The translations under genes and the position numbers were made by a program. From assembly GCF_000003815.2 (NCBI RefSeq), contig NC_049993.1, positions 5,112,511 through 5,176,510 of the forward strand: 64,000 nucleotides of DNA, given 5' to 3'. The notes under the pieces were generated by a model, which ran no database searches, was not told the origin of the DNA, and saw only the letters and a program-made list of their open reading frames with translations. Each line of letters begins with the position of its first letter. Position 1 is the first letter of the stretch. Shown piece by piece: positions 1 through 64,000 of the stretch. This DNA is from Branchiostoma floridae. Lineage: Eukaryota; Chordata; Leptocardii; Amphioxiformes; Branchiostomatidae.

Positions 1-214
1 CAAACAAAAAATTTACGGTTGTTCAATATAACAACGTGCAGCTAAAAAAAACTGCGATCTTAACGGGTAGAATTTCACCAAGATTTTACAATCCACCGCG
101 CGCCGCGGGTGTCCTGTCAGATTTCCGGGCGGTGTGTCTAAAGAGGTGCCGATAGCGGCGTCCCGATAACGGGGAATTTACCGCTAACGCGAAAAGCGTA
201 ATGTAAAGTGGGCC
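1..214. mobile_element. right part of a Harbinger-like element cut by the window edge
   Basis: The stretch ends in GTGGGCC followed by TTA, the same ending (GGGCC then TTA or TAA) as the two complete elements at 7255 and 57624. It also has their GC-rich interior style (CCGCGGGTGTCC, CCCGATAACGGGG). The left end lies outside the window, so neither the terminal inverted repeat nor the target duplication can be verified. It may be a distant subfamily or an unrelated GC-rich repeat. Confidence 0.35.
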
Positions 215-440
215 TTATAAGTAAGGCCATTTCTGTTTAATGCCAGGTGGTTTGGGTATGCAATGTGAGATATGTTTATATCCACCTTTCATGTGTTTGA
301 TTCACAATCTAAGGGGATAAGTCTATCCGCTGACCTGGGCATTTTCTTCTTATAGTGATGACTGATGAGAAAATAAAAGACACGTGTCATCTCCTGGCCG
401 TATCTGCGTTAGCCTTAGGTATGTGAGTCAGTATACAAAC

Positions 441-804
441 CAGGGCTCTAGCCAGCGTCCGTTTTTCCGTCAATTGACGGAAATTTGATGCGTCTGACGG
501 AAAAATTTTAAAACCAATCCGTCAACCTTGAAGGACAAAAATCCTTGGTGGAAGCCACGGGCGGCTTGGGGACGCCGTCCACGGCGGTGAAAGCCACACA
601 CTGTTTGTTTTGCTATTACTATGACTGTTGCCAATGTGTGTCGGCGCTCTTTTGAATACGATAATCTCATTAAAACCGGTTTTTCAAGGTCTCAATGGCA
701 ACATTTACTACTTTGTAGTGTCATAGGGAAAATTAATTTTCGCGGTTTTCACGACGATTGGAATTGGCTGACGGAAAAAAAAATTCGAGCTGGCTAAAGC
801 CCTG
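441..804. mobile_element. hAT-like non-autonomous element, copy 1
   Basis: It begins CAGGGCTCTAGCCAGC and ends with the near-exact inverted partner GCTGGCTAAAGCCCTG. It is flanked by a perfect 8-bp direct repeat, ATACAAAC, at 433-440 and 805-812. CAGGG termini with an 8-bp target duplication are typical of the hAT superfamily. The arms contain repeated TGACGGA or TCCGTCA heptamers in both orientations. There is no transposase reading frame, so it is a MITE. A second copy lies at 45268-45626. Confidence 0.88.
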
Positions 805-812
805 ATACAAAC

Positions 813-3181
813 ATAGATGGATTTGAGGGTGTGGACATATACACATATCCTAGAAATGTCAAAGTTCAAGGTTGGAAGGGAAAATTCATGAGCAAGTCCA
901 TAGCTGTCTGACAGGCAGTGTAAACAAAAACTGTCACAGGACACATCAAGTTGGCCCTCTGATTTAGACCGTGTTGATTGACTGTTGTAAATGTCCAAGA
1001 GGTTAGAATACAGATGTTAAAAATGTCAGCACAATATGATATATGGTCGGTCATGAGGCATGGTCAATCGGTCACTCCCCAATGGTCAGTCTGTAAACGC
1101 CTTGACATTCACAAACATGATGCAAGATTTAAGGCTTTAGTCAATAGTAGGTAAAACTGTTAGAAACTGCTGAATTTACAGCCCACTTGTGTTGATATAA
1201 ACAGAGTTTAGGTTGACTGTATACAGCTGTCACATTTGCTAATAAGTAGAAACCCTGGTATAATTGTTATATGAAATGTAATCATTAATTTGTTTCTTGT
1301 CAATGAACTTTCCAAATTATGTACAAAAAATTCTTTGAAAAATTAATGTTTTTTGTCACATGATGATTGAGTATCAAAGCTGTTGAGAGTTCTTGTTTTG
1401 CTCATTTCGTTCCCAAATGAAAAGAAAATGACCACCCAGAAATGAACCTAGTGTTTTGAAGTCACACAGAGTTGCTATTATTTCATGTCAAAAAATCTGA
1501 GACCTAAATATGACAGGAGCCCTAAAAGCTTCCCTCTCCCATTACATAAACACTTTCAGCTTGTAAGTGGCGATAGATCGGTATGTTTACAAAGTGTGTG
1601 TTAGAAATGCCTGCTGCTGCCCCATTCAAACAAGAGTAGAAAAACACCTGTCTCTATATGTGGGCTTTCTCAACTGTTAGATATGTCAAGTTTTTAGTGA
1701 TAAACTGAGGTATTTGAACTGCAAGAAGGGTTGAAAGTGGTCTTGAAGTATTTAGATCTTAAGGCACATGCCAATGTTTATATCTGTCACAAGAAAAACA
1801 AGCAGGCTGAAAACTTGTGTAAGAGAACATTGGAAGGTTAGACGGAGGTCATGGCTTCATAATCAAGTCCTTGAAATACTCGCTTAGGGCAGCTATTTGT
1901 CAATATTAGGTCTGACTTATCTGAGTAATTTCAAACGGCCAAGGTCAACTAATACACTGTTGCTATGCTGCGAGTTCAGTGGTTTAGCTTTATGGGGGTA
2001 GTGACTTGGAAGCATGTTTGCATATGCGTGTTGAAAATAAGCAAACACGGCATTGCCCAGAGCAGACAGTTTGTGATGACAACTGTGTCTGGGGACAAGT
2101 GGGGTGCGGCTGGTTTATTTTGGCACCAAAAAAAGTGTTAAAACAGGCATGTTGTAAATGGTTAACTTTGGGATAAGACTGTTTTCAAGGCTCTGTGTTT
2201 GCTTGTGTTACTGTGTTAGTGAATGCATCGAGAGGAACATACATAGTTTCTACCTTTTCATTCTTTCATTCATTCATACGTTTGTATCCATTCCTTTGGG
2301 AAAGGGTATGTTTTCAGTCAAGAAGGGCTATAGTCTGGGTTCCAGCTGTAAACATTTTCATGTTGGAAGACATAAGGTCCCTTATAAATGATTTATCTAT
2401 GATTAAAAGATACTATTCAATAGTTCTTTCATTTCACAGATCTTAATCATTCATTCCTCATGCCTGAAGAAAAAAAGTTGACAATCTAGTCCGAAAAAAC
2501 AGGTCAACAGGAAAACAAGATTTGTTTGTTCAACCCCAAAATAGCATCTGATTCACAGAATGACAACCGCCTGACAAAGTGTGTACCACTTGCATTTCCA
2601 CTGTACCATGTCTCACAGGAAAGAGCACAATTGACATATGAACCATATTTAGACTATAGTGCCATTGCTGTGAGGAATATAACCCATTTTGTCACCACAT
2701 GCAGCTATCAAGTTAAACAGGTGTTGTCATCAGACCATGGCACACCTGTGCTCTGCTCCATGGGTATGCAACAAGTTTCATTCAGGTGTTGTAGACCACA
2801 AAAAGAGAGACGGAAAGAAGTTCAATGTGTGAGAGATGGTGAGAGTCAATTCTGTTCTGGCCACTTTCCAAGAAATACTGAGTCTTGTTGTTTATCCCAG
2901 CACTATATATGAAAGTACAACTTAATAGAAGCAATGTTTCTATAACTTTGAAATCTTTTTTGCTTCCTGATTGCCTTAGGCCTCGTGCATTGTGTTTTTT
3001 TTATCCGGCCACCCTCAGAAAGTTGTCTGTCAACAACAGAACAGGTGCAAACATGGTATGGCAAGAATTCTTCCCTGGCAGTTGATTACAGTACCTTTTA
3101 TCAGGATGCACTCAATGGGAAATAAGGTTTTGAAGAAGGCACATGTGTGCAGCACGTGGCAGAAAATTTTAATGTACCGCA
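813..3181. other. no gene seen
   Basis: This is AT-rich sequence. The longest frame is 128 codons (2526-2912, +), with no recognisable domain and no flanking splice pattern. I see no repeat or RNA gene I can support. Confidence 0.5.
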
Positions 3182-3389
3182 TACAGTCAAACTTGGTCTA
3201 ACGACCACTTACACAAGACGACCATCTCCTCAAGCCGACCGCTTTTTGACAGTTTCGAAATTTTCTCACATAGACACAAGCATTAAGCAAACTTGGCAAA
3301 GGCGACCACTTGTGTATCGCGAGCAGCGACCACCCTTTTCCGGATTCTCCCGGTCCCCCGAGTGGTCTTCTTAGACAAGTTTGTCTGTA
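3182..3389. mobile_element. Tc1/mariner-like MITE
   Basis: It starts TACAGTCAAACTTGGTCTAA and ends in the inverted partner of TACAGACAAACTTGTCTAA. The flanking dinucleotide is TA on both sides, as expected for Tc1/mariner elements. The 208-bp body has several copies of CGACCAC and no coding capacity. A degenerate relative starting TACAGTCAAACCT appears at 58496. Confidence 0.7.
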
Positions 3390-4366
3390 CACTCTTAGAA
3401 TTTTATTCCATACTGTTTAAAAGTCTGCGTTTCAGACTGCGCATTAGGTTAGCATGATAGGCAGGCACACATAGGCATGCTGTCATGAAGGGTAGACTTA
3501 TCAATTGGAAGTGAAGTCATTCATAACCAAGTCCATTAAGCCTGTCTGGGATCAGAAGATCTTCCACCTGTTCTGTTTCTACTGGAAACTTCGGGATGAT
3601 ACCAAAATGTATGGTATTGGCTGCTTGAAATATCCACATCTACGGTATTACATGATCATATACATGTGCTGGATCCAGTGTTGTTTGATTGACTCTTTTC
3701 TACAAGTTTGCCCATTTAGCATTCAGCAGGTATAAAATTGTTTAACCAACACCTGTTGCATTTTACTTAGTGTTAGATCTAGAAACTTACATGAAAGTGA
3801 CAACAGATGTTATCATGTTTTCTCTTTGTTTCTAGGTTGACTATATTGTCCCCCAGATTGGCTTTTTTTGTGGGGTAGACATTTGGTAATCAGATTTCAA
3901 AGACCTGACTTATAGATCCGCCTCATTTTTTGCAACAGCCTGTCCTGGTAAGGCAATGATAGGGTAAACATCGTGATGCTCTCTGAAAGCTCTGCTGTGT
4001 TTGTGGAAAGAGATAGCACATGATAACTACTGTCTACAGTCACCTGATGGTCCCAAAATAACCACTCCATTGTGCCTACAGGTCTAGGAAGGATAGCAGG
4101 AAGAAAGGCGCCCCTGTTGTATGATGGATTGCACTAGTGATAATTTTGTTTGCCAAACTTCCCTGCGATGTAGTAAGAGTTACGGTCGGTCAGTTTTGGA
4201 CTGGCAGGGAGACAAGAAAGACAGTCAGTGAAAACTGACAGTCGATTCTCTTCTCCTTCCAAAATCCTTCTTTTCCGATTCTGGCTATAATTCAAAATAT
4301 GGCCCACATGATAGATTGATAAACACACAGTTTTTCTTTTTCTATTGTCTATTTCGTGTACCCTAA
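3390..4366. other. no gene seen
   Basis: Ordinary AT-rich sequence. No supported exon, RNA or repeat. Confidence 0.45.
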
Positions 4367-4733
4367 GGCCACACCAATTTAATTTCTTGGTTCACGGATT
4401 CGCTCGCTCCTATTTTTTGGAAAAAAAATAAAAAAATGAAAATTACCGCTCAGCAAGTTTTCACCATTAATGAAACCATTCACTAACTTTCTGGTGTAGT
4501 AAATTGGCCTTTATATTATAAGCTCCTTAAAGTGTGGGTACAGGTGCTGTTACTGTACAATGATAGTGTTTTTGTACTTTTTTTAAGCTGAAAACTTTTT
4601 TCTTTATATTTTGGATTAGTCGTTACCTTTATTCCAACCATTTTACAATTTTTATTTTTATTTTTATTTCGCCCTCTCGCTTCATATTTTTTATGAAAAA
4701 ATCCGTGAACCAAGAAATTAAATTGGTGTGGCC
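4367..4733. mobile_element. Harbinger-like MITE
   Basis: It has near-perfect terminal inverted repeats of more than 30 bp, beginning GGCCACACCAATTTAATTTC and ending GAAATTAAATTGGTGTGGCC. The flanks are TAA at 4364-4366 and TAA at 4734-4736. A 3-bp TAA/TTA target with GGC-type ends fits PIF/Harbinger. The 367-bp body is AT-rich and non-coding. It is a different family from the 7255 and 54804 elements, although the target choice is the same. Confidence 0.85.
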
Positions 4734-4736
4734 TAA

Positions 4737-7251
4737 AACACAACTTGTAGATAATGGTAGAACAATATACCTGCAAAGGTGTTAACTTTGCAGTCAAGTT
4801 TCAAATTCAGATATGTAGCATCTAACATTATCATAAAAACTTAGATTTTGAAGTACTTCAAAAGATTTGGGAATGAGGGAGCCACATGTCAAAATACAAA
4901 GGAGCAGTTCTAGCCTGACATGGCCGAATGGCTTTATGATCATAGGTGTTAAATTGTAGGAGGAGACCTGTAACCACATGGCCCATTAAACACATTGTTG
5001 TTTAGGAAGTTGTCAAATTAATGCGTTGGTGTCATTTCCACCAGCTGCAGTTATATGTGTATCCAGGGGGGAGTGTAAAGTAAATCTTGATGTGTATTGG
5101 AAACTTGACTAAATGTGTATTAATTTATAGGTTTGATGAAGGAGCCTTCCTGAGTTGTTCATCGTAAAGGGCAGTATACTGGTAGTGAACCCCTTTTCTT
5201 CAAATCTGAATTAGGATTTGCTCGGGTTTTCTCATTATGTAGATTCGTAACTATTAGCTCCCCTCTGTAAAACCTTGACCCAACACTGCTGTAACTGTTA
5301 AAAAGCTGATTTGGTCGACCAACAGGAACAAACAGACCCAGCAAACTCGGACCTCTCAGCTACTTGTTATTTTGGGAATGTGGAATCAGTTTGCTCGATG
5401 CAAAGTTGTACATACCAAAAGCATTAATCAGGAAACCTGAAGACAACCATAGGAAGGGTAGGATGTGGTGAGAGCAATTATGCTAGTGTTATTGATATGA
5501 AAATACAATATGTCCAAAGAGAAATGCTTTTACCATAAAACACACTTAGAGCATTCATGCATTTCTAGTTCTATTGACATTTTATAGATACACATATGTC
5601 AAGGTAGACAGCATGGGTGCCAGCCTTCGTAGTAAGCACTAGCCCAAGCAAAAAGAGAGAGCAGTTACTACAGATGATGGCACCTAGTACCATGCTAGTA
5701 GACACCATTCACCAAGGACTTCTCTAACAAATTCTATTGTTTCCTCCTGCCTCTGCTGAGGCAAAAAACAAACACAGAAGGATAACTTCAACTTCAAGAC
5801 ATATGTGACAGCTCAAACTGTCCAACACTGACTAAGAAGGAAACACCCTTGTTCTAAGCCTAAGGTGGCAGAGGCTTAGTGTAAAGGGCAAGAATCCAGT
5901 GTTGTGATTATTGTGCTTTGGCGAGTTACCAACTCCCCTTAGTATGGATCAATGTTGTTTGTAGGGAAGCACTCAGGGCGGATGTATTGTATAGAAGGTC
6001 TCAAGACTTCACTTTTAGGAATAGGTGAGCAACACGGCAAGACCTGCAGGAGAATTTGAGGAATTTGATGTCTCGAACTTAATATGCAAAAAAGTGCAGG
6101 AATACAAGACTTTATTGAAGATCCATTAAAAGATTTTGTGGATTTTTTTTGTTTGCTGGTAGTACGTTGATACAGAACAAAATTACTAGCGATTTAATAT
6201 TTTTGTAAACAACTGCTAGAATTTAGATTTTTTTCAAGTTCAAGTTGAAGAAAAAAAGTATCTGCCCCCACCCCAGTGAAAACTAACCTATTCAACTGCT
6301 ACAAAATAATGTTTTGCTGGCAAATTCTTTGTAACAGATATGTCCTTCACTTTGTATAGTGTCCAGTTGTTTCTTTCCTAGGGGCAAACTGCTCTGGAAA
6401 CTGGAATTCCCAATTCCAATTTATAATGCTTGGCAACCATCCAAGTCATTTCAGGGAGAGGAGGACCTCATGGTAGGGCCAGCCTGCTGTTGCCATGGGA
6501 ATCATCCATCACATATTATGGGATATTTTCTGATCACCACAGACAGAGTGGAGCCTTCATTAATAGATGAGTCATTAGTTTGGGCAGAGATTATTATTAG
6601 ACCATGTATCTTGGCTTATTAGACCATTCATATGGGAGACATATACCTACATGAAGGTGCATTTGTACACCTACATGAGTGCTATGCCTTCTCAACAGCA
6701 TTACAACGTCAGACTACATTTCGTCTAAGAAGAGTATTTGAGTCGGAATTCCGTTATGGCAGTTTCTAATGGTAGGACAATTAGTCCAAACAATATTACT
6801 GACCCAGGTGAACTCCCAGCCCCGCCCCTGACCTCCAAAATGCCCCCACTTCCTTCTGAGGAAGAATGTGAAGTAGTCAGAGTGGGCAGAGCCAGCGTCA
6901 CAATGTAGGTGTGGACGGATGTGGCTCTGGCCACAAATGACAGCACAAAAAGCTGGGCATCCGGGCGTTACGGACATGTATCATCACCCACTTGTCCCTG
7001 TTCACATCGGGATTCTTTTCCTATTGTGCTTGTGACAGTCATTATCTCTGTGAATAAACATAAACACTTGAAAACAAAGTGTTGTTACAAAGAAATTGTC
7101 TAGGGCTTTTCTTGCCTATGAAAGCTGCATTCCACTCATTGTCATTTCAGTGTCAGTCGTATTCTTAGGACACCGGTAGTCATAAATTGACAATTAAGAA
7201 GATTTCTTTTGAAGAAAGCAATTGAAAAGGCTGTAATAGAGAAATATGAAC
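4737..7251. other. no gene seen
   Basis: No supported exon or RNA gene. Short open frames here (for example 6359-6622, +) have no domain and no splice context. Confidence 0.45.
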
Positions 7252-7254
7252 TTA

Positions 7255-7622
7255 GGCACGATCTACACACAGTTTTTCCCGATATCGGCGAGCCTACAAC
7301 CATTCGCCGACAGCTTTTTTTCATCGTCTAGATGGAACTGCTATATCGCCATTACGATATCGGGAAAATTTCTCCCGAAAGGTCCGGACCATTCGTACGA
7401 AAGCTTAGCAGGGTCCCCGATAGCTTAGCAGGGGTCCCCGACAGCTTCCGCGCGCGTGTAGATGTGTCCCGACTTCGGGAAGGCTCATTAGCATACAACG
7501 CGGGCTCATTAGGCTATATAGCTGTTTATGACTGCAAGCGCCACGGGTGTCCCGCGGCCAGCGTTCCAGATCCCTCCCGACACATCCACCGATATCGGTA
7601 AAAACTGTGTATAGATTGGGCC
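7255..7622. mobile_element. Harbinger-like MITE, copy 1 of the GATATCGG family
   Basis: The left end is GGCACGATCTACACACAG and the right end is the inverse of GGCCCAATCTATACACAG. A TTA target duplication lies at 7252-7254 and 7623-7625. The inverted repeat continues through CGATATCGG. The copy at 57624-57981 is close in sequence throughout. Compared with that copy, this one has an extra internal duplication of about 21 bp (AGCTTAGCAGGGGTCCCCGA repeated near 7404-7441). It has no transposase frame. Confidence 0.88.
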
Positions 7623-7826
7623 TTAGGAGGGAGACTATAGTGGTAGCAAATGATCAAAGAAAGAAGATCATCTAGGACGTTGCCTACTTCTGGTAAGAAC
7701 TGATAAATAAACAAGGAACTATGTAACCATTATGATAGTGTCTGTCAGTTGTCAAACTTGGGAGTCTATCACCAGTTCAATGACAGAGGTATGAAAATAG
7801 AAATCTAGGTTTGGAATCATAACCAC

Positions 7827-7922
7827 CTTGTCCCCTAGCCGCGGGCGACTGTAGGTCTATCGCTATGGTTGAGAGCATAGCGATAGATAGACCTACAGTC
7901 GCCCGCGGCTACTTGTCCCCTA
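7827..7922. repeat. hairpin of about 74 bp flanked by an 11-bp direct repeat
   Basis: The arms at 7838-7868 and 7876-7911 are complementary over about 30 bp. The only interruption is an extra ATAG in the right arm, and the loop is about 7 nt (GTTGAGA). CTTGTCCCCTA flanks the hairpin on both sides, at 7827-7837 and 7912-7922. A target duplication around a nearly loop-free foldback points to a very small inserted element. No coding. Confidence 0.75.
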
Positions 7923-10788
7923 CTTTTCTTGGATTGGAACAGCCCTCTGATACTGGTTAAGCTCCTTGGTAAGATTATGGTCAAAAGGGAAAGTTCAGAA
8001 GAAATATGTGAAGAGGGTTCTTTGCATGATTTTGACCCAGTCTCAGCTGTCATTGCTCACTTTATAACCCAAACAAATGTGTGTTAAACAGGAAGGGTGC
8101 ACTGCTTGCAAACATGTTTAGTACCACTTGACTGCATCTCACCTCAGTTCAAGGATAACAGTGCTTGAAATAGACTGCCCTGGCCTGATTGTGTGTTTCG
8201 TTGTTTTGTATTTTCGATGATGGGTTTTCTCAAGGACTGGTTATGTTGTATGGCCCGAGGGATAATTTTCGCCTGGTTGACTCTTGTACAATATACGTAC
8301 ATCGTAGATGTTATGTATGCTGTTCACGTCACACCACCAGACCACCCAACATAAGGTCAGGACAGTTCACAAACAGAGTTGTAAATGCAGGGATTTCATA
8401 TGACATGTTTGCTTCAAGAGAAGAAGACTCAGGTCAAGTCCAAGTAAGTTTGTGACAAATGCATGTCTTATCTGGGGTACGAAAGTGCTTATGTCTAAGA
8501 TGTTGGGCAGATGTATTACAAACTGCCATAGGATAACCATTGCTGTTTCGTTTCTGATTTATTGTATCCATTTTACTGAATTTGCTCAACACTTTTAACA
8601 GTCTTCTTTTGAGTAACTGGCTTTCAAAGATAAAACAAGATTATTTCTTTGCACACTACTGAAATGTGCTTATACTATAACAGATAGGATTCTCTCCTGA
8701 CCACCACCATGGCTCAGTTGGTACATGCCAGTTTAGACAACCCCTAGGGGTCACCACGAGTTGGTAGAGGTTGGAATGTGGTCTATGTAACTATGTTTAC
8801 TTGTGCGACCCTTCGCTCAGATGCGGAATTCCGCATAGCCTGGACAGTGGTATTTGCATGGAAAGCATTTCGATGAATGGACTGTGTTGTTTCTTGTGTT
8901 TTACTTTGTTTTTGAATTTGTCCTTGAAACCTTTGCTTTGCTTGTTTAGCCCAAGCCAACAGTTTCAAACTCACTGGGTTCCAATTATAGCTGAGGCCTG
9001 CTGATATAGCATAGGCCTATATTGCTAGATTCACAGTGCTTCAAGGGCATTGGTAATGTTTCATTAGCCTACAGATTACAGATAGCACTTTTCAATTGTC
9101 CCCTACCTGAAATCCCGAAAAATTGCATTTATAGTTTAATAAGATACATTTCCTAACCGTTTGAATCACATGTCACGTGTTCAGGAAATTAGTCTGTGAC
9201 AAAGGTATAGCTGAACGTGTCTCTTTGGCTACACTGATGGTGTAAATGTATACTTTCATCTAGAGTTTCCTTTGGGTGATTAATAAGAGGTAAAGGTTAT
9301 GTTTTTCTTTCATCCTACACATTCCTTCTAAATCTATCTTTACAGCTGTGGATCGAATGTTTTTCCTTCATGAATTTCTACCCAAGCATATTTTACCTAT
9401 GTAATTGGCACAAGTTATTGTCAATGTGTCTTTTACTTGCCATTGATTATCTCTTGTGCGCAATGATTTTAGGCAAAAACGTTTCTATTTGATACTTCTT
9501 GAAACCATATGGAATTAATGCATAATTTGTGAGGAGGGAGGACGGAGAAATCAGGTCAATATTTTGACATGACAAAATAAACAGAACTGTTTTCTTCTGA
9601 AAATTCCCTGGATGCTCCATGTCAATCAAATTTCTCAATAATATTGTTTTTCTGTCAGTATCCCTGGTTCTTCTTTTTATCATAAAAATCCTTAAATCAG
9701 AACGAACAACTTGAAAGTTCATCCGTGTTGTTTGGCGTCATTTTGGATCAAACTTGAACTACAATTTCGAACATTGACATTGGACTTATCCAACTTTACT
9801 ACTGTTCAGCTCCAGTCTTTGTCAAGGAGTGAGCAACCATTAAGCAGTTGGATTGCATTTGATCCAATGGGAGAAAATTTCTATATCTGATCACTGAGTG
9901 ACCTGGTTTGAAAAAGGATGGAGACACACAGTCACACAGTCAGCATCTTTTACAAGGAAAATCTCCTGATAGATTGAAACCCTAGAAACCTGTAAAGTCT
10001 AGTATTTCAGTGGGCGGACTACCCCCTCCCCAGTTGCTTAGATATAAAGATAAACTATTGGATCATTTGGCATACCTTGATGAATCAATTAGAGTTTAGT
10101 CCCCAGAGCCAAGAGGGCCCCTCCCTAATGTAATCTGACCATCCTGGGGGAGTGAAAATCACCAATACCTGCTAAAAGTTTCCAAACTAATTTCTGCAAA
10201 TCTATTTGTTCAGTCTTTCCCCTACACACATTGGGCTTGACACAGGATCAGTGGTCAAAGCTCGGTTTTCCACAGTGTGTGCAGGTCCTGTTTTCTTTGT
10301 GTTCTCAATGTGTGGACATTTGTGTGGAAGGTGGCTGCCCTTGTTTGTTTTCTAATTAGCATGAATTAGCAGATGAGGTGTGAAAAACATTAATCTAATT
10401 TGTCACTTTTTGTGAGTTGATGTGTCCAGATTTCAGAGAGGACTTCTTTGAGGTAATAATCTGACCAAAAGGTAGATGGAAGTGATGCTGATTGTTTCAA
10501 AAGCAGAATTTGTGCTCTAGTCTATCTGGTAGTATAGTATGAACGCTCTTTATTTTAGAAACTTAACGTTAAGATGTACGTTATAAGTTACCCCCCCCCC
10601 CCCTGCTTTATGGATGATGTGATGTATACAATATACAGGAAACCATTAAGAACAATTACTACACCCATCAATCTCTATGTAGACTCACTTTCGTCATAGC
10701 TTTTCCCAAGCGACTTCTAAAATGATTGGTATGTGATACCTAAAGCTTTTTAAGAGGCATGTAACAAATTTACAGAGGTGTGCCTGTA
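7923..10788. other. no gene seen; short poly-C run
   Basis: AT-rich sequence with a homopolymer C tract near 10592. Open frames are short and without domains. Confidence 0.45.
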
Positions 10789-11294
10789 ACTTTCCTTTAA
10801 ATGTGTTATTCTTGTGTTGATCTTGTTAAAAGCTGCTCGGAGAGGAAGTTGACTTGAGAAAGAATGAGTAGACAGATGTGAGAAGGGAAGTACGCTGCTT
10901 CTTGGAAAAACAGGAAAGACTGTGGATTTGCTTTCACCAAAATTTATTTAGCATTGGAAAATATCTTTCACATCTGAAGAACAGTAAGACCATGTTTCAA
11001 GTTTTTTTTTTAAGAAAGGTATTCTCCTGCTACGCATTTGACAAAAATTGTAGACACACTTTCCTTTAAATGTGTTATTCTTGTGTTGATCTTGTTAAAA
11101 TCAATCTACACTGTATACCGCCCATTCTTCAGACAGATGTGAGAAGGGAAGTACGTTGTTTCTTGGGAAAACAGGAAAGTGTATTCATCACTATAAGATT
11201 TCTTTCACATCTGAAGAACAGTAACTTGAGTAAGACCATCTTTCAAGTTTTTTTAAAGAAAGGTTTTCTCCTGCTACACATCAGACAAAAATTG
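10789..11294. repeat. imperfect tandem duplication, two units
   Basis: Units at 10789-11050 and 11058-11294 share ACTTTCCTTTAAATGTG, TGTTGATCTTGTTAAAA, CAGATGTGAGAAGGGAAG and CACATCTGAAGAACAGTAA in the same order. Small indels and one replaced middle segment separate them. This is a local duplication; no inverted ends were seen. Confidence 0.8.
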
Positions 11295-14200
11295 GCACTG
11301 AATTTAGTTCTTGAAGTCAAGTCTGAATACACAATGTTTTACCACAGTGTGCTACCACACAATATTCCCATGAGTCCTCAGTGCAGCTGTTAATGTAGTG
11401 ACCACAAGTGCTCCTGCCTGGGTACAAAACACTTTTATGGGGGAGGAGGGGTATACTTCGCAGTATTACTGTACCAGATGGAGGGAAATGAATCAAGCCT
11501 TCACATAAAACATTAACGTCAATTTGTACATTTGTCCGTTTTCTGTAGGCAGTTTATTCTACTTGTACAATGGACTCCTAAATCTATACCTTTGATATTT
11601 TTTTATAAGACACTTGGACAGATAATGTTACATCTCCCCTCCCCCCAGTAACCTAATGTAGATGTCAAATGAGGTCATAAATGTCATGGCTCGTGTAACA
11701 ACAGCCCCCCTCCCTATGGAGGGACAATGATTGGTCCCTAACTCCCAAACAGTAACTCCCACCACAGGTGTTTTATTAGTGTCTAGGGATTCACATGAAA
11801 GGCAAATGAAAATTCAAAAACCATAGATGCATGAACTGTAGTACCCATTCCTCAAGTTTCAATATGATATTTATGGACTACCAGTTTTATCAGAGTAGAT
11901 GAAACAACCTACGTGTTAAAACGACAGGATAGTAGTTTATTATAGGAATCGGTCAGGTAGCGTAGGGCATATGAACTGATGGATGGACAGTAAAATTGTG
12001 ATTTGTGTGCACTGAGTCAGTTCACTTTTTATTTCATCTTTTCTTCATTATACCCCTTGTTTGCCACATGAGAAATCTGTTTCATATTTGATTGAATATG
12101 CCTTTATCATCTGCATAATGCATCAATAACAGCTGTTGCCAGAGATGAAGTAGCTACCTACTTTTATTATATATCAGGAATAAACTCAGAAGAATTACCT
12201 ATATTGGAAAATTGAACTATAAAGTTGCGGTCCTCTATCAGTGCAGTTCATACTCATACATGTACCTTAGAAACAAAGAAGAGAAGAGAAAGAAGTCACT
12301 TGTATAATGCAACAGCCCAATGAACTGACAGACTAAGAACACATCTAAAGAGAATCATAGCATTTTTCATAGTATAAATTTTTGAGAAGTGTTTTCATGT
12401 TGTATGTCAGCAGCTGTTGTCTTTGAGGTTCTTTTGGCACTGTTTTATCCTGCTGGGGTGCCATCCCTGTGCCAAGTGTTTTCTGTGTTAGGTCCCCATG
12501 TGGTCTGTGGCTTTTTCATGGTTATTTAGAGGCCAATTGCACAGGTGCTGGCCACAACTGCCTCAACATGTGCAGGTTTTCCCACTGCTGTGGGTTTCTA
12601 AGATGTCCCAAAGGTGGACAGAGTAGCCTGTCCAACTTGGGAGCAATCTGTTTTGGCAGGGCTCAAAATATCTAACTGCAAGGTGCAATATTGAGGTTAA
12701 TAGACTAGTGCTCATCTATCATAAGCTTACACTAAAAAATGACAAAACTTTGGGGAAGCTGAAGTTTTGTAGGTGAAAACATCCAACATTTAAGTTTTAT
12801 GAACTACCATTCAGTCAAGGTTAAGAAATATATGCATGTGTATCAAATAATTATATGTTTCTGTCCATTTGAGAGGCACCTCACTAGATTTTCATATTGT
12901 GCAATATTGGATCATTGGCGACAATTTCACTAAATTATAAGTAGTAATTCAGGGAAACCTGGAATATTGAAGAGATATTAAAGATGATTTCGAGCCCTGC
13001 CTTACTTTGTATGTAGACCAGCACACCTATGTTTGGACTCCCTCCAAGAAGGAGAAAGGCTTAAGATTATCAGGAAATTGTCTGGAAGGCTGCGCTTAGC
13101 AGGAAATTGATTTTCTCTTTAATTCCATTTCTGGATTGCCTGGGCAGAGCTCTAATCTAACATGGGAGGTATAGAAAATTTCTATTAGATTTTGTCAACA
13201 AAATCGGAATGATTTGTATTCTATGTTAGCATGACTTAGTATAAAAGTTTACCTCAAGCTATTTTGCATGCACCCCTCATGCCATATATTATACATAACT
13301 ATCAATTTCGTCAGACTTTCATAACAGCTACGTCGTATAAATCTAACAATTGTTGGTGTTTTATGAGCAAAGGGGTAAAGCACTACCATGAAAGTGTTTC
13401 TGGTATGTGCTGTGTGTCTGGCACATTTTTCATGGGGTGGTTCTGTCCTATAACTCTTCATCTGTGCCAGGTTATGCCGTATTTATAATTCCATTAGAGC
13501 AGGGGATGGTAGAAAGAGTGATGCACTTGTCAGGTAAAGTTGTGTGTAAGGAGGCTTAGCTTTATACTATTAGTCAGTCTGAAAAAAAAAATTGCTAGTA
13601 ATAACCTGTCAAATCCTGTTCATTTCTAAGCCTTTGAGTAAAAGTAGAATGCGATGTAAAGTACTCAAGACTAGACTTGTATCTAGAACTGTGTAGCGTC
13701 TGCTCTGGAATATGGAAGGATGTAAACCAGCTAGGAAAATAACCAGAAGTTACTGCATTTGTTTGCAATGGTTACATAGAAGTCTAGCTTCTATTATGTA
13801 GAGAAGGAGATGTCTTGGTCCGAATGTTTTTGTTTACATGTAAGTGACGTATCAGGAAGAACCACAGCCCAAGGATGTCCCAGTAGCATCCTGAAATCAT
13901 GCAAAGAGGTAAACCAAAGTTTCATTTAGGAGTTAGAGACTCTTCTGACAGAATCGTTCCGAAGTACTTCCCATCATAATCATCTCATGCACAGATTCAT
14001 TACTCTCCAAGCAGAGGTTAGGGAGAGGACAATGTTACAGTATTGTCAAGAAGTGGATCCCAATCAGAAGAAAGGTTATGACTTGGAAAAAGGTAGTGAT
14101 CTTCTCTTCCCTCTTTTGAAAGGAGTTTGAAGACTGTATCTTGAGATTTTGCTTGTGATAGTAATGTTCGTAGAAGGTGCATTGCTGTGCTATTGTGTCC

Positions 14201-14479
14201 ACTTTCCTCAGAACTGAAGCAGGAAGAGACGAAGACAAAAAGAAAGTGCCTCAGTACTAGAAAGGCAACATTTTTGAAAAAAATGCAGGATGTGGGCGAA
14301 GGGAAAAGAAAGGAAAAATCGCAAGAAAAGAAACAACTAGAATGACAACATTTTCGCGAAAATGCAGCAAGTCTTTCCCGTGGCCTTTTTTGAAGTTTAA
14401 GTCAAACTATCTTACACACAATAGTAATTGCCAGTAGGTGCCCCGTATTCTCGGTTCACCCCTATTCTCGGCCTTTACC
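11295..14479. other. no gene seen
   Basis: Non-coding AT-rich sequence. At 14001 it carries a single end, TACTCTCCAAGCAGAGG, matching the ends of the hairpin elements at 25795, 33645 and 44704. I could not find its partner end. Confidence 0.45.
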
Positions 14480-14487
14480 TGACGTCA
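14480..14487. promoter_or_regulatory. full palindromic CRE (TGACGTCA)
   Basis: TGACGTCA is the consensus CREB/ATF half-site palindrome. It sits in a locally GC-richer stretch (14.45-14.66 kb). No transcript start can be tied to it from sequence alone, and it may be fortuitous. Confidence 0.3.
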
Positions 14488-14808
14488 CGGGTTGTGCTGT
14501 GTAGCAATTATAAAGCTGAAATTCATGATCAGGTTCAGGTCCGGTACCGTACCGTAGCCTCCATTCCAAATTTGACTTAACGCCGCAAGCGACAGACATC
14601 GACGATACAGTATTTGGCTGCCGGTATGGTCCGAGGCGTTGACGAGCCCCCCCTCCCCACATGGACCGTCCGACCGTTTAAACGCAGTCTTTTGAGGGCA
14701 ATTAAAAAATAAATAAAAAGGCGTGTAAACTGAACGATGCTCTGTTTGCAAGATAAAATTGTTGTAAATATCAAAAAAGAAAAAAAAAAGGACAACTAAA
14801 AGAAAGTT

Positions 14809-14893
14809 GTTCCCGCCCGGAATCGAACCAGGGTTGACCTAGCGAAAAAAGCGCACACGTAGCTGGTGCTTTAGCCATTCGGCCAAGTTTGCC
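14809..14893 (-). pseudogene. degenerate tRNA-like sequence (tRNA pseudogene or tRNA-derived repeat)
   Basis: Read on the minus strand, it has a D-arm-like GGCCGAATGGCTAAAGC (A box) and a T-arm-like GGTTCGATTCC (B box) with CGGGAAC after it. A T-run follows about 20 nt downstream, as a Pol III stop would. The 5' bases do not pair with CGGGAAC to make an acceptor stem. I also cannot draw a five-pair anticodon stem with U33. This therefore looks like a decayed or tRNA-derived copy, not a working tRNA. Confidence 0.5.
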
Positions 14894-15111
14894 GTAACGT
14901 TATTGCCGGCATTTTAACAGGTACATGTATACAAATGCAATGCGTAGCTTGAACACGTCCGTTCACTGTTTAATTTGCAAGATTCCAAGGTCCCATTTTC
15001 TGAAGATAATGTTTATCTGTGCATCTTGTTCATTCCGTGGCGGGCAACTTCTTCCTTGAGCGCCTGTTTGGTCGAATGCATGGCCGATTTACTGCCGCGT
15101 CTCAGCTGCTA

Positions 15112-15401
15112 TTATAAAACTGGATGCCGAATGACATTTTGTGTTCTCTGCGTTGATAGGTCCAGCTCTGACGTACACCCGAGACAGTCTGAATTTAGGC
15201 CAATCAAAAAGCTGGGAACGCGGAGTATTTGCTAACAGCTTCCATTTTTCTGAGTTTTGATTGGCTATTATCAAAATGGATGCCGATTGTGTCCTGCGCG
15301 TTGATAGGTTCACCTCTGACGTACAACCGAGAAAGTGCGACTTTAGGCCAATCAAAAAGCTTGAAACATGGAGTACATGGAGGCTTCCATTTGTTTCTGA
15401 T
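15112..15401. repeat. two-unit direct repeat with CCAAT boxes
   Basis: Units at about 15112-15253 and 15267-15401 share GGATGCCGA, GCGTTGATAGGT, CTCTGACGTACA, TTTAGGCCAATCAAAAAGCT and GCTTCCATTT in order. Each unit has CCAATCA, and the spacer carries its reverse, TGATTGG. The arrangement could be promoter-like, but no gene start is evident. Confidence 0.7.
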
Positions 15402-18400
15402 TTCCGGTGAAATACTTGTAAGAAAACTATATGTGTGGCTTCGCCCACATAATAATATCTGTAAGAAGTCTGTATGGCTAATGGCCATGGGTGTGTGCAA
15501 GGTCTGGTAATTCCATTAAGGGGACAGACAGTAGCACCCACCATCTGTCCCAATATTTGCTCCCTGCTGATGGCAAATTACACCCCCTCCATGGTGATGG
15601 ATGGTACGCCCCAATAATGGCCACCCTCCAGAAAGAGGGGGCTGCGTCTACATACCAATCAAAGGAGTTGTTCGAAACAGGAACTTCTAAAGACTTCCTT
15701 GTGACCTTCCAAATAAAAGATGGACCAGATAGGAGAACTGAAACGTCAGAGATCGCAGACAGACCGCTAACAAAAAATGGGGGAAAAGGTTTCCTGTTTT
15801 TCGGTAGTACCGGTATTGTGCCGCTGCCTGTGGTGTATGGAGGTCAGGGTCGCTGCTGACCCATAGCATGAGCTATCTGCAACTTTCTGCCCCCACACAT
15901 TACTGAAGCTAAATAACTTCATCCTCCCTCGCTGTCAGTGTCAGACTCATTTTACACTCCTCCTGATATGGACAACTGCTCTCAAGGTAACGAAAGATAC
16001 TTAGGATATGCTTACGATATGCGTATCAAACCACAAAGTGTTGCCGTTATCTTGTATCCTGTACATGTTATCAGCTATATGATATGGTATGTTCAGAAAA
16101 GCAGACTTCGTTTTGTGAAAATTAATCAGCGAGAGCGGCTGTAACCAGCGACGAAGTCGGAAGCAGACTGCGTTTATGTTCCTCCAGGGAAGCAGATGTC
16201 TCATCTCAGAGACAATGTATTTACTTTACCCCCATCCCCCACTGGAAGACTTTCCACTTGTTTGGTCACTTGGATTGAAGCAGCCAATTTGCATCTGTTT
16301 ATGCTGGATGTTGCTTGACTCCAGCAAACAGAAGGGCGGCCATTTTTGTGATTTTGGCTTTCATTTCTTTAATCAAAGCTGGCACGTCTTTGATGTCGGT
16401 GGGTGTCGTTTGTATGGACACGTCTCATTGCGTTCTTGATGGATGCTTTTGTAGCATACATTCTGTCTATGATAAAACAGGCTTGACTTTCAAGCACAGT
16501 CTCTTGCTACTCTTCACAGGAATACAAAATGTCTTAGCTAGGTACATCCTGCATTTGACCTTGAATATAGTATCAGGTTCCCAAGGCAACATGGAATATG
16601 TCAAGGTGACAGAGAAGGCAGGGCGAGCCCAGCCCTCAAATTGAGCCTCCTAGTCCGTTACATGTTCTCACAAAAGTCAACGACTTACCGCCCATTCTTC
16701 AGGCAATGGTGGAACTAATGCCAGGGTTTTAATTATTTGTAGCCCCAGGCCATCGAAACTGTCTATGGCTCTGTATCCAACCTGACCTTTTGATGAAAGG
16801 AGACACTCAATCAGGCCACACTCCAAAAAGACTTATTGCTGGGGCTAATAAAAATGTTGTATGAAAATTTCAAAAAGTTTTTTTTCACCTTTGCTTTTAC
16901 TATGAAGAGTTGCATTTGTATTTAAAAGCTAACGGAACCCATATATTGGGAGGAACCAAGCTTTTTGAACCGTTCAGCGACAACTATTATTCCATACACA
17001 GTAAGGAACGCTTTCGAGGTGGGAGGGAGGTCTTTGTTGTACTCCTGTCTTTGATGCCTGTAGTGCTCTGCATATGAAAGAGCGAACTTTTCCCACACTA
17101 CATCCGTCGTCGGCTACCTAGAGTAGTCTGTTCTTTTGATGCTGCTTTTCCTTGTAATTAGTAGAACTGCATATCCATCAAAGAAAAAGCTCCACTTAGA
17201 GCAACAGGCTTTCAACTTTGCACGGTTGGTGTAGGTTGTCAGAAGAGCTGAAAGCCAGCACTATATACTAATAATTCGCATCCACCGTTTCTGTCACAAC
17301 GTTCAACATGAATTTTCTTAATTCAATCGTGGAGATTTAAACTGAATGTTCCTGTGTATTTTTTGCACTAAGGAAGGAAAACATTTATGTTACAATCCCT
17401 CCAACCCTAGCTTGCTCCAACACAAATGTTCGTTTCAGCGGACAATACGTATTCACATGGTAATGAATTTTGCACTCCAGCAATGTCTATCGATGCGAAC
17501 AAAAGCACTAGGGTCCCAGACAATGGCCACCAATACGGGGCCAATGGACAATCATATAGCACATGCATTGTGACCAAGGCAGTGGATGGGGGGTTTTATT
17601 GTAGGAGTACAAATGTGCTTCTGCACGCTCAGTCTGAAGAAATGGGGGCCGTAACAGGAGAGAGTCTGGGGAACAGGCAATAATAGAGTTCTCATGAAGA
17701 ATGGATTATTGCTGGCTATGGTTTAGTGTTATGGCCAACATGGTACATTGTCTTGACTAGGTACTTGTAGGCAATGGCTAGTCTCTACCAGACTCTATTG
17801 GGAAGAAGTGTACGTGATAACAATTGGCTAGCCAAGAGGTTGGATTGAAGAAGATATGGTATATAAAATTTATACCTAGCTATACTCTCAAGCCAGCCTC
17901 ACAGCTTAGTGATTGAACATTTAATATACATTGTATATAGATGTATATCAAGACTTCCGTGGAAAAATACAGATATTGTCAGAGCAAGTTTGATAACTTT
18001 GATACAAAATTGCATTCTGTCTATGGCACATTGGTAGACTTACTCTAATTGGTTTAGAGCCCAACAAATCAAGCTTGCCCATTGACACTTGTATATATGC
18101 TGTTGAAAAAGATTATCATTTTGATAACCTCCTGTGGAATGGCCTAGAATGAAAATCAGCATCTTTATTGTCCCGTTGAAATATTGTAATGTTGTAAATT
18201 TCGTGTCTCATTCATTAGTGCGAGGAGAACAATGGTTTTATGAGCCATTTTAGGTCTCCCTCGAGAGCTGTAGTTTCAATCAGCGAGCAAAGGACATGTA
18301 TGGAGAGCAATTGGGCACCAATAATACTGAAAATTAATAAGGAGGCTACAAAGAAAAGGCCAAAAAAAATAGAGGAAGAATGCAGATTGAAAAATGGGTT

Positions 18401-21400
18401 GAATGGTTTCTAGCCTTTTTTATGGCAGCCATAGAAAGTGAATATGGGGTTGGAGGGAGACATTGTCAAACAGACATCCTGTCCCACCCTGTTTTGCATT
18501 CCCTAAGGCATTATTTTCTATATCACATTATCAGATTCTTGTTTTCTCATCACAGAGATCACCAATTGTGCAATCAAGTGCATTTAAGACCTAAAGCCAG
18601 CCATCTTGCTGACCTACTTTCGAAGGTCATCATTAGATAGTATAAATTAATTGGCTAGAGCTGTGGAAATACCAGCCAAAATCGATGACAGACAATCAAG
18701 CTACGTAGGAGTATGGTTCTGAATATTAATATTTGCAGCCCTTTTTCTCCATATATTTCATATCAGTGGCCACTCACCACAGAAGTGTAACTCTTGTCTC
18801 TCCAATCTCAAACAGTGTAAGGTTGGTGTTTTTGGTTGTCTGAGTTTTATCAAAAGTCTTAACTCTTAGTAGAACTTGATGAGTACTTCTTTGACCTTGT
18901 GATACTCGGAAGTATTTCCTAGGGTGTTGGCTGTAGACCTTATCGTGTTGGTAATTTGTCAGTGTCAAAACAGAAAGCGACTGGCGCCAGCGAAAATGCC
19001 TGTTCTGGCTCAGGTATAAGTGAAGAAGAGTAATGTACCCCACTGTGTTTTATCATTGGGATGAACTTGGGAGTGTCGTGGACATAGTAGCCGGGCATGC
19101 CCTGCGCCAGGATTTTGCTTGGGGGGTTCTTTTTACTAACTGACGAGCTAGCTGACGGATCACTGATTATACAAATCAGTCTGCCTTTTTAAGAAAAATG
19201 GACTTTAAAAAACGGACTTTCGTCTGAACCCCCCAGACTATGGACACTTTTTTGTGAAAGCATACTGTAGATCTAAAATGAGAAAAAATCGCAGGGATTG
19301 AATTTCGCGTTAGGAATAAAACAAAATTTTGTGGCGGTATAAAGATGACACAGAGAATAACGTGAACACAACACCACCGTGAACATTTCCCCTTTCACAG
19401 TGTTCCGAGGGAGTGACAGCTTCTAATAACATTGAAAGGGGCATTACCGGGTACATATTCCTGTATTATGACTGACAGAGAAGGAAGATGGCATAATGAA
19501 ATCGGGCAATGGGTAATTTAAAAAAAAGTTCTCCCGATTCTGTACAGTGTTTTGTACAGAAAAAGATGTCATGCACTAATGTAGAAAACTTTGGTAGCAA
19601 CAGATGGTATGACTCTACAAGTGGTACATGTACTATGATTTCATTTTGAGCAGAAGTTGCTTATTAGAGAGGAAACGGAGCCTTTAGAAACCTAAGTGAA
19701 CATGGATATGAAGGTCTATGCTCTGGTTTGGATCTTCCTTTATTTGTTACAATCATCTAGAATTGGACTTCAGGTTTATGTGTATCCCCCAACTGGGCTA
19801 AAGGTCAAGATGCACCTGTCTGTATGGGCCAAAGGTGATGGAGCTGTGACTTGGAAGGTCAGAGAGGAAAGAATCAGAGGGACACACCAGTCTAGGGCAC
19901 ACAATGGCATGAATGACTTCTATAGCACCTAATGAACATGGCTACCACAAAGATTTACAGCTGTTAGTTTTTCTGTAGAAAAGTTCTACTGTGGAAGATA
20001 ATAGTTTGATGCTTTTTGATGTTCCCCAGGGCTAATTTTTTCAAACTTTTCTTTTGCAACAAATAGACAGATGTATTTTTATTCAGTTGTATGTTTACTT
20101 AAAGCAAAAAGGAAAACACCACTTTTGTTGTTGTTCATTTTATGTAATGGTAGAGTTGAGCCAAGTTGACTATTCGAAATATAAACATTTGTGTCAATGA
20201 TAGGAGAAAGGGCCAAAAATCCATGATATCAAAAGGAGTATCCTTGCACTCCCATAGACTGGCCTCAAAAAGTCTGAATGGTCTTCAGCACAGCAGTCAT
20301 TGTGTATCTGTAACGGCCTTACAAGTAAAAGATGCGTGTTGCAGATAAACATAAAGCCGTGACTGGTACCTTGTCATTACGCCAGGACAGAGGGAGGCGC
20401 CCCGATTAGATCTCTTAAAGGGTGTTTTTCTGCAGGGCTTTGCTTTACCAAAATGTATTCACACGTCCCTTTGAAGCCTGGGGGCAGGTACATAATTATC
20501 GTGTCCGAAATGTTGCCTGTTCATTCATGGAGAAAACCTGGCTTTGTGGGTTCATCCCTTCATGGGTATGGCTGGGCGAATCCTCAGTGTAGATCGAATC
20601 CTGACTTTTCTCTGTGGAGACAGTCGACTGTCGGGTGACGTGCAGAGCTGTCTCGAGCTGTTAGGAGATAAAAGCCCGTCAAGCTTACGATGTTTTCTGC
20701 TTCGTATGTTACCTGGTGATGTGGATTACAATAATCAGCAAACTGTCAACGATTGTTAAAGATACAAGCTTTATGCCTATACACTCTTGTATGTGAAAAT
20801 TGTCTGAACATGAAAATGTCACCAATTGTATTTCAAGGAGTGTTGCTATAGAAACAGAATATGATGTGACAGTTGAGGGCTGTATCAACCATTATCATCA
20901 TCATCCGGGCGTGCTGGTTGCACGGACAGCCATGACTCTCTTCCTCCATCCTTCCCAATCCTCCATAGCCTTGGGCAGTTCTTCAGCCAAGCAGCCAGTA
21001 TCTTCACAAAGTGACATGGACTCTGTATCAACCATACTTCATTCTTAAACTGTGCCAATTCTTGTGCTTGGTTTTCTTTCGGAAAGAGAAAAAAGGTAAC
21101 ATATAAAGGTGTGTTTCTAGACTGGAGTGTAACGTTATACATGTACACGTAATCACTGTATAGGTCCTTTGTCCTTTTTGAGTATTCATGTCTTGCAGGG
21201 CAGGGAGGAAATTGTGTGGTCTTGAAAATCATGATTGGTCTGGCCTTTGGGCACGCCCTTCCTGCAGTGCGCATTTTCCTCTCTTTGTGGCATCTGATTC
21301 TTCTCTTTGTAGCGTCTGATTGATCATCTAGTCCAAAGGCATGAGTCTCAACTCGCCTCCTTGCAGACAAAATAGTGTTTGGAGGTTTTATTGAAGTGAA

Positions 21401-23158
21401 GATTGAAGCAATGTTTTACCAGGATTTAAGTAGAAAGGGGTAAAGCAGACACTCACGTATTTCGCCAAGCACACTCGGTCACCCCTACTCTTCTTGATAT
21501 TAAAATGTGTTGGGTTCTGTTTTTTGCAGAGGTTTGATGTAACTTGAACTTTTACACCCCCACATGCTTGTTACATGTGAATCCTAATCAGTAGGCATTA
21601 CCCCTAGAGTCATCTTTAGTTTAATCAAATTTCCCATTGTATTGAATACCTAGGATGGGTATTCCAATGGGACTTGTTCTCTCCGTGTAACATGTCCGCT
21701 ACAATTACTCACCAACAATTTACCCATTACAACTGTTAACAAGTCACTCACATGAAACTCTGCAAAAAGGTTCTGGGTGGTATTACTGTAAATTTCAACC
21801 CTCTTGGCTTCTTGCCGTTTTGACTGATTTATTGCTCCATCAAGAAGAAAAGTTGGATGTAAAAGTAAACATCGCTGGTGCCAGCAAGACTGGCGCTAAC
21901 ATGTAGACAAGTAGTTGTCGAGACTTGCTAAAACTCAAGTGGCAGTGACCTTTGTTTTTCTTTGTGATTTAGAACTCCCACTGAGTGAGGGTTCTTCTAT
22001 CAAAGCCTGTAAATTTTACGGGTAGACAGCAATCGATACTACATGGGGCAATATCTCTGATCTAATCTGCTGCTTTTCCTACCCCAGTGCCAAGATCCAA
22101 TTGTATTGATGTTGTAGCAGTAAATTGGTTTGCCCAGGGGGTGAAGGGTGGGGGCAGACTGTGCATGATTTGTCTGGGGACACCAGTCTGAACTTGGTGT
22201 CGATTTTCTCCTCCTTTCTAAATAAGGTTAGAGAGAAAAGGATCACATATTGGCTGTGTGTGGACAAGATAAAGAACGATCCCATACACAAGAGGGTAGG
22301 TTTTTCCTGAGCCATAGTATTAGAAGATAGACGGCCTCTTGGATGCTGATTGCTTCTAGGTGTGGTGAACATTTTTTGCAAGAATCCTGTTCAAAGCTTC
22401 CATGTTGTGAACATGTGTTTAAGATCAGTTTGGTAGTCTTACATGATGGAAGCAGGTAACGCAGGTGTTAGGGCAGGTGGGCTGTGTTTATATCATTACA
22501 TGGTTGGTTAGGTGGATGTGGTGACCTTGAATGGTTGGTTAGGTTGGATATGTTGACCTTGTTGGGCACGTGGACAGTAGCAGGGTCAGATAGTTTGGGG
22601 TCAGTCAGCCAAATGACTGGACTTAGGATTGATGCATGGCTCTAACACACAAAGCTTTGGAGAGTTTGATAAAGAAATTGCCATTTCTGGTCAAATGATT
22701 GCTACATATGTGAAGTTTTTGCTGTGAATTTTTCATTTTTCTGGTCGTTAAGAAGGCAAAGTTACTCCACATGTAATTTGATGATAATGTTATGGTCATT
22801 GTTTAACCTTCCTCCTGCTGAAGTAGCCTTTCAGCGCAAAATTTGTATTGGTTATGGGGTCAACCAGTAGGAAGGAGGTTAGAAAAGTGATGACTCTGAA
22901 TAAGGATACTTGTTTTATGCAAACATGTGTGCAAATTGTTTGATTGGCTATTTCCTAGAGCACCCTGCCCAAACTGCTCAGGGCGCCCTGCCCTAACTAA
23001 TGTAGAGGCTATAAAAGCAAGTGTGATACCACTCTCATTCCGATGAAGCTCAAAACCGGTGAATGATTGTGTCTCAGCCGTCATCCTTCTGACACCTAAT
23101 TGACCATGTGTGCAAATTATTAAATGTTATAAATCTTATTTATCTTTTCCTCTAACAG
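15402..23158. other. no exon supported; should contain 5' parts of the SYDE gene or its introns
   Basis: The first recognised SYDE exon starts at 23159 in the middle of a codon, so at least one earlier exon exists upstream, in this stretch or farther. I could not identify it. Open frames such as 15491-15859, 16315-16644 and 19696-19932 (+) have no recognisable domain. None has a donor in the phase needed (one leftover base) that I could defend. Confidence 0.4.
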
Positions 23159-26100
23159 ATTTGTCTCGGAGCCGTTCCCCCAAACGAGAGGGTTTCTGGT
23201 CTGCGCTGTCCCAACTGTCGCCAACAACGGTACGCAAGTTCGGCTGGAAGAAACCGGCTACGAACCGTTCACAGTCCGTGGAAGAAGAGAACCGGGCAAA
23301 CATCGGTACTGACAGCGATGAGAGCCCCAAAATGGCGCAACGAAACCACGCCCTGGTGCCAGAAATAGCGCTCACGCCTGAGCAGAAACTGTCATCTCTA
23401 CAAAATAAAGGGAAAGTGGTCGCCAAATACCATCTGGACAGTACTAGTACTAGTACCAGTGACAACGGAAGCACAACAAGAGGGGGAGGGGTGGGTAGCG
23501 TGTTCACCCGAACCCGCCTGTACCGCTCGTTTAACCGGGACCGCTCAAACAATGACAGAACTATGGAAAAAGTCCCCAACGGCGACCTTGCTGGCCGAGG
23601 TGTAGACTTGGGGAGCTACAAGAAATGTAAATCGGACGATGGGAACAAGGGGGGGCTGTGTCCCGTTTCAGGGATCCTGGCCATAGAACTGTACAGCTTG
23701 AAGGGTATGAAGGTGTTTAAAAAGAGCTCTAAGGACTTGTACTGTGTGATCGAGGTGGATGGAGCTCCGCGGGCGCGCACCGTGGTCCGGGACGGGGAGC
23801 AAGAGGTGGTGTGGAACGAGAAGTTTGCTCTAGAACTCAACGATGCGTACCAGATCTGCTTCAACTTCTACAACTGGGACAACATCCGCCGCCACAAGGT
23901 CAACTGCGCGGGCACCCTGAACCTGTCCCACCTCACCAGACAGGCCAACGAGAAAATCGCGCTCAAGATGGATCCCAGAGGGACCATGTACGTGACTCTG
24001 ACCCTTGACCCCAACATGGAGGACGGTGTCCATTCCCTGAACCCCTCCCCTGGCCTAGGCAGACTGTTCGGCATGGACCTGGATAGGGTTGTGGAGGAGG
24101 AGGGAGGGGGGATCCACATTCCTCTCGTCATCAAGAAGTGTGTCAGCGAGGTGGAGGACAGAGGCTTGAGTGTGGTTGGCATTTACAGGTATGTCGATGT
24201 TGCTTTTCTATTCAGTATATAGTAGAGTGGACTCATTCCTCAGCTAACCAATGTCTATCGTACCAATTCATCCCTCAGTAAGACATTTACAACTTTCATT
24301 CAGGCTTGCTTTTTACTTAAGGTAATCACATCTAACTTTTCAAAATAGCTTTTCAGTGCACTAAAATTTGAGCATTTTTCAGCCTTCCTTTTCTACCAAT
24401 CTATCCATGTTCTCCTTCACCAATTTGTGCCTTTATTAATGCAACAAAACCCCAATGTTCTGCCAATACCGATGTGTCTTTCTGTCCTCCTCTCCAGACT
24501 CTGTGGTTCGGCCTACAGAAAGAAGGACCTACGGGACGAGTTTGAGATCGACAGCATTCGAACAGACATCTCGGCAGACAAGTACCCTGACATTAACGTC
24601 ATAACAGGTAAACACTGATTACTGTACTTGTCAGTGGATAGTCTACTGATTTATGTAAGATGGCGTGTTCTCTTTATTTCTGTCATGTCACTAAGCAGGG
24701 ATCGAAATACTTTTTTTTTGCTACATGCGAAATTGCAAGTTGGCAAAAATTTTGCGTGCAATTAGAAAAATTTACATGCAAAATACAACTAGGCGGCGAT
24801 CGCGACGTGGATCGCTAGCTTGAACCTGCGAATTTTTATTACATCTAGTGAAGTTATACCGGAGAGAATTACCAGCAAAAACAAGGAAGGAAGAAGACGT
24901 CCATACGTCGTTCTGTCTAAGAGTAGGGCGTCTAATTCCTGAGAGTATCTTTTACGGCCAGGTATTTTCAACATGCAAGATTGCAAGTTCAGAATATTTT
25001 TACGTGCAAATCTCGAAAATTATGTGCAAATTGCAAGTTAAGTATGTGTATTTCGAACCCTGCTAAGTCTTGTAGAGTCCAATTTTGACATTATAACTTT
25101 GCTATCTTCCTGCAGGTGTGCTGAAGGATTTCTTACGCGAGTTACCTGAGCCCCTCTTCTCCCCCGCCCTGTCAGACATCGTCTGTGCCAAACCCTGTGA
25201 CAAGGAGCCTGAAGAGATGCTGCAATGCCTGGGTGCTGTTCAGAAGGTCGGTACCAACATCTGTGTACAGAGAACTGTAAACCTTTACAGAAGCAACAAA
25301 AGTCAGTGTTAGGGTCTCTGAACCTGCACTATTAAGTCTTTTAGATTATCCCTTCCTGGTATACCCGAGGCAAGATTTGGACTAAAATCATCTTTCAATC
25401 CATAAGCCAAAGAGACATATTCTTTGTTGCTCCAAAATTGAATTTTGCTGAAATTGAATTTTGCCATCGACATAAATGGCTTTCTTTGTTTGATCTTTTT
25501 CTATCAGAAGGGATCAATTTTGCTGATATAGAGATTACCACAAAGCTAGTGAAAACTGACCAATGGGAAGCTGCCGTTTTTAGTGATTGGCAGATGTGTC
25601 ATCCAGTAAGTACCTGCAGGTTGTTAGAAGGTCCATTAACCACCTCCTGGTGATTAATGGTCCCAATAAACACCAGCTGGTGGTTTAGCTTACTGGTGTG
25701 TTATTTGATGGTTGCAGAAGCTCAGTTCGGTAGGAAAATTCAAGTGCCTAGTCTTAATAGGCTCATGGTGCCTTTTTCAAGTTTTGGTACAATGTACTCT
25801 CGAAACAGATGTTAGGCTCTGACTGTTTTTTGACGTTTTTTTTAGGCATTTTCATTGGGCTTTCTATTTTTTTATGTGACCAAACGTGAGACATTAAGAA
25901 AATGGTACAAAATAGAAAGCCCTATAAAAATGCCAAAACGCCAAAAAACAGCCGGAGCCTAACCCCTGCTTGTAAAGTAGTACAATGTACTTGAAAATCA
26001 CACTTGAGTCACACTCTCTCACTCAAACATGCTCGAAACTCACCATGATTACTGTCTTTAAAATCACCTGTTGGAATTGCAAGATAGAGTCCCATTGCTT

Positions 26101-29100
26101 ATCAGTTGATTCCAGGTGCACGTAACGTTAGGTGTTTCAGCCCTTCGTGAGTGTGTATATGGGAGGATAGTTTCTGGCCATAAGTTTCCACTCTCCTTGG
26201 CTCAGGGTCAGCACCCCTCTTCCCCCTCAAGTCTGATAAGGCATTCTCCAAATGCTCCTATCACCCAATCAAGCTCCTCCTGATTGTAGACATGTGGACT
26301 CAGGCCTGGGTCCAATTCACCCCTCCCCCATCTCTCATATGGTTACCTTTAACTTAAAAACTCTTGCATCAGAAACTTGGGTTTAAAATCTTTCTGTCAA
26401 ATCTGTGTGATTTTTCAATACATTAAAGAAATCGATATGTTTCAATTCAATAAGTTTGCATATTAAGTAGTAATTAGTAGAAGTTCAAAATATCATCAGA
26501 CAATGAATTTAAGATGGTCTAAGTGTTTGTGAAAACTTCATGAAGTCTTTGGAAAACATTTATCTTTTTGGCACTGGGCCCAAAACAGGTTCTTATTATG
26601 TTGTTATCAGTAACTGAAGAGAAGGCATTAGATGGTACTGTAAATGCAGAAATGTTCGCGGTGGATTAATGTTCGCGGTTTTCGCGGCGGCCGCTTCATC
26701 GCGAATTTAAAACCACCGCGAACATTTTTCCATAACAGTAAGAGACTACAGTCAGGGCTCGAAATACCACCTGCATATGCAGGTTAGTGCAGGTAAAATT
26801 GGAGCTGTGCAGGTATTTCTGTTGTCTACCTGCACCTAACCTGCACTGGTCCATGTACTGGGTTTCATACATAAATGTCCTATATATATATGTGATGTAG
26901 GTGTGTATGGATTGTTATTCGCTCCATTGATAAAGTATGAAAGAAAAAATAGCACTGCATGGTTCCTAAACAATTTTAGTGTGATTCATAATTCTTAAGT
27001 TCAGAGTGGTGCAGGTAAAATTTGTCTGGTACAGGTGATTTTCAATGTTACCTGCACCAGCGCAGGTATGCAGAAAAAAGTATTTTGAGCCCTGACAGTG
27101 CATGGTGCTACCGCGAAATTAAAACCACCGCGAAAAGTCTATTTTCCCGCTACCGCGAAATTAAATCCCCGCGAACTTAAATGCATTTACAGTATATCTG
27201 ACCGTTAAACTGGTTCCTCACACCTTTTGGAAAGAAGAGATTCAAAACAAAACTGATGCACAACATATGAGCATGATAAGGGAATATAGTGTACGTTTCT
27301 GAAACTTAAGTGAAATACTGACTTGGAGACTAGACCAGAAATTGCTGAATGAAGAAAGTCTACAATGTTTCATACCTGTCTGTAAAGCTGGCAACCTTAC
27401 TGACACCTCTACCAAATGAAATCACTTACTCTGCCTCAAAGTACACTTGACGGACATTTTAACACGACCTTTAATAAGAACCAGCTGGTTCAAGGTCAAA
27501 AGCCCTCCCCCCTACTGTGATAGATTTGGGGTTAGGTGAAGGTGAGTTTGCAGTTCCAGATAGCTTAATGAGGTTTATTGGGGAGGCCTATCTAAAATTG
27601 ATGGTCTCTAAGCTGTTGTATTAGAGTTGTGTCTATCTTACTTTAGTGGGTTAGGAGTCACAGTGGTCATTTTGATTAAAGAAGACATACATGTACATTG
27701 ATTGAAGTTTCTAAATGTGCCAGCGTCATAATGTGTCACATATTATATGATTGAGAATTTCAAGACAATGTTAGAAGCAGGCATAGAAACGTTGCATATT
27801 TCATCATTCTGATATGTCGTCTTCCAATTTCCGGTGTTGTATTGCTGAATTGATATAACTGGAAACACATTTTGAGGTCTGGCATTTGAACTTGAAGGTT
27901 GGCCTTGGTGGGAGTGGCATCCTTGGAAGGCATAATTTTAGCCTTGGTGGTAGGTCCATGCGTCACATCCTGTAGGAACATAGGAGGAAATGATGATCGG
28001 TATTTTCATAGAAAGTATGAAATATTCTCTGTGTTTTGACCTCCCAGTCAAATATCATACAGTGTGTGTGCCAATACAATCACTGGAAACTGATATAAAA
28101 AAAGTTTGTGAAGATTGATCCATGAAGACGAAGGCACCATTCAGTAATCAAAAGAAGCTACAGGATTTGATAATGCTAACAATGCTTGAAGCTGTAACTT
28201 CATGACAGTCTAACTCTTTATCAACTTCCTATGTAGTAAATCTGACATCTTGCCTTACAGTTAACCCTTGGCTACCTGCTCGACCACCTGAAACGGGTTG
28301 CGGCCAACTCTTCAGTCAACAAAATGGACTACAACAACCTGGCTGTGTGCTTCGGCCCTGTGCTGTGCTCCCCTCCCCAGGGGTCGGATGTGGATGGTGC
28401 ACAGGGAGCCCTTCTCGCTGCCATAGACTTCAGAAAGCACATCGCAGCGCTGCAGACACTGCTGGAGTTGTGGCCTGCAGATAGAGGTGAGTACTGGTAC
28501 AGGAAGGACTCCTAGTGAGAGGTGGCAGTACTGCAGAACCTGCTGAATACATCACTTCCCCAAGCCTTTTTATGTGGAGCGATTGAGTAGCACTTGGCAC
28601 CATGGGACTCTTGGACTTGAAGCGTGCAGTTTTAATTACTGGTACAGGAAGGCCTCCTAGCACAGTACAGTAGTACTGCAGAGACTACCTGTTAGACTCT
28701 TCAAGCATTTCCGATTTCACCAACCTTTCATCTGAAAGTGTGAGGACCACGTCACATCACATATAGGTTTTGGCCCATCTGGTTTACATTAGCTCTCTAG
28801 TTTTTTCCTAATTTTACTAAGGAAAAATTCACTCCCTTTTCAATCTTTGTTTCATTTTTTTGTAGATCCAAATGCAGACAAAGACCATGAGAATGTGAAC
28901 GAGGATGGAGAGGACAAAGACGAGCCCAACAACAACGACCTTCCTGAGTCGGACTCGACCCTGCTGTACAGCCGTCTCCGTGGCAACACGAGTTCAAGTG
29001 AGGACAGCCGTCCCGAGGCAGATCGTACCGACAGCGACACGAGCCAGCGGTCGCACGAGCCCAGCCCACGACTGGGACGAGACGGAAGTCCGCGTACAGG

Positions 29101-31179
29101 CCGGCTGCAGGTGTATGATGAGGTGAGATAAACTGCTGTAAATTGTCACTGTACATCTTAGAACACACTGGCAATTTCCTGAGTCTGATTTTTCCAGTCA
29201 AATATTCTTACACATATCAAGGTTATGATAGGAGGAAACATTTTTCTTCTCAAACATTGTCTTGTGTTTTCTCTTTCACAATGGGGCATGACATATATTT
29301 AGTGATTCCTGTTTTGTCCGTCATTGTCATAGGGCAATTTTCTCTGAAGCTTTTCGTGCTGTCATGATATTTAGCCTTGTTCAGCTGGGTTCTGTTGGCA
29401 GGATAGAAACTAGACACTAAGTTATGTTGATGTTCTTTGTCATAATTTGAAATGACAGAATTTCTTCTTCTATAAACAGTTTTGGTGTTATGTGATGACA
29501 GCTAAATTCAAATCTAAATTCTTTATTCCCAACTGCAGGTTTTTGAAGAGACAGCCGCAAACTTACCGACCAGATACCAAAGTTACGAGGAGATGGAAGA
29601 GTTCACCTCGGAGAGGGGGAAGATTGAGCAGAGCACGCTGGAACGCAGGATGGTGGAGAGAGGGAAGATGGTCCAGCGGGACCGGAGTTTCCGGGGGGAC
29701 CGTCCCGCCCGCGTCCGGGTGACTGTAGAGGAGGACTACATGGACATGGAAGGAGTGCAGGAGGAGAAGAATTCACCAAAAAGGAGTGAAGGTGGGAAGA
29801 CAGAAGGGAAGGAGAGAGATGAGAACATTGCAAATGAGAGTAAGGACACTGATGGTGGCGAGAGAAGCATGGAGGAGACTGCTGAAGAGTTGATGGCAAA
29901 GCCAAGGTCACGAATATCGAGGAAGCATGAAAAGGAGTATGTCAACCTCGCACCTTACCGTGCGGCTCTTGGTGTATCTTCTGTTGATGATGAAGGTGAC
30001 TCCAAGGTCACAACCAGTCCCAAGTTAACACAACGGGAGACGCCAAAATCACCTGCCAAAGCTTACATCGACTACGCTCAACTCTCAAAATCGAGAGAGC
30101 GCTTGTCGGACTCGTCTAGCTCCAGAGAACAGCTGACGGATTCCAGTGAGCGCCTGACGGAGTCCCCCAAGCCATACAGCCATCGCGAACAATGTTCACC
30201 AAGGGAGAGAGGCAACCAGGCCAGTGGATCTGAGAAAGCCTACATCGACATGAGCCAGCTGAGAGGCCACAGGAAACAGCTGTACCTACAGCGGAGCCGG
30301 ACTGAGGAGATACAGGCAAGGTGGGCAATTCTTCAATGATTCAACTCATGTCATTTTGGATTTTGTGCTATTTCAGCATCCTGCAAATTGTTCAAGAAAT
30401 GTTTTGAAGATCATTGGATGGATGGAAATTTTAACAATCACTATTTGTGCCTCTGCAGATACCCAGGAAAGGAGTCAGCTTCAGAAGAGCACACACCGGC
30501 GATACAGGTCTCCAGTTCGGAAAGCATCGTGAGACGGAGACTACGGTCGTTTGAAGGGGATTCCAGAGGTGAACAGCAAGGGCCTGCTCCGTTCGCTAGA
30601 GCAGGCATCCAGGGGGACGGGGCAGAGCAGAGGGGCTGTCGACAACGGGGGAGGGCACGTGCTGCAACCGACAGCGCTCTGTTCATCCATGAGGGAGATA
30701 GCGACTTTGAGGAAGACAGGCTGCTAGCACGTGACTTTGCCCGCCACGCAGACCGCTTGCCTTTGCAGACTCCAGTTCCCGAGAGTCTGTCTGTAGATGA
30801 AGGGATTGATGTTCGTGCGTTGAGTCCCCAAGATCTAAGCGTTGACGTAGATCTAAGCACAAAATTCCACGATATAGACAGACTGGTATCGGAGACCATC
30901 AAGGACACCCTCCTGGCGTCCACTTCTCCTTACAAGGGCGGCGCGAAGGCCTCTCGTTCAAAGGACAGTCTGGACAGCGGGGCCGTTCTGTCGCCCTCCA
31001 TGAGTCGGGACGTCATGGCCATGGGCGGGTCTCAGCCCTCCCCGGAAAGTTACGGCTCGCGAGACGAAGGCTGGTCTGACATCGACCAATGGATCCTGGA
31101 GCGGTGGAACAGCATCGACCACCTCATGGAGACCTGGACCCTAACGGACAATCCCAGCGCAGACGTCTCCGAGTGTTGA
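23159..31179 (+). CDS. SYDE: SYDE-type C2-RhoGAP, 3' seven exons (5' end missing)
   Basis: Synapse-defective Rho GTPase-activating protein (SYDE1/SYDE2, worm syd-1 family). It accelerates GTP hydrolysis by Rho-family GTPases at the cell cortex and at synapses. Coding exons are 23159-24188, 24498-24607, 25116-25246, 28261-28486, 28866-29122, 29539-30320 and 30459-31179. All are bounded by AG/GT, and the phases join without a stop to TGA at 31177-31179. About 1084 residues are visible. Counted from the first full codon, they are: a basic, Ser-rich linker; a C2 domain (about 170-283, [16 protein letters not shown] to MYVTLTLDP); a RhoGAP domain (about 317-498); then a long charged tail. The arginine finger lies in GIYRLCGSA, its codon split by the first intron shown. 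LPEPLF and [10 protein letters not shown] are typical RhoGAP blocks. The tail carries four Tyr motifs (YMDM 651, YVNL 718, YIDY 760, YIDM 819) and ends in a Trp-rich segment ([20 protein letters not shown]). Two introns carry transposons. The family call is firm; SYDE1 versus SYDE2 is not decidable here. Confidence 0.93.
24696..25062. mobile_element. MITE with CAGGG(A/C)TCGAAATA ends, member A
   Basis: It lies in the SYDE intron between 24607 and 25116. It begins CAGGGATCGAAATAC and ends GTATTTCGAACCCTG, flanked by a 5-bp direct repeat, CTAAG, at 24691-24695 and 25063-25067. The subterminal regions are full of GCAAGTT / TGCAAAT / ATGCAAA repeats. It has no coding capacity. Its termini match the 26753 element, but its interior does not. 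Confidence 0.85.
25795..25979. mobile_element. foldback MITE with TACTCTC ends (Mutator-like target duplication)
   Basis: The two halves pair over most of their length (TTAGGCTCTGACTGTTTTTT against AAAAACAGCCGGAGCCTAA; GGGCTTTCTATTTT against AAAATAGAAAGCCC). The ends are TACTCTCGAAACAG and the inverse of TACTTTACAAGCAG. Flanks GGTACAATG and AGTACAATG match at 8 of 9 positions, suggesting a 9-bp duplication as in MULE elements. It lies in the 25247-28260 SYDE intron. Relatives are at 33645 and 44704. Confidence 0.75.
26636..27194. mobile_element. TACTGTAAATGC-family MITE, copy 1, split by a nested insertion
   Basis: The ends TACTGTAAATGCAG and ATGCATTTACAGTA invert on each other. The interior has repeated CGCGGT / ACCGCGAA segments. 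Intact relatives at 51494-51705 and 53735-53903 show the same order of motifs without the 342-bp insert at 26753-27094. TA flanks are compatible with a Tc1/mariner-type MITE. It lies in a SYDE intron. Confidence 0.85.
26753..27094. mobile_element. MITE with CAGGGCTCGAAATA ends, member B, nested
   Basis: It begins CAGGGCTCGAAATACC and ends GTATTTTGAGCCCTG. The 5-bp direct repeat ACAGT lies at 26748-26752 and 27095-27099. The host MITE family reads ACTACAGTGCATGG uninterrupted (seen inverted at 51585 and 53810), so the duplication is exactly 5 bp. The subterminal regions hold many TGCAGGT / ACCTGCA units, different from the GCAAGTT units of member A. Confidence 0.9.
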
Positions 31180-33005
31180 TGTCCAAACCTCACAGATCAA
31201 TCATTATATGTAATCAAGATAAGAAATAGCAAAATTAACAGATTCTGCTGTAGTAATATTCGAACTCATCATTGGATGTCATGTAGAAGGGAACTGTTGT
31301 GATTGTTGCATGTTACAAACATGCCGTAGACACAACTTCAAAACATCACAGAAATGATCAACCGAGACCTGAACTTCAACCTCTGTTATCTAGTCCATGA
31401 TACTCTGAGAATCAATCCTCTATCCATGGAGCTAAAAGTGAAATTGCCACCAAATCCTGCCAACTGTGAAACCTGTAACTAGCACTAGATGGTTGTAGCA
31501 TGGTTCAAGTAACCTCCTAGACAAGGTCCAGTATTGAGTGTAAGTAACCACTGCCAACTTAGATGCGAGGAATTTCTGTAGGGGGAGGGGGGCTGTGTTG
31601 TCATTGCTATGAAACTGTAATGCACAAAGTACTATTGATATATTCATGAGTTTAGTTTTTCCTCTGTAATGGGAACAAATTGTAGGAATGGAAAAGTCAT
31701 TATGGGATGAGATCTGCCATCCAATGATTGTTAACCTTTGTCAATGTTTTTTTTGTTTGTTTGTTACACCTGAAACAAAGGCCAAAGAGGCTGGTGTGAC
31801 AATGATAATCAGGTCTGAAAATTTCAAAGAACTTCTCTTTTGTGTCAATGAAAATAGGTTACCCTTTTCTGCTGACCTGTACTGTAAGCGATACACTTCT
31901 CATTGCTAGATGATCCCATGGCAAGTTGTAAGATATAGAGATATATAATTTTTTTTCTATTGTAAAGTGTGTACTAGTGAGAACCTCCTTGACACTAGTG
32001 TCTGATCTGGCTCTGTTCATGTCTGGTGCTATGGCTGGAGAAGTGAGATGCTGGAAAGTCTGATTTTGTTCTAGTTCAGGAGAATTTTGGTTGACATTGT
32101 TGGACAGGGTCCTGTTGCCATGACAATATGATAAAGACCATGGAATTTCATCCAGAGGTCCAGGAGAGTTATGAGAGTAAGAATTTTCTAAGAGCTGAAG
32201 AAGGATTATGACACTGGAAATTTTGTAATAGTTCTATATGTACTGGGATGTATTGAATCATGATTTATTGAAAAGGAATTGTGTACCCATTTGAAAATAT
32301 GAATAGTATTGTCATGATTCCAGCAGTGTTATAATGTTAATGTGCACAATACAACTGCACTGACTGTTTTGGTGTTATGTATTACATATATCTACATACC
32401 CCAGCAAGACTAACACCTGAACTTCAGTCAGGAAAGATTACAAGACAATTGTTGTTGTTGATTTGTTTGTATTAACCCAGAAATCTTCTTTGTTCCCCTC
32501 TTGTTTGCAGGGAAACATATATCTCAATGTGCTCGTGCCATATTTGTATTTATAACATCCTTTGTTAACTAGTCTTTCAAGTCACATTGTAACAAGAGCG
32601 CACCAAATAAGTTATTGTCACTATTTATTTTTATTGTTTGAGGACTCTCTTGTAATTCCTACTTTGTACTAATGTCTGTGTCAAATTGCCAAATTTTTTC
32701 TACTCATTTATAGACTTGAATTAACTCCTTTGTTAGTGAGAACCAAAATGTCCCATGTAAGGTAAGAGTGAACTATTTGACATGTATATTTATTCTAGCA
32801 AAGGGAGAGGCAATGTTGTAGTCGTTAGCTGGAAATGTAATCATGTACAATCCTGAAAACTATGGATGTGTAATTAATCAAAGAATCATGTTTATTTATT
32901 CCTATTATTATTATTATCTTTATTATTCTAATGAAAAAAGTTGACTTATTCTGTGTCATGGTGTACATTAGACTGTATTTAAATAAAGCCATTCTAAATC
33001 AGTTC
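31180..33005 (+). other. SYDE: 3' UTR of the SYDE gene
   Basis: AT-rich, non-coding sequence follows the SYDE stop, with no further exon signals. It runs to an AATAAA at 32982-32987, with cleavage expected about 15-25 nt later. An earlier weak AT-rich cluster near 32.6 kb could give shorter ends. The extent is inferred from the signal only. Confidence 0.65.
32982..32987 (+). terminator. polyadenylation signal AATAAA for SYDE
   Basis: Canonical hexamer about 1.8 kb after the SYDE stop, followed within 30 nt by a TG/T-rich stretch (CTCTTGTGTTCAG). Confidence 0.6.
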
Positions 33006-33644
33006 ATCTCTTGTGTTCAGTGCTTGGAAATTTGTTACTTTACAGTCTCAAAAACCTCTTCAGTAGTCTTTAGTGTTTTACTTAAGGTTGTGTAGCTAAG
33101 AACCCAGAGAAGACAGAAAATAATTATGTTTTATTAGAGTGTGCAACCCAGCTGATAGCATTTTAAGCATCAAGAAATTTTATGTACCGATTCCAGAACT
33201 ATATCTAGTACTACATAGATAATACAGAAATGATCTGGTACAGGCGGTTATGTGAATGTCCCTCAAATAATGATCTTGTACAAGAATGAAATGGTTCATT
33301 CCTAATTAAAGCACGACATCGTTACCCGACTCGTAAGGGTAAGCCCCAAAGGCAAAGGCAAGAACTGGAGTAAAAACCCCATAAGAGCCCACCTCGTTTA
33401 CCAAGTCGCAGAATTGTCAAACCTGTGAATGAGCGACGCTTCCTTAGGCTAGGGTCACGTTTCTATGAAGGGGTCCGGCCGGGCAGTTCTGGGAAACAAA
33501 AAGTACGATATAAGATACAACAAAAAACACAAAACGGACAAAAAATTCAACAGCATGCCTTGTGCATATTTATTGGCATAAACTTCAATTTTTCGTTTCT
33601 GCAAAAGCCCAGCCGGGTCCCGGGTCGGAAATGTGACGTAGTCG

Positions 33645-33745
33645 TACTCTCCAAGCAGGATTGGTGGGGAAAATCGTGACATTTTCCTTTCATCAATTTT
33701 GATGAAAAGGTCGCGATTTCCCCCGCCAATCCTGCTTGGAGAGTA
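33645..33745. mobile_element. 101-bp foldback element, TACTCTCCAAGCAGG ends
   Basis: The arms TACTCTCCAAGCAGGATTGG and CCAATCCTGCTTGGAGAGTA are exact inverses, and pairing continues to a TTTT centre. Flanks ACGTAGTCG and ACGTAGCCG match at 8 of 9 positions. It shares end sequence with the 25795 and 44704 elements and with a solo end at 14001. Confidence 0.8.
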
Positions 33746-33846
33746 ACGTAGCCGCACGGGCTGTTCTGGGAATGTCTGTCAAAGGAGTGAAATATAACGT
33801 TATCATGAATCATGAATCACAGACTTTAACTTGTGGTTTATTTATA

Positions 33847-35840
33847 CACAGTTCAAACAACAGAAATACATATTCCTGTAGAACATCTAATCGATTACAC
33901 AAAACTGCACAGATATATCATAATATGCATACATTGAAAGCATCTTTACATGAAATACATCTGGCGTTATTTGATAAAAGCTAGTACAATGTATCTATAA
34001 GCAGAACGTAAAGTTCTCATGAATGAATTATAATAATGACACATTGTGCTCACTTTCCATCGGACTTGAGCAGAGATCAGAGATACCAATTTCTGTCACA
34101 AAACATAACAGTATCGATATACATGTATCTTATCCTTCATTTGATTGGTTCAAAGCCAGTTTGTTCTAGTCAACACTCGTTGGAAGTATGAAATGAAAGA
34201 AGAATCTATAGATCTCCTACCATATCAACTTTTTAACATTACATTCAATCTGGGGTCCTATTTTCGCAACAATTCTCTAAAATGATTTCAAACCATTTGT
34301 TCCACCTTTGCAAATCCTGCAGCAAAGAATACAAATGACACGCTAGTGTCTGATGCGCAAGGCTACAGGAGTGACAACTTGTAGATACCCAACATGTCCT
34401 AATTCATGTTGATCACTCCCTGACTTCCAGAGAAATGTTATAATCTATTACATGTATCATAGAACCCGATGAACAGCCAAGAAAAAGGCTAATTTTTTTA
34501 TAGAAAAATCGGATAAAGTTTCCTTAGTTAATTCGCCAGGAGATCAAATCGGCCTGAGGCTCCAAGGGGTGAAAGATCGTGAAGTTTTCTGAGTGACGGG
34601 CAGGCTTCTCTGAGTCTCTCAACCCATATAAGCAGAAGAATAGTTGAGTAAAAAAGCCAGAGTTGTTAAAGAATATCAACATATCTCCTTAACAGACTCA
34701 TTCCGCACAAGATTTGATGTGCACATGAATGTAGGTGGCGCTTCCACGGGCAGACATGGTGTTACAGGGGCTCGTCGGGCAGGCCCTAAAATTGATTCTT
34801 TCCATGTCAGCTAGTATCTTAAAGGTCATTCTAAATGTATGTAAAAATGTCTTGACCACGTTGGGTGAGTTTTCACAGGCTGTAAGCCTAATCTTTTGCA
34901 TATTTCAGCATTTTACAAGTTGGAACGACATACCCCAATTGAGCCCGAGCTGCAGTACCACTCCCGACCGCGTCCTCAAAAGTGGCTAAAACGACCGCCA
35001 AATTGCCAAATTTCCGGCTTTTCGGCAATGGGGAAATCGTGAAAGGCTCTGAAAGGGGTTTCAATGTTTTAGGCATATTTGACTTTGTTTTCGAAAATAC
35101 GACCATTTGAAGTTATGAATGACAATATTTAAGACATTTTGCAAATATAACCATGCGATATTCGGTCATAGATGACACATTTCCTTCACAATTTCCAAAT
35201 AGAAGTAGTCGAGTGTACATGTCCTATAAGCTCACGTTCTGAATGGCTATCACAGCCAAATTTCAATTCTATTTTGTCAACCAATAACTTGAATAAGACA
35301 ATGAATAAATGCAGTGGTGATTCTGACTGTTGATCAATAGATTTTTCTTACAAACTTCTGTAAGGCGTGTAGATTACTTGTGGATGTAATATACTATACA
35401 GCCATAAACCTGAGCGGTTGGAGAGTCGGGGAGACTTTGATGTGGACACTAGGCTTAACGAAAAAGACCTAGTGTAGATTTTGGCTACCTACATGTACCG
35501 AAGAAGAAACAATTACAACTGATTTAGTGTTCGTGCTACGTGTGTGCATCATGTTTTTTTTCTTCATATTAACCTTCGTTATGTTTTGCGTGTGTTCTCA
35601 TCAGTTTTGTAGGTTGTCTAGAGGACGTTCTCCATCAAATTAAGCCAGACTGACCTTCTATGCTACTAAATTTGCAAAGGCGGAAAATAATTTGAAAATA
35701 CTCCTTTTGCTAATATTAAAACAGGACTATAAATAGACTATAAAATGAAGGTAGATGTAATGCAAAAATGACACGATAACAGAGGATCTATATTGATTTC
35801 CAATATGATACAGAGTATTTTTGAAGAAAAATGACGTTTG
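33847..35840. repeat. segmental direct duplication, copy 1
   Basis: About 2 kb is matched in order by 35990-37850. Anchors include ACTTCCAGAGAAATGTTATA, TTTGATGTGCACATGAATGT, GATCTATATTGATTTCCAAT and GCTAATATTAAAACAGGACT. Divergence is modest with small indels, so the event is not very old. About 150 bp separates the copies. Confidence 0.9.
34698..34879 (-). CDS. candidate terminal exon of an unrecognised Cys-containing protein
   Basis: Minus strand: an acceptor (GGCTTACAG) is followed by an open frame CENSPNVVKTFLHTFRMTFK to IHVHIKSCAE and a TGA stop. It gives about 60 codons with four cysteines and a plausible amino-acid composition. A GTATGT donor lies about 55 nt upstream, but the resulting intron would be very short. 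No domain is recognised. The duplicate at 36714-36894 has lost one base. It may be a real last exon, a pseudogene, or chance. Confidence 0.3.
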
Positions 35841-35989
35841 GGTAAGCCAATGATCTCAGACCAGCTATATACGATGAAACGTATCATCTGACTGAGTAAT
35901 TTGCGCTTAAGACCTGTTTTACTAGCAACACTTTTTCTAAAGGAAAAATTACTACATGTGTCATGAATGGCACACAAAGTTAAACTTTG

Positions 35990-37850
35990 CACAGTCCAAA
36001 CAGCAGAAAATACACATTCCTGTAGAACAGCTGGTTGATTACACAAAACTACACAGACATATCATAATATATGATAAATGTGTCTTATCTTTAACATGAA
36101 ATAAGCAGAATACAAGTCTACAAAGTTCTCATGGATGAATTATGATAATGACAAATTGTACTCACTTTCTGTCAGACTCAACTACCTATTTCTGTCACAA
36201 AGCATAACATCTATCATCTTAACCGTCATTTAATTGGATCAAAAAGTTTGTTCCAGTCAACACTTGTTGGAAATATGAAAAGATTCTACATGCAGGTAAC
36301 ATTACTTTCCTATCATATCAACTTTTTTAATATTTCATTCATTCTGTGCTCCCGTTTTCGTAACAACTAATAAGTAATAAGTATAACATGCCCTATCTAA
36401 TGTGGATCACTCCCTGACTTCCAGAGAAATGTTATAATCTATTTCATATATTATAAAACCCGATGAAGAACCAAGAAGAAGGCTAAATTTGTTATAGAAA
36501 AATCGGATAACTTTTCCTTTGTTTCTTCGCCAGGAGCTCATAACATATCGGCCTGGGGCTCCAAGCAGATGTTGGGGTGAAAGATCTCGATGTTTTCTGA
36601 GTGACGACCGGGCTTCTCTGAGTCTCTTACCCCATATAAGTAGGCGGATAGTTGAGTAAAAAGGAGAAATTGTTAAAAAAATAAATAAATATCAACATAT
36701 ATCCTTTACACACTCATTCCGCACAAGATTTGATGTGCACATGAATGTAGGTGGCGCTTTCACGGGCATACATGGTGTTACATGGGCTCGTCGGGCAGGC
36801 CCTAAAATTGATTCTTTCCATGTCAGCTAGTATCTTAAAGGTCATTCTAAATGTATGTAAAAATGTCTTGACCACGTTGGGTGAATTTCGCAGGCTGTAA
36901 GCCTAATCTCTTCCATATTTCCGCATTTTACAAGTTGGGACGACATACCCCAATAGAGCCCGAGCTGCAGTACCACTCCCGACCGCGTCCTCAAAAGTGG
37001 CTAAAACGACCGCCCAATTGCCAAATTTCCGCCTATTCGGGAATGGGGAAATCGTGAAAGGCTCTCAAAGGGGTTTCAATGTTTTAGGCATATTTGACGT
37101 TGTTTTCGAAAATACGACCATTTAAAGTTATGAATGACAATATTTAAGACATTTTGCAAATTTAACCATGCGATATTCGGTCATAGATGACACATTTCCT
37201 TCACAATTTCCAAATAGAAGTAGTCGAGTGTACATGTACTATAATCTCACGTTCTGAAGGGCTATCACAGCCAAATTTCAATTCTATTTTGTGAACTAAT
37301 AAGACAATGAACAAATACCGTGGTGATTCTGGCTGTTTGTTGATCAATAGATGCAATTTTTCTTACAAACTTCTGTAAGGCGTGTAGATTACTTGTGGAC
37401 GTAATATACTATATAGTCATAAACCCGAGCGGTTGGAGAGTCGGAGAGACTTTGATTTGGACACTGAAAAGTGTACATTTTGGCTACCTACATGTACCAG
37501 GTAGGTTGAAAAAGGGACCTCCTTGCACCGACGAAGAAACAATTACAGCTGATTTAGTGTTCGTACTACGTACGACGTGTGTTTATCATTTTTTTTAATA
37601 TTCATATTAACCTTCGTTCTTTTTTGCGTGTGTTCTCATCATCAGTTTTGTAGGTTGTCCAGAGGACGCTACGCTACTGAATTTGCAAAGGCGGAAAATA
37701 ATTTGAAAATACTCCTTTTGCTAATATTAAAACAGGACTATAAATAGACTATAAAATGAAGTTATTTGTGCAAAAATAACATGATATTAGAGGATCTATA
37801 TTGATTTCCAATATGATATAGATAGACTGTTTTTGAAGAAAAACGTGACA
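35990..37850. repeat. segmental direct duplication, copy 2
   Basis: Second copy of the 33847-35840 unit, with the same anchor order. It ends around GATCTATATTGATTTCCAAT and a TTTTTGAAGAAAAA shared by both copies. It differs by several small indels. Confidence 0.9.
36714..36894 (-). pseudogene. frameshifted duplicate of the 34698-34879 candidate exon
   Basis: It aligns base for base with the first copy except for a few substitutions and one missing base in the stretch GAAATTCACCC (copy 1 reads GAAAACTCACCC). In the same phase the frame stops 18 codons in. If copy 1 is coding, this one is broken; if neither is coding, the indel is neutral. Confidence 0.3.
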
Positions 37851-38445
37851 GAATTGTTAGCTTTCATCAAATGCCAGATGACATGAACTAAGACACGTTT
37901 ATGTATGTTTTGAATATAGGCGCCGTTTTGTGTAATCAATTGGTTCTTCCTATATATTGGAACGGATATTTCTGTTGTTGGGGTCTGAAATAAAACCACA
38001 AGGAAAACTCTCGGAGTCCTGCAGCTGGTTAATAGCAAAATGGTTGAATATGGACTAATATAACGTCACGCAATGCCACCCACCGATATCATCTGCACGT
38101 ATCAGTGAGGACCCCTAGCGGTTCAAATTATATCTGCTTGTGCTGAATGCGATCTTCTCTGCAATGATATTTTTAGCCGCGTTGGGGCGCTTTTGAGCCG
38201 TGTGAGACATACAACATAATCATATAGCTACGGTATTGTCGAACCCGCTTTCTCGATTGCCGATTGATTGATGATAAAAGACCTTGTCCAAATGAGAATC
38301 ATTTTCAATCCCAACTGTACTTATACTTATTTTTTAGTCCAGGAAAATGGGCGATATTGTGAAGGTAGGGGAGGCATTCACAAGGAACAGTTATGGCAGA
38401 TAAAAGTATAGCAAATATTCAGCAGCAGAGCAGGTAATTCTGTGA

Positions 38446-38446
<1 letters not shown>

Positions 38447-38506
<60 letters not shown>
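38447..38506. repeat. (CA)30 microsatellite
   Basis: Thirty uninterrupted CA dinucleotides, about 400 bp downstream of the minus-strand gene's stop. Confidence 0.98.
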
Positions 38507-38507
<1 letters not shown>

Positions 38508-38610
38508 CCAGCATAACACCAAGCTATATGGTCAATATGAAAATATAATCAATATTACAGAGTTAGAGATGAACATGTCTAAGGATCCATTGATAAAGTT
38601 ATCAACAAAT

Positions 38611-38616
38611 TTTATT
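38611..38616 (-). terminator. polyadenylation signal AATAAA for the minus-strand gene
   Basis: TTTATT on the plus strand is AATAAA in the gene's sense, about 275 nt past the stop at 38892. It is the nearest canonical hexamer I saw. Confidence 0.45.
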
Positions 38617-38891
38617 GGTGCAGAGAGACTTTCCCGTAATATTGTCCTGATGTTAAATACTAAGCACAAAACTTTTTATATTCTGCAAGAAACAGTTTCA
38701 TTTTACGTAGGATTAAGCAAGAACCTATTGTGATGTCTACCAAAACTTAAATATGTTTTCTGTAGGACTGCAAGATTTCTGTAGGACTGCAAGATCCTTG
38801 CCATTGACATAACATGAAATGTCATATATAAACCCTAGCAAAATGTCGGTTACTTCTTCCGACAACTTGAGTAGCACTTTCACAAGAAGTG

Positions 38892-41800
38892 TTAACTTGG
38901 TTTTAGCAATTCTTGCATCAAGTGTTTGAGTTTGTCACATCTACAGTTCAGATCATCCAGCTCCAGTCTGTCTTTGTCCTTGGAGGTATGAAACTGCTCT
39001 TGTGTGGAAAGTTGGAGGGAACTGATGGTTTGGATTATTGCAGAGATTTTGTCCTGGCATACCCAGGATAAACTTTCTGCTGTCTTTGGTCCAACAACAT
39101 TCTCTTCAATTGTGTCCAACAGAACAGCCAATCTGGTCACAGCATCTTCTTCACCAACAACCTTTGGGTAAAGATGGAAAAACAGTATCATCAAACAGGA
39201 ACATAAAATAAAAAGCCATTTCTGTGTATTTTGGCAACTTTTAATTCTGTCACGAAAATGATATAATTGAAAATCTAAAAATCCCATTAATGCATCCCCT
39301 TGGGAATTGATTCTGTTTTACCTCAATAACTCAAGCTCTTTAACTTTGGCATGCGGAAAGATGTCAGCAAAACAAAGGACAAGTTGACTTATTGACCTCC
39401 AAGCGACTTTGTGAGGTACTGCAGCATAAATTTTGGTTTTCATATGATCTCATGTTCTGGACATATCATGTTCATGATTTTACATGGCCCTTGAAAAAGT
39501 GGTATCATTTTGGGAAAAGTGTTTTGTCCCCCATGCCACTGTCTTGGAACTTAGGGGGCCAATTCTAATTAAGACTTTTTTGCTACCATTAAGACAGTAG
39601 TACATTCAAGAGCAAACTAACCATATTCAGAACGTCATCAGCAATCCCATAACCCCCCACAGAGTGCAGTAGAAACAGCATCAGCAGCTGACCAATCACA
39701 GCCCTTTGAGCTGGTGAATCTGGCTGCTGATTGGCCGATACAGCATACAACAAGTCATGTGACTTTGGGTGGATTTTAGGGAGGAGATCGTGGAGTGTGG
39801 AGGCAACATCAAGTATGCAGCTCTGGAGAAAAACAAAAATGGTACAAAATACACAATAACCAAAATGTTTGAGCTTTTTCCAATCATTTATACATTTCAA
39901 ACATCCAATATTACATTGAATGCAAATTTTTCACCAATATACCTTACCAATACTTTTCACCAATATATCTCACCAATACAGTCTCTTTCAGGTCACCACA
40001 CTGAGGATTTACATAAGTCCACCACTGAATTAAAAATTGGTAAGAGTGGCTTATTAAGTATCCAGCAATCTTATGTTCAGTTTCATGATAGTTTTATTTT
40101 CAATAAAGATGAGAGGCTCCCTGAATACGTCCAAAAAACAATAGCTAGATCCAAGATATAAGAACAAACAATGTGTCTTTCTCCAAGGCAAGTCTTATTG
40201 TGATAGTTACACAGTAGGAAAATCAATTGGCCATCAAGTCTGCTTGTGAGTATTATGCCCATTTTCTTCTTGATTATTGCACATCTTTAGAGAACTGCTG
40301 CTCATGTCAGGTCCCCAAGAAAAACATGCTCCAGTCTCTGGCGATTTCTAAATTTCGATACTAACAAATCCAGCCAAACTCATTGACTGTAAGACAGAGG
40401 CCTCACCATGAATCCCTGCTGTTGTTGAGGTGACGTAGGTAGGTGATAGCAGGCCAGGTACTGTAGACAGGACTGGGGAGGTACAGGACTGAGCAGCAGG
40501 AGTTTACAGGCCTTGCTGTACCACCAACCAAACTGTACCAGCACCAGCCAGCTGTCGTGGGTGCTGCAGATGGTAGAATGGTTAGAGTGAGTGAATGAAT
40601 GAATGAATAATAGATGACTACTGATAAGCAACAGTCTACAGACTCGCTGTACCACCAACCAAACTGTACCGGCACCAGCCAGCTCCTGTGAGTGCTGCAG
40701 AGGACAGAACGGTTACAATTATGAGTACTACAAATCTATCTATCTAAAAAAACTAACATTTTGTTCAAGACGCACAGTTCGATGAGTCGTCCTTCTTCTC
40801 TAAAACAACCACATTGTAAGTTGCTTTGCAATTATTCCCTGGCATAGGTAATGGAAAGTTTTATACAAAATGTTCAGCTTCAAACTGATACCTGAAATAA
40901 CAGTTTTATTCTATCTACCAAATTAACGTCAATCAATACATTGTACATGGAGCAATAGACCAACCCTGCCCACCTCTGTCAAAACATAACACTGCAGAGA
41001 CACATAAAAAATGCCAATATTTGATGAGCCTGCAGTCATTCTCTCATGGGTGAAACTGATAATTGCCATGCCGTCATTGGTTGTACTGTTAATTGTGATG
41101 GACAGTTAGGGTTGGTCTGTTCTGCAAGCACAAAGATTACTGCTGAAATTACAGATTACCAACTTACCAACTGATGCCAGGCCCTATTTGGCAACCCCCT
41201 GCTTGGGTCACTTGTGTCCAGGTGTCCTGACATGCAGGTGACTGTACAGTCTGTAATGTCTTACAGATGTTCTTCAGGTGTTCTTGGCAGGTTGGTTGGT
41301 TAAGACCTGAAGATGTGGACAAACACACATTGACTTATACTCTTACAGTATACTAAAAACAAATCATATGTTACAATTACAGTGAAATCATTATTGTAAA
41401 TTCATGAAAAGTCTCCATTCAGAAGTACATGTAGTCTCACTTATCTTACCTGCAGGGTGCAGTATCAGCAAATGCACTAGGGGGAGCAGCTGCAAGTTGT
41501 AGGTCAGATGGAGGACTGTGGGAACCTGCAAGCCACACAGACAAATGAAGAAAGAAAACCAAAATTTGAGCAAAATAAACTACATTTGAATTCCTATATC
41601 ATATGGCTAGCTGGCCGCATTACATCTAAAATAATTGGATTAAATCTTAAATGTTATTCAACCTTACATATTTAAGGACGAAAATAGACAAGAAAATTGT
41701 ACCTCTCCTTGCAACTTGCAAACTTCCAAGATGAAACTCTCATTAAAGACTCTCAGCAGTTTCAGAAGAGATGGGGAGCCGGCAGACTGCTGGAGTAGTT

Positions 41801-44800
41801 CTCTGTACAGGATGGGGGGGGGGGGGGGGGGGGNNNNNNNNNNNNNNNNNNNNNNNNNNNNNNNNNNNNNNNNNNNNNNNNNNNNNNNNNNNNNNNNNNN
41901 NNNNNNNNNNNNNNNNNNNNNNNNNNNNNNNNNTTATCATTACCTGAGAATCTCTCTGGTGACATTGTTCACTGTAGGCTGCAGGACACAGGCTGTGGGC
42001 TGTACAGTGAGGCAAGGTAAAGAATGGACCACACATTAAAAACATAGGCATATATGAACACACCAGTCCTTGGTGCTGAACACCATCCACACACTGGTTT
42101 GAACACCTGTCCTTGGTGCAGAACACTATCCACACACAGGTTAACATATTACCTGTCCTTGGTACTGAACACCATCCACACACAGGTTAACACACCTATC
42201 CTTTGTGTTGAACACCATCCACAAACACAGGTTAACACACCTGTCCTTGGTGCTGAACACTATCCACACACAGGTTAACACACCTGTCCTTGGTGCGGAA
42301 CACCATCCACACACAGGTTAACACACCTGTCCTTGGTGCTGAACACCATCCACACACAGGTTAACACACCTGTCCTTGGTGCTGAACACCATATGCACAC
42401 GTTTTTATCACATTTCGAGTTACATTTTGACACAGCAGCCACATTTCACAATATGTCCTAATGTGTTCATGATAACCACACAGAAAACATCTCACCAGTG
42501 CCCGTGAACAGATAAGTGTTTTCATGTCCTCTGTACCCATGTAAGGCCTGTTCAGGGTGACAGTTTCCACCATGTCCAGTACTTCCTGCTCCAGACAAGA
42601 AGAGTGAAGTGTCCACAGAGCACATAAAGCAGCGGGTGACAAGGGAACAGCAGCTGTGAACAAAACACAATAATGTCATGTGCACTATAGAGTCCATTCC
42701 AAGTCACCATGAGGGGTTTTAGGTGATATTTGTAATAAGTCTGAATTATTTTGATTAAAAGAATATCTAAGCCACAATAATTAAATTCTTTTTAAAAAAT
42801 TGACTAAGAAAATACTCATCTATTTCAATTCCTTTGAATATTTTAGAAACATTTTGAAAGTAACTGTACAAAAATATCTTTATTTAGAATAATTGCGAAA
42901 CCTCTGTGCGATTATTTCACATTTACAAATATTTACAAATATTTGTAAACTTTGCCAAATGGTAAAATTAGTTTATTGCCCCCATAAAAGTAAGCCCTAT
43001 TGTTGCATCTGTAATTTTTAGATTTCACAGCTGGGCACTGGTGAATCCTTTGTGGTGGGCCATTGTTGCATGGCACCCAACCATACTTTGCAAGGATGTG
43101 TGAATTGCTATCTTCCCAGCCCACTGAACCATTTACAAAAAATGGTAGAAAATGGTAAATAATGGTAAAATGCTGTTATCATTATTTAGAAACCATTAGA
43201 AGTATCTAATTCCACTCCATGAATATTTCCAAAGTTTTACAGGACCAGGGAAATATTTATAAAGTTGAAACAGTGTGAAAAATATTTCTGAAGTATCAAA
43301 TGTCCTAGACATATAATTACAAAACTTTAAAATCAATTCTAAACAATGGCAACAAACATCCGCATGGTGTCTTGGAATGGACCCTATGCCGACACACAAA
43401 CCAAGAGCTACAAACAATAAAAATAGATAAAGATAATGTCATGTTTAGAATTGAAATGAAGATACCTTCAGTTCCATAGGCAGCCATTACAACCCCAAAA
43501 TACAGCCATTTTTTTCATTAGGCCAAGACTTAACCAAACTGATATCATTAGACTCCATTATTATCTTGTTCACTTATTGTATGAACAGACACAACATCCT
43601 TGCCAATGGAAATAACTATAAAACTCACTAATTTTACCTGTGACTAGTTTATTTGAGTACACTTGTTGCTGTGTCCTTGCCACAGATTCCAGAAACAAAT
43701 CTGACAGTTCCTCCCCTCCTGCCTTTCCTTCTAATCCTGCCAGGAGCAGCTTCTCCACCACTGCTGAAGCAGCAGGCAGGGTGACCAGAGGGAGACACAG
43801 TTCTGACAACTGATGTAAAGTACAGGGCTGTGCTTGTCTGAAGTAAAAGCAGTTCAAAATATCACTTGAGATTAGGAATTGGATAATCTTGATTCAAGTG
43901 TATGATTTTACTTGTTATTGCTGAGTAAACAGTAAACATTCAGCACTACATTTCTGAAATAACTTTTGTAGATAAGTAGACAGTCAACTTTGAAGCTAAT
44001 AAAGATTTAAAACATTTGACTGTTACCTTGCTTTTAACCTTCTGTCCTGCTGTAGCTGATCTAAGTCTTCAGATAGAGCATGTATAGCCTGTGGGTGATG
44101 ACAAAGTAGAAAATTAGGGTTCTTGAAAACACTATGTTGGGTATTTACGGTGTTGCCTTGAAACATCATCATCATCATCAGTTGGCTGCAGAGCCCTGAA
44201 ACATATTTCTTCATTTCTACTATCAAGAATAAACAATAACGACTTTTCACAACCAGGCTTTTTGCCAGAATTCAATACATTATTACAACTCTAGTTCTAG
44301 TGGGTGACTAGCATGAATTTTACACAAACCTTTTCCAGGGCTAGTTTATGTTGGTCAGAAGGCAGGTAACCCATGGCTTCTCTCACACTATTGCCTGATG
44401 GTCCTGTTATCACGTGTCTCAACATTTTCTGAAATGGCAACATTTTGATATTATGGTAAATTATCAATATTTGCAAATTCAATACACATCACACTACCAA
44501 AGAGAATAGAGCACATAACTAGTGCTATATTAAAGGTTATATCAATAATGTTTATGTCTAAATCAGACATTGATATTAAAATTTTTCCTAAGATTTAGAA
44601 GGTGAAGAAGAATGTGCATTCACAATGTCAAGCTAACCATTTACTTGTTATGTAACCTTAACAGAAGACATGGACATGTTAAACTTCAGAAGTGGTTGAT
44701 TACTACTCTCGAAGCAGAGGTTTGACTCTTGCTGTTTTTTGACGCCTCTTTGGACATTTTTATCGGCCTTTCAGTTTTGTCCAGTTTTTTTCTGTCCTCC

Positions 44801-46766
44801 AGCTATGAATGGACAAGGCAAAATAGAACGGACTTAAAAAATGTCTAAAAACACTTTTAAGAAAACAGCAGTATCCAAACCTCTTTATTGATTACACCAT
44901 ACAAAAGCAATGCAGACCACTACTATCATTCCTTTTACCTGGGCCCAGCCGGCTGCCCTCCTCTCTATGTCCTCCTGTGGACAGTCTGTACACAGGGCTG
45001 TCAGACAGGACTGGAGAACAGTGCAGGTATCACCTGAGGGAGAGGGTGGGAGGGGGGGAGCATTGGTTACATCCCTCAAGGGAAGCAAGCATTTTCTATT
45101 GACAATCTGACTGTCATACATGATTAACTTATAATTCTGAGTGACAAAATTGAAGAATTATATTGTGCAAGTAAACATCACAATATATTTCAATAACAGA
45201 CAGCTGATTTTTCTATAATGAAATCTGCACAAGAAAATATTCTAAGGCACAATACAACACAGTAACCCAGGGCTCTAGCCAGCGTCCGTTTTTCCGTCAA
45301 TTGACGGAAATTTGCTGCCTCTGAAAATTTTTTAAACCAATCCGTCAACCATGACGGACAAAAAATCCTTGGTGGAAGCTACAGGCGGCTTGGGGACGCC
45401 ATCCACGGCCGTAAAAGCCACACACTGTTTGTTTTGCTATTGTTATGATTGTTGACAATGTGTTTCGGCGCCCTTTTGCATACGACAATGTCATTAAAAC
45501 CCGTTTTTCAAGGTCACAATTGCAACATTTACTGCTATGTAGTGTCATAGGAGAAATTAATTTTCGCGGTTTTCACGACGATTGGAATTGGCTGACGGAA
45601 AAAAAATCGAGCTGGCTAGAGCCCTGCAGTAACCACAGCAACATCTTACCACATGCTAAAACAGCAGGGTTGTGGCACAGTCTTCCTAGGAACTGTCCAA
45701 TGTTGGGCAGATGTCTCATAATAGCTGCTGGCCTCTCCTGTGTTGAAGTGAAAAAATGTTATGGTATAACTTATACAAAGAATGTATCTGCAAATTTTGA
45801 TTTGACTTTGATGACTTAATGTTTACCAGAGAGTACCCTAAAACATAGGTTTGACAGGAAGTACAATGTATCTGTTTACGTTTTCATTGACATGTATAAT
45901 TATCCTTTAGTGTGAAATACTATAGCTGATCAATATGATATCCCTGTATGTGGGTGTAGATAGAAAGTACATGTTCAGACATGCAACTTTTTCTGAAAAT
46001 TAGAAACACTTTAAAGGGACATAATGTAGAAATTTGGCGCCAAAATTTCAAATGTTCTGAACTTAAAAGTCACCAGTCAGATTGACATTTGTAACTTATT
46101 TCCAACATATCTGCATCATTTTATCACATTTCTAGCGCTAATTAACAACGCCAAAGTAAGCCACAACTAAATTCATTTACTTCCGGGTAGCCTACCGGAA
46201 GTAAGCCAGCCGTAGATTCCGAATCGACCGTTGCGGTCGCAGATCCTCGGAGCTTCGCGGGGACTTTCAACAAACTTCAATAACGATTTAAGCGAACCAC
46301 CGAACGCGTTCTAAAGCGCACTTTGGTTCGTCGGAGAGTTGGATAAAATGGCGGACAACTCAAGCGGCGGAGGGAAGTGCGCATATTTCAAGACATCCTC
46401 ACCTCACAACAAAGTCATATCAATACGTTGTAAATATTGCCATGCAGTGTAATAAGGTAGACTCAACTCATAATGTAGAAAAATGGCCGAAAACAGTAAC
46501 TTTACATTTTACATTATGTCCCTTTAATGACCTAGAATTTAGATGTTCATTTTAAGCAAAAAACTTCTTTTCATATTCATAAAACATAGGCTAGATATAA
46601 AAAGGATCACCCATGTTGTCATGGCAACATGAAGCCGCTTCAGAAAAGTGCCCAACTCTCCCAGACACGTGCAGGTGTCCTTCAGTCCCTCTGTGGAAAC
46701 AACACCCCCTGGCTCTCCCCAGGACTTGGCACGGTCCAGCCAGCCATCTAACTCTGCCCTGTCCAT
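38892..46766 (-). CDS. unrecognised 611-residue, Leu-rich helical protein, 14 exons
   Basis: Exons in transcript order: 46766-46611, 45737-45650, 45033-44939, 44428-44330, 44088-44027, 43837-43638, 42653-42496, 41978-41944, 41802-41703, 41525-41450, 41306-41168, 40563-40407, 39822-39622 and 39161-38892. Every junction is AG/GT. The joined length is 1836 nt and stays open to TAA. The start chosen is ATG in AACCATGG, four bases after an acceptor, so a 5' non-coding exon is implied. If that ATG is internal, more coding exons lie upstream. The product is Leu/Ala-rich amphipathic helices (LHQLSELCLPLVTLPAASAV, VIGQLLMLFLLHS) suggesting an ARM/HEAT-like fold, and ends in a coiled-coil-like tail (LNCRCDKLKHLMQELLKPS). 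There is no signal peptide or catalytic motif. I could not name it; the meiosis-inhibitor MEI1 family is one untested candidate. Introns hold four transposons, a minisatellite and an assembly gap. Confidence 0.8.
40635..40694 (-). pseudogene. partial duplicate of the 40407-40563 exon start
   Basis: Minus strand: CTGCAG followed by about 60 nt nearly identical to the first 20 codons of the exon at 40563-40407, including GTACAGTTTGGTTGGTGGTA. The similarity then breaks off at CAGCGAGTCTGTAG, and no donor follows. The acceptor was duplicated with it, so it could act as a decoy splice site. The downstream copy has the intact frame and donor. Confidence 0.65.
41814..41933. other. G20 homopolymer plus 100-N assembly gap
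   Basis: Twenty G bases run straight into exactly 100 N, a placeholder for unknown length. It lies inside the short intron between the exons ending at 41944 and 41802. On the gene's strand the run is poly-C and forms the pyrimidine tract before CATCCTGTACAG. No exon is lost, because the phases of the flanking exons agree (AG plus A). Confidence 0.95.
42056..42390. repeat. minisatellite, about 43-bp unit, about 8 copies
   Basis: Repeats of AACACACCTGTCCTTGGTGC followed by TGAACACCATCCACACACAGGTT, with single-base variants (CTATC, CAGAAC). The array lies in the intron 41979-42495 of the minus-strand gene. Confidence 0.93.
44704..44886. mobile_element. foldback MITE with TACTCTC ends, third member
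   Basis: It starts TACTCTCGAAGCAGAGG, with GCTGTTTTTTGACG as in the 25795 element. The right half carries the inverse (AACAGCAGTATCCAAACCTC). Flanks GTTGATTAC and ATTGATTAC match at 8 of 9 positions. It is in the intron just 52 nt from the exon boundary at 44939. Confidence 0.7.
45268..45626. mobile_element. hAT-like non-autonomous element, copy 2
   Basis: It has the same family and order as 441-804, with ends CAGGGCTCTAGCCAGC and GCTGGCTAGAGCCCTG. A perfect 8-bp duplication, CAGTAACC, lies at 45260-45267 and 45627-45634. It sits in the intron 45034-45649, only 23 nt from the exon edge at 45650 and so next to its donor. Confidence 0.9.
46011..46527. mobile_element. TTAA-target MITE (TTAAAGGGACATAATGTA ends)
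   Basis: Perfect 18-bp terminal inverted repeat TTAAAGGGACATAATGTA, including the TTAA that is presumably the target duplication. From memory, TTAAAGG ends with a TTAA target resemble the T2-type MITEs described in frogs. The interior has an internal palindrome (CTTCCGGGTAGCCTACCGGAAG) and AAAATGGCGG. It lies in the first coding-side intron of the minus-strand gene. Confidence 0.8.
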
Positions 46767-46936
46767 GGTTCTGTGGTGTAATGTAAGAAAACATAAGGAT
46801 CATCACTGCTGTAACAGATCCCTAGGATTCAGGCAACTAAATTAGTTCACATATATGCACTTCTACTGTACCATTGCCAAGGGAAAATCCCATCTTGTTT
46901 TGAACGTAACAGCTATATCTTTACAGATACGTATTT

Positions 46937-47555
46937 CAGGGGTGCCTAAGCATTTGCACGAACCCTATGAAATTCGTACGAATATTATGTGATACACACG
47001 AACCACTATGCGAAAACGCACGAATATTATGAAATTCGCACGAATCGCTATGCAAAAATGCGCGAATATTATGAAATTCGCACCAATCACTATGTGATTC
47101 ACACGAACCTTATGAGATTTGCACGATCCTTATGCAAAAACGGCGGCCGGGAGGAGGCATGATTTTGAGCGTTTCTACCCGTGATATTTATATTTCAAGG
47201 CATGGAATGGACATTTACCGTCGCAAAGATGTATTTGATAACCTGTGAGCTACTGTTTTGCTTCATTTCGGCTTAATTGTTACATCGTATTTTCCGTCGC
47301 CGCCGATCAAAGCGGCCTGCATCTTGAAAATCCCGCTCCGTCTGTCACGTGACCCCGGCAGTGGTTGCGCAATTTCGCATAAGGTTCGTGTGAATCACAT
47401 AGTGATTCGTGCGAATTTCATAATATTCGTGCGTTTTTCCATAGTGATTCGTGCGAATTTCATAATATTCGTGCGTTTTCGCATAGTGATTCGTGTGTAT
47501 CACATAATATTCGTACGAATTTCATAGGGTTCGTGCAAATGCTTAAGCACCCCTG
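46937..47555. mobile_element. element with about 200-bp inverted arms built from internal repeats
   Basis: The ends CAGGGGTGCCTAAGCATTTG and CAAATGCTTAAGCACCCCTG are near-exact inverses. Inversion continues about 200 bp through repeated units of CACGAATATTATGAAATTCG and CACGAATCACTATGCG. A unique centre of about 200 bp follows. Flanking 5-mers are TATTT and TGTTT (4 of 5). There is no transposase; an open frame at 47258-47527 is made of the repeats. Confidence 0.85.
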
Positions 47556-49020
47556 TGTTTAATATCTGAGTTTTACTCTACCCTAGCGTTACAACACAAA
47601 TAACGGTATGTGAATAATATGACATACAGAGAGTTTTAGAATCAATCTGTTATCTACTTAGTATAATGAGTCCATCATAAGCTGTATCATAATGATCTAG
47701 CGTTGTTAAACACATTTGAAAGACGAAATCAAAATCAAAGTACACTTACCCTTATCATCACCCCTTAGGCATCTGGAAACTGTGCCAATCAACCTTACAC
47801 ACACAATATTTTACATACATATATAAAGGGAGGGAGCAAGGTAGCCATCTTTTTGACATTACAAAATACGCGCGAAAATTGATGACCTTTGACCGATCGC
47901 AAGCATACGATGACAATACCGAACTTTGCTTTTATTGAGGTTAATTGATGTATCAAGATGACATAATATTCCAATTTTTCCACAAGATATTTGCTATAAA
48001 TAATCGAACAAACTATGCACGTAAGACTGATAAGAAATACAGCATAACGGTGATTCTTTCATAGCGCTTTGGTGCCATTTTTGAATTCGAAGCAGAAGAC
48101 CCGCCATATTGTTTTTTAGGGTACGAGTGTACAGTTTTCTACGGACTTTGAACCCAACTTTCCCAGAAAGTTAGGGGCGTTTCTACGAAGTCGCCACCTT
48201 GTACTCATCTAAACAGTAATAGGGGTGAGTGTTCCTCAATTTCTGTGGTGAATAATGGACGTTTGTTGACTAAAGACAACCTACAAACTTTTGTAAACTT
48301 CAGAGCTGGTGTACTCGCTGTATTTATGTGGACAACTCTGCTCAAGGCATAACGACCACTTCTCTTGGCTTAAAACCGTTACGAAGATGTACAAAGTAAC
48401 AGTTGTTGATCTGAATTTGAGCGAATTTCTACTTTATGTTGCTCTAAATTGTCCAATAATTTCTGTGAACCGTGTAACAGGCACGCAATATATGGATTGT
48501 AATGCTAATTAAACCCAAAATTTGCCGGTAGGCCGCTTTGATTTCACCATAGTTGCAAACTTGCACCCAGGTGTCAAATACGGAAATTAGGCCAAAATTA
48601 CACCTATTTTGTACGTGTCCAAAACCTTCACTGCAAAACCTTGCTCTAGTGCGTATCCCTGTACTTTGTTGACTCTGTGATTTACGTAAAGAACAACAAA
48701 GTCTGTACACAAAGGCCAATGGAAGTACTGTTTGGCACACGTGTACACATCACCAGGTATCAGGTATGTTTGTATATGGAGCAATATTGGTGGCCAGCTG
48801 AAAATGTGTACTAGTATGTGCATATTTGGCATAAAAAGTTCCTTGTTCTGAACTCATAATTTTATGGAAGTTGCCAAATACATACATACAAACTACACAT
48901 TGTTTTATTTATATGTATATTTTATTTAATGTTTGTGAAGGGTTATTAATTTAGTTAACATGGGGGTGGCATCTTCTGGGATACAATTTTTTTATTCCCC
49001 AAGGAACAAATACCTTACCT
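47556..49020. other. no coding exon supported; possible 5' region of the minus-strand gene
   Basis: CAATATGGCGGGTC on the minus strand near 48110 resembles a YY1-type promoter motif next to a start, and a GTAAGTG donor in the gene's direction lies near 47750. Either could belong to a 5' non-coding exon spliced to 46770, but nothing in the sequence proves it. Confidence 0.3.
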
Positions 49021-49475
49021 TTGGGCCGGTTCACACAAGGAAAATTTCTTGGGTACGACAATGACGTATGCCAAAGTCATCCGTCATTGGCATACAACAC
49101 CCTTTTTGCTTCGTGTGAACAGACCCGCGCCATCGGGCGACACACATTTTAATCTTTATGACCCAGTCGTATATCATACTCGGGGTGGTCGTATGACTAC
49201 TCTCGGAGACCCATCGCTTTCTCCCATAGCTTTCTCCCGCTTTAGTCTTTAGCCAGTTGAGGGACTCATCATGATCATCTTTCTTACGGTGCGCTATAAC
49301 ATTTTCAAACTTTGTTCAAAATGGACACGTTTTGGTCAGGCGTTGTGGTTAATGCAAGGCTACCAGTTCCCAAAGTAGGGGCACAGCGCGAGTCCTGGGT
49401 CTGCGTGTGTGAACAGAAAGTTGACAGCCGACTCTGGCAGACTGACTAGAAATTTTCCTTCTGTGAACTGGCCCA
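49021..49475. mobile_element. inverted-repeat element, TTGGGCCGGTTCACAC ends
   Basis: Left TTGGGCCGGTTCACACAAGG and right inverse TTGGGCCAGTTCACAGAAGG continue inverted through AAAATTTC. The length is 455 bp, with an internal inverted pair around CGTATGCCAAAG / TTGGCATAC. I could not define a convincing target duplication. Confidence 0.7.
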
Positions 49476-49578
49476 AGGGTGTGCAGCCTTACCAGCATGG
49501 ACCCACTGGACAGAGATCATTTCATGGACCGACCCATCAGCGCTAGCAGTATACTTGATACTACCACAACACCAGCAA

Positions 49579-50030
49579 CAGGGCTCGAAATAGCACCTTA
49601 AAGTAAAACCCGGAATTGGAACTGGACTTGTGAAAGCCTTTAGGTCCAAGTTTTAAAAAAAAAAAGCATGAAAGGTCAGGAACCAGGTCCGGACTTGAAA
49701 AAAAGCTATCTCTTACTTATAATTATGTTGTAAACTCCATTTTGTTCTAGACTGCCTAAAACCCTCCAACATGTCCCAAAGGTAATGAAATTTGCACTGT
49801 TTATTACTGACCTTTTTTGTTTACCACTGACTCAATTTTGCATATATTTTTCACATTGCTTGTCAAATTCATGCTATTAAACATGCAATTTCACATGTAA
49901 CTGGTAACCCCCCAAAAATTTTCTAGTACATATATAGGCAATGATGGGTTCAGGTCTGGACTTACAAGTCCAGACCTGAACCTGAACTACTGGACCTGAA
50001 TCCGGACCTGAACCTGAATATGACTTGAGT
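49579..50030. mobile_element. CAGGGCTCGAAATA-end element, member C, right end not found
   Basis: It starts CAGGGCTCGAAATAGCACC, matching members A and B. The body contains many GGACCTGAAC / GTCCGGACTT / CAAGTCCAGACC units on both strands near 49.95-50.02 kb. The expected inverse terminus is absent or eroded, so the right limit is approximate. Confidence 0.5.
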
Positions 50031-50182
50031 TTAGGTATGCAGCACTACCGGCATAATATCCAGAATATTTCCACTTTTGACACTCTAATGTCAGTAATAT
50101 TGCTTAGGTTGCCTTTGATAAGACCAAGGAGGTCCCCTCTTTCAACCTCCTTGATAAGACTGAAGACTTTTGCTACAGTACA

Positions 50183-50698
50183 GCCTACCATAGTGGTTGT
50201 CATGTGACTTTTCATGCTGACCTCTGGTAGCACCTAAGGATTATTTTGTAGGACTTTGGTACAGTGTTGTTTGTGAAGCCAGGTTGTTGAGCTTGCTAGT
50301 AGATTTAGATTTATTGAAATTGCAAACATGTTTTGTGCATTCAAAGCAAAAATGTAGTACAAATAACTGTTACATTTATTTTTGTTCATGTCAAAGTCCC
50401 TTTTGCCATATTGATTCCTTGCTTATCAGTAAGGTATATCAAGGAAGATGTTTTAGCAGGTATACGCCTACCATAGTGATTGTCATGTGACTTTCTCCAT
50501 GCTGACCTCTGGTAGCATCTAAGGGTTGTTTTGTAGGACTTTGGTACAGTGTTGTTTGGAAAGCCAGGTTGTTCAGCACACTAATAGATTTTGTGGCATT
50601 CAAAGCTCTTTACAAATTAACACTCTATTACATTTTATTTTTCTCACCTCAAAGTCTTGTTTGCCAAATTGATTCATTGCTTATTATCAGTAAGGAAG
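50183..50698. repeat. two-unit tandem duplication, period about 283 bp
   Basis: GCCTACCATAGTG, GTCATGTGACTTT, GCTGACCTCTGGTAGCA and TAGGACTTTGGTACAGTGTT occur in the same order at 50183-50450 and 50466-50698, each ending near TTATCAGTAAGG. Confidence 0.85.
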
Positions 50699-51493
50699 AC
50701 ATAATTCATGGATGTCAGATGTAAAAGTGGGTAGTCTTTTGTACCCATAGTCAAGCAGTTTAAAGTACTGTATTTTCTTGAATAAAGTTCGCACTTTTTA
50801 AACTTTCAAAATTCAAAAGATACCACAAGTTGTTGCCAAAGTTGGGTGTGTACTTTGTTTGAGGTTTGCACAATTACATGGTAAAAGAGCCTAAAATAGA
50901 GCAAGGTGAGCTACAATTCTAGGAAGGATGCAAAACATACACATTTGTGTTGTATTGGCGTTTGACAGGTGACAAAAAACGCACTATCTTGGTAATAAGA
51001 TGACAAAACTGCGTTACTGCTATCGCGCACCAAAATCCAGTAATATAAGTGTTTGCCACATGACAAAATCTCTTAAAAACGCCACTAAGTGATCGATGAA
51101 CAACAGGCAAGATGATAAGATGATACATTGCTACAGCGACAGCCGGAAAATCTGGAGCCCAAACTACATGTATACTATAGACACAACCTCTGATTTGCAT
51201 CTTATTCTTAGGGACAATTTGGGTAGGCGGTCATAACAAATTCCGAACAGGAACCTCAACACAATCTCTCGCTGGCAGGGGTTAATGACCTCCCTTTAGG
51301 TGGCGGCAACTGTAGGGCGGGCCGCTAGGAGCATGATTTTAGTCAGGCCAATCTGTCTGAGACTTGCCCCAAATCAAGGGTGTGTGTTTTAATTGTTGAT
51401 CTGATGAAATTATGGAAGTGGGGCAACCTGCTTTTGACTCTGGTTCCTTTCTAAAAAAAAGGATTTGGAGCTCTGCATTATACCATTCTTGGA

Positions 51494-51705
51494 TACTGTA
51501 AATGCATTCAAGTTCGCGGAGATTTGATTTCGCAGTAGTGGGAAAATGGACTTTTTGCGGTGGTTTTAAGTTCGCGGTAGCCCCATGCACTGTAGTCTCT
51601 TAATGTCTTGAGAAAATGGTAGTGGTGGTTTTAAATTCGCGGTGAAGCAGCTGCCGCGAAAACCATGAACATTAAGCCCCCACGAAAGTTTCTGCATTTA
51701 CAGTA
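51494..51705. mobile_element. TACTGTAAATGC-family MITE, copy 2
   Basis: TACTGTAAATGCATTC to TCTGCATTTACAGTA. The interior GCGGTAG and AGTCTCTTA motifs are as in the copies at 26636 and 53735. No insert at the ACAGT site. Confidence 0.85.
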
Positions 51706-52082
51706 TTTTCTGATGAGTGCTGTAGATTACTGTCAGTCTCTTTAGATCCGTGGAACCCAAATCGACGGCTTCGGTCAAATGAAACATCAGTATTTTAATG
51801 TGTAGTAGCTCTTGATGGAAGGAAAGGGCATTTCTTTCTAGAAAGGAACATTGTATGAGCTTGGACAGAGTAGAGCACTGTAGTGGGTGATAGTGTGGAT
51901 CCAACCCTCACAACCAGGATATGGACTTTTAGATTTTAAATCAGGATATTCTAACGCTTCTTAAGGGGCAGGAAACTACTGTCAGATGGGTTGCATTTGA
52001 AGACTTTGGACATGTCACTTATACTATTAGTTATAGCATCCCTGATAAATCTAAATTTTAATGTTTGTCAGATAATAAGGAT

Positions 52083-52181
52083 TAGCCTGGATACCAGATC
52101 CCAGCCCGATCTAAAAAAATATCTATCTTGTGGACACGATAGATATTTTTGAGATCGGGCTGGGGTCTGGTATCCAGGCTA
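52083..52181. repeat. 99-bp foldback (TAGCCTGGATACCAGA)
   Basis: TAGCCTGGATACCAGA and TCTGGTATCCAGGCTA are exact inverses. Pairing continues through CCCAGCCCGATCT and AATATCTATC around a short centre (TTGTGGACAC). It is probably a tiny MITE; the target duplication is not clear. Confidence 0.8.
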
Positions 52182-53231
52182 AATTATGATCTGCTCCATT
52201 GCCTAAGGGGACATGGAATGGATAGAGCCTTTTTCCCACTGTTGAAAAAAATACCAAATAGAACCACTTATATTTATTGCTAGCAGGCAGATTGTCAACA
52301 GTGCACAATTTCTTACAGCCAAGCAATATTCATGAAACATTCCTGCCATTATTTCCTCCAGTTGAAATGCTGTCGTTACTGTGGCAACCATTTGCATATC
52401 CAATGTCTGAAGTGTTTTCGTGCCTGGTTGTTGAATACCTGTCCTTGGTTGTCAGTTATACTGTATTACATGCTGGGACTACATGCAAAAATACCTAGTA
52501 TTTCTACTGAAAGTTGCTGATGTTATGGTATAGATGGAGGAATCAATTTGTTTTGTTAAAGGATCTAAGAATTATTGCAATTTGTTGTGATTTCTTTGCA
52601 AAACACTAAATTGTTGAAATCAGAATATCTTCATACACCTAATGATATTGTTAAATGCATTGACCGTATGTGACAGAAAAAAATATATAATACTATTATT
52701 AATAGATTAAGTAGAAAAAGTAATCAAATTTCCTTTCTATAGTCTGTGTTGTCTTATATGTAACAGGTTGTTTATGTCTTAAAATTGGGTCAAAGGTGGC
52801 TGTGCCAGACAAGATGAGAGGTAATCACAGATTTGATACATAATCATTTTGGTCTAAAGTAGCCATATACACACCAATATCCACTTTGCAATTATATCCG
52901 CTTTGTGCTTTGACTTCTAGCTTCTAACCTGTCAGTATCAGGCGTGAGGACGTGTTGATTGGATATTAAAGTACGCTGCAGGTGTCCTAATTGGTTTTTG
53001 CCTGGTTCATGCTTGTCACAATACCTTCTTCTACCGCAGTTGACTATTCAGTCAGAGTTGATGAATATTAATATATTTCCAAGCTTTTGATTTGTTTTGG
53101 CGGATTTTTTTTGGATAGCAAATGAGGAAATCACTTTGCGGTAAGCAAGTGTTGGGAAGGATTTGCGTCACTCTGACTCAAGCTTGTCTGTGGTAAGGAG
53201 ATCGAAATTTGCCTTGAGGAGTGTTTTCATC

Positions 53232-53574
53232 ATGGCTTTTCAGCTTTGCCTGGAAAAGATGAACACTATGGTACAGACAGTTCGAAGGGGGCTGTTTTAC
53301 CTGGGGCACAGGCACATCCGCCGGCTTGCTGTGGTCAGTACTCTTGTTTTTGTTCTGTTCTACGTTTTACCAGTAATTCTTTTGTGTCCATCTCCTGCAC
53401 TGTCAGAGTGGTTTCTTGTGGTGGAACCATATATATATGTTGTGGGTGCCATGAGGTCTCAGCCACACAGGCTGTGGTACTGGAAATATACATCTAGAAA
53501 GGAGAAAAACATGTCGGGCAAAAGGAGTCATATGAAAAAGAATCCATTTTCTAACATGAAGTCACACATAAAAG
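53232..53574 (+). CDS. candidate exon encoding a single-pass membrane segment
   Basis: ATG at 53232 opens 114 codons ending at AAAG|GTATAC, a usable donor in phase 1. The peptide has a basic start, then one strong hydrophobic stretch (VVSTLVFVLFYVLPVILLC), then an aromatic and Lys/Arg-rich segment, the look of a type II membrane protein. No partner exon was found before TTC3. Joined to the TTC3 exon at 57299 it would stop after six codons. It may be a real first exon, an upstream frame in a leader, or chance. Not recognised. Confidence 0.3.
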
Positions 53575-53734
53575 GTATACAGCACAATGGGGAATTGTAT
53601 GTAGTTTTATTTACTGAGGTCCATATTGTATTGTATTAATCTTAACATGGAGTGTTACTGGCATATTGATAAAAGTGGCCTTTTGAGAAGATTTGAATGA
53701 AAAGCCTGTTGATTCCACATTTGTCTGAAGGGTA

Positions 53735-53903
53735 TACTGTAAATGCATTTAATTTCGCGGTAGCGGGAAAATGGACTTTTCGCGGTGGTTTTAATTTTGC
53801 GGTAGCACCATGCACTGTAGTCTCTTACTGTTATGGAAAAATGTTTGCGGTGGTTTTATATTCGGCCGCTGCGAAAACCGCGGACATTTCTGCATTTACA
53901 GTA
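53735..53903. mobile_element. TACTGTAAATGC-family MITE, copy 3
   Basis: TACTGTAAATGCATTTAATT to TCTGCATTTACAGTA, with TTTCGCGGTAGCGGGAAAAT and AGCACCATGCACTGTAGTCT between. It supplies the empty-site sequence for the nested insertion at 26753. A half-copy of the same family is visible at 56542-56584. Confidence 0.88.
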
Positions 53904-54803
53904 TTGCAAATGAGAACATGCCCATCATGACAGGAAATTCTTCTTATCTTAACATATATTATATGTAGCTACATTAGATACATGTTTGAGCATGATTTTT
54001 TAAGGCATTTGCACTTAGCACTCTTAGGAATGATGTTGTATTGTATTGTAAGACTCAACTTTGACATTTGCTTCTTACAGTATTTTGATTATGTATTCAT
54101 TTGTATGATATTTTTGGACAGCATATTTTAACAAGTGTGATATGAAGTACTGCTCAAACTGATCTTGTTTCTATTGGACCTAATAAGCTGTGTTGAGCAT
54201 TGGTAGCCTTTGTGCCATCCTCTTGGAGCCCTGGTAAACCAACTAGGATGACACACGTTAGCCTCATCTTGCCCTGGTGTGTTTTCGTGCATGCTTGCAT
54301 GTGTTGTTTACCGGCTCTTGTAGAGACAAAGGAATTCTATCATTTTACATCTCCACAATACTGTGTTTCTTGCCCTCTTTTTTCGTATGCTGTAACAAAA
54401 CAATCTTATTACCGTTATGTCAGAATCAAATCAATGATTCTGTTCCATAGCTTTACTATCTAAGAAAAAGTCTTTTGATGGCCTAGGTCTACGCATGCTT
54501 GTTGCTTTGCTTTTAAATAAGGATGGTGAAAAACCCCTGTAGCTATACCTTGTAGTACTGACTACTGACTGGTTGAATGTGTTAGAGAGGAAGCTTCGTT
54601 GATAGTTGTTGCTATGCAAAATTTGAGGCTTCTGTGAACGTTGTTGAATGTTGACTTGTCTGTGCCTCTCATTGAATTTGCAATTGAAAGTTTGTGCAAT
54701 ATGATTTTGTTTTACACGTAAGCCTGATATTTTTATTTTGTAGTAAGGAAAGTGTTTTAAAATGCAGTGATTTACATTTTCACCCCTTCAAACCTCTTTA
54801 TAA
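53904..54803. other. no gene seen
   Basis: Non-coding AT-rich sequence. Short frames only. Confidence 0.45.
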
Positions 54804-55536
54804 GGCCCCGTTCATGATACAAAAAATGAAACGGTTCTATCGGTTAGGCCTGGAAATCCGACAGCAAACGACAGGAAACGGTTTGCATTTTGCGTTCACG
54901 ATGCAAACTTGCAAACCGTTTCAGTTCCTTGAAAAGGCAAGGTAATGTGACCTCTGACCCCTGAGGTTGTTGTGATCTTGCCCAAACTTGTACTTCTGTG
55001 TCAGATTATTGGTCTTTGATCGAAATTGAACCAATGTCTTACTGAATTCGAAGCTGGGTTCTGTTATGACCTTGGAAATGCCTCTGAAAACATTGTGGTC
55101 CCGATATATGCCATGCTATGACATTTCCACTGGATCTCCTGACACATTCCCCTTACGATATCAGGAATGCTAGCTCCTCAGTCGACCAAGAGGCGGCCCG
55201 ATTATAGAAACGAATCGTACGATTGAAAACGCGGCCGAAACACCCGAATGACAGGTTAGAAATTGTACTTTTGCCCCGTGGCGCCACCAAATATGAACGC
55301 ACATGCCCGGATGTAAAACGGATCGCGCCGCTTTTGCGTTCATGATACAAATTCGCAATTCCGGATAAGGAAGAAACCGTTTCAATACTACCTCACGAGG
55401 AGGTTCCGAACAAACCGTTTCCTATCGCTTCAGATCCGTTTCGGACCGTCCATGATGGCAAAACTTATCCGTTTCAGCTGGCCTAACCGATAGTAACCGA
55501 TAGAACCGTTTAATTTTTTGTATCATGAACGGGGCC
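54804..55536. mobile_element. Harbinger-like element, 733 bp
   Basis: Ends GGCCCCGTTCATGATACAAA and the inverse TTTGTATCATGAACGGGGCC (with T-run slippage) are flanked by TAA at 54801-54803 and 55537-55539. Multiple AAACGGTT / AACCGTTTC subterminal repeats occur on both strands. No transposase frame. Confidence 0.85.
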
Positions 55537-55539
55537 TAA

Positions 55540-57298
55540 ATGGGGCATCAAGACAAAAACTGTTCTGGTTCTACAGATGATTTCAATTGCTTTGGGTCAT
55601 CAATTGACAATCCCTGGCAATAACCCCATTGAAACCTACATGTAAGACTTGAAAACAGTGCTGACAGAAAAATGCTAGGAAATCCAGGGATGATCTTGAA
55701 CACAATGTTTATACTATTGTTATTGAATTTCAGCTTGACAAGTGACAACTTAGTTCTCTTACTTGGAAGCCAAAAATCGACCTGGATATTCAGCAATTAT
55801 CCCATAGGAACACCATTACCATCATGCCCACGCATAGGTCTGCTTGTGGCAGGGGATTATTTAGTTACTGGATTATTATGAAGGGTTCATGTCTTGTTAA
55901 TCTGTGATGAAATTTTACATTTTACATGTTTGGTTGATTTTGTACTCATGTTTAAAAAATGTTGCCTTCTTCTGGGGCTCAGTTTCCCTTTGATTTAATA
56001 TATAAGGCAATTTCTCTATTGTTCTGTTATTTTTTAAAAACTTTTGACCATCAATTTTTATTATCTCTTTGAGATTTACTTATTTGCATTGGTTTGCCTT
56101 CCTGTCAACCTTCTTTTTTCGTATTGTCACAATATTGCTACAGTAGATGTTCTATAGTGATGGAGCTTCAGAACACTTGATTCTGTCCATATTTGGAATG
56201 CCAAGCAGACAAGCAAGCCATGCTAGATAATGATTATACACTGCTTGGTACCTATTTATATCTGTGACTGTGCTTATATAACTTGCACTTGATGTTGATG
56301 ATAAGCTTCATATAAGAAGAAAGAGAGGTTTAAGAATTAGTAAGATGTTAACTGTTCGGTTGTCAAATTAGCCATTAGATGGACCAGGTTTAATGTTTAT
56401 GTTTTCCACAGTAGCCTCTTCACTGCAAACTTAGAATCATCATAAAAAATGCTTGTTCAACCCTCTGCCTCTTCGTTCCTACCTAGTTGTTTCAACTGCA
56501 AGCTACAAACCATCACCAACATTCCAATTTCCCCCTAGGCCTACTGCAAAATTAAATCACTGCAAGCTTAAATGCATTTACAGCATCGCGGAAATTCATT
56601 TACAAGTATATTATTATGAGAGCTTTGAAATCCTTGCAATTTTTAAGCTCTGTTTGTTGTCAAAACTCTGTGAAGACAATTTGGCTGACAGGTCAAGCTG
56701 TTAGTTATCCTTTGCTTTGTCAATGTCAAATCTCCTTTGATATTCCTTGTGCCAATTTTCACACCTGCCTGTGTGGTAGACTTGTCTAGCAGTTCAGTGG
56801 GTCTTTCTCACCCTCTTGCCATATTTCTGTTTCATCTCCCCCAACACGTCTCCAAGCAACAGCTAGTGGAAATTAACACTTTTTGCATTGCAAATTAACT
56901 GGGGCTGGCATAAAGGGATACAAGACTGAAGGCTTTTCACTTGGACTTCAAAACATACAGAAGCTTTACGTGCATTTTACTTGTGGATTATGTATGGACC
57001 TGTACCTATAGGCTATGTAGAAGATTTATAATTTGAGAATTCTATAATGGTGCTGTGGAAATGAGGGTTATATTCTACTTCTAGCATCTTATTTAGAGTC
57101 TTTCCTTATGGAAGGAAATTTTAGGCCAAAATGTTAATGTTAGTTTTCAAAGTCGTGTATTAATGAGGTTGAAAAAGAAATACTGCCGCTAAGTACGTGC
57201 TAAGTATGTTTCTTCTCATATTTTACAATTATTTGCTTCAATTACTGTATTGTTGTTACAGTTTCAGCAACATTTTTGATGTTGGTTTTTCTCCCCAG
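55540..57298. other. no exon supported; 5' flank or leader of TTC3
   Basis: Non-coding AT-rich sequence apart from the half MITE at 56542-56584. The TTC3 start exon has an acceptor just before its ATG, so a leader exon should exist in or upstream of this stretch. Confidence 0.45.
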
Positions 57299-57310
57299 AC
57301 CGGTCAGACC

Positions 57311-60300
57311 ATGTCTGACGAGGACGATGTTCCCGATCTCATCGACTCGGACTCTGATGAGTCAGAGGACATCACCACTGCAAGCTCCAACGCTGAAAGT
57401 GCAAAAATATGGTTCCAGATACCTCTTGCTAAACAGAGCATCCAACGTCAGGTAATTTGTTTTTTAACTTCTGAAATAGGATTGTAGGATATCTAAGTGA
57501 TATCCTGATTTCCCACACTTCCCGCTAGCCGGACAATTGTAAGTTAACTAATTTGAACATAATTAGATACTAGTTACTCTAGGTTGGGAAAGACACTGGA
57601 TTAATTTGGAAGGTCTAATCTAAGGCACGATCTACACACAGTTTTTCCCGATATCGGCGAGCCTACAACCTCTCGCTGACAGCTTTTTTTCATCGTCTAG
57701 ATGGAACTATTATATCGCCATTACGATATCGGGAAAATTTCTCCCGAAAGGTCCGGACCATTCGTACCATACCTTACCGATAGCTTAGCAGGGGTCCCCG
57801 ACAGCTTCGCGTGCGTGTAGATGCTTCCCGACTTCGGGAAGGCTCATTAGCATATAATGCCATTTGGAAAATCGCGCTATATGTTTATGACTGCAAGCGC
57901 CATGGTTGTCCGGCCCCCTACGTTCTAGATCCCTCCCGACATCTCCACAGATATCGGTAAAAACTGTGTGTAGATTGGGCCTAATTCAAGCCTAAGAATT
58001 GTTGCTATATGTAAACGTAGGGTATTTTACATGTCAATGGAAAGAGCTTTCTCCCCTTTTCATTATGATCTCTATGTTTCTGTTAAAACTTTAATAAAGT
58101 AGTAGATACTTGAGCTCAAAGAAAATTAGATTTTAGAGATCCATTGTGTCAATCCACATTGTTTGAACAGTTACATTTTCCGCCCTCACAGGTGATGAAA
58201 ATCAACCTGCTATCACCTTTCCTGTTCGGCCAAGTCCAACAGCCAGACAAGTGGACAGCCTGGGCGTTCCAGCACAGCCTGCTGCCCAGTAAGAAAGAGT
58301 TCAAGATCGACAGCCTCCCCCGGGAGTATTTCGATGCTGTAGAGCTAGTAGAGGAGGCTCATGACAAACTCCACACTACCCTTGATGAGAGGACGCTTAC
58401 TGAAATCCTCGACCTGATCGACAGGTATTGTTTTTTCTGCATTTTCTAAATTCACTTTTTTCAGCATAGTCAGTTTGCAACATTACATTGAATTGTACAG
58501 TCAAACCTACCTGGGCAACCAGCTGACACGTTTCCACCTCCAGTCCCGTCCATTTTTACATAGCCAACCCTACCCTGTCTTCAGCAACTGCTTGTCCTCA
58601 GCAAGAAGTTTTATCAGTCCCTTGAGAATGAGAGGTTGCCGAACCCAGGTTTCATTGTTACCATCTGAGTAATTGTCTGCCCTCTTGTCTAAGCAGGCTT
58701 TTAGCTAGGATAGGATTGTATTATACTAATCTATAGGGAGTCCAAATTTCTAGGTGACATATCTCACTATCTCTAACACTTCTAACAGAAATTGCAATGT
58801 ACCATACCACAGACAGCAAGCTGCCCATTTGACTTTATATATGAAATCAATACAAATCTTTCTCAAATGCTAAACAGGTAATCTCCTTTTCCTGCAGATG
58901 TGTGATCTTACAAAATTGATCAAAAGTGTTGAACCTTTCTTGTTGCATGCTGAAAATGCATGTCTCTTTGATAGTGTTTTGGTACATCACTTGTTTACAC
59001 TACCAAAGCATTTTTGCTATGCATTTACAAGGACTTGAGGGACATGGTATGTCTAGAATGACGTTTGAACAGAGTGGCTTGCTGGCAACTATTTACATGG
59101 CAGTAGACAATTATTGGATCAAAGCTGTCAACAGGCTTTGAAAAAATGAAAGTAGAATATTTTTGTATTTTGTTTTGCTAGATTTGTTTTTGTAGATTTT
59201 AACTCAAATGTACTGAACGATTTTGAGTTTGATTTGAATATACATCTGACTGTTTATTCAGTCATCGGTACTGGTAAAAGACCGGCTCACTTCCACTTCA
59301 CTCAAATTTATTCAATAGTACATGTAGATCCCTGATTTATAATCTTAGTGGGATAACTAATGATAGAACACATCTTGTATCTTGTATATTGTTTATAAGT
59401 ATAGTGTTTTTAGTGCAAAGCCATTCCTTTGTATCTTGCTAATATTTCTAATGGATGCATTCTTGTTCCCTTTAGAATCAACACTTATGAGTACGACAAG
59501 GTATACGTAGCAATATCCAATGCAGAGAAGTACTTTCCATTCAAGAAGATCTGTGACAGTATACAGGGTGGAAAGAAGGACTCCAAAATGGTGGCAATCC
59601 TCCTGGCTGCACGACAGCTCCACGACCATGTCAACAAACTCACAAGATGGGGCAGAAACCCTGTGACTGAGTACGAGGATGAGTGTCGAGTAGATGAGAA
59701 GAAGGCAACAAGGCTCAAAAAGACAGGAAATGAGTGTTTTACAGAGGGAAAATTCAAGCAAGCAATAGCGAGTTACACAAAGGCTCTGTACAGCAGCTCT
59801 TTCAATCACATTCTGTATGGAAACCGTGCCCAGAGTTACCTTAAAACTAACGACTACTGGAGCGCCCTCTGTGACGGGAAGAGGGCGATCGTGCTGAAGT
59901 ATGACTGGCCTAAGGGCAACTACCGCTTAGCGGAGGCCTACTTTCACCTGGGTATGATAGAGAAAGCTCTTGCCGTCAATGCAAATGCCATGAAGGTTTG
60001 CAAAACATCCGAAGCAATGAAGGCTGACATGAAAGACATTGAACACCAGGCTGTACGCTTCAAGGAAGAAAAGGAGAGGCGACAGAAACAGCTTAGGAAA
60101 GAAACAGTCAATGGCAGTGTTCCGGACATTGACGACGTCCCCGGCTTGGTAGAACCGGGCTCCAGTGATGAGGAAACAAGCAGTGATGATTATGATGAGG
60201 ACGGTATGCCTGGTCTTGTTTCGGATCATGAGTTTTCTGATGATGACACTGCCAAAGTTAAAAGCACTAAAGTCAAAACAAAACTCGCAAAACCCAAACC

Positions 60301-63300
60301 AAAAAAGCAATCTGAAACACAAGGAGCATCCAAACCCTCCAGACCCAACAAAGAGGCAAAAGTGAGAAAGGCAGAGAGAGAGAAACAACCTCGGGAGCCC
60401 CCTGTTGATAGAGACACGCAGGTTAGACTTGACTTTGAGGGTCACATGAGCCAGGGCACAATCGCCCTGCTGGAGGGGAGGGTACGTAATGCAATCTACT
60501 GCTACAGCAATGCTCTGGAGATGTCAAATGAACACACCCTGCTGTTGAAACCCTCTCTGGTGGTTATAGTTGTCTTGAAGTATTCTCTTGGCAAAGCTTA
60601 TGCAACAACTGAACTTGGAAAGGACTTGCAAGCTGCTTGCTTTCATTTCAAAGAAATCATTGAAGACCACTCCAGTATCACCTTTCCCCTAGCACACCAT
60701 GGCTTAGGATCTGTATATATTCAACAAAATAGGTACCCTGATGCAAGAAGCATCATAAAAAGGGGTTTAGATGTGACGTCAGACCCCAACTCTAGGATAA
60801 ATGTGTACAATTGGCCTGGGAGCCACAGGATGATCGAGCTGTCTGAAGTCAAGCAATTGAGGAAAGAACTGCTGAAATTGCTTAGCATGTGTATGAGCCC
60901 CCCTCGGCCAGATGCCATCTGCCGGTATTCAGACTGCACCGGATTCTTCCAGAGTGGTATATTCCTCACCGACCCTGATTTCAAGGGGTTTGTCAGGATG
61001 GAGTGTTCAGAGAGGTGCAAGGTGGAGTTCCACCCAACCTGCTACAAGAAAAATAGGACTGCCTTACACATCATTGACAAAGACTTTCTCTTGAAGGAAT
61101 GCTGTACACCAGACTGCACTGGGCAGGTGATAAGTCTGGTCATGTACGACCAAGATGGCAATGTTAAAAAGAGGTTGCAAAGTGACAGTGTACCTCCAAG
61201 GCCAAAAGAGAAGAAAGTCATATACAGGATGAAAGCTAGCGGGATATACCGCCTGGAAAGAAAGAGGCTCCAAAAGGCAAGAAGGAAGGAGGCAAAAGAA
61301 AGAGCAAGAAGAGAAAAGCTTGGGCCACCAGCAGAGCTGGAGGATGTAGAAAGTAGTCTAGATTCCAATGACAACCTAGATCTTGTTCAGGAGGTATTGG
61401 ATAGATCTTCTCCAATGATAGACGGGGCGGTAAACAAAGACGAACCTGAAGTAACACTTAACACACAGCCACAAGAACAGGACCCTGTAAAGCCTGGAAA
61501 TAACTTTGGTTATGTCCTGAAAAAGGACAAGTTAGACGAGGAGGAAGGTGGAGGTCAGCAGAAGGACAAAAAGAGCAAACAGCGCAAGAAGAAAAGCAAG
61601 GAAAAGCCAGCGGTGGAGCTGGAGATGAACTTCCATTTCAATGACCCGCCGTCTGCGCGCATTTCAGCCGCTGATGCAGAAAACATGCCAGAACCGAGAG
61701 CCTTCATCCCCCACCATCATCAGTGGCACCAGGACCGCCCCTTCGCTCTACCAGAGCGCCTCCAGGAGCAAGCAAGACTGCTGGAGGCTGGATATGGAGG
61801 TGATGTGAATGTAAGAACTGGCAGCTTTCCATTTCTTTCTCCTGTACAGTCACAGAGCACACCCCAAGTTGATCCTGTCAAAGAAAACCTTTACTCTTAT
61901 TTTGCCTCTTTGCTCAGTGAGGGGCCTCTTTCGTTGGACAGCCCCAAACTCATACAAGACCTGGACAACTTTCCTCCCGAAGCAAAAAAGCTGGTCGATG
62001 ACTCGGGCTCCCTTAAATCCTTCCTTCTTGGTTCCCTCCAATTTGTTGCCTCTGAAAACATGGTGTGCCTTCTGAAAGATGCCGGGAAACTCGGCCTTGC
62101 CTCAAAAAGAGAGATCACTCCCCCACTGAACCCCTGTGCACCTACGTTCACTCCAAGATCATCTCCAGAACCGGACGAAGTTTCCAACGACTCCCCTCCC
62201 CCTCAGCTCATGACTCCCTCGGACAACAGCCAGCAGTCCTCACCAGATCTTAGCAGCAGTGCGGCTGATGACATGCCAAACAGTGGCGATGACACCAGCA
62301 ACAAAATAACCATCCATCCACCTGAGTCAGACTCAAGCGTCCTTAAAGCCACGGGCCTCGACAATATCCTAGATGATGACGAATCTTGGGACTCAAAGGG
62401 ATCGGACAATTTTGGTGCCTTGGACGACTTCAGTGACGTATCTCTTGTACCTTCTCAATCATCTTCAGGTGTGCCCACCTCTAGTGGGTCTCCCCCACAA
62501 CAACTGCGTGTACCAGGAAAGCCTGCATCTCAGTCGCCTTCAGCCCACAGTAACTCCGACTCCCTCTCCCAGGCAAGCCAGTCCTCTGGAGGGGAATCCC
62601 TGGCAAGCGCGCTGAACTTAATGGTTGCAAACATGACTGCAAACAAGGATACAGTAGATTCCGTGGACTCTGGTTTTCACAGCGTTCACGACGACAATGC
62701 TGTCTTGGGCAGCACTGTACAACCAAGTAGGGACAGCCAGCTTGACAACAGGACTGCTGATGCCATCTGGGCTAGTGGGAACCTTTGGGAGGATAAATCA
62801 TCCGGAGACACCAGGCAAGGAACGAATGCAGGTGTAGGGAGATCAGTAGACTCACTAGAAGCCGAGAAAGAAAATCAGTATAAAGCACCTGGATCCCCTA
62901 TACAAAGACAGCTGAAACCAGAATGTAAAGAAGCAACATGCCAGGCCACTCCTGTTATGCAGAGTGCAGCAGTGAACACTGTACCAGAGAAGAACTACAA
63001 AGAGGATTACCTCCGTGTTGTGCAAGAGAAGGATCGTCTGTCAGCATTGCATCAGGAAGCTTTAGACAGGAGCATGCAGGTGAAAAGAACGATGGAAGCA
63101 GAGCTTCAGGCAGCACAACAAGCTTTCGTCGAGATGCAGACAAAGTACCAGGAAGTCAAAGAAGATTTCATTGGACTTTCACAGGAGAGAGATGCCAGCA
63201 GTCGCAAATGGCAGCAGGAGAAGAAAGACCTCTGCCAACAGGTCAACAAGCTTCAAGGAGATGTGAAGTCGTTGAAAAAAGCGGAAGAAACGCAAAAGAA

Positions 63301-64000
63301 GGCTGCTCAGGATGTGAGCAAGGAGTTTATTGCGTTGTCTAAGGAACGAGACCGTCTCACTACAGATAAGGTGAAGCTGGAGGACAGTGTGGTGAAGTTG
63401 GAGTCCAACTGGCAGACAGCACATCGGCGCGCTCAGGTTAGTTAAAGCTGAAAATTATTTTAAACACAGGATACTACTACTTTTAGTTTGCTTCAAGATA
63501 GCACAACTCTATACTTTCTTCTTTGTGTTTTCTGTATTTTAAGGTACAGTGCAACAAACATATTGTATAGAACCTCACATTTTCCTCCTTGACATATCTA
63601 GCCAACTTGACATTGACTTATTCTTTTTACTGTCCTTTAGGAAGCAGAGGTTCTCGTCCTGGTGACAAGGAGAGACCACACTTGTCAGATGCTGGAGCGG
63701 GCCATGAAAGAAGCCGACATGTACGTTCAAAACCTGGCCAAGCAGAGCGCTTCTCAGCCAAACATGGCAGAACTGAGGCAACTTCTGGCCGGCTGGCAAG
63801 ACAATGTTAAGGACTGTAAACAGAAGATTGGGTTGTGCAAGCAAAACTTCGAGGAACACATTCAGAAGGTTCGGAAGGGTCATGCCTTGTCTAGTTTGCC
63901 GGGAATTGTTCCCTTAATGCCTCCGCCACCCCCTCCTGTCCCACAAGCACTCCTGCAACCATCTAAAGGTGCTGTTGGGAATGGTCCATCCCCTCAAGGA
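57311..64000 (+). CDS. TTC3: TTC3 orthologue, TPR-type E3 ubiquitin ligase (3' end beyond window)
   Basis: Coding exons are 57311-57451 (exon begins 57299), 58192-58424, 59476-63436 and 63641 to beyond 64000. Phases 0, 2 and 0 agree. The start is an ATG (MSDEDDVPDLIDSD) 12 nt after an acceptor, so a leader exon is implied. About 1565 residues are visible. TPR units lie at about 199-300 (TGNECFTEGKFKQAIASYTK, DGKRAIVLKYDWPKGNYR) and about 440-565. A Cys/His block at about 605-680 (PDAICRYSDCTGFF, TDPDFKGFVRMEC, EFHPTCYKK) matches vertebrate TTC3. Then come basic and acidic low-complexity regions, a Ser-rich region with DSGFHS at 1189, a long coiled coil (about 1297-1500) and a proline run. Vertebrate TTC3 has a C-terminal RING-H2 that ubiquitylates Akt; the RING must lie past the window. 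The N-terminus is shorter than in human. DZIP3 is the nearest alternative, but TDPDFKGF and the layout favour TTC3. Confidence 0.92.
57624..57981. mobile_element. Harbinger-like MITE, copy 2 of the GATATCGG family
   Basis: Ends GGCACGATCTACACACAG and the inverse of GGCCCAATCTACACACAG; TAA at 57621-57623 and 57982-57984. It lies in TTC3 intron 1 (57452-58191), in the same orientation as copy 1 at 7255, and lacks that copy's internal duplication. Confidence 0.88.
58496..58660. mobile_element. degenerate Tc1/mariner-like MITE
   Basis: TACAGTCAAACCTACCTGGG on the left is weakly mirrored by CCGAACCCAGGTTTCATTG on the right, and CAACCAGCTG-type motifs are visible inside. It lies in TTC3 intron 2 (58425-59475). 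The termini are too eroded to define a target duplication. Confidence 0.4.

Follow-up and report, generated by a model that had tools for sequence, protein, structure and literature searches.

A nested MITE with 5-bp target duplications in Branchiostoma floridae, very probably a non-autonomous hAT element with a fixed subterminal site array

In the window (the whole stretch of 64,000 nucleotides of Branchiostoma floridae DNA analysed here), a short non-coding element interrupts an older MITE (Table 1). There is strong reason to consider it a non-autonomous hAT MITE of a 5-bp lineage fitting the Repbase group hAT5, which entered the older MITE by cut-and-paste and was moved by a zinc-finger hAT transposase that reads an array of TGCA sites with 3-bp arms and prefers A/T at the target. 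Exact 5-bp target duplications, a common array of subterminal sites, an A/T preference outside the duplication and, in full-length relatives that share the start of the TIR, a protein with a hAT domain are directly observed. The link of the non-coding window element to hAT runs via its ends and not via a transposase of its own.

Table 1. Positions in the window of the nested element, its host MITE, its putative subterminal sites and a related element
Feature	Position	Strand	Remarks
Subfamily D element, 367 bp	24696..25062	+	Exact duplication CTAAG; ends CAGGG(A/T)TCGAAATAC
Host MITE, TACTGTAAATGC family, split by the insertion	26636..27194	+	Begins TACTGTAAATGC, ends GCATTTACAGTA
ACAGT, left copy of the 5-bp target duplication	26748..26752	.	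Empty sites in other host copies
342-bp non-coding element, subfamily B (arm GGT)	26753..27094	+	Consensus of 40 copies is 332 bp
Left TIR CAGGGCTCGAAATA	26753..26766	+	2,051+2,068 exact genome copies; reversed-pattern control 1+0
Palindromic pair of putative sites ACCTGCA-TA-TGCAGGT	26769..26784	.	TGCA at positions 20 and 26
Putative subterminal site TGCAGGT	26788..26794	+	TGCA at position 36
Putative subterminal site TGCAGGT	26808..26814	+	TGCA at position 56
Putative subterminal site ACCTGCA	26828..26834	-	TGCA at position 79
Putative right-end site TGCAGGT	27010..27016	+	Position 82 from right end
Putative right-end site ACCTGCA	27050..27056	-	Position 39 from right end
Right TIR, CAGGGCTCAAAATA read inwards	27081..27094	-	One change
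ACAGT, right copy of the 5-bp target duplication	27095..27099	.	

When the window was re-read, the boundaries that a previous sequence-only reading had given to the element and its host proved right. The occupied site reads ACAGT-CAGGGCTCG...GAGCCCTG-ACAGT. The host MITE copies near 51494 and 53735, in which that reading had placed the empty site, carry the uninterrupted AGACTACAGTGCATGG with a single ACAGT on the minus strand. All three host MITE copies of the window have TA at the start and TA at the end. In the 513-Mb assembly (431 contigs), AGACTACAGTGCATGG was counted 741+754 times and its reversed-pattern control 0+0 times, and in 362 kb of sequence examined four uninterrupted sites with one ACAGT were found, versus none of the tandem-ACAGT form ACAGTACAGT. 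Hence the observation named beforehand as fatal to the empty-site argument, a tandem ACAGTACAGT in unoccupied host copies, was not made as far as tested, and the single-ACAGT site is common. A 3-bp duplication with termini TCAGGG...CCCTGA was also considered and rejected: the window copy taken by itself would allow it, but a T in front of the element together with an A behind it is present in just 9 of 40 copies.

The length of the duplication is a trait of the family. The best 40 of 2,168 first-look candidates were scored, and 39 copies were fetched with 300-bp flanks and examined along with the window copy; being the best-scoring, these copies under-represent old ones. They are short (321-350 bp in the 40 examined of 2,168 candidates), non-coding, numerous and similar in length and they carry TIRs, as expected of a MITE, with a median identity of subfamily B copies to the B consensus of 94.4%. 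The exact 5-bp duplication read at the window element recurs in 26 of the 40 copies, and the 14 without it include six with one mismatch at 5. An exact 8-bp duplication was found in none of the 40, and no exact match in any of them is longer than 5. The genome search and tabulation of duplication lengths proposed with the sequence-only reading thus returned a majority at 5 bp, and the outcome that would have spoken against it, most copies with 8-bp or no duplication, did not occur. When the left flank of one copy was paired with the right flank of another, a match of at least 5 arose in 7 of 1,560 pairings versus 26 of the 40 true pairs, and two of these seven should stem from the common flanks of loci L020 and L034. 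These two loci come from separate contigs and agree over 12 bp of flank at either end, which points to a duplicated segment or an assembly duplicate.

For a second sample, the terminal 14-mer was followed to its first 30 places on contig C1, and the window and five further fetched loci were added. Its 28 readable end pairs include 15 with an exact 5-bp duplication (the window element among them), one with 6 bp, one with 7 bp and none with 8 bp; the remaining 11 have no exact duplication, five of them showing one mismatch at 5. The exact 7-bp flanking repeat (L092:365-700) and the 6-bp repeat (L109:1200-1514) could reflect either rare stagger variation or chance.

A second CAGGG family of the same window served as a control. 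Its elements at 441-804 and 45268-45626, for which 8-bp duplications had been claimed, are indeed flanked by ATACAAAC and CAGTAACC, and in a sample of 20 copies chosen from 40 scored plus the two in the window the duplication is exact at 8 bp in 18 of 22, with one mismatch in three more and absent in one. This family resembles the 5-bp element in its CAGGGCTC start and in A/T at the third base outside the duplication, but differs in the 8-bp length and in its internal sequence. The counts in the two CAGGG families therefore indicate two lineages with different staggers side by side.

Target choice was read from 31 insertion sites: of the 40 copies, those whose 5-bp repeats differ by no more than one base were taken, and L034 was left out as a duplicate. 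On the left, A or T stands as the third base beyond the duplication in 31 of 31 sites (T 21, A 10), and on the right in 30 of 31 (A 16, T 14, G 1), together 61 of 62 flanks. This position was chosen after inspection of the first sample. At 14 further sites with an exact 5-bp duplication, 27 of 28 flanks carry A/T there (p = 2e-5, taking the A+T content of the flanks in the first sample). At 21 sites of the 8-bp family, 39 of 42 flanks have A/T as the third base outside, versus 22-24 of 42 for the first, second and fourth bases. According to excerpts of PMC2753552, Tol2 has the target TNA(C/G)TTATAA(G/C)TNA with a weak bias (46% at +/-3), and excerpts of PMC4825651 describe for Ds a weak 14-base palindrome resembling that of Tol2. 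Like both families here, Tol2 thus favours a base three positions outside the duplication on both sides, but it differs from the 5-bp family in its 8-bp duplication and in the weakness of its bias. The preference seems more pronounced here than in the account of Tol2, with the caveat that one was counted as A/T and the other as single bases. Because the same third-base preference is seen in the 5-bp family, the 8-bp family and Tol2, it appears to be a general hAT trait that is measured from the cut and independent of the stagger.

The termini of the 5-bp family define at least four subfamilies: A (L078 type), B (the window element), C (L110 and L080) and D (24696-25062 and L106:1943-2312). TGCA lies at positions 20, 26, 36, 56 and 79 from one end and at 31, 39, 62 and 82 from the other in three sequences, namely the autonomous A copy, the C copy L110 and the consensus of the 40 B copies, hence nine sites stand at identical distances from the ends in three subfamilies. 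L080 departs from this, with a 4-base shift after position 36 on the left and a 1-base shift at the fourth right-end site. Subfamily D has sites at 28, 35, 55 and 78 and at 39, 62 and 82. Single copies, including the window copy (right-end sites 31 and 62 degenerate), have lost some sites. Genome-wide, TGCA stands at 20 and 26 in 971+966 of the 2,051+2,068 exact termini, and at 21 and 27 in 3+0. Two other sequences of the window have comparable termini: a 343-bp element at 12657-12999 has similar ends but lacks a target duplication and is poor in TGCA close to its termini, and a left terminus CAGGGCTCGAAATAGCACCT lies at 49579-49598, with no right end identified.

An array of this kind is reminiscent of Hermes, which, according to excerpts of PMC10368747, depends on rigidly placed subterminal repeats that its BED fingers read; repeats one and two make up a quasi-palindrome close to the tip, and cleavage is impaired when this pair is shifted by 1 bp. 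The palindromic pair at 17-32 and the exact distances would fit such a design. The excerpted description of Hermes matches the 5-bp family in its asymmetric ends, its palindromic first pair of short repeats near the tip and the importance of exact placement, but differs in the 8-bp duplications and in the motif AAGT (PMC10368747).

Elements bearing a transposase were found among the relatives. The hAT dimerisation domain has 33 matches in the genome, and 30 loci of about 3 kb each were cut out. Three of these (L051, L052 and L070) carry the terminus of the 5-bp family with at most one mismatch; L050, L062 and L068 show a 3-mismatch resemblance only. Two full-length subfamily A copies with the CAGGGCTCGAAAT terminus, L078:1531-5343 (3,813 bp, duplication ATATG) and L079:1504-5318 (3,815 bp, duplication TGACA), hold an open frame of 717-719 aa. 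Because they are near identical (99.8%) at different sites, recent movement of subfamily A is suggested. Dimer_Tnp_hAT is detected in both copies, the L078 protein matching it at 5e-10 in Pfam and zf-C17orf113 at 1.4e-9; in L078 a 175-aa frame lying upstream is a candidate first exon. In L080, a third copy with a gap of N, the two halves are 64% and 59% identical, and a hAT dimerisation domain and zf-C17orf113 are present across the two pieces. The terminus pair of this locus (1516-7944) is a probable subfamily C element, with no clean duplication and 810 N in the stretch. An autonomous-sized pair of termini spanning 3,665 bp on C1 (2726717-2730381) was rejected as a single element, its ends both being left-type and from different subfamilies. 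Comparison of the L078 protein with solved structures by phmmer gave nothing up to E = 1; Hermes structures are among those solved.

The A and C relatives thus have the C-terminal dimerisation domain of a hAT transposase and an N-terminal zinc finger that is putatively BED-like and DNA-binding. The usual, not universal, hAT trait of 8-bp duplication is absent (0 of 40 copies), and the 5-bp duplication of hAT5 is present in 26 of 40 copies and in both autonomous-size copies. According to excerpts of PMC12730594 and PMC9004415, hAT5 is an established Repbase group of hATs with 5-bp duplications; PMC12730594 credits it to Kapitonov and Jurka 2007 (Repbase Reports) and accepts 5-, 6- and 7-bp branches within hAT. 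Like the family here, hAT5 combines a hAT transposase with 5-bp duplications, and it is known from some invertebrates and fish (PMC9004415, excerpts). In a comparison of descriptions, those excerpts mention for hAT5 neither an array at fixed positions nor a coordinated change of the arms, nor an A/T preference. The family fits Repbase hAT5 and is provisionally filed there on its duplication and domain, not on a tree. Of the two placements that the sequence-only reading had offered, a different lineage or a 5-bp branch of hAT, the latter is supported by the full-length relatives, which join the same TIR start and 5-bp duplications to a hAT-domain protein. No paper combining C17orf113, hAT and transposase was found in the literature search. 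The 5-bp family is undescribed in the excerpts of PMC2836005, PMC12730594, PMC9004415, PMC6004678, PMC10368747, PMC2753552 and PMC4825651, which does not show that it is unpublished.

The expected autonomous copy was found in part: there are two 3.8-kb relatives of subfamily A with a hAT domain, and none of subfamily B. Among 31 transposase matches in the assembly (62 of 68 candidates scored), only two A copies and one C copy are both long and more than 55% identical. The others are short or distant, such as those on C19 (32%) and C14 (25%) or a 205-aa piece on C5 (48%), and no autonomous subfamily B copy was found among the 31, of which a minority was read with flanks. The closest transposase-bearing elements, A and C (the latter with a gap of N), carry arms other than those of B.

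Each TGCA is joined to a 3-bp arm in a fixed orientation: CCC at eight sites and CCT at one in L078, GGT at nine of nine sites in the B consensus, AGT at seven sites and TGT at two in the C copy L110, and mixed arms in D. The ends of A and B can be aligned over about 85 bp with no gap. They have in common all 36 bases of the TGCA cores and 27 of 28 bases of the TIRs, and the arms agree at 1 of 27 positions versus 52 of 82 (63%) for the spacers (Fisher p = 1.5e-8). A and C have 1 of 27 arm positions in common, and B and C 18 of 27. For C and D the sample is one or two copies apiece, and the majority of B ends were selected by their similarity to the window element. In total 132 distinct ends were examined, 50 left-type, 34 right-type and 48 neither. 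For the left ends, the arm at position 26 was the sole sorting criterion (7 A, 38 B and 2 C, with 3 other arms set aside), and the other left sites still present then have CCC in 22 of 24 cases for A and GGT in 132 of 139 for B. For the right ends it was the arm at site 39 (18 B, 7 A and 5 with AGT, with 4 other arms set aside). GGT follows in 38 of 43 cases for B; in A, site 31 reads CCT in 7 of 7 cases, and sites 62 and 82 read CCC in 10 of 10. The five ends with AGT are mixed, including two D ends and one B-like copy. The A and C transposases are identical at 25 of 52 positions in the finger, 174 of 237 in the core and 52 of 97 in the stretch between. The lower identity of the finger would fit a changed reading specificity, although the finger is not singled out.

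These data can be combined into a wider reading, in which the putative binding-site specificity of one 5-bp hAT clade changed coordinately at nine fixed positions, the TGCA cores being kept and the arms becoming GGT in B, CCC (once CCT) in A and mostly AGT in C, and in which hAT transposases would touch the target at a fixed point, three bases beyond each cut, at a stagger of 5 as well as of 8. This reading is put forward tentatively, with a chance somewhat below even. It is weakened, and a reading by common descent gains, through the mixed arms of C and D and through a finger that is not alone in changing fast.

For the window element, the preferred hAT5-like reading implies a mechanism in which the N-terminal zinc finger of a hAT transposase would bind the asymmetric subterminal TGCA-arm array at fixed distances from each terminus, reading the TGCA sites themselves. 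The transposase would then excise the element and join it across a 5-bp stagger, presumably set by the hAT transposase of the full-length relatives, with targets carrying A/T three bases outside each cut preferred. For subfamily B the mover would be a transposase recognising the GGT arm, which may now be absent from the assembly or may not have been found in it. Membership of another superfamily merely resembling the hAT relatives is very improbable. CMCT elements (Chapaev, Transib, CACTA) mostly have CA..TG termini and 2-5-bp duplications (PMC12730594, excerpts), and TDD-type Ginger2 elements have 5-bp duplications (PMC2836005, excerpts), but copies that agree with the window element in the first 13 bp of the TIR, in the positions of the sites and in having 5-bp duplications code for a protein with a hAT domain, and the gap-free alignment of A and B ends, spacers included, ties the window element to them. 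Both memberships were rejected on the hAT transposase of the relatives. No CMCT family appears up to E = 1 in the Pfam matches of the four pieces scanned, which are of the relatives' proteins, the window element being non-coding. ProtoRAG, a lancelet element with a 5-bp duplication, is not known to have termini like CAGGG.

Less clear-cut is which transposase moved subfamily B. No autonomous TGCA-GGT copy was found and therefore movement in trans by a relative is possible, B having no transposase of its own and being served by an A or C enzyme that tolerates the changed arm; this is given a chance of roughly one in three. The scarcity of long, similar transposase copies, limited to A and C, speaks for it, as do the TIR, spacing and target preference common to the subfamilies, and the arms shared by B and C leave C as a possible helper. 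However, A and B arms differ at 26 of 27 positions around unchanged TGCA cores, which suggests separate recognition. The median identity of B copies to their consensus means that the source may be extinct, and the piece on C5 (with one stop) and shorter pieces on C6 and C13 are candidate relics of it. Hence a transposase reading TGCA-GGT is most likely to have moved the window element. It is unlikely that the site positions reflect common descent only, with the arms altered by drift or gene conversion without function. In favour of descent, A and B ends are homologous with spacers still alike, the C and D arms are not uniform, and part of the uniformity of B is descent since most B ends were chosen by similarity to the window element. 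Against this, divergence in the arms goes far beyond that in the spacers and affects each of the nine sites, and the arms vary little within A or within B.

Hence the preferred reading is retained, of a 5-bp hAT lineage whose transposase would read a TGCA-arm array. Elements of hAT type with 5-bp duplications have been named since 2007 and barely described in the excerpted literature cited here. The B. floridae genome offers thousands of ends, two near-identical full-length copies and an adjacent 8-bp family, and the data separate the cut spacing (5 or 8 bp), the favoured outside base (same place) and the end motif (same positions, other letters), so that the co-evolution of transposase finger and transposon end becomes directly testable. 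If true, the coordinated arm change would be a natural record of transposon families splitting into non-cross-mobilising lineages under a rigid geometric constraint.

The window has other repeats as well. A tandem duplication of about 2 kb occupies 34391-37769, with matched stretches 79-97% identical between the copies, and a minisatellite with units of about 43 bp lies at 42057-42409. A fold-back element at 46924-47568 has inverted arms of 194 bp, 93% complementary and 257 bp apart, with CAGGGGTGC at 46937 and its inverse ending at 47555.
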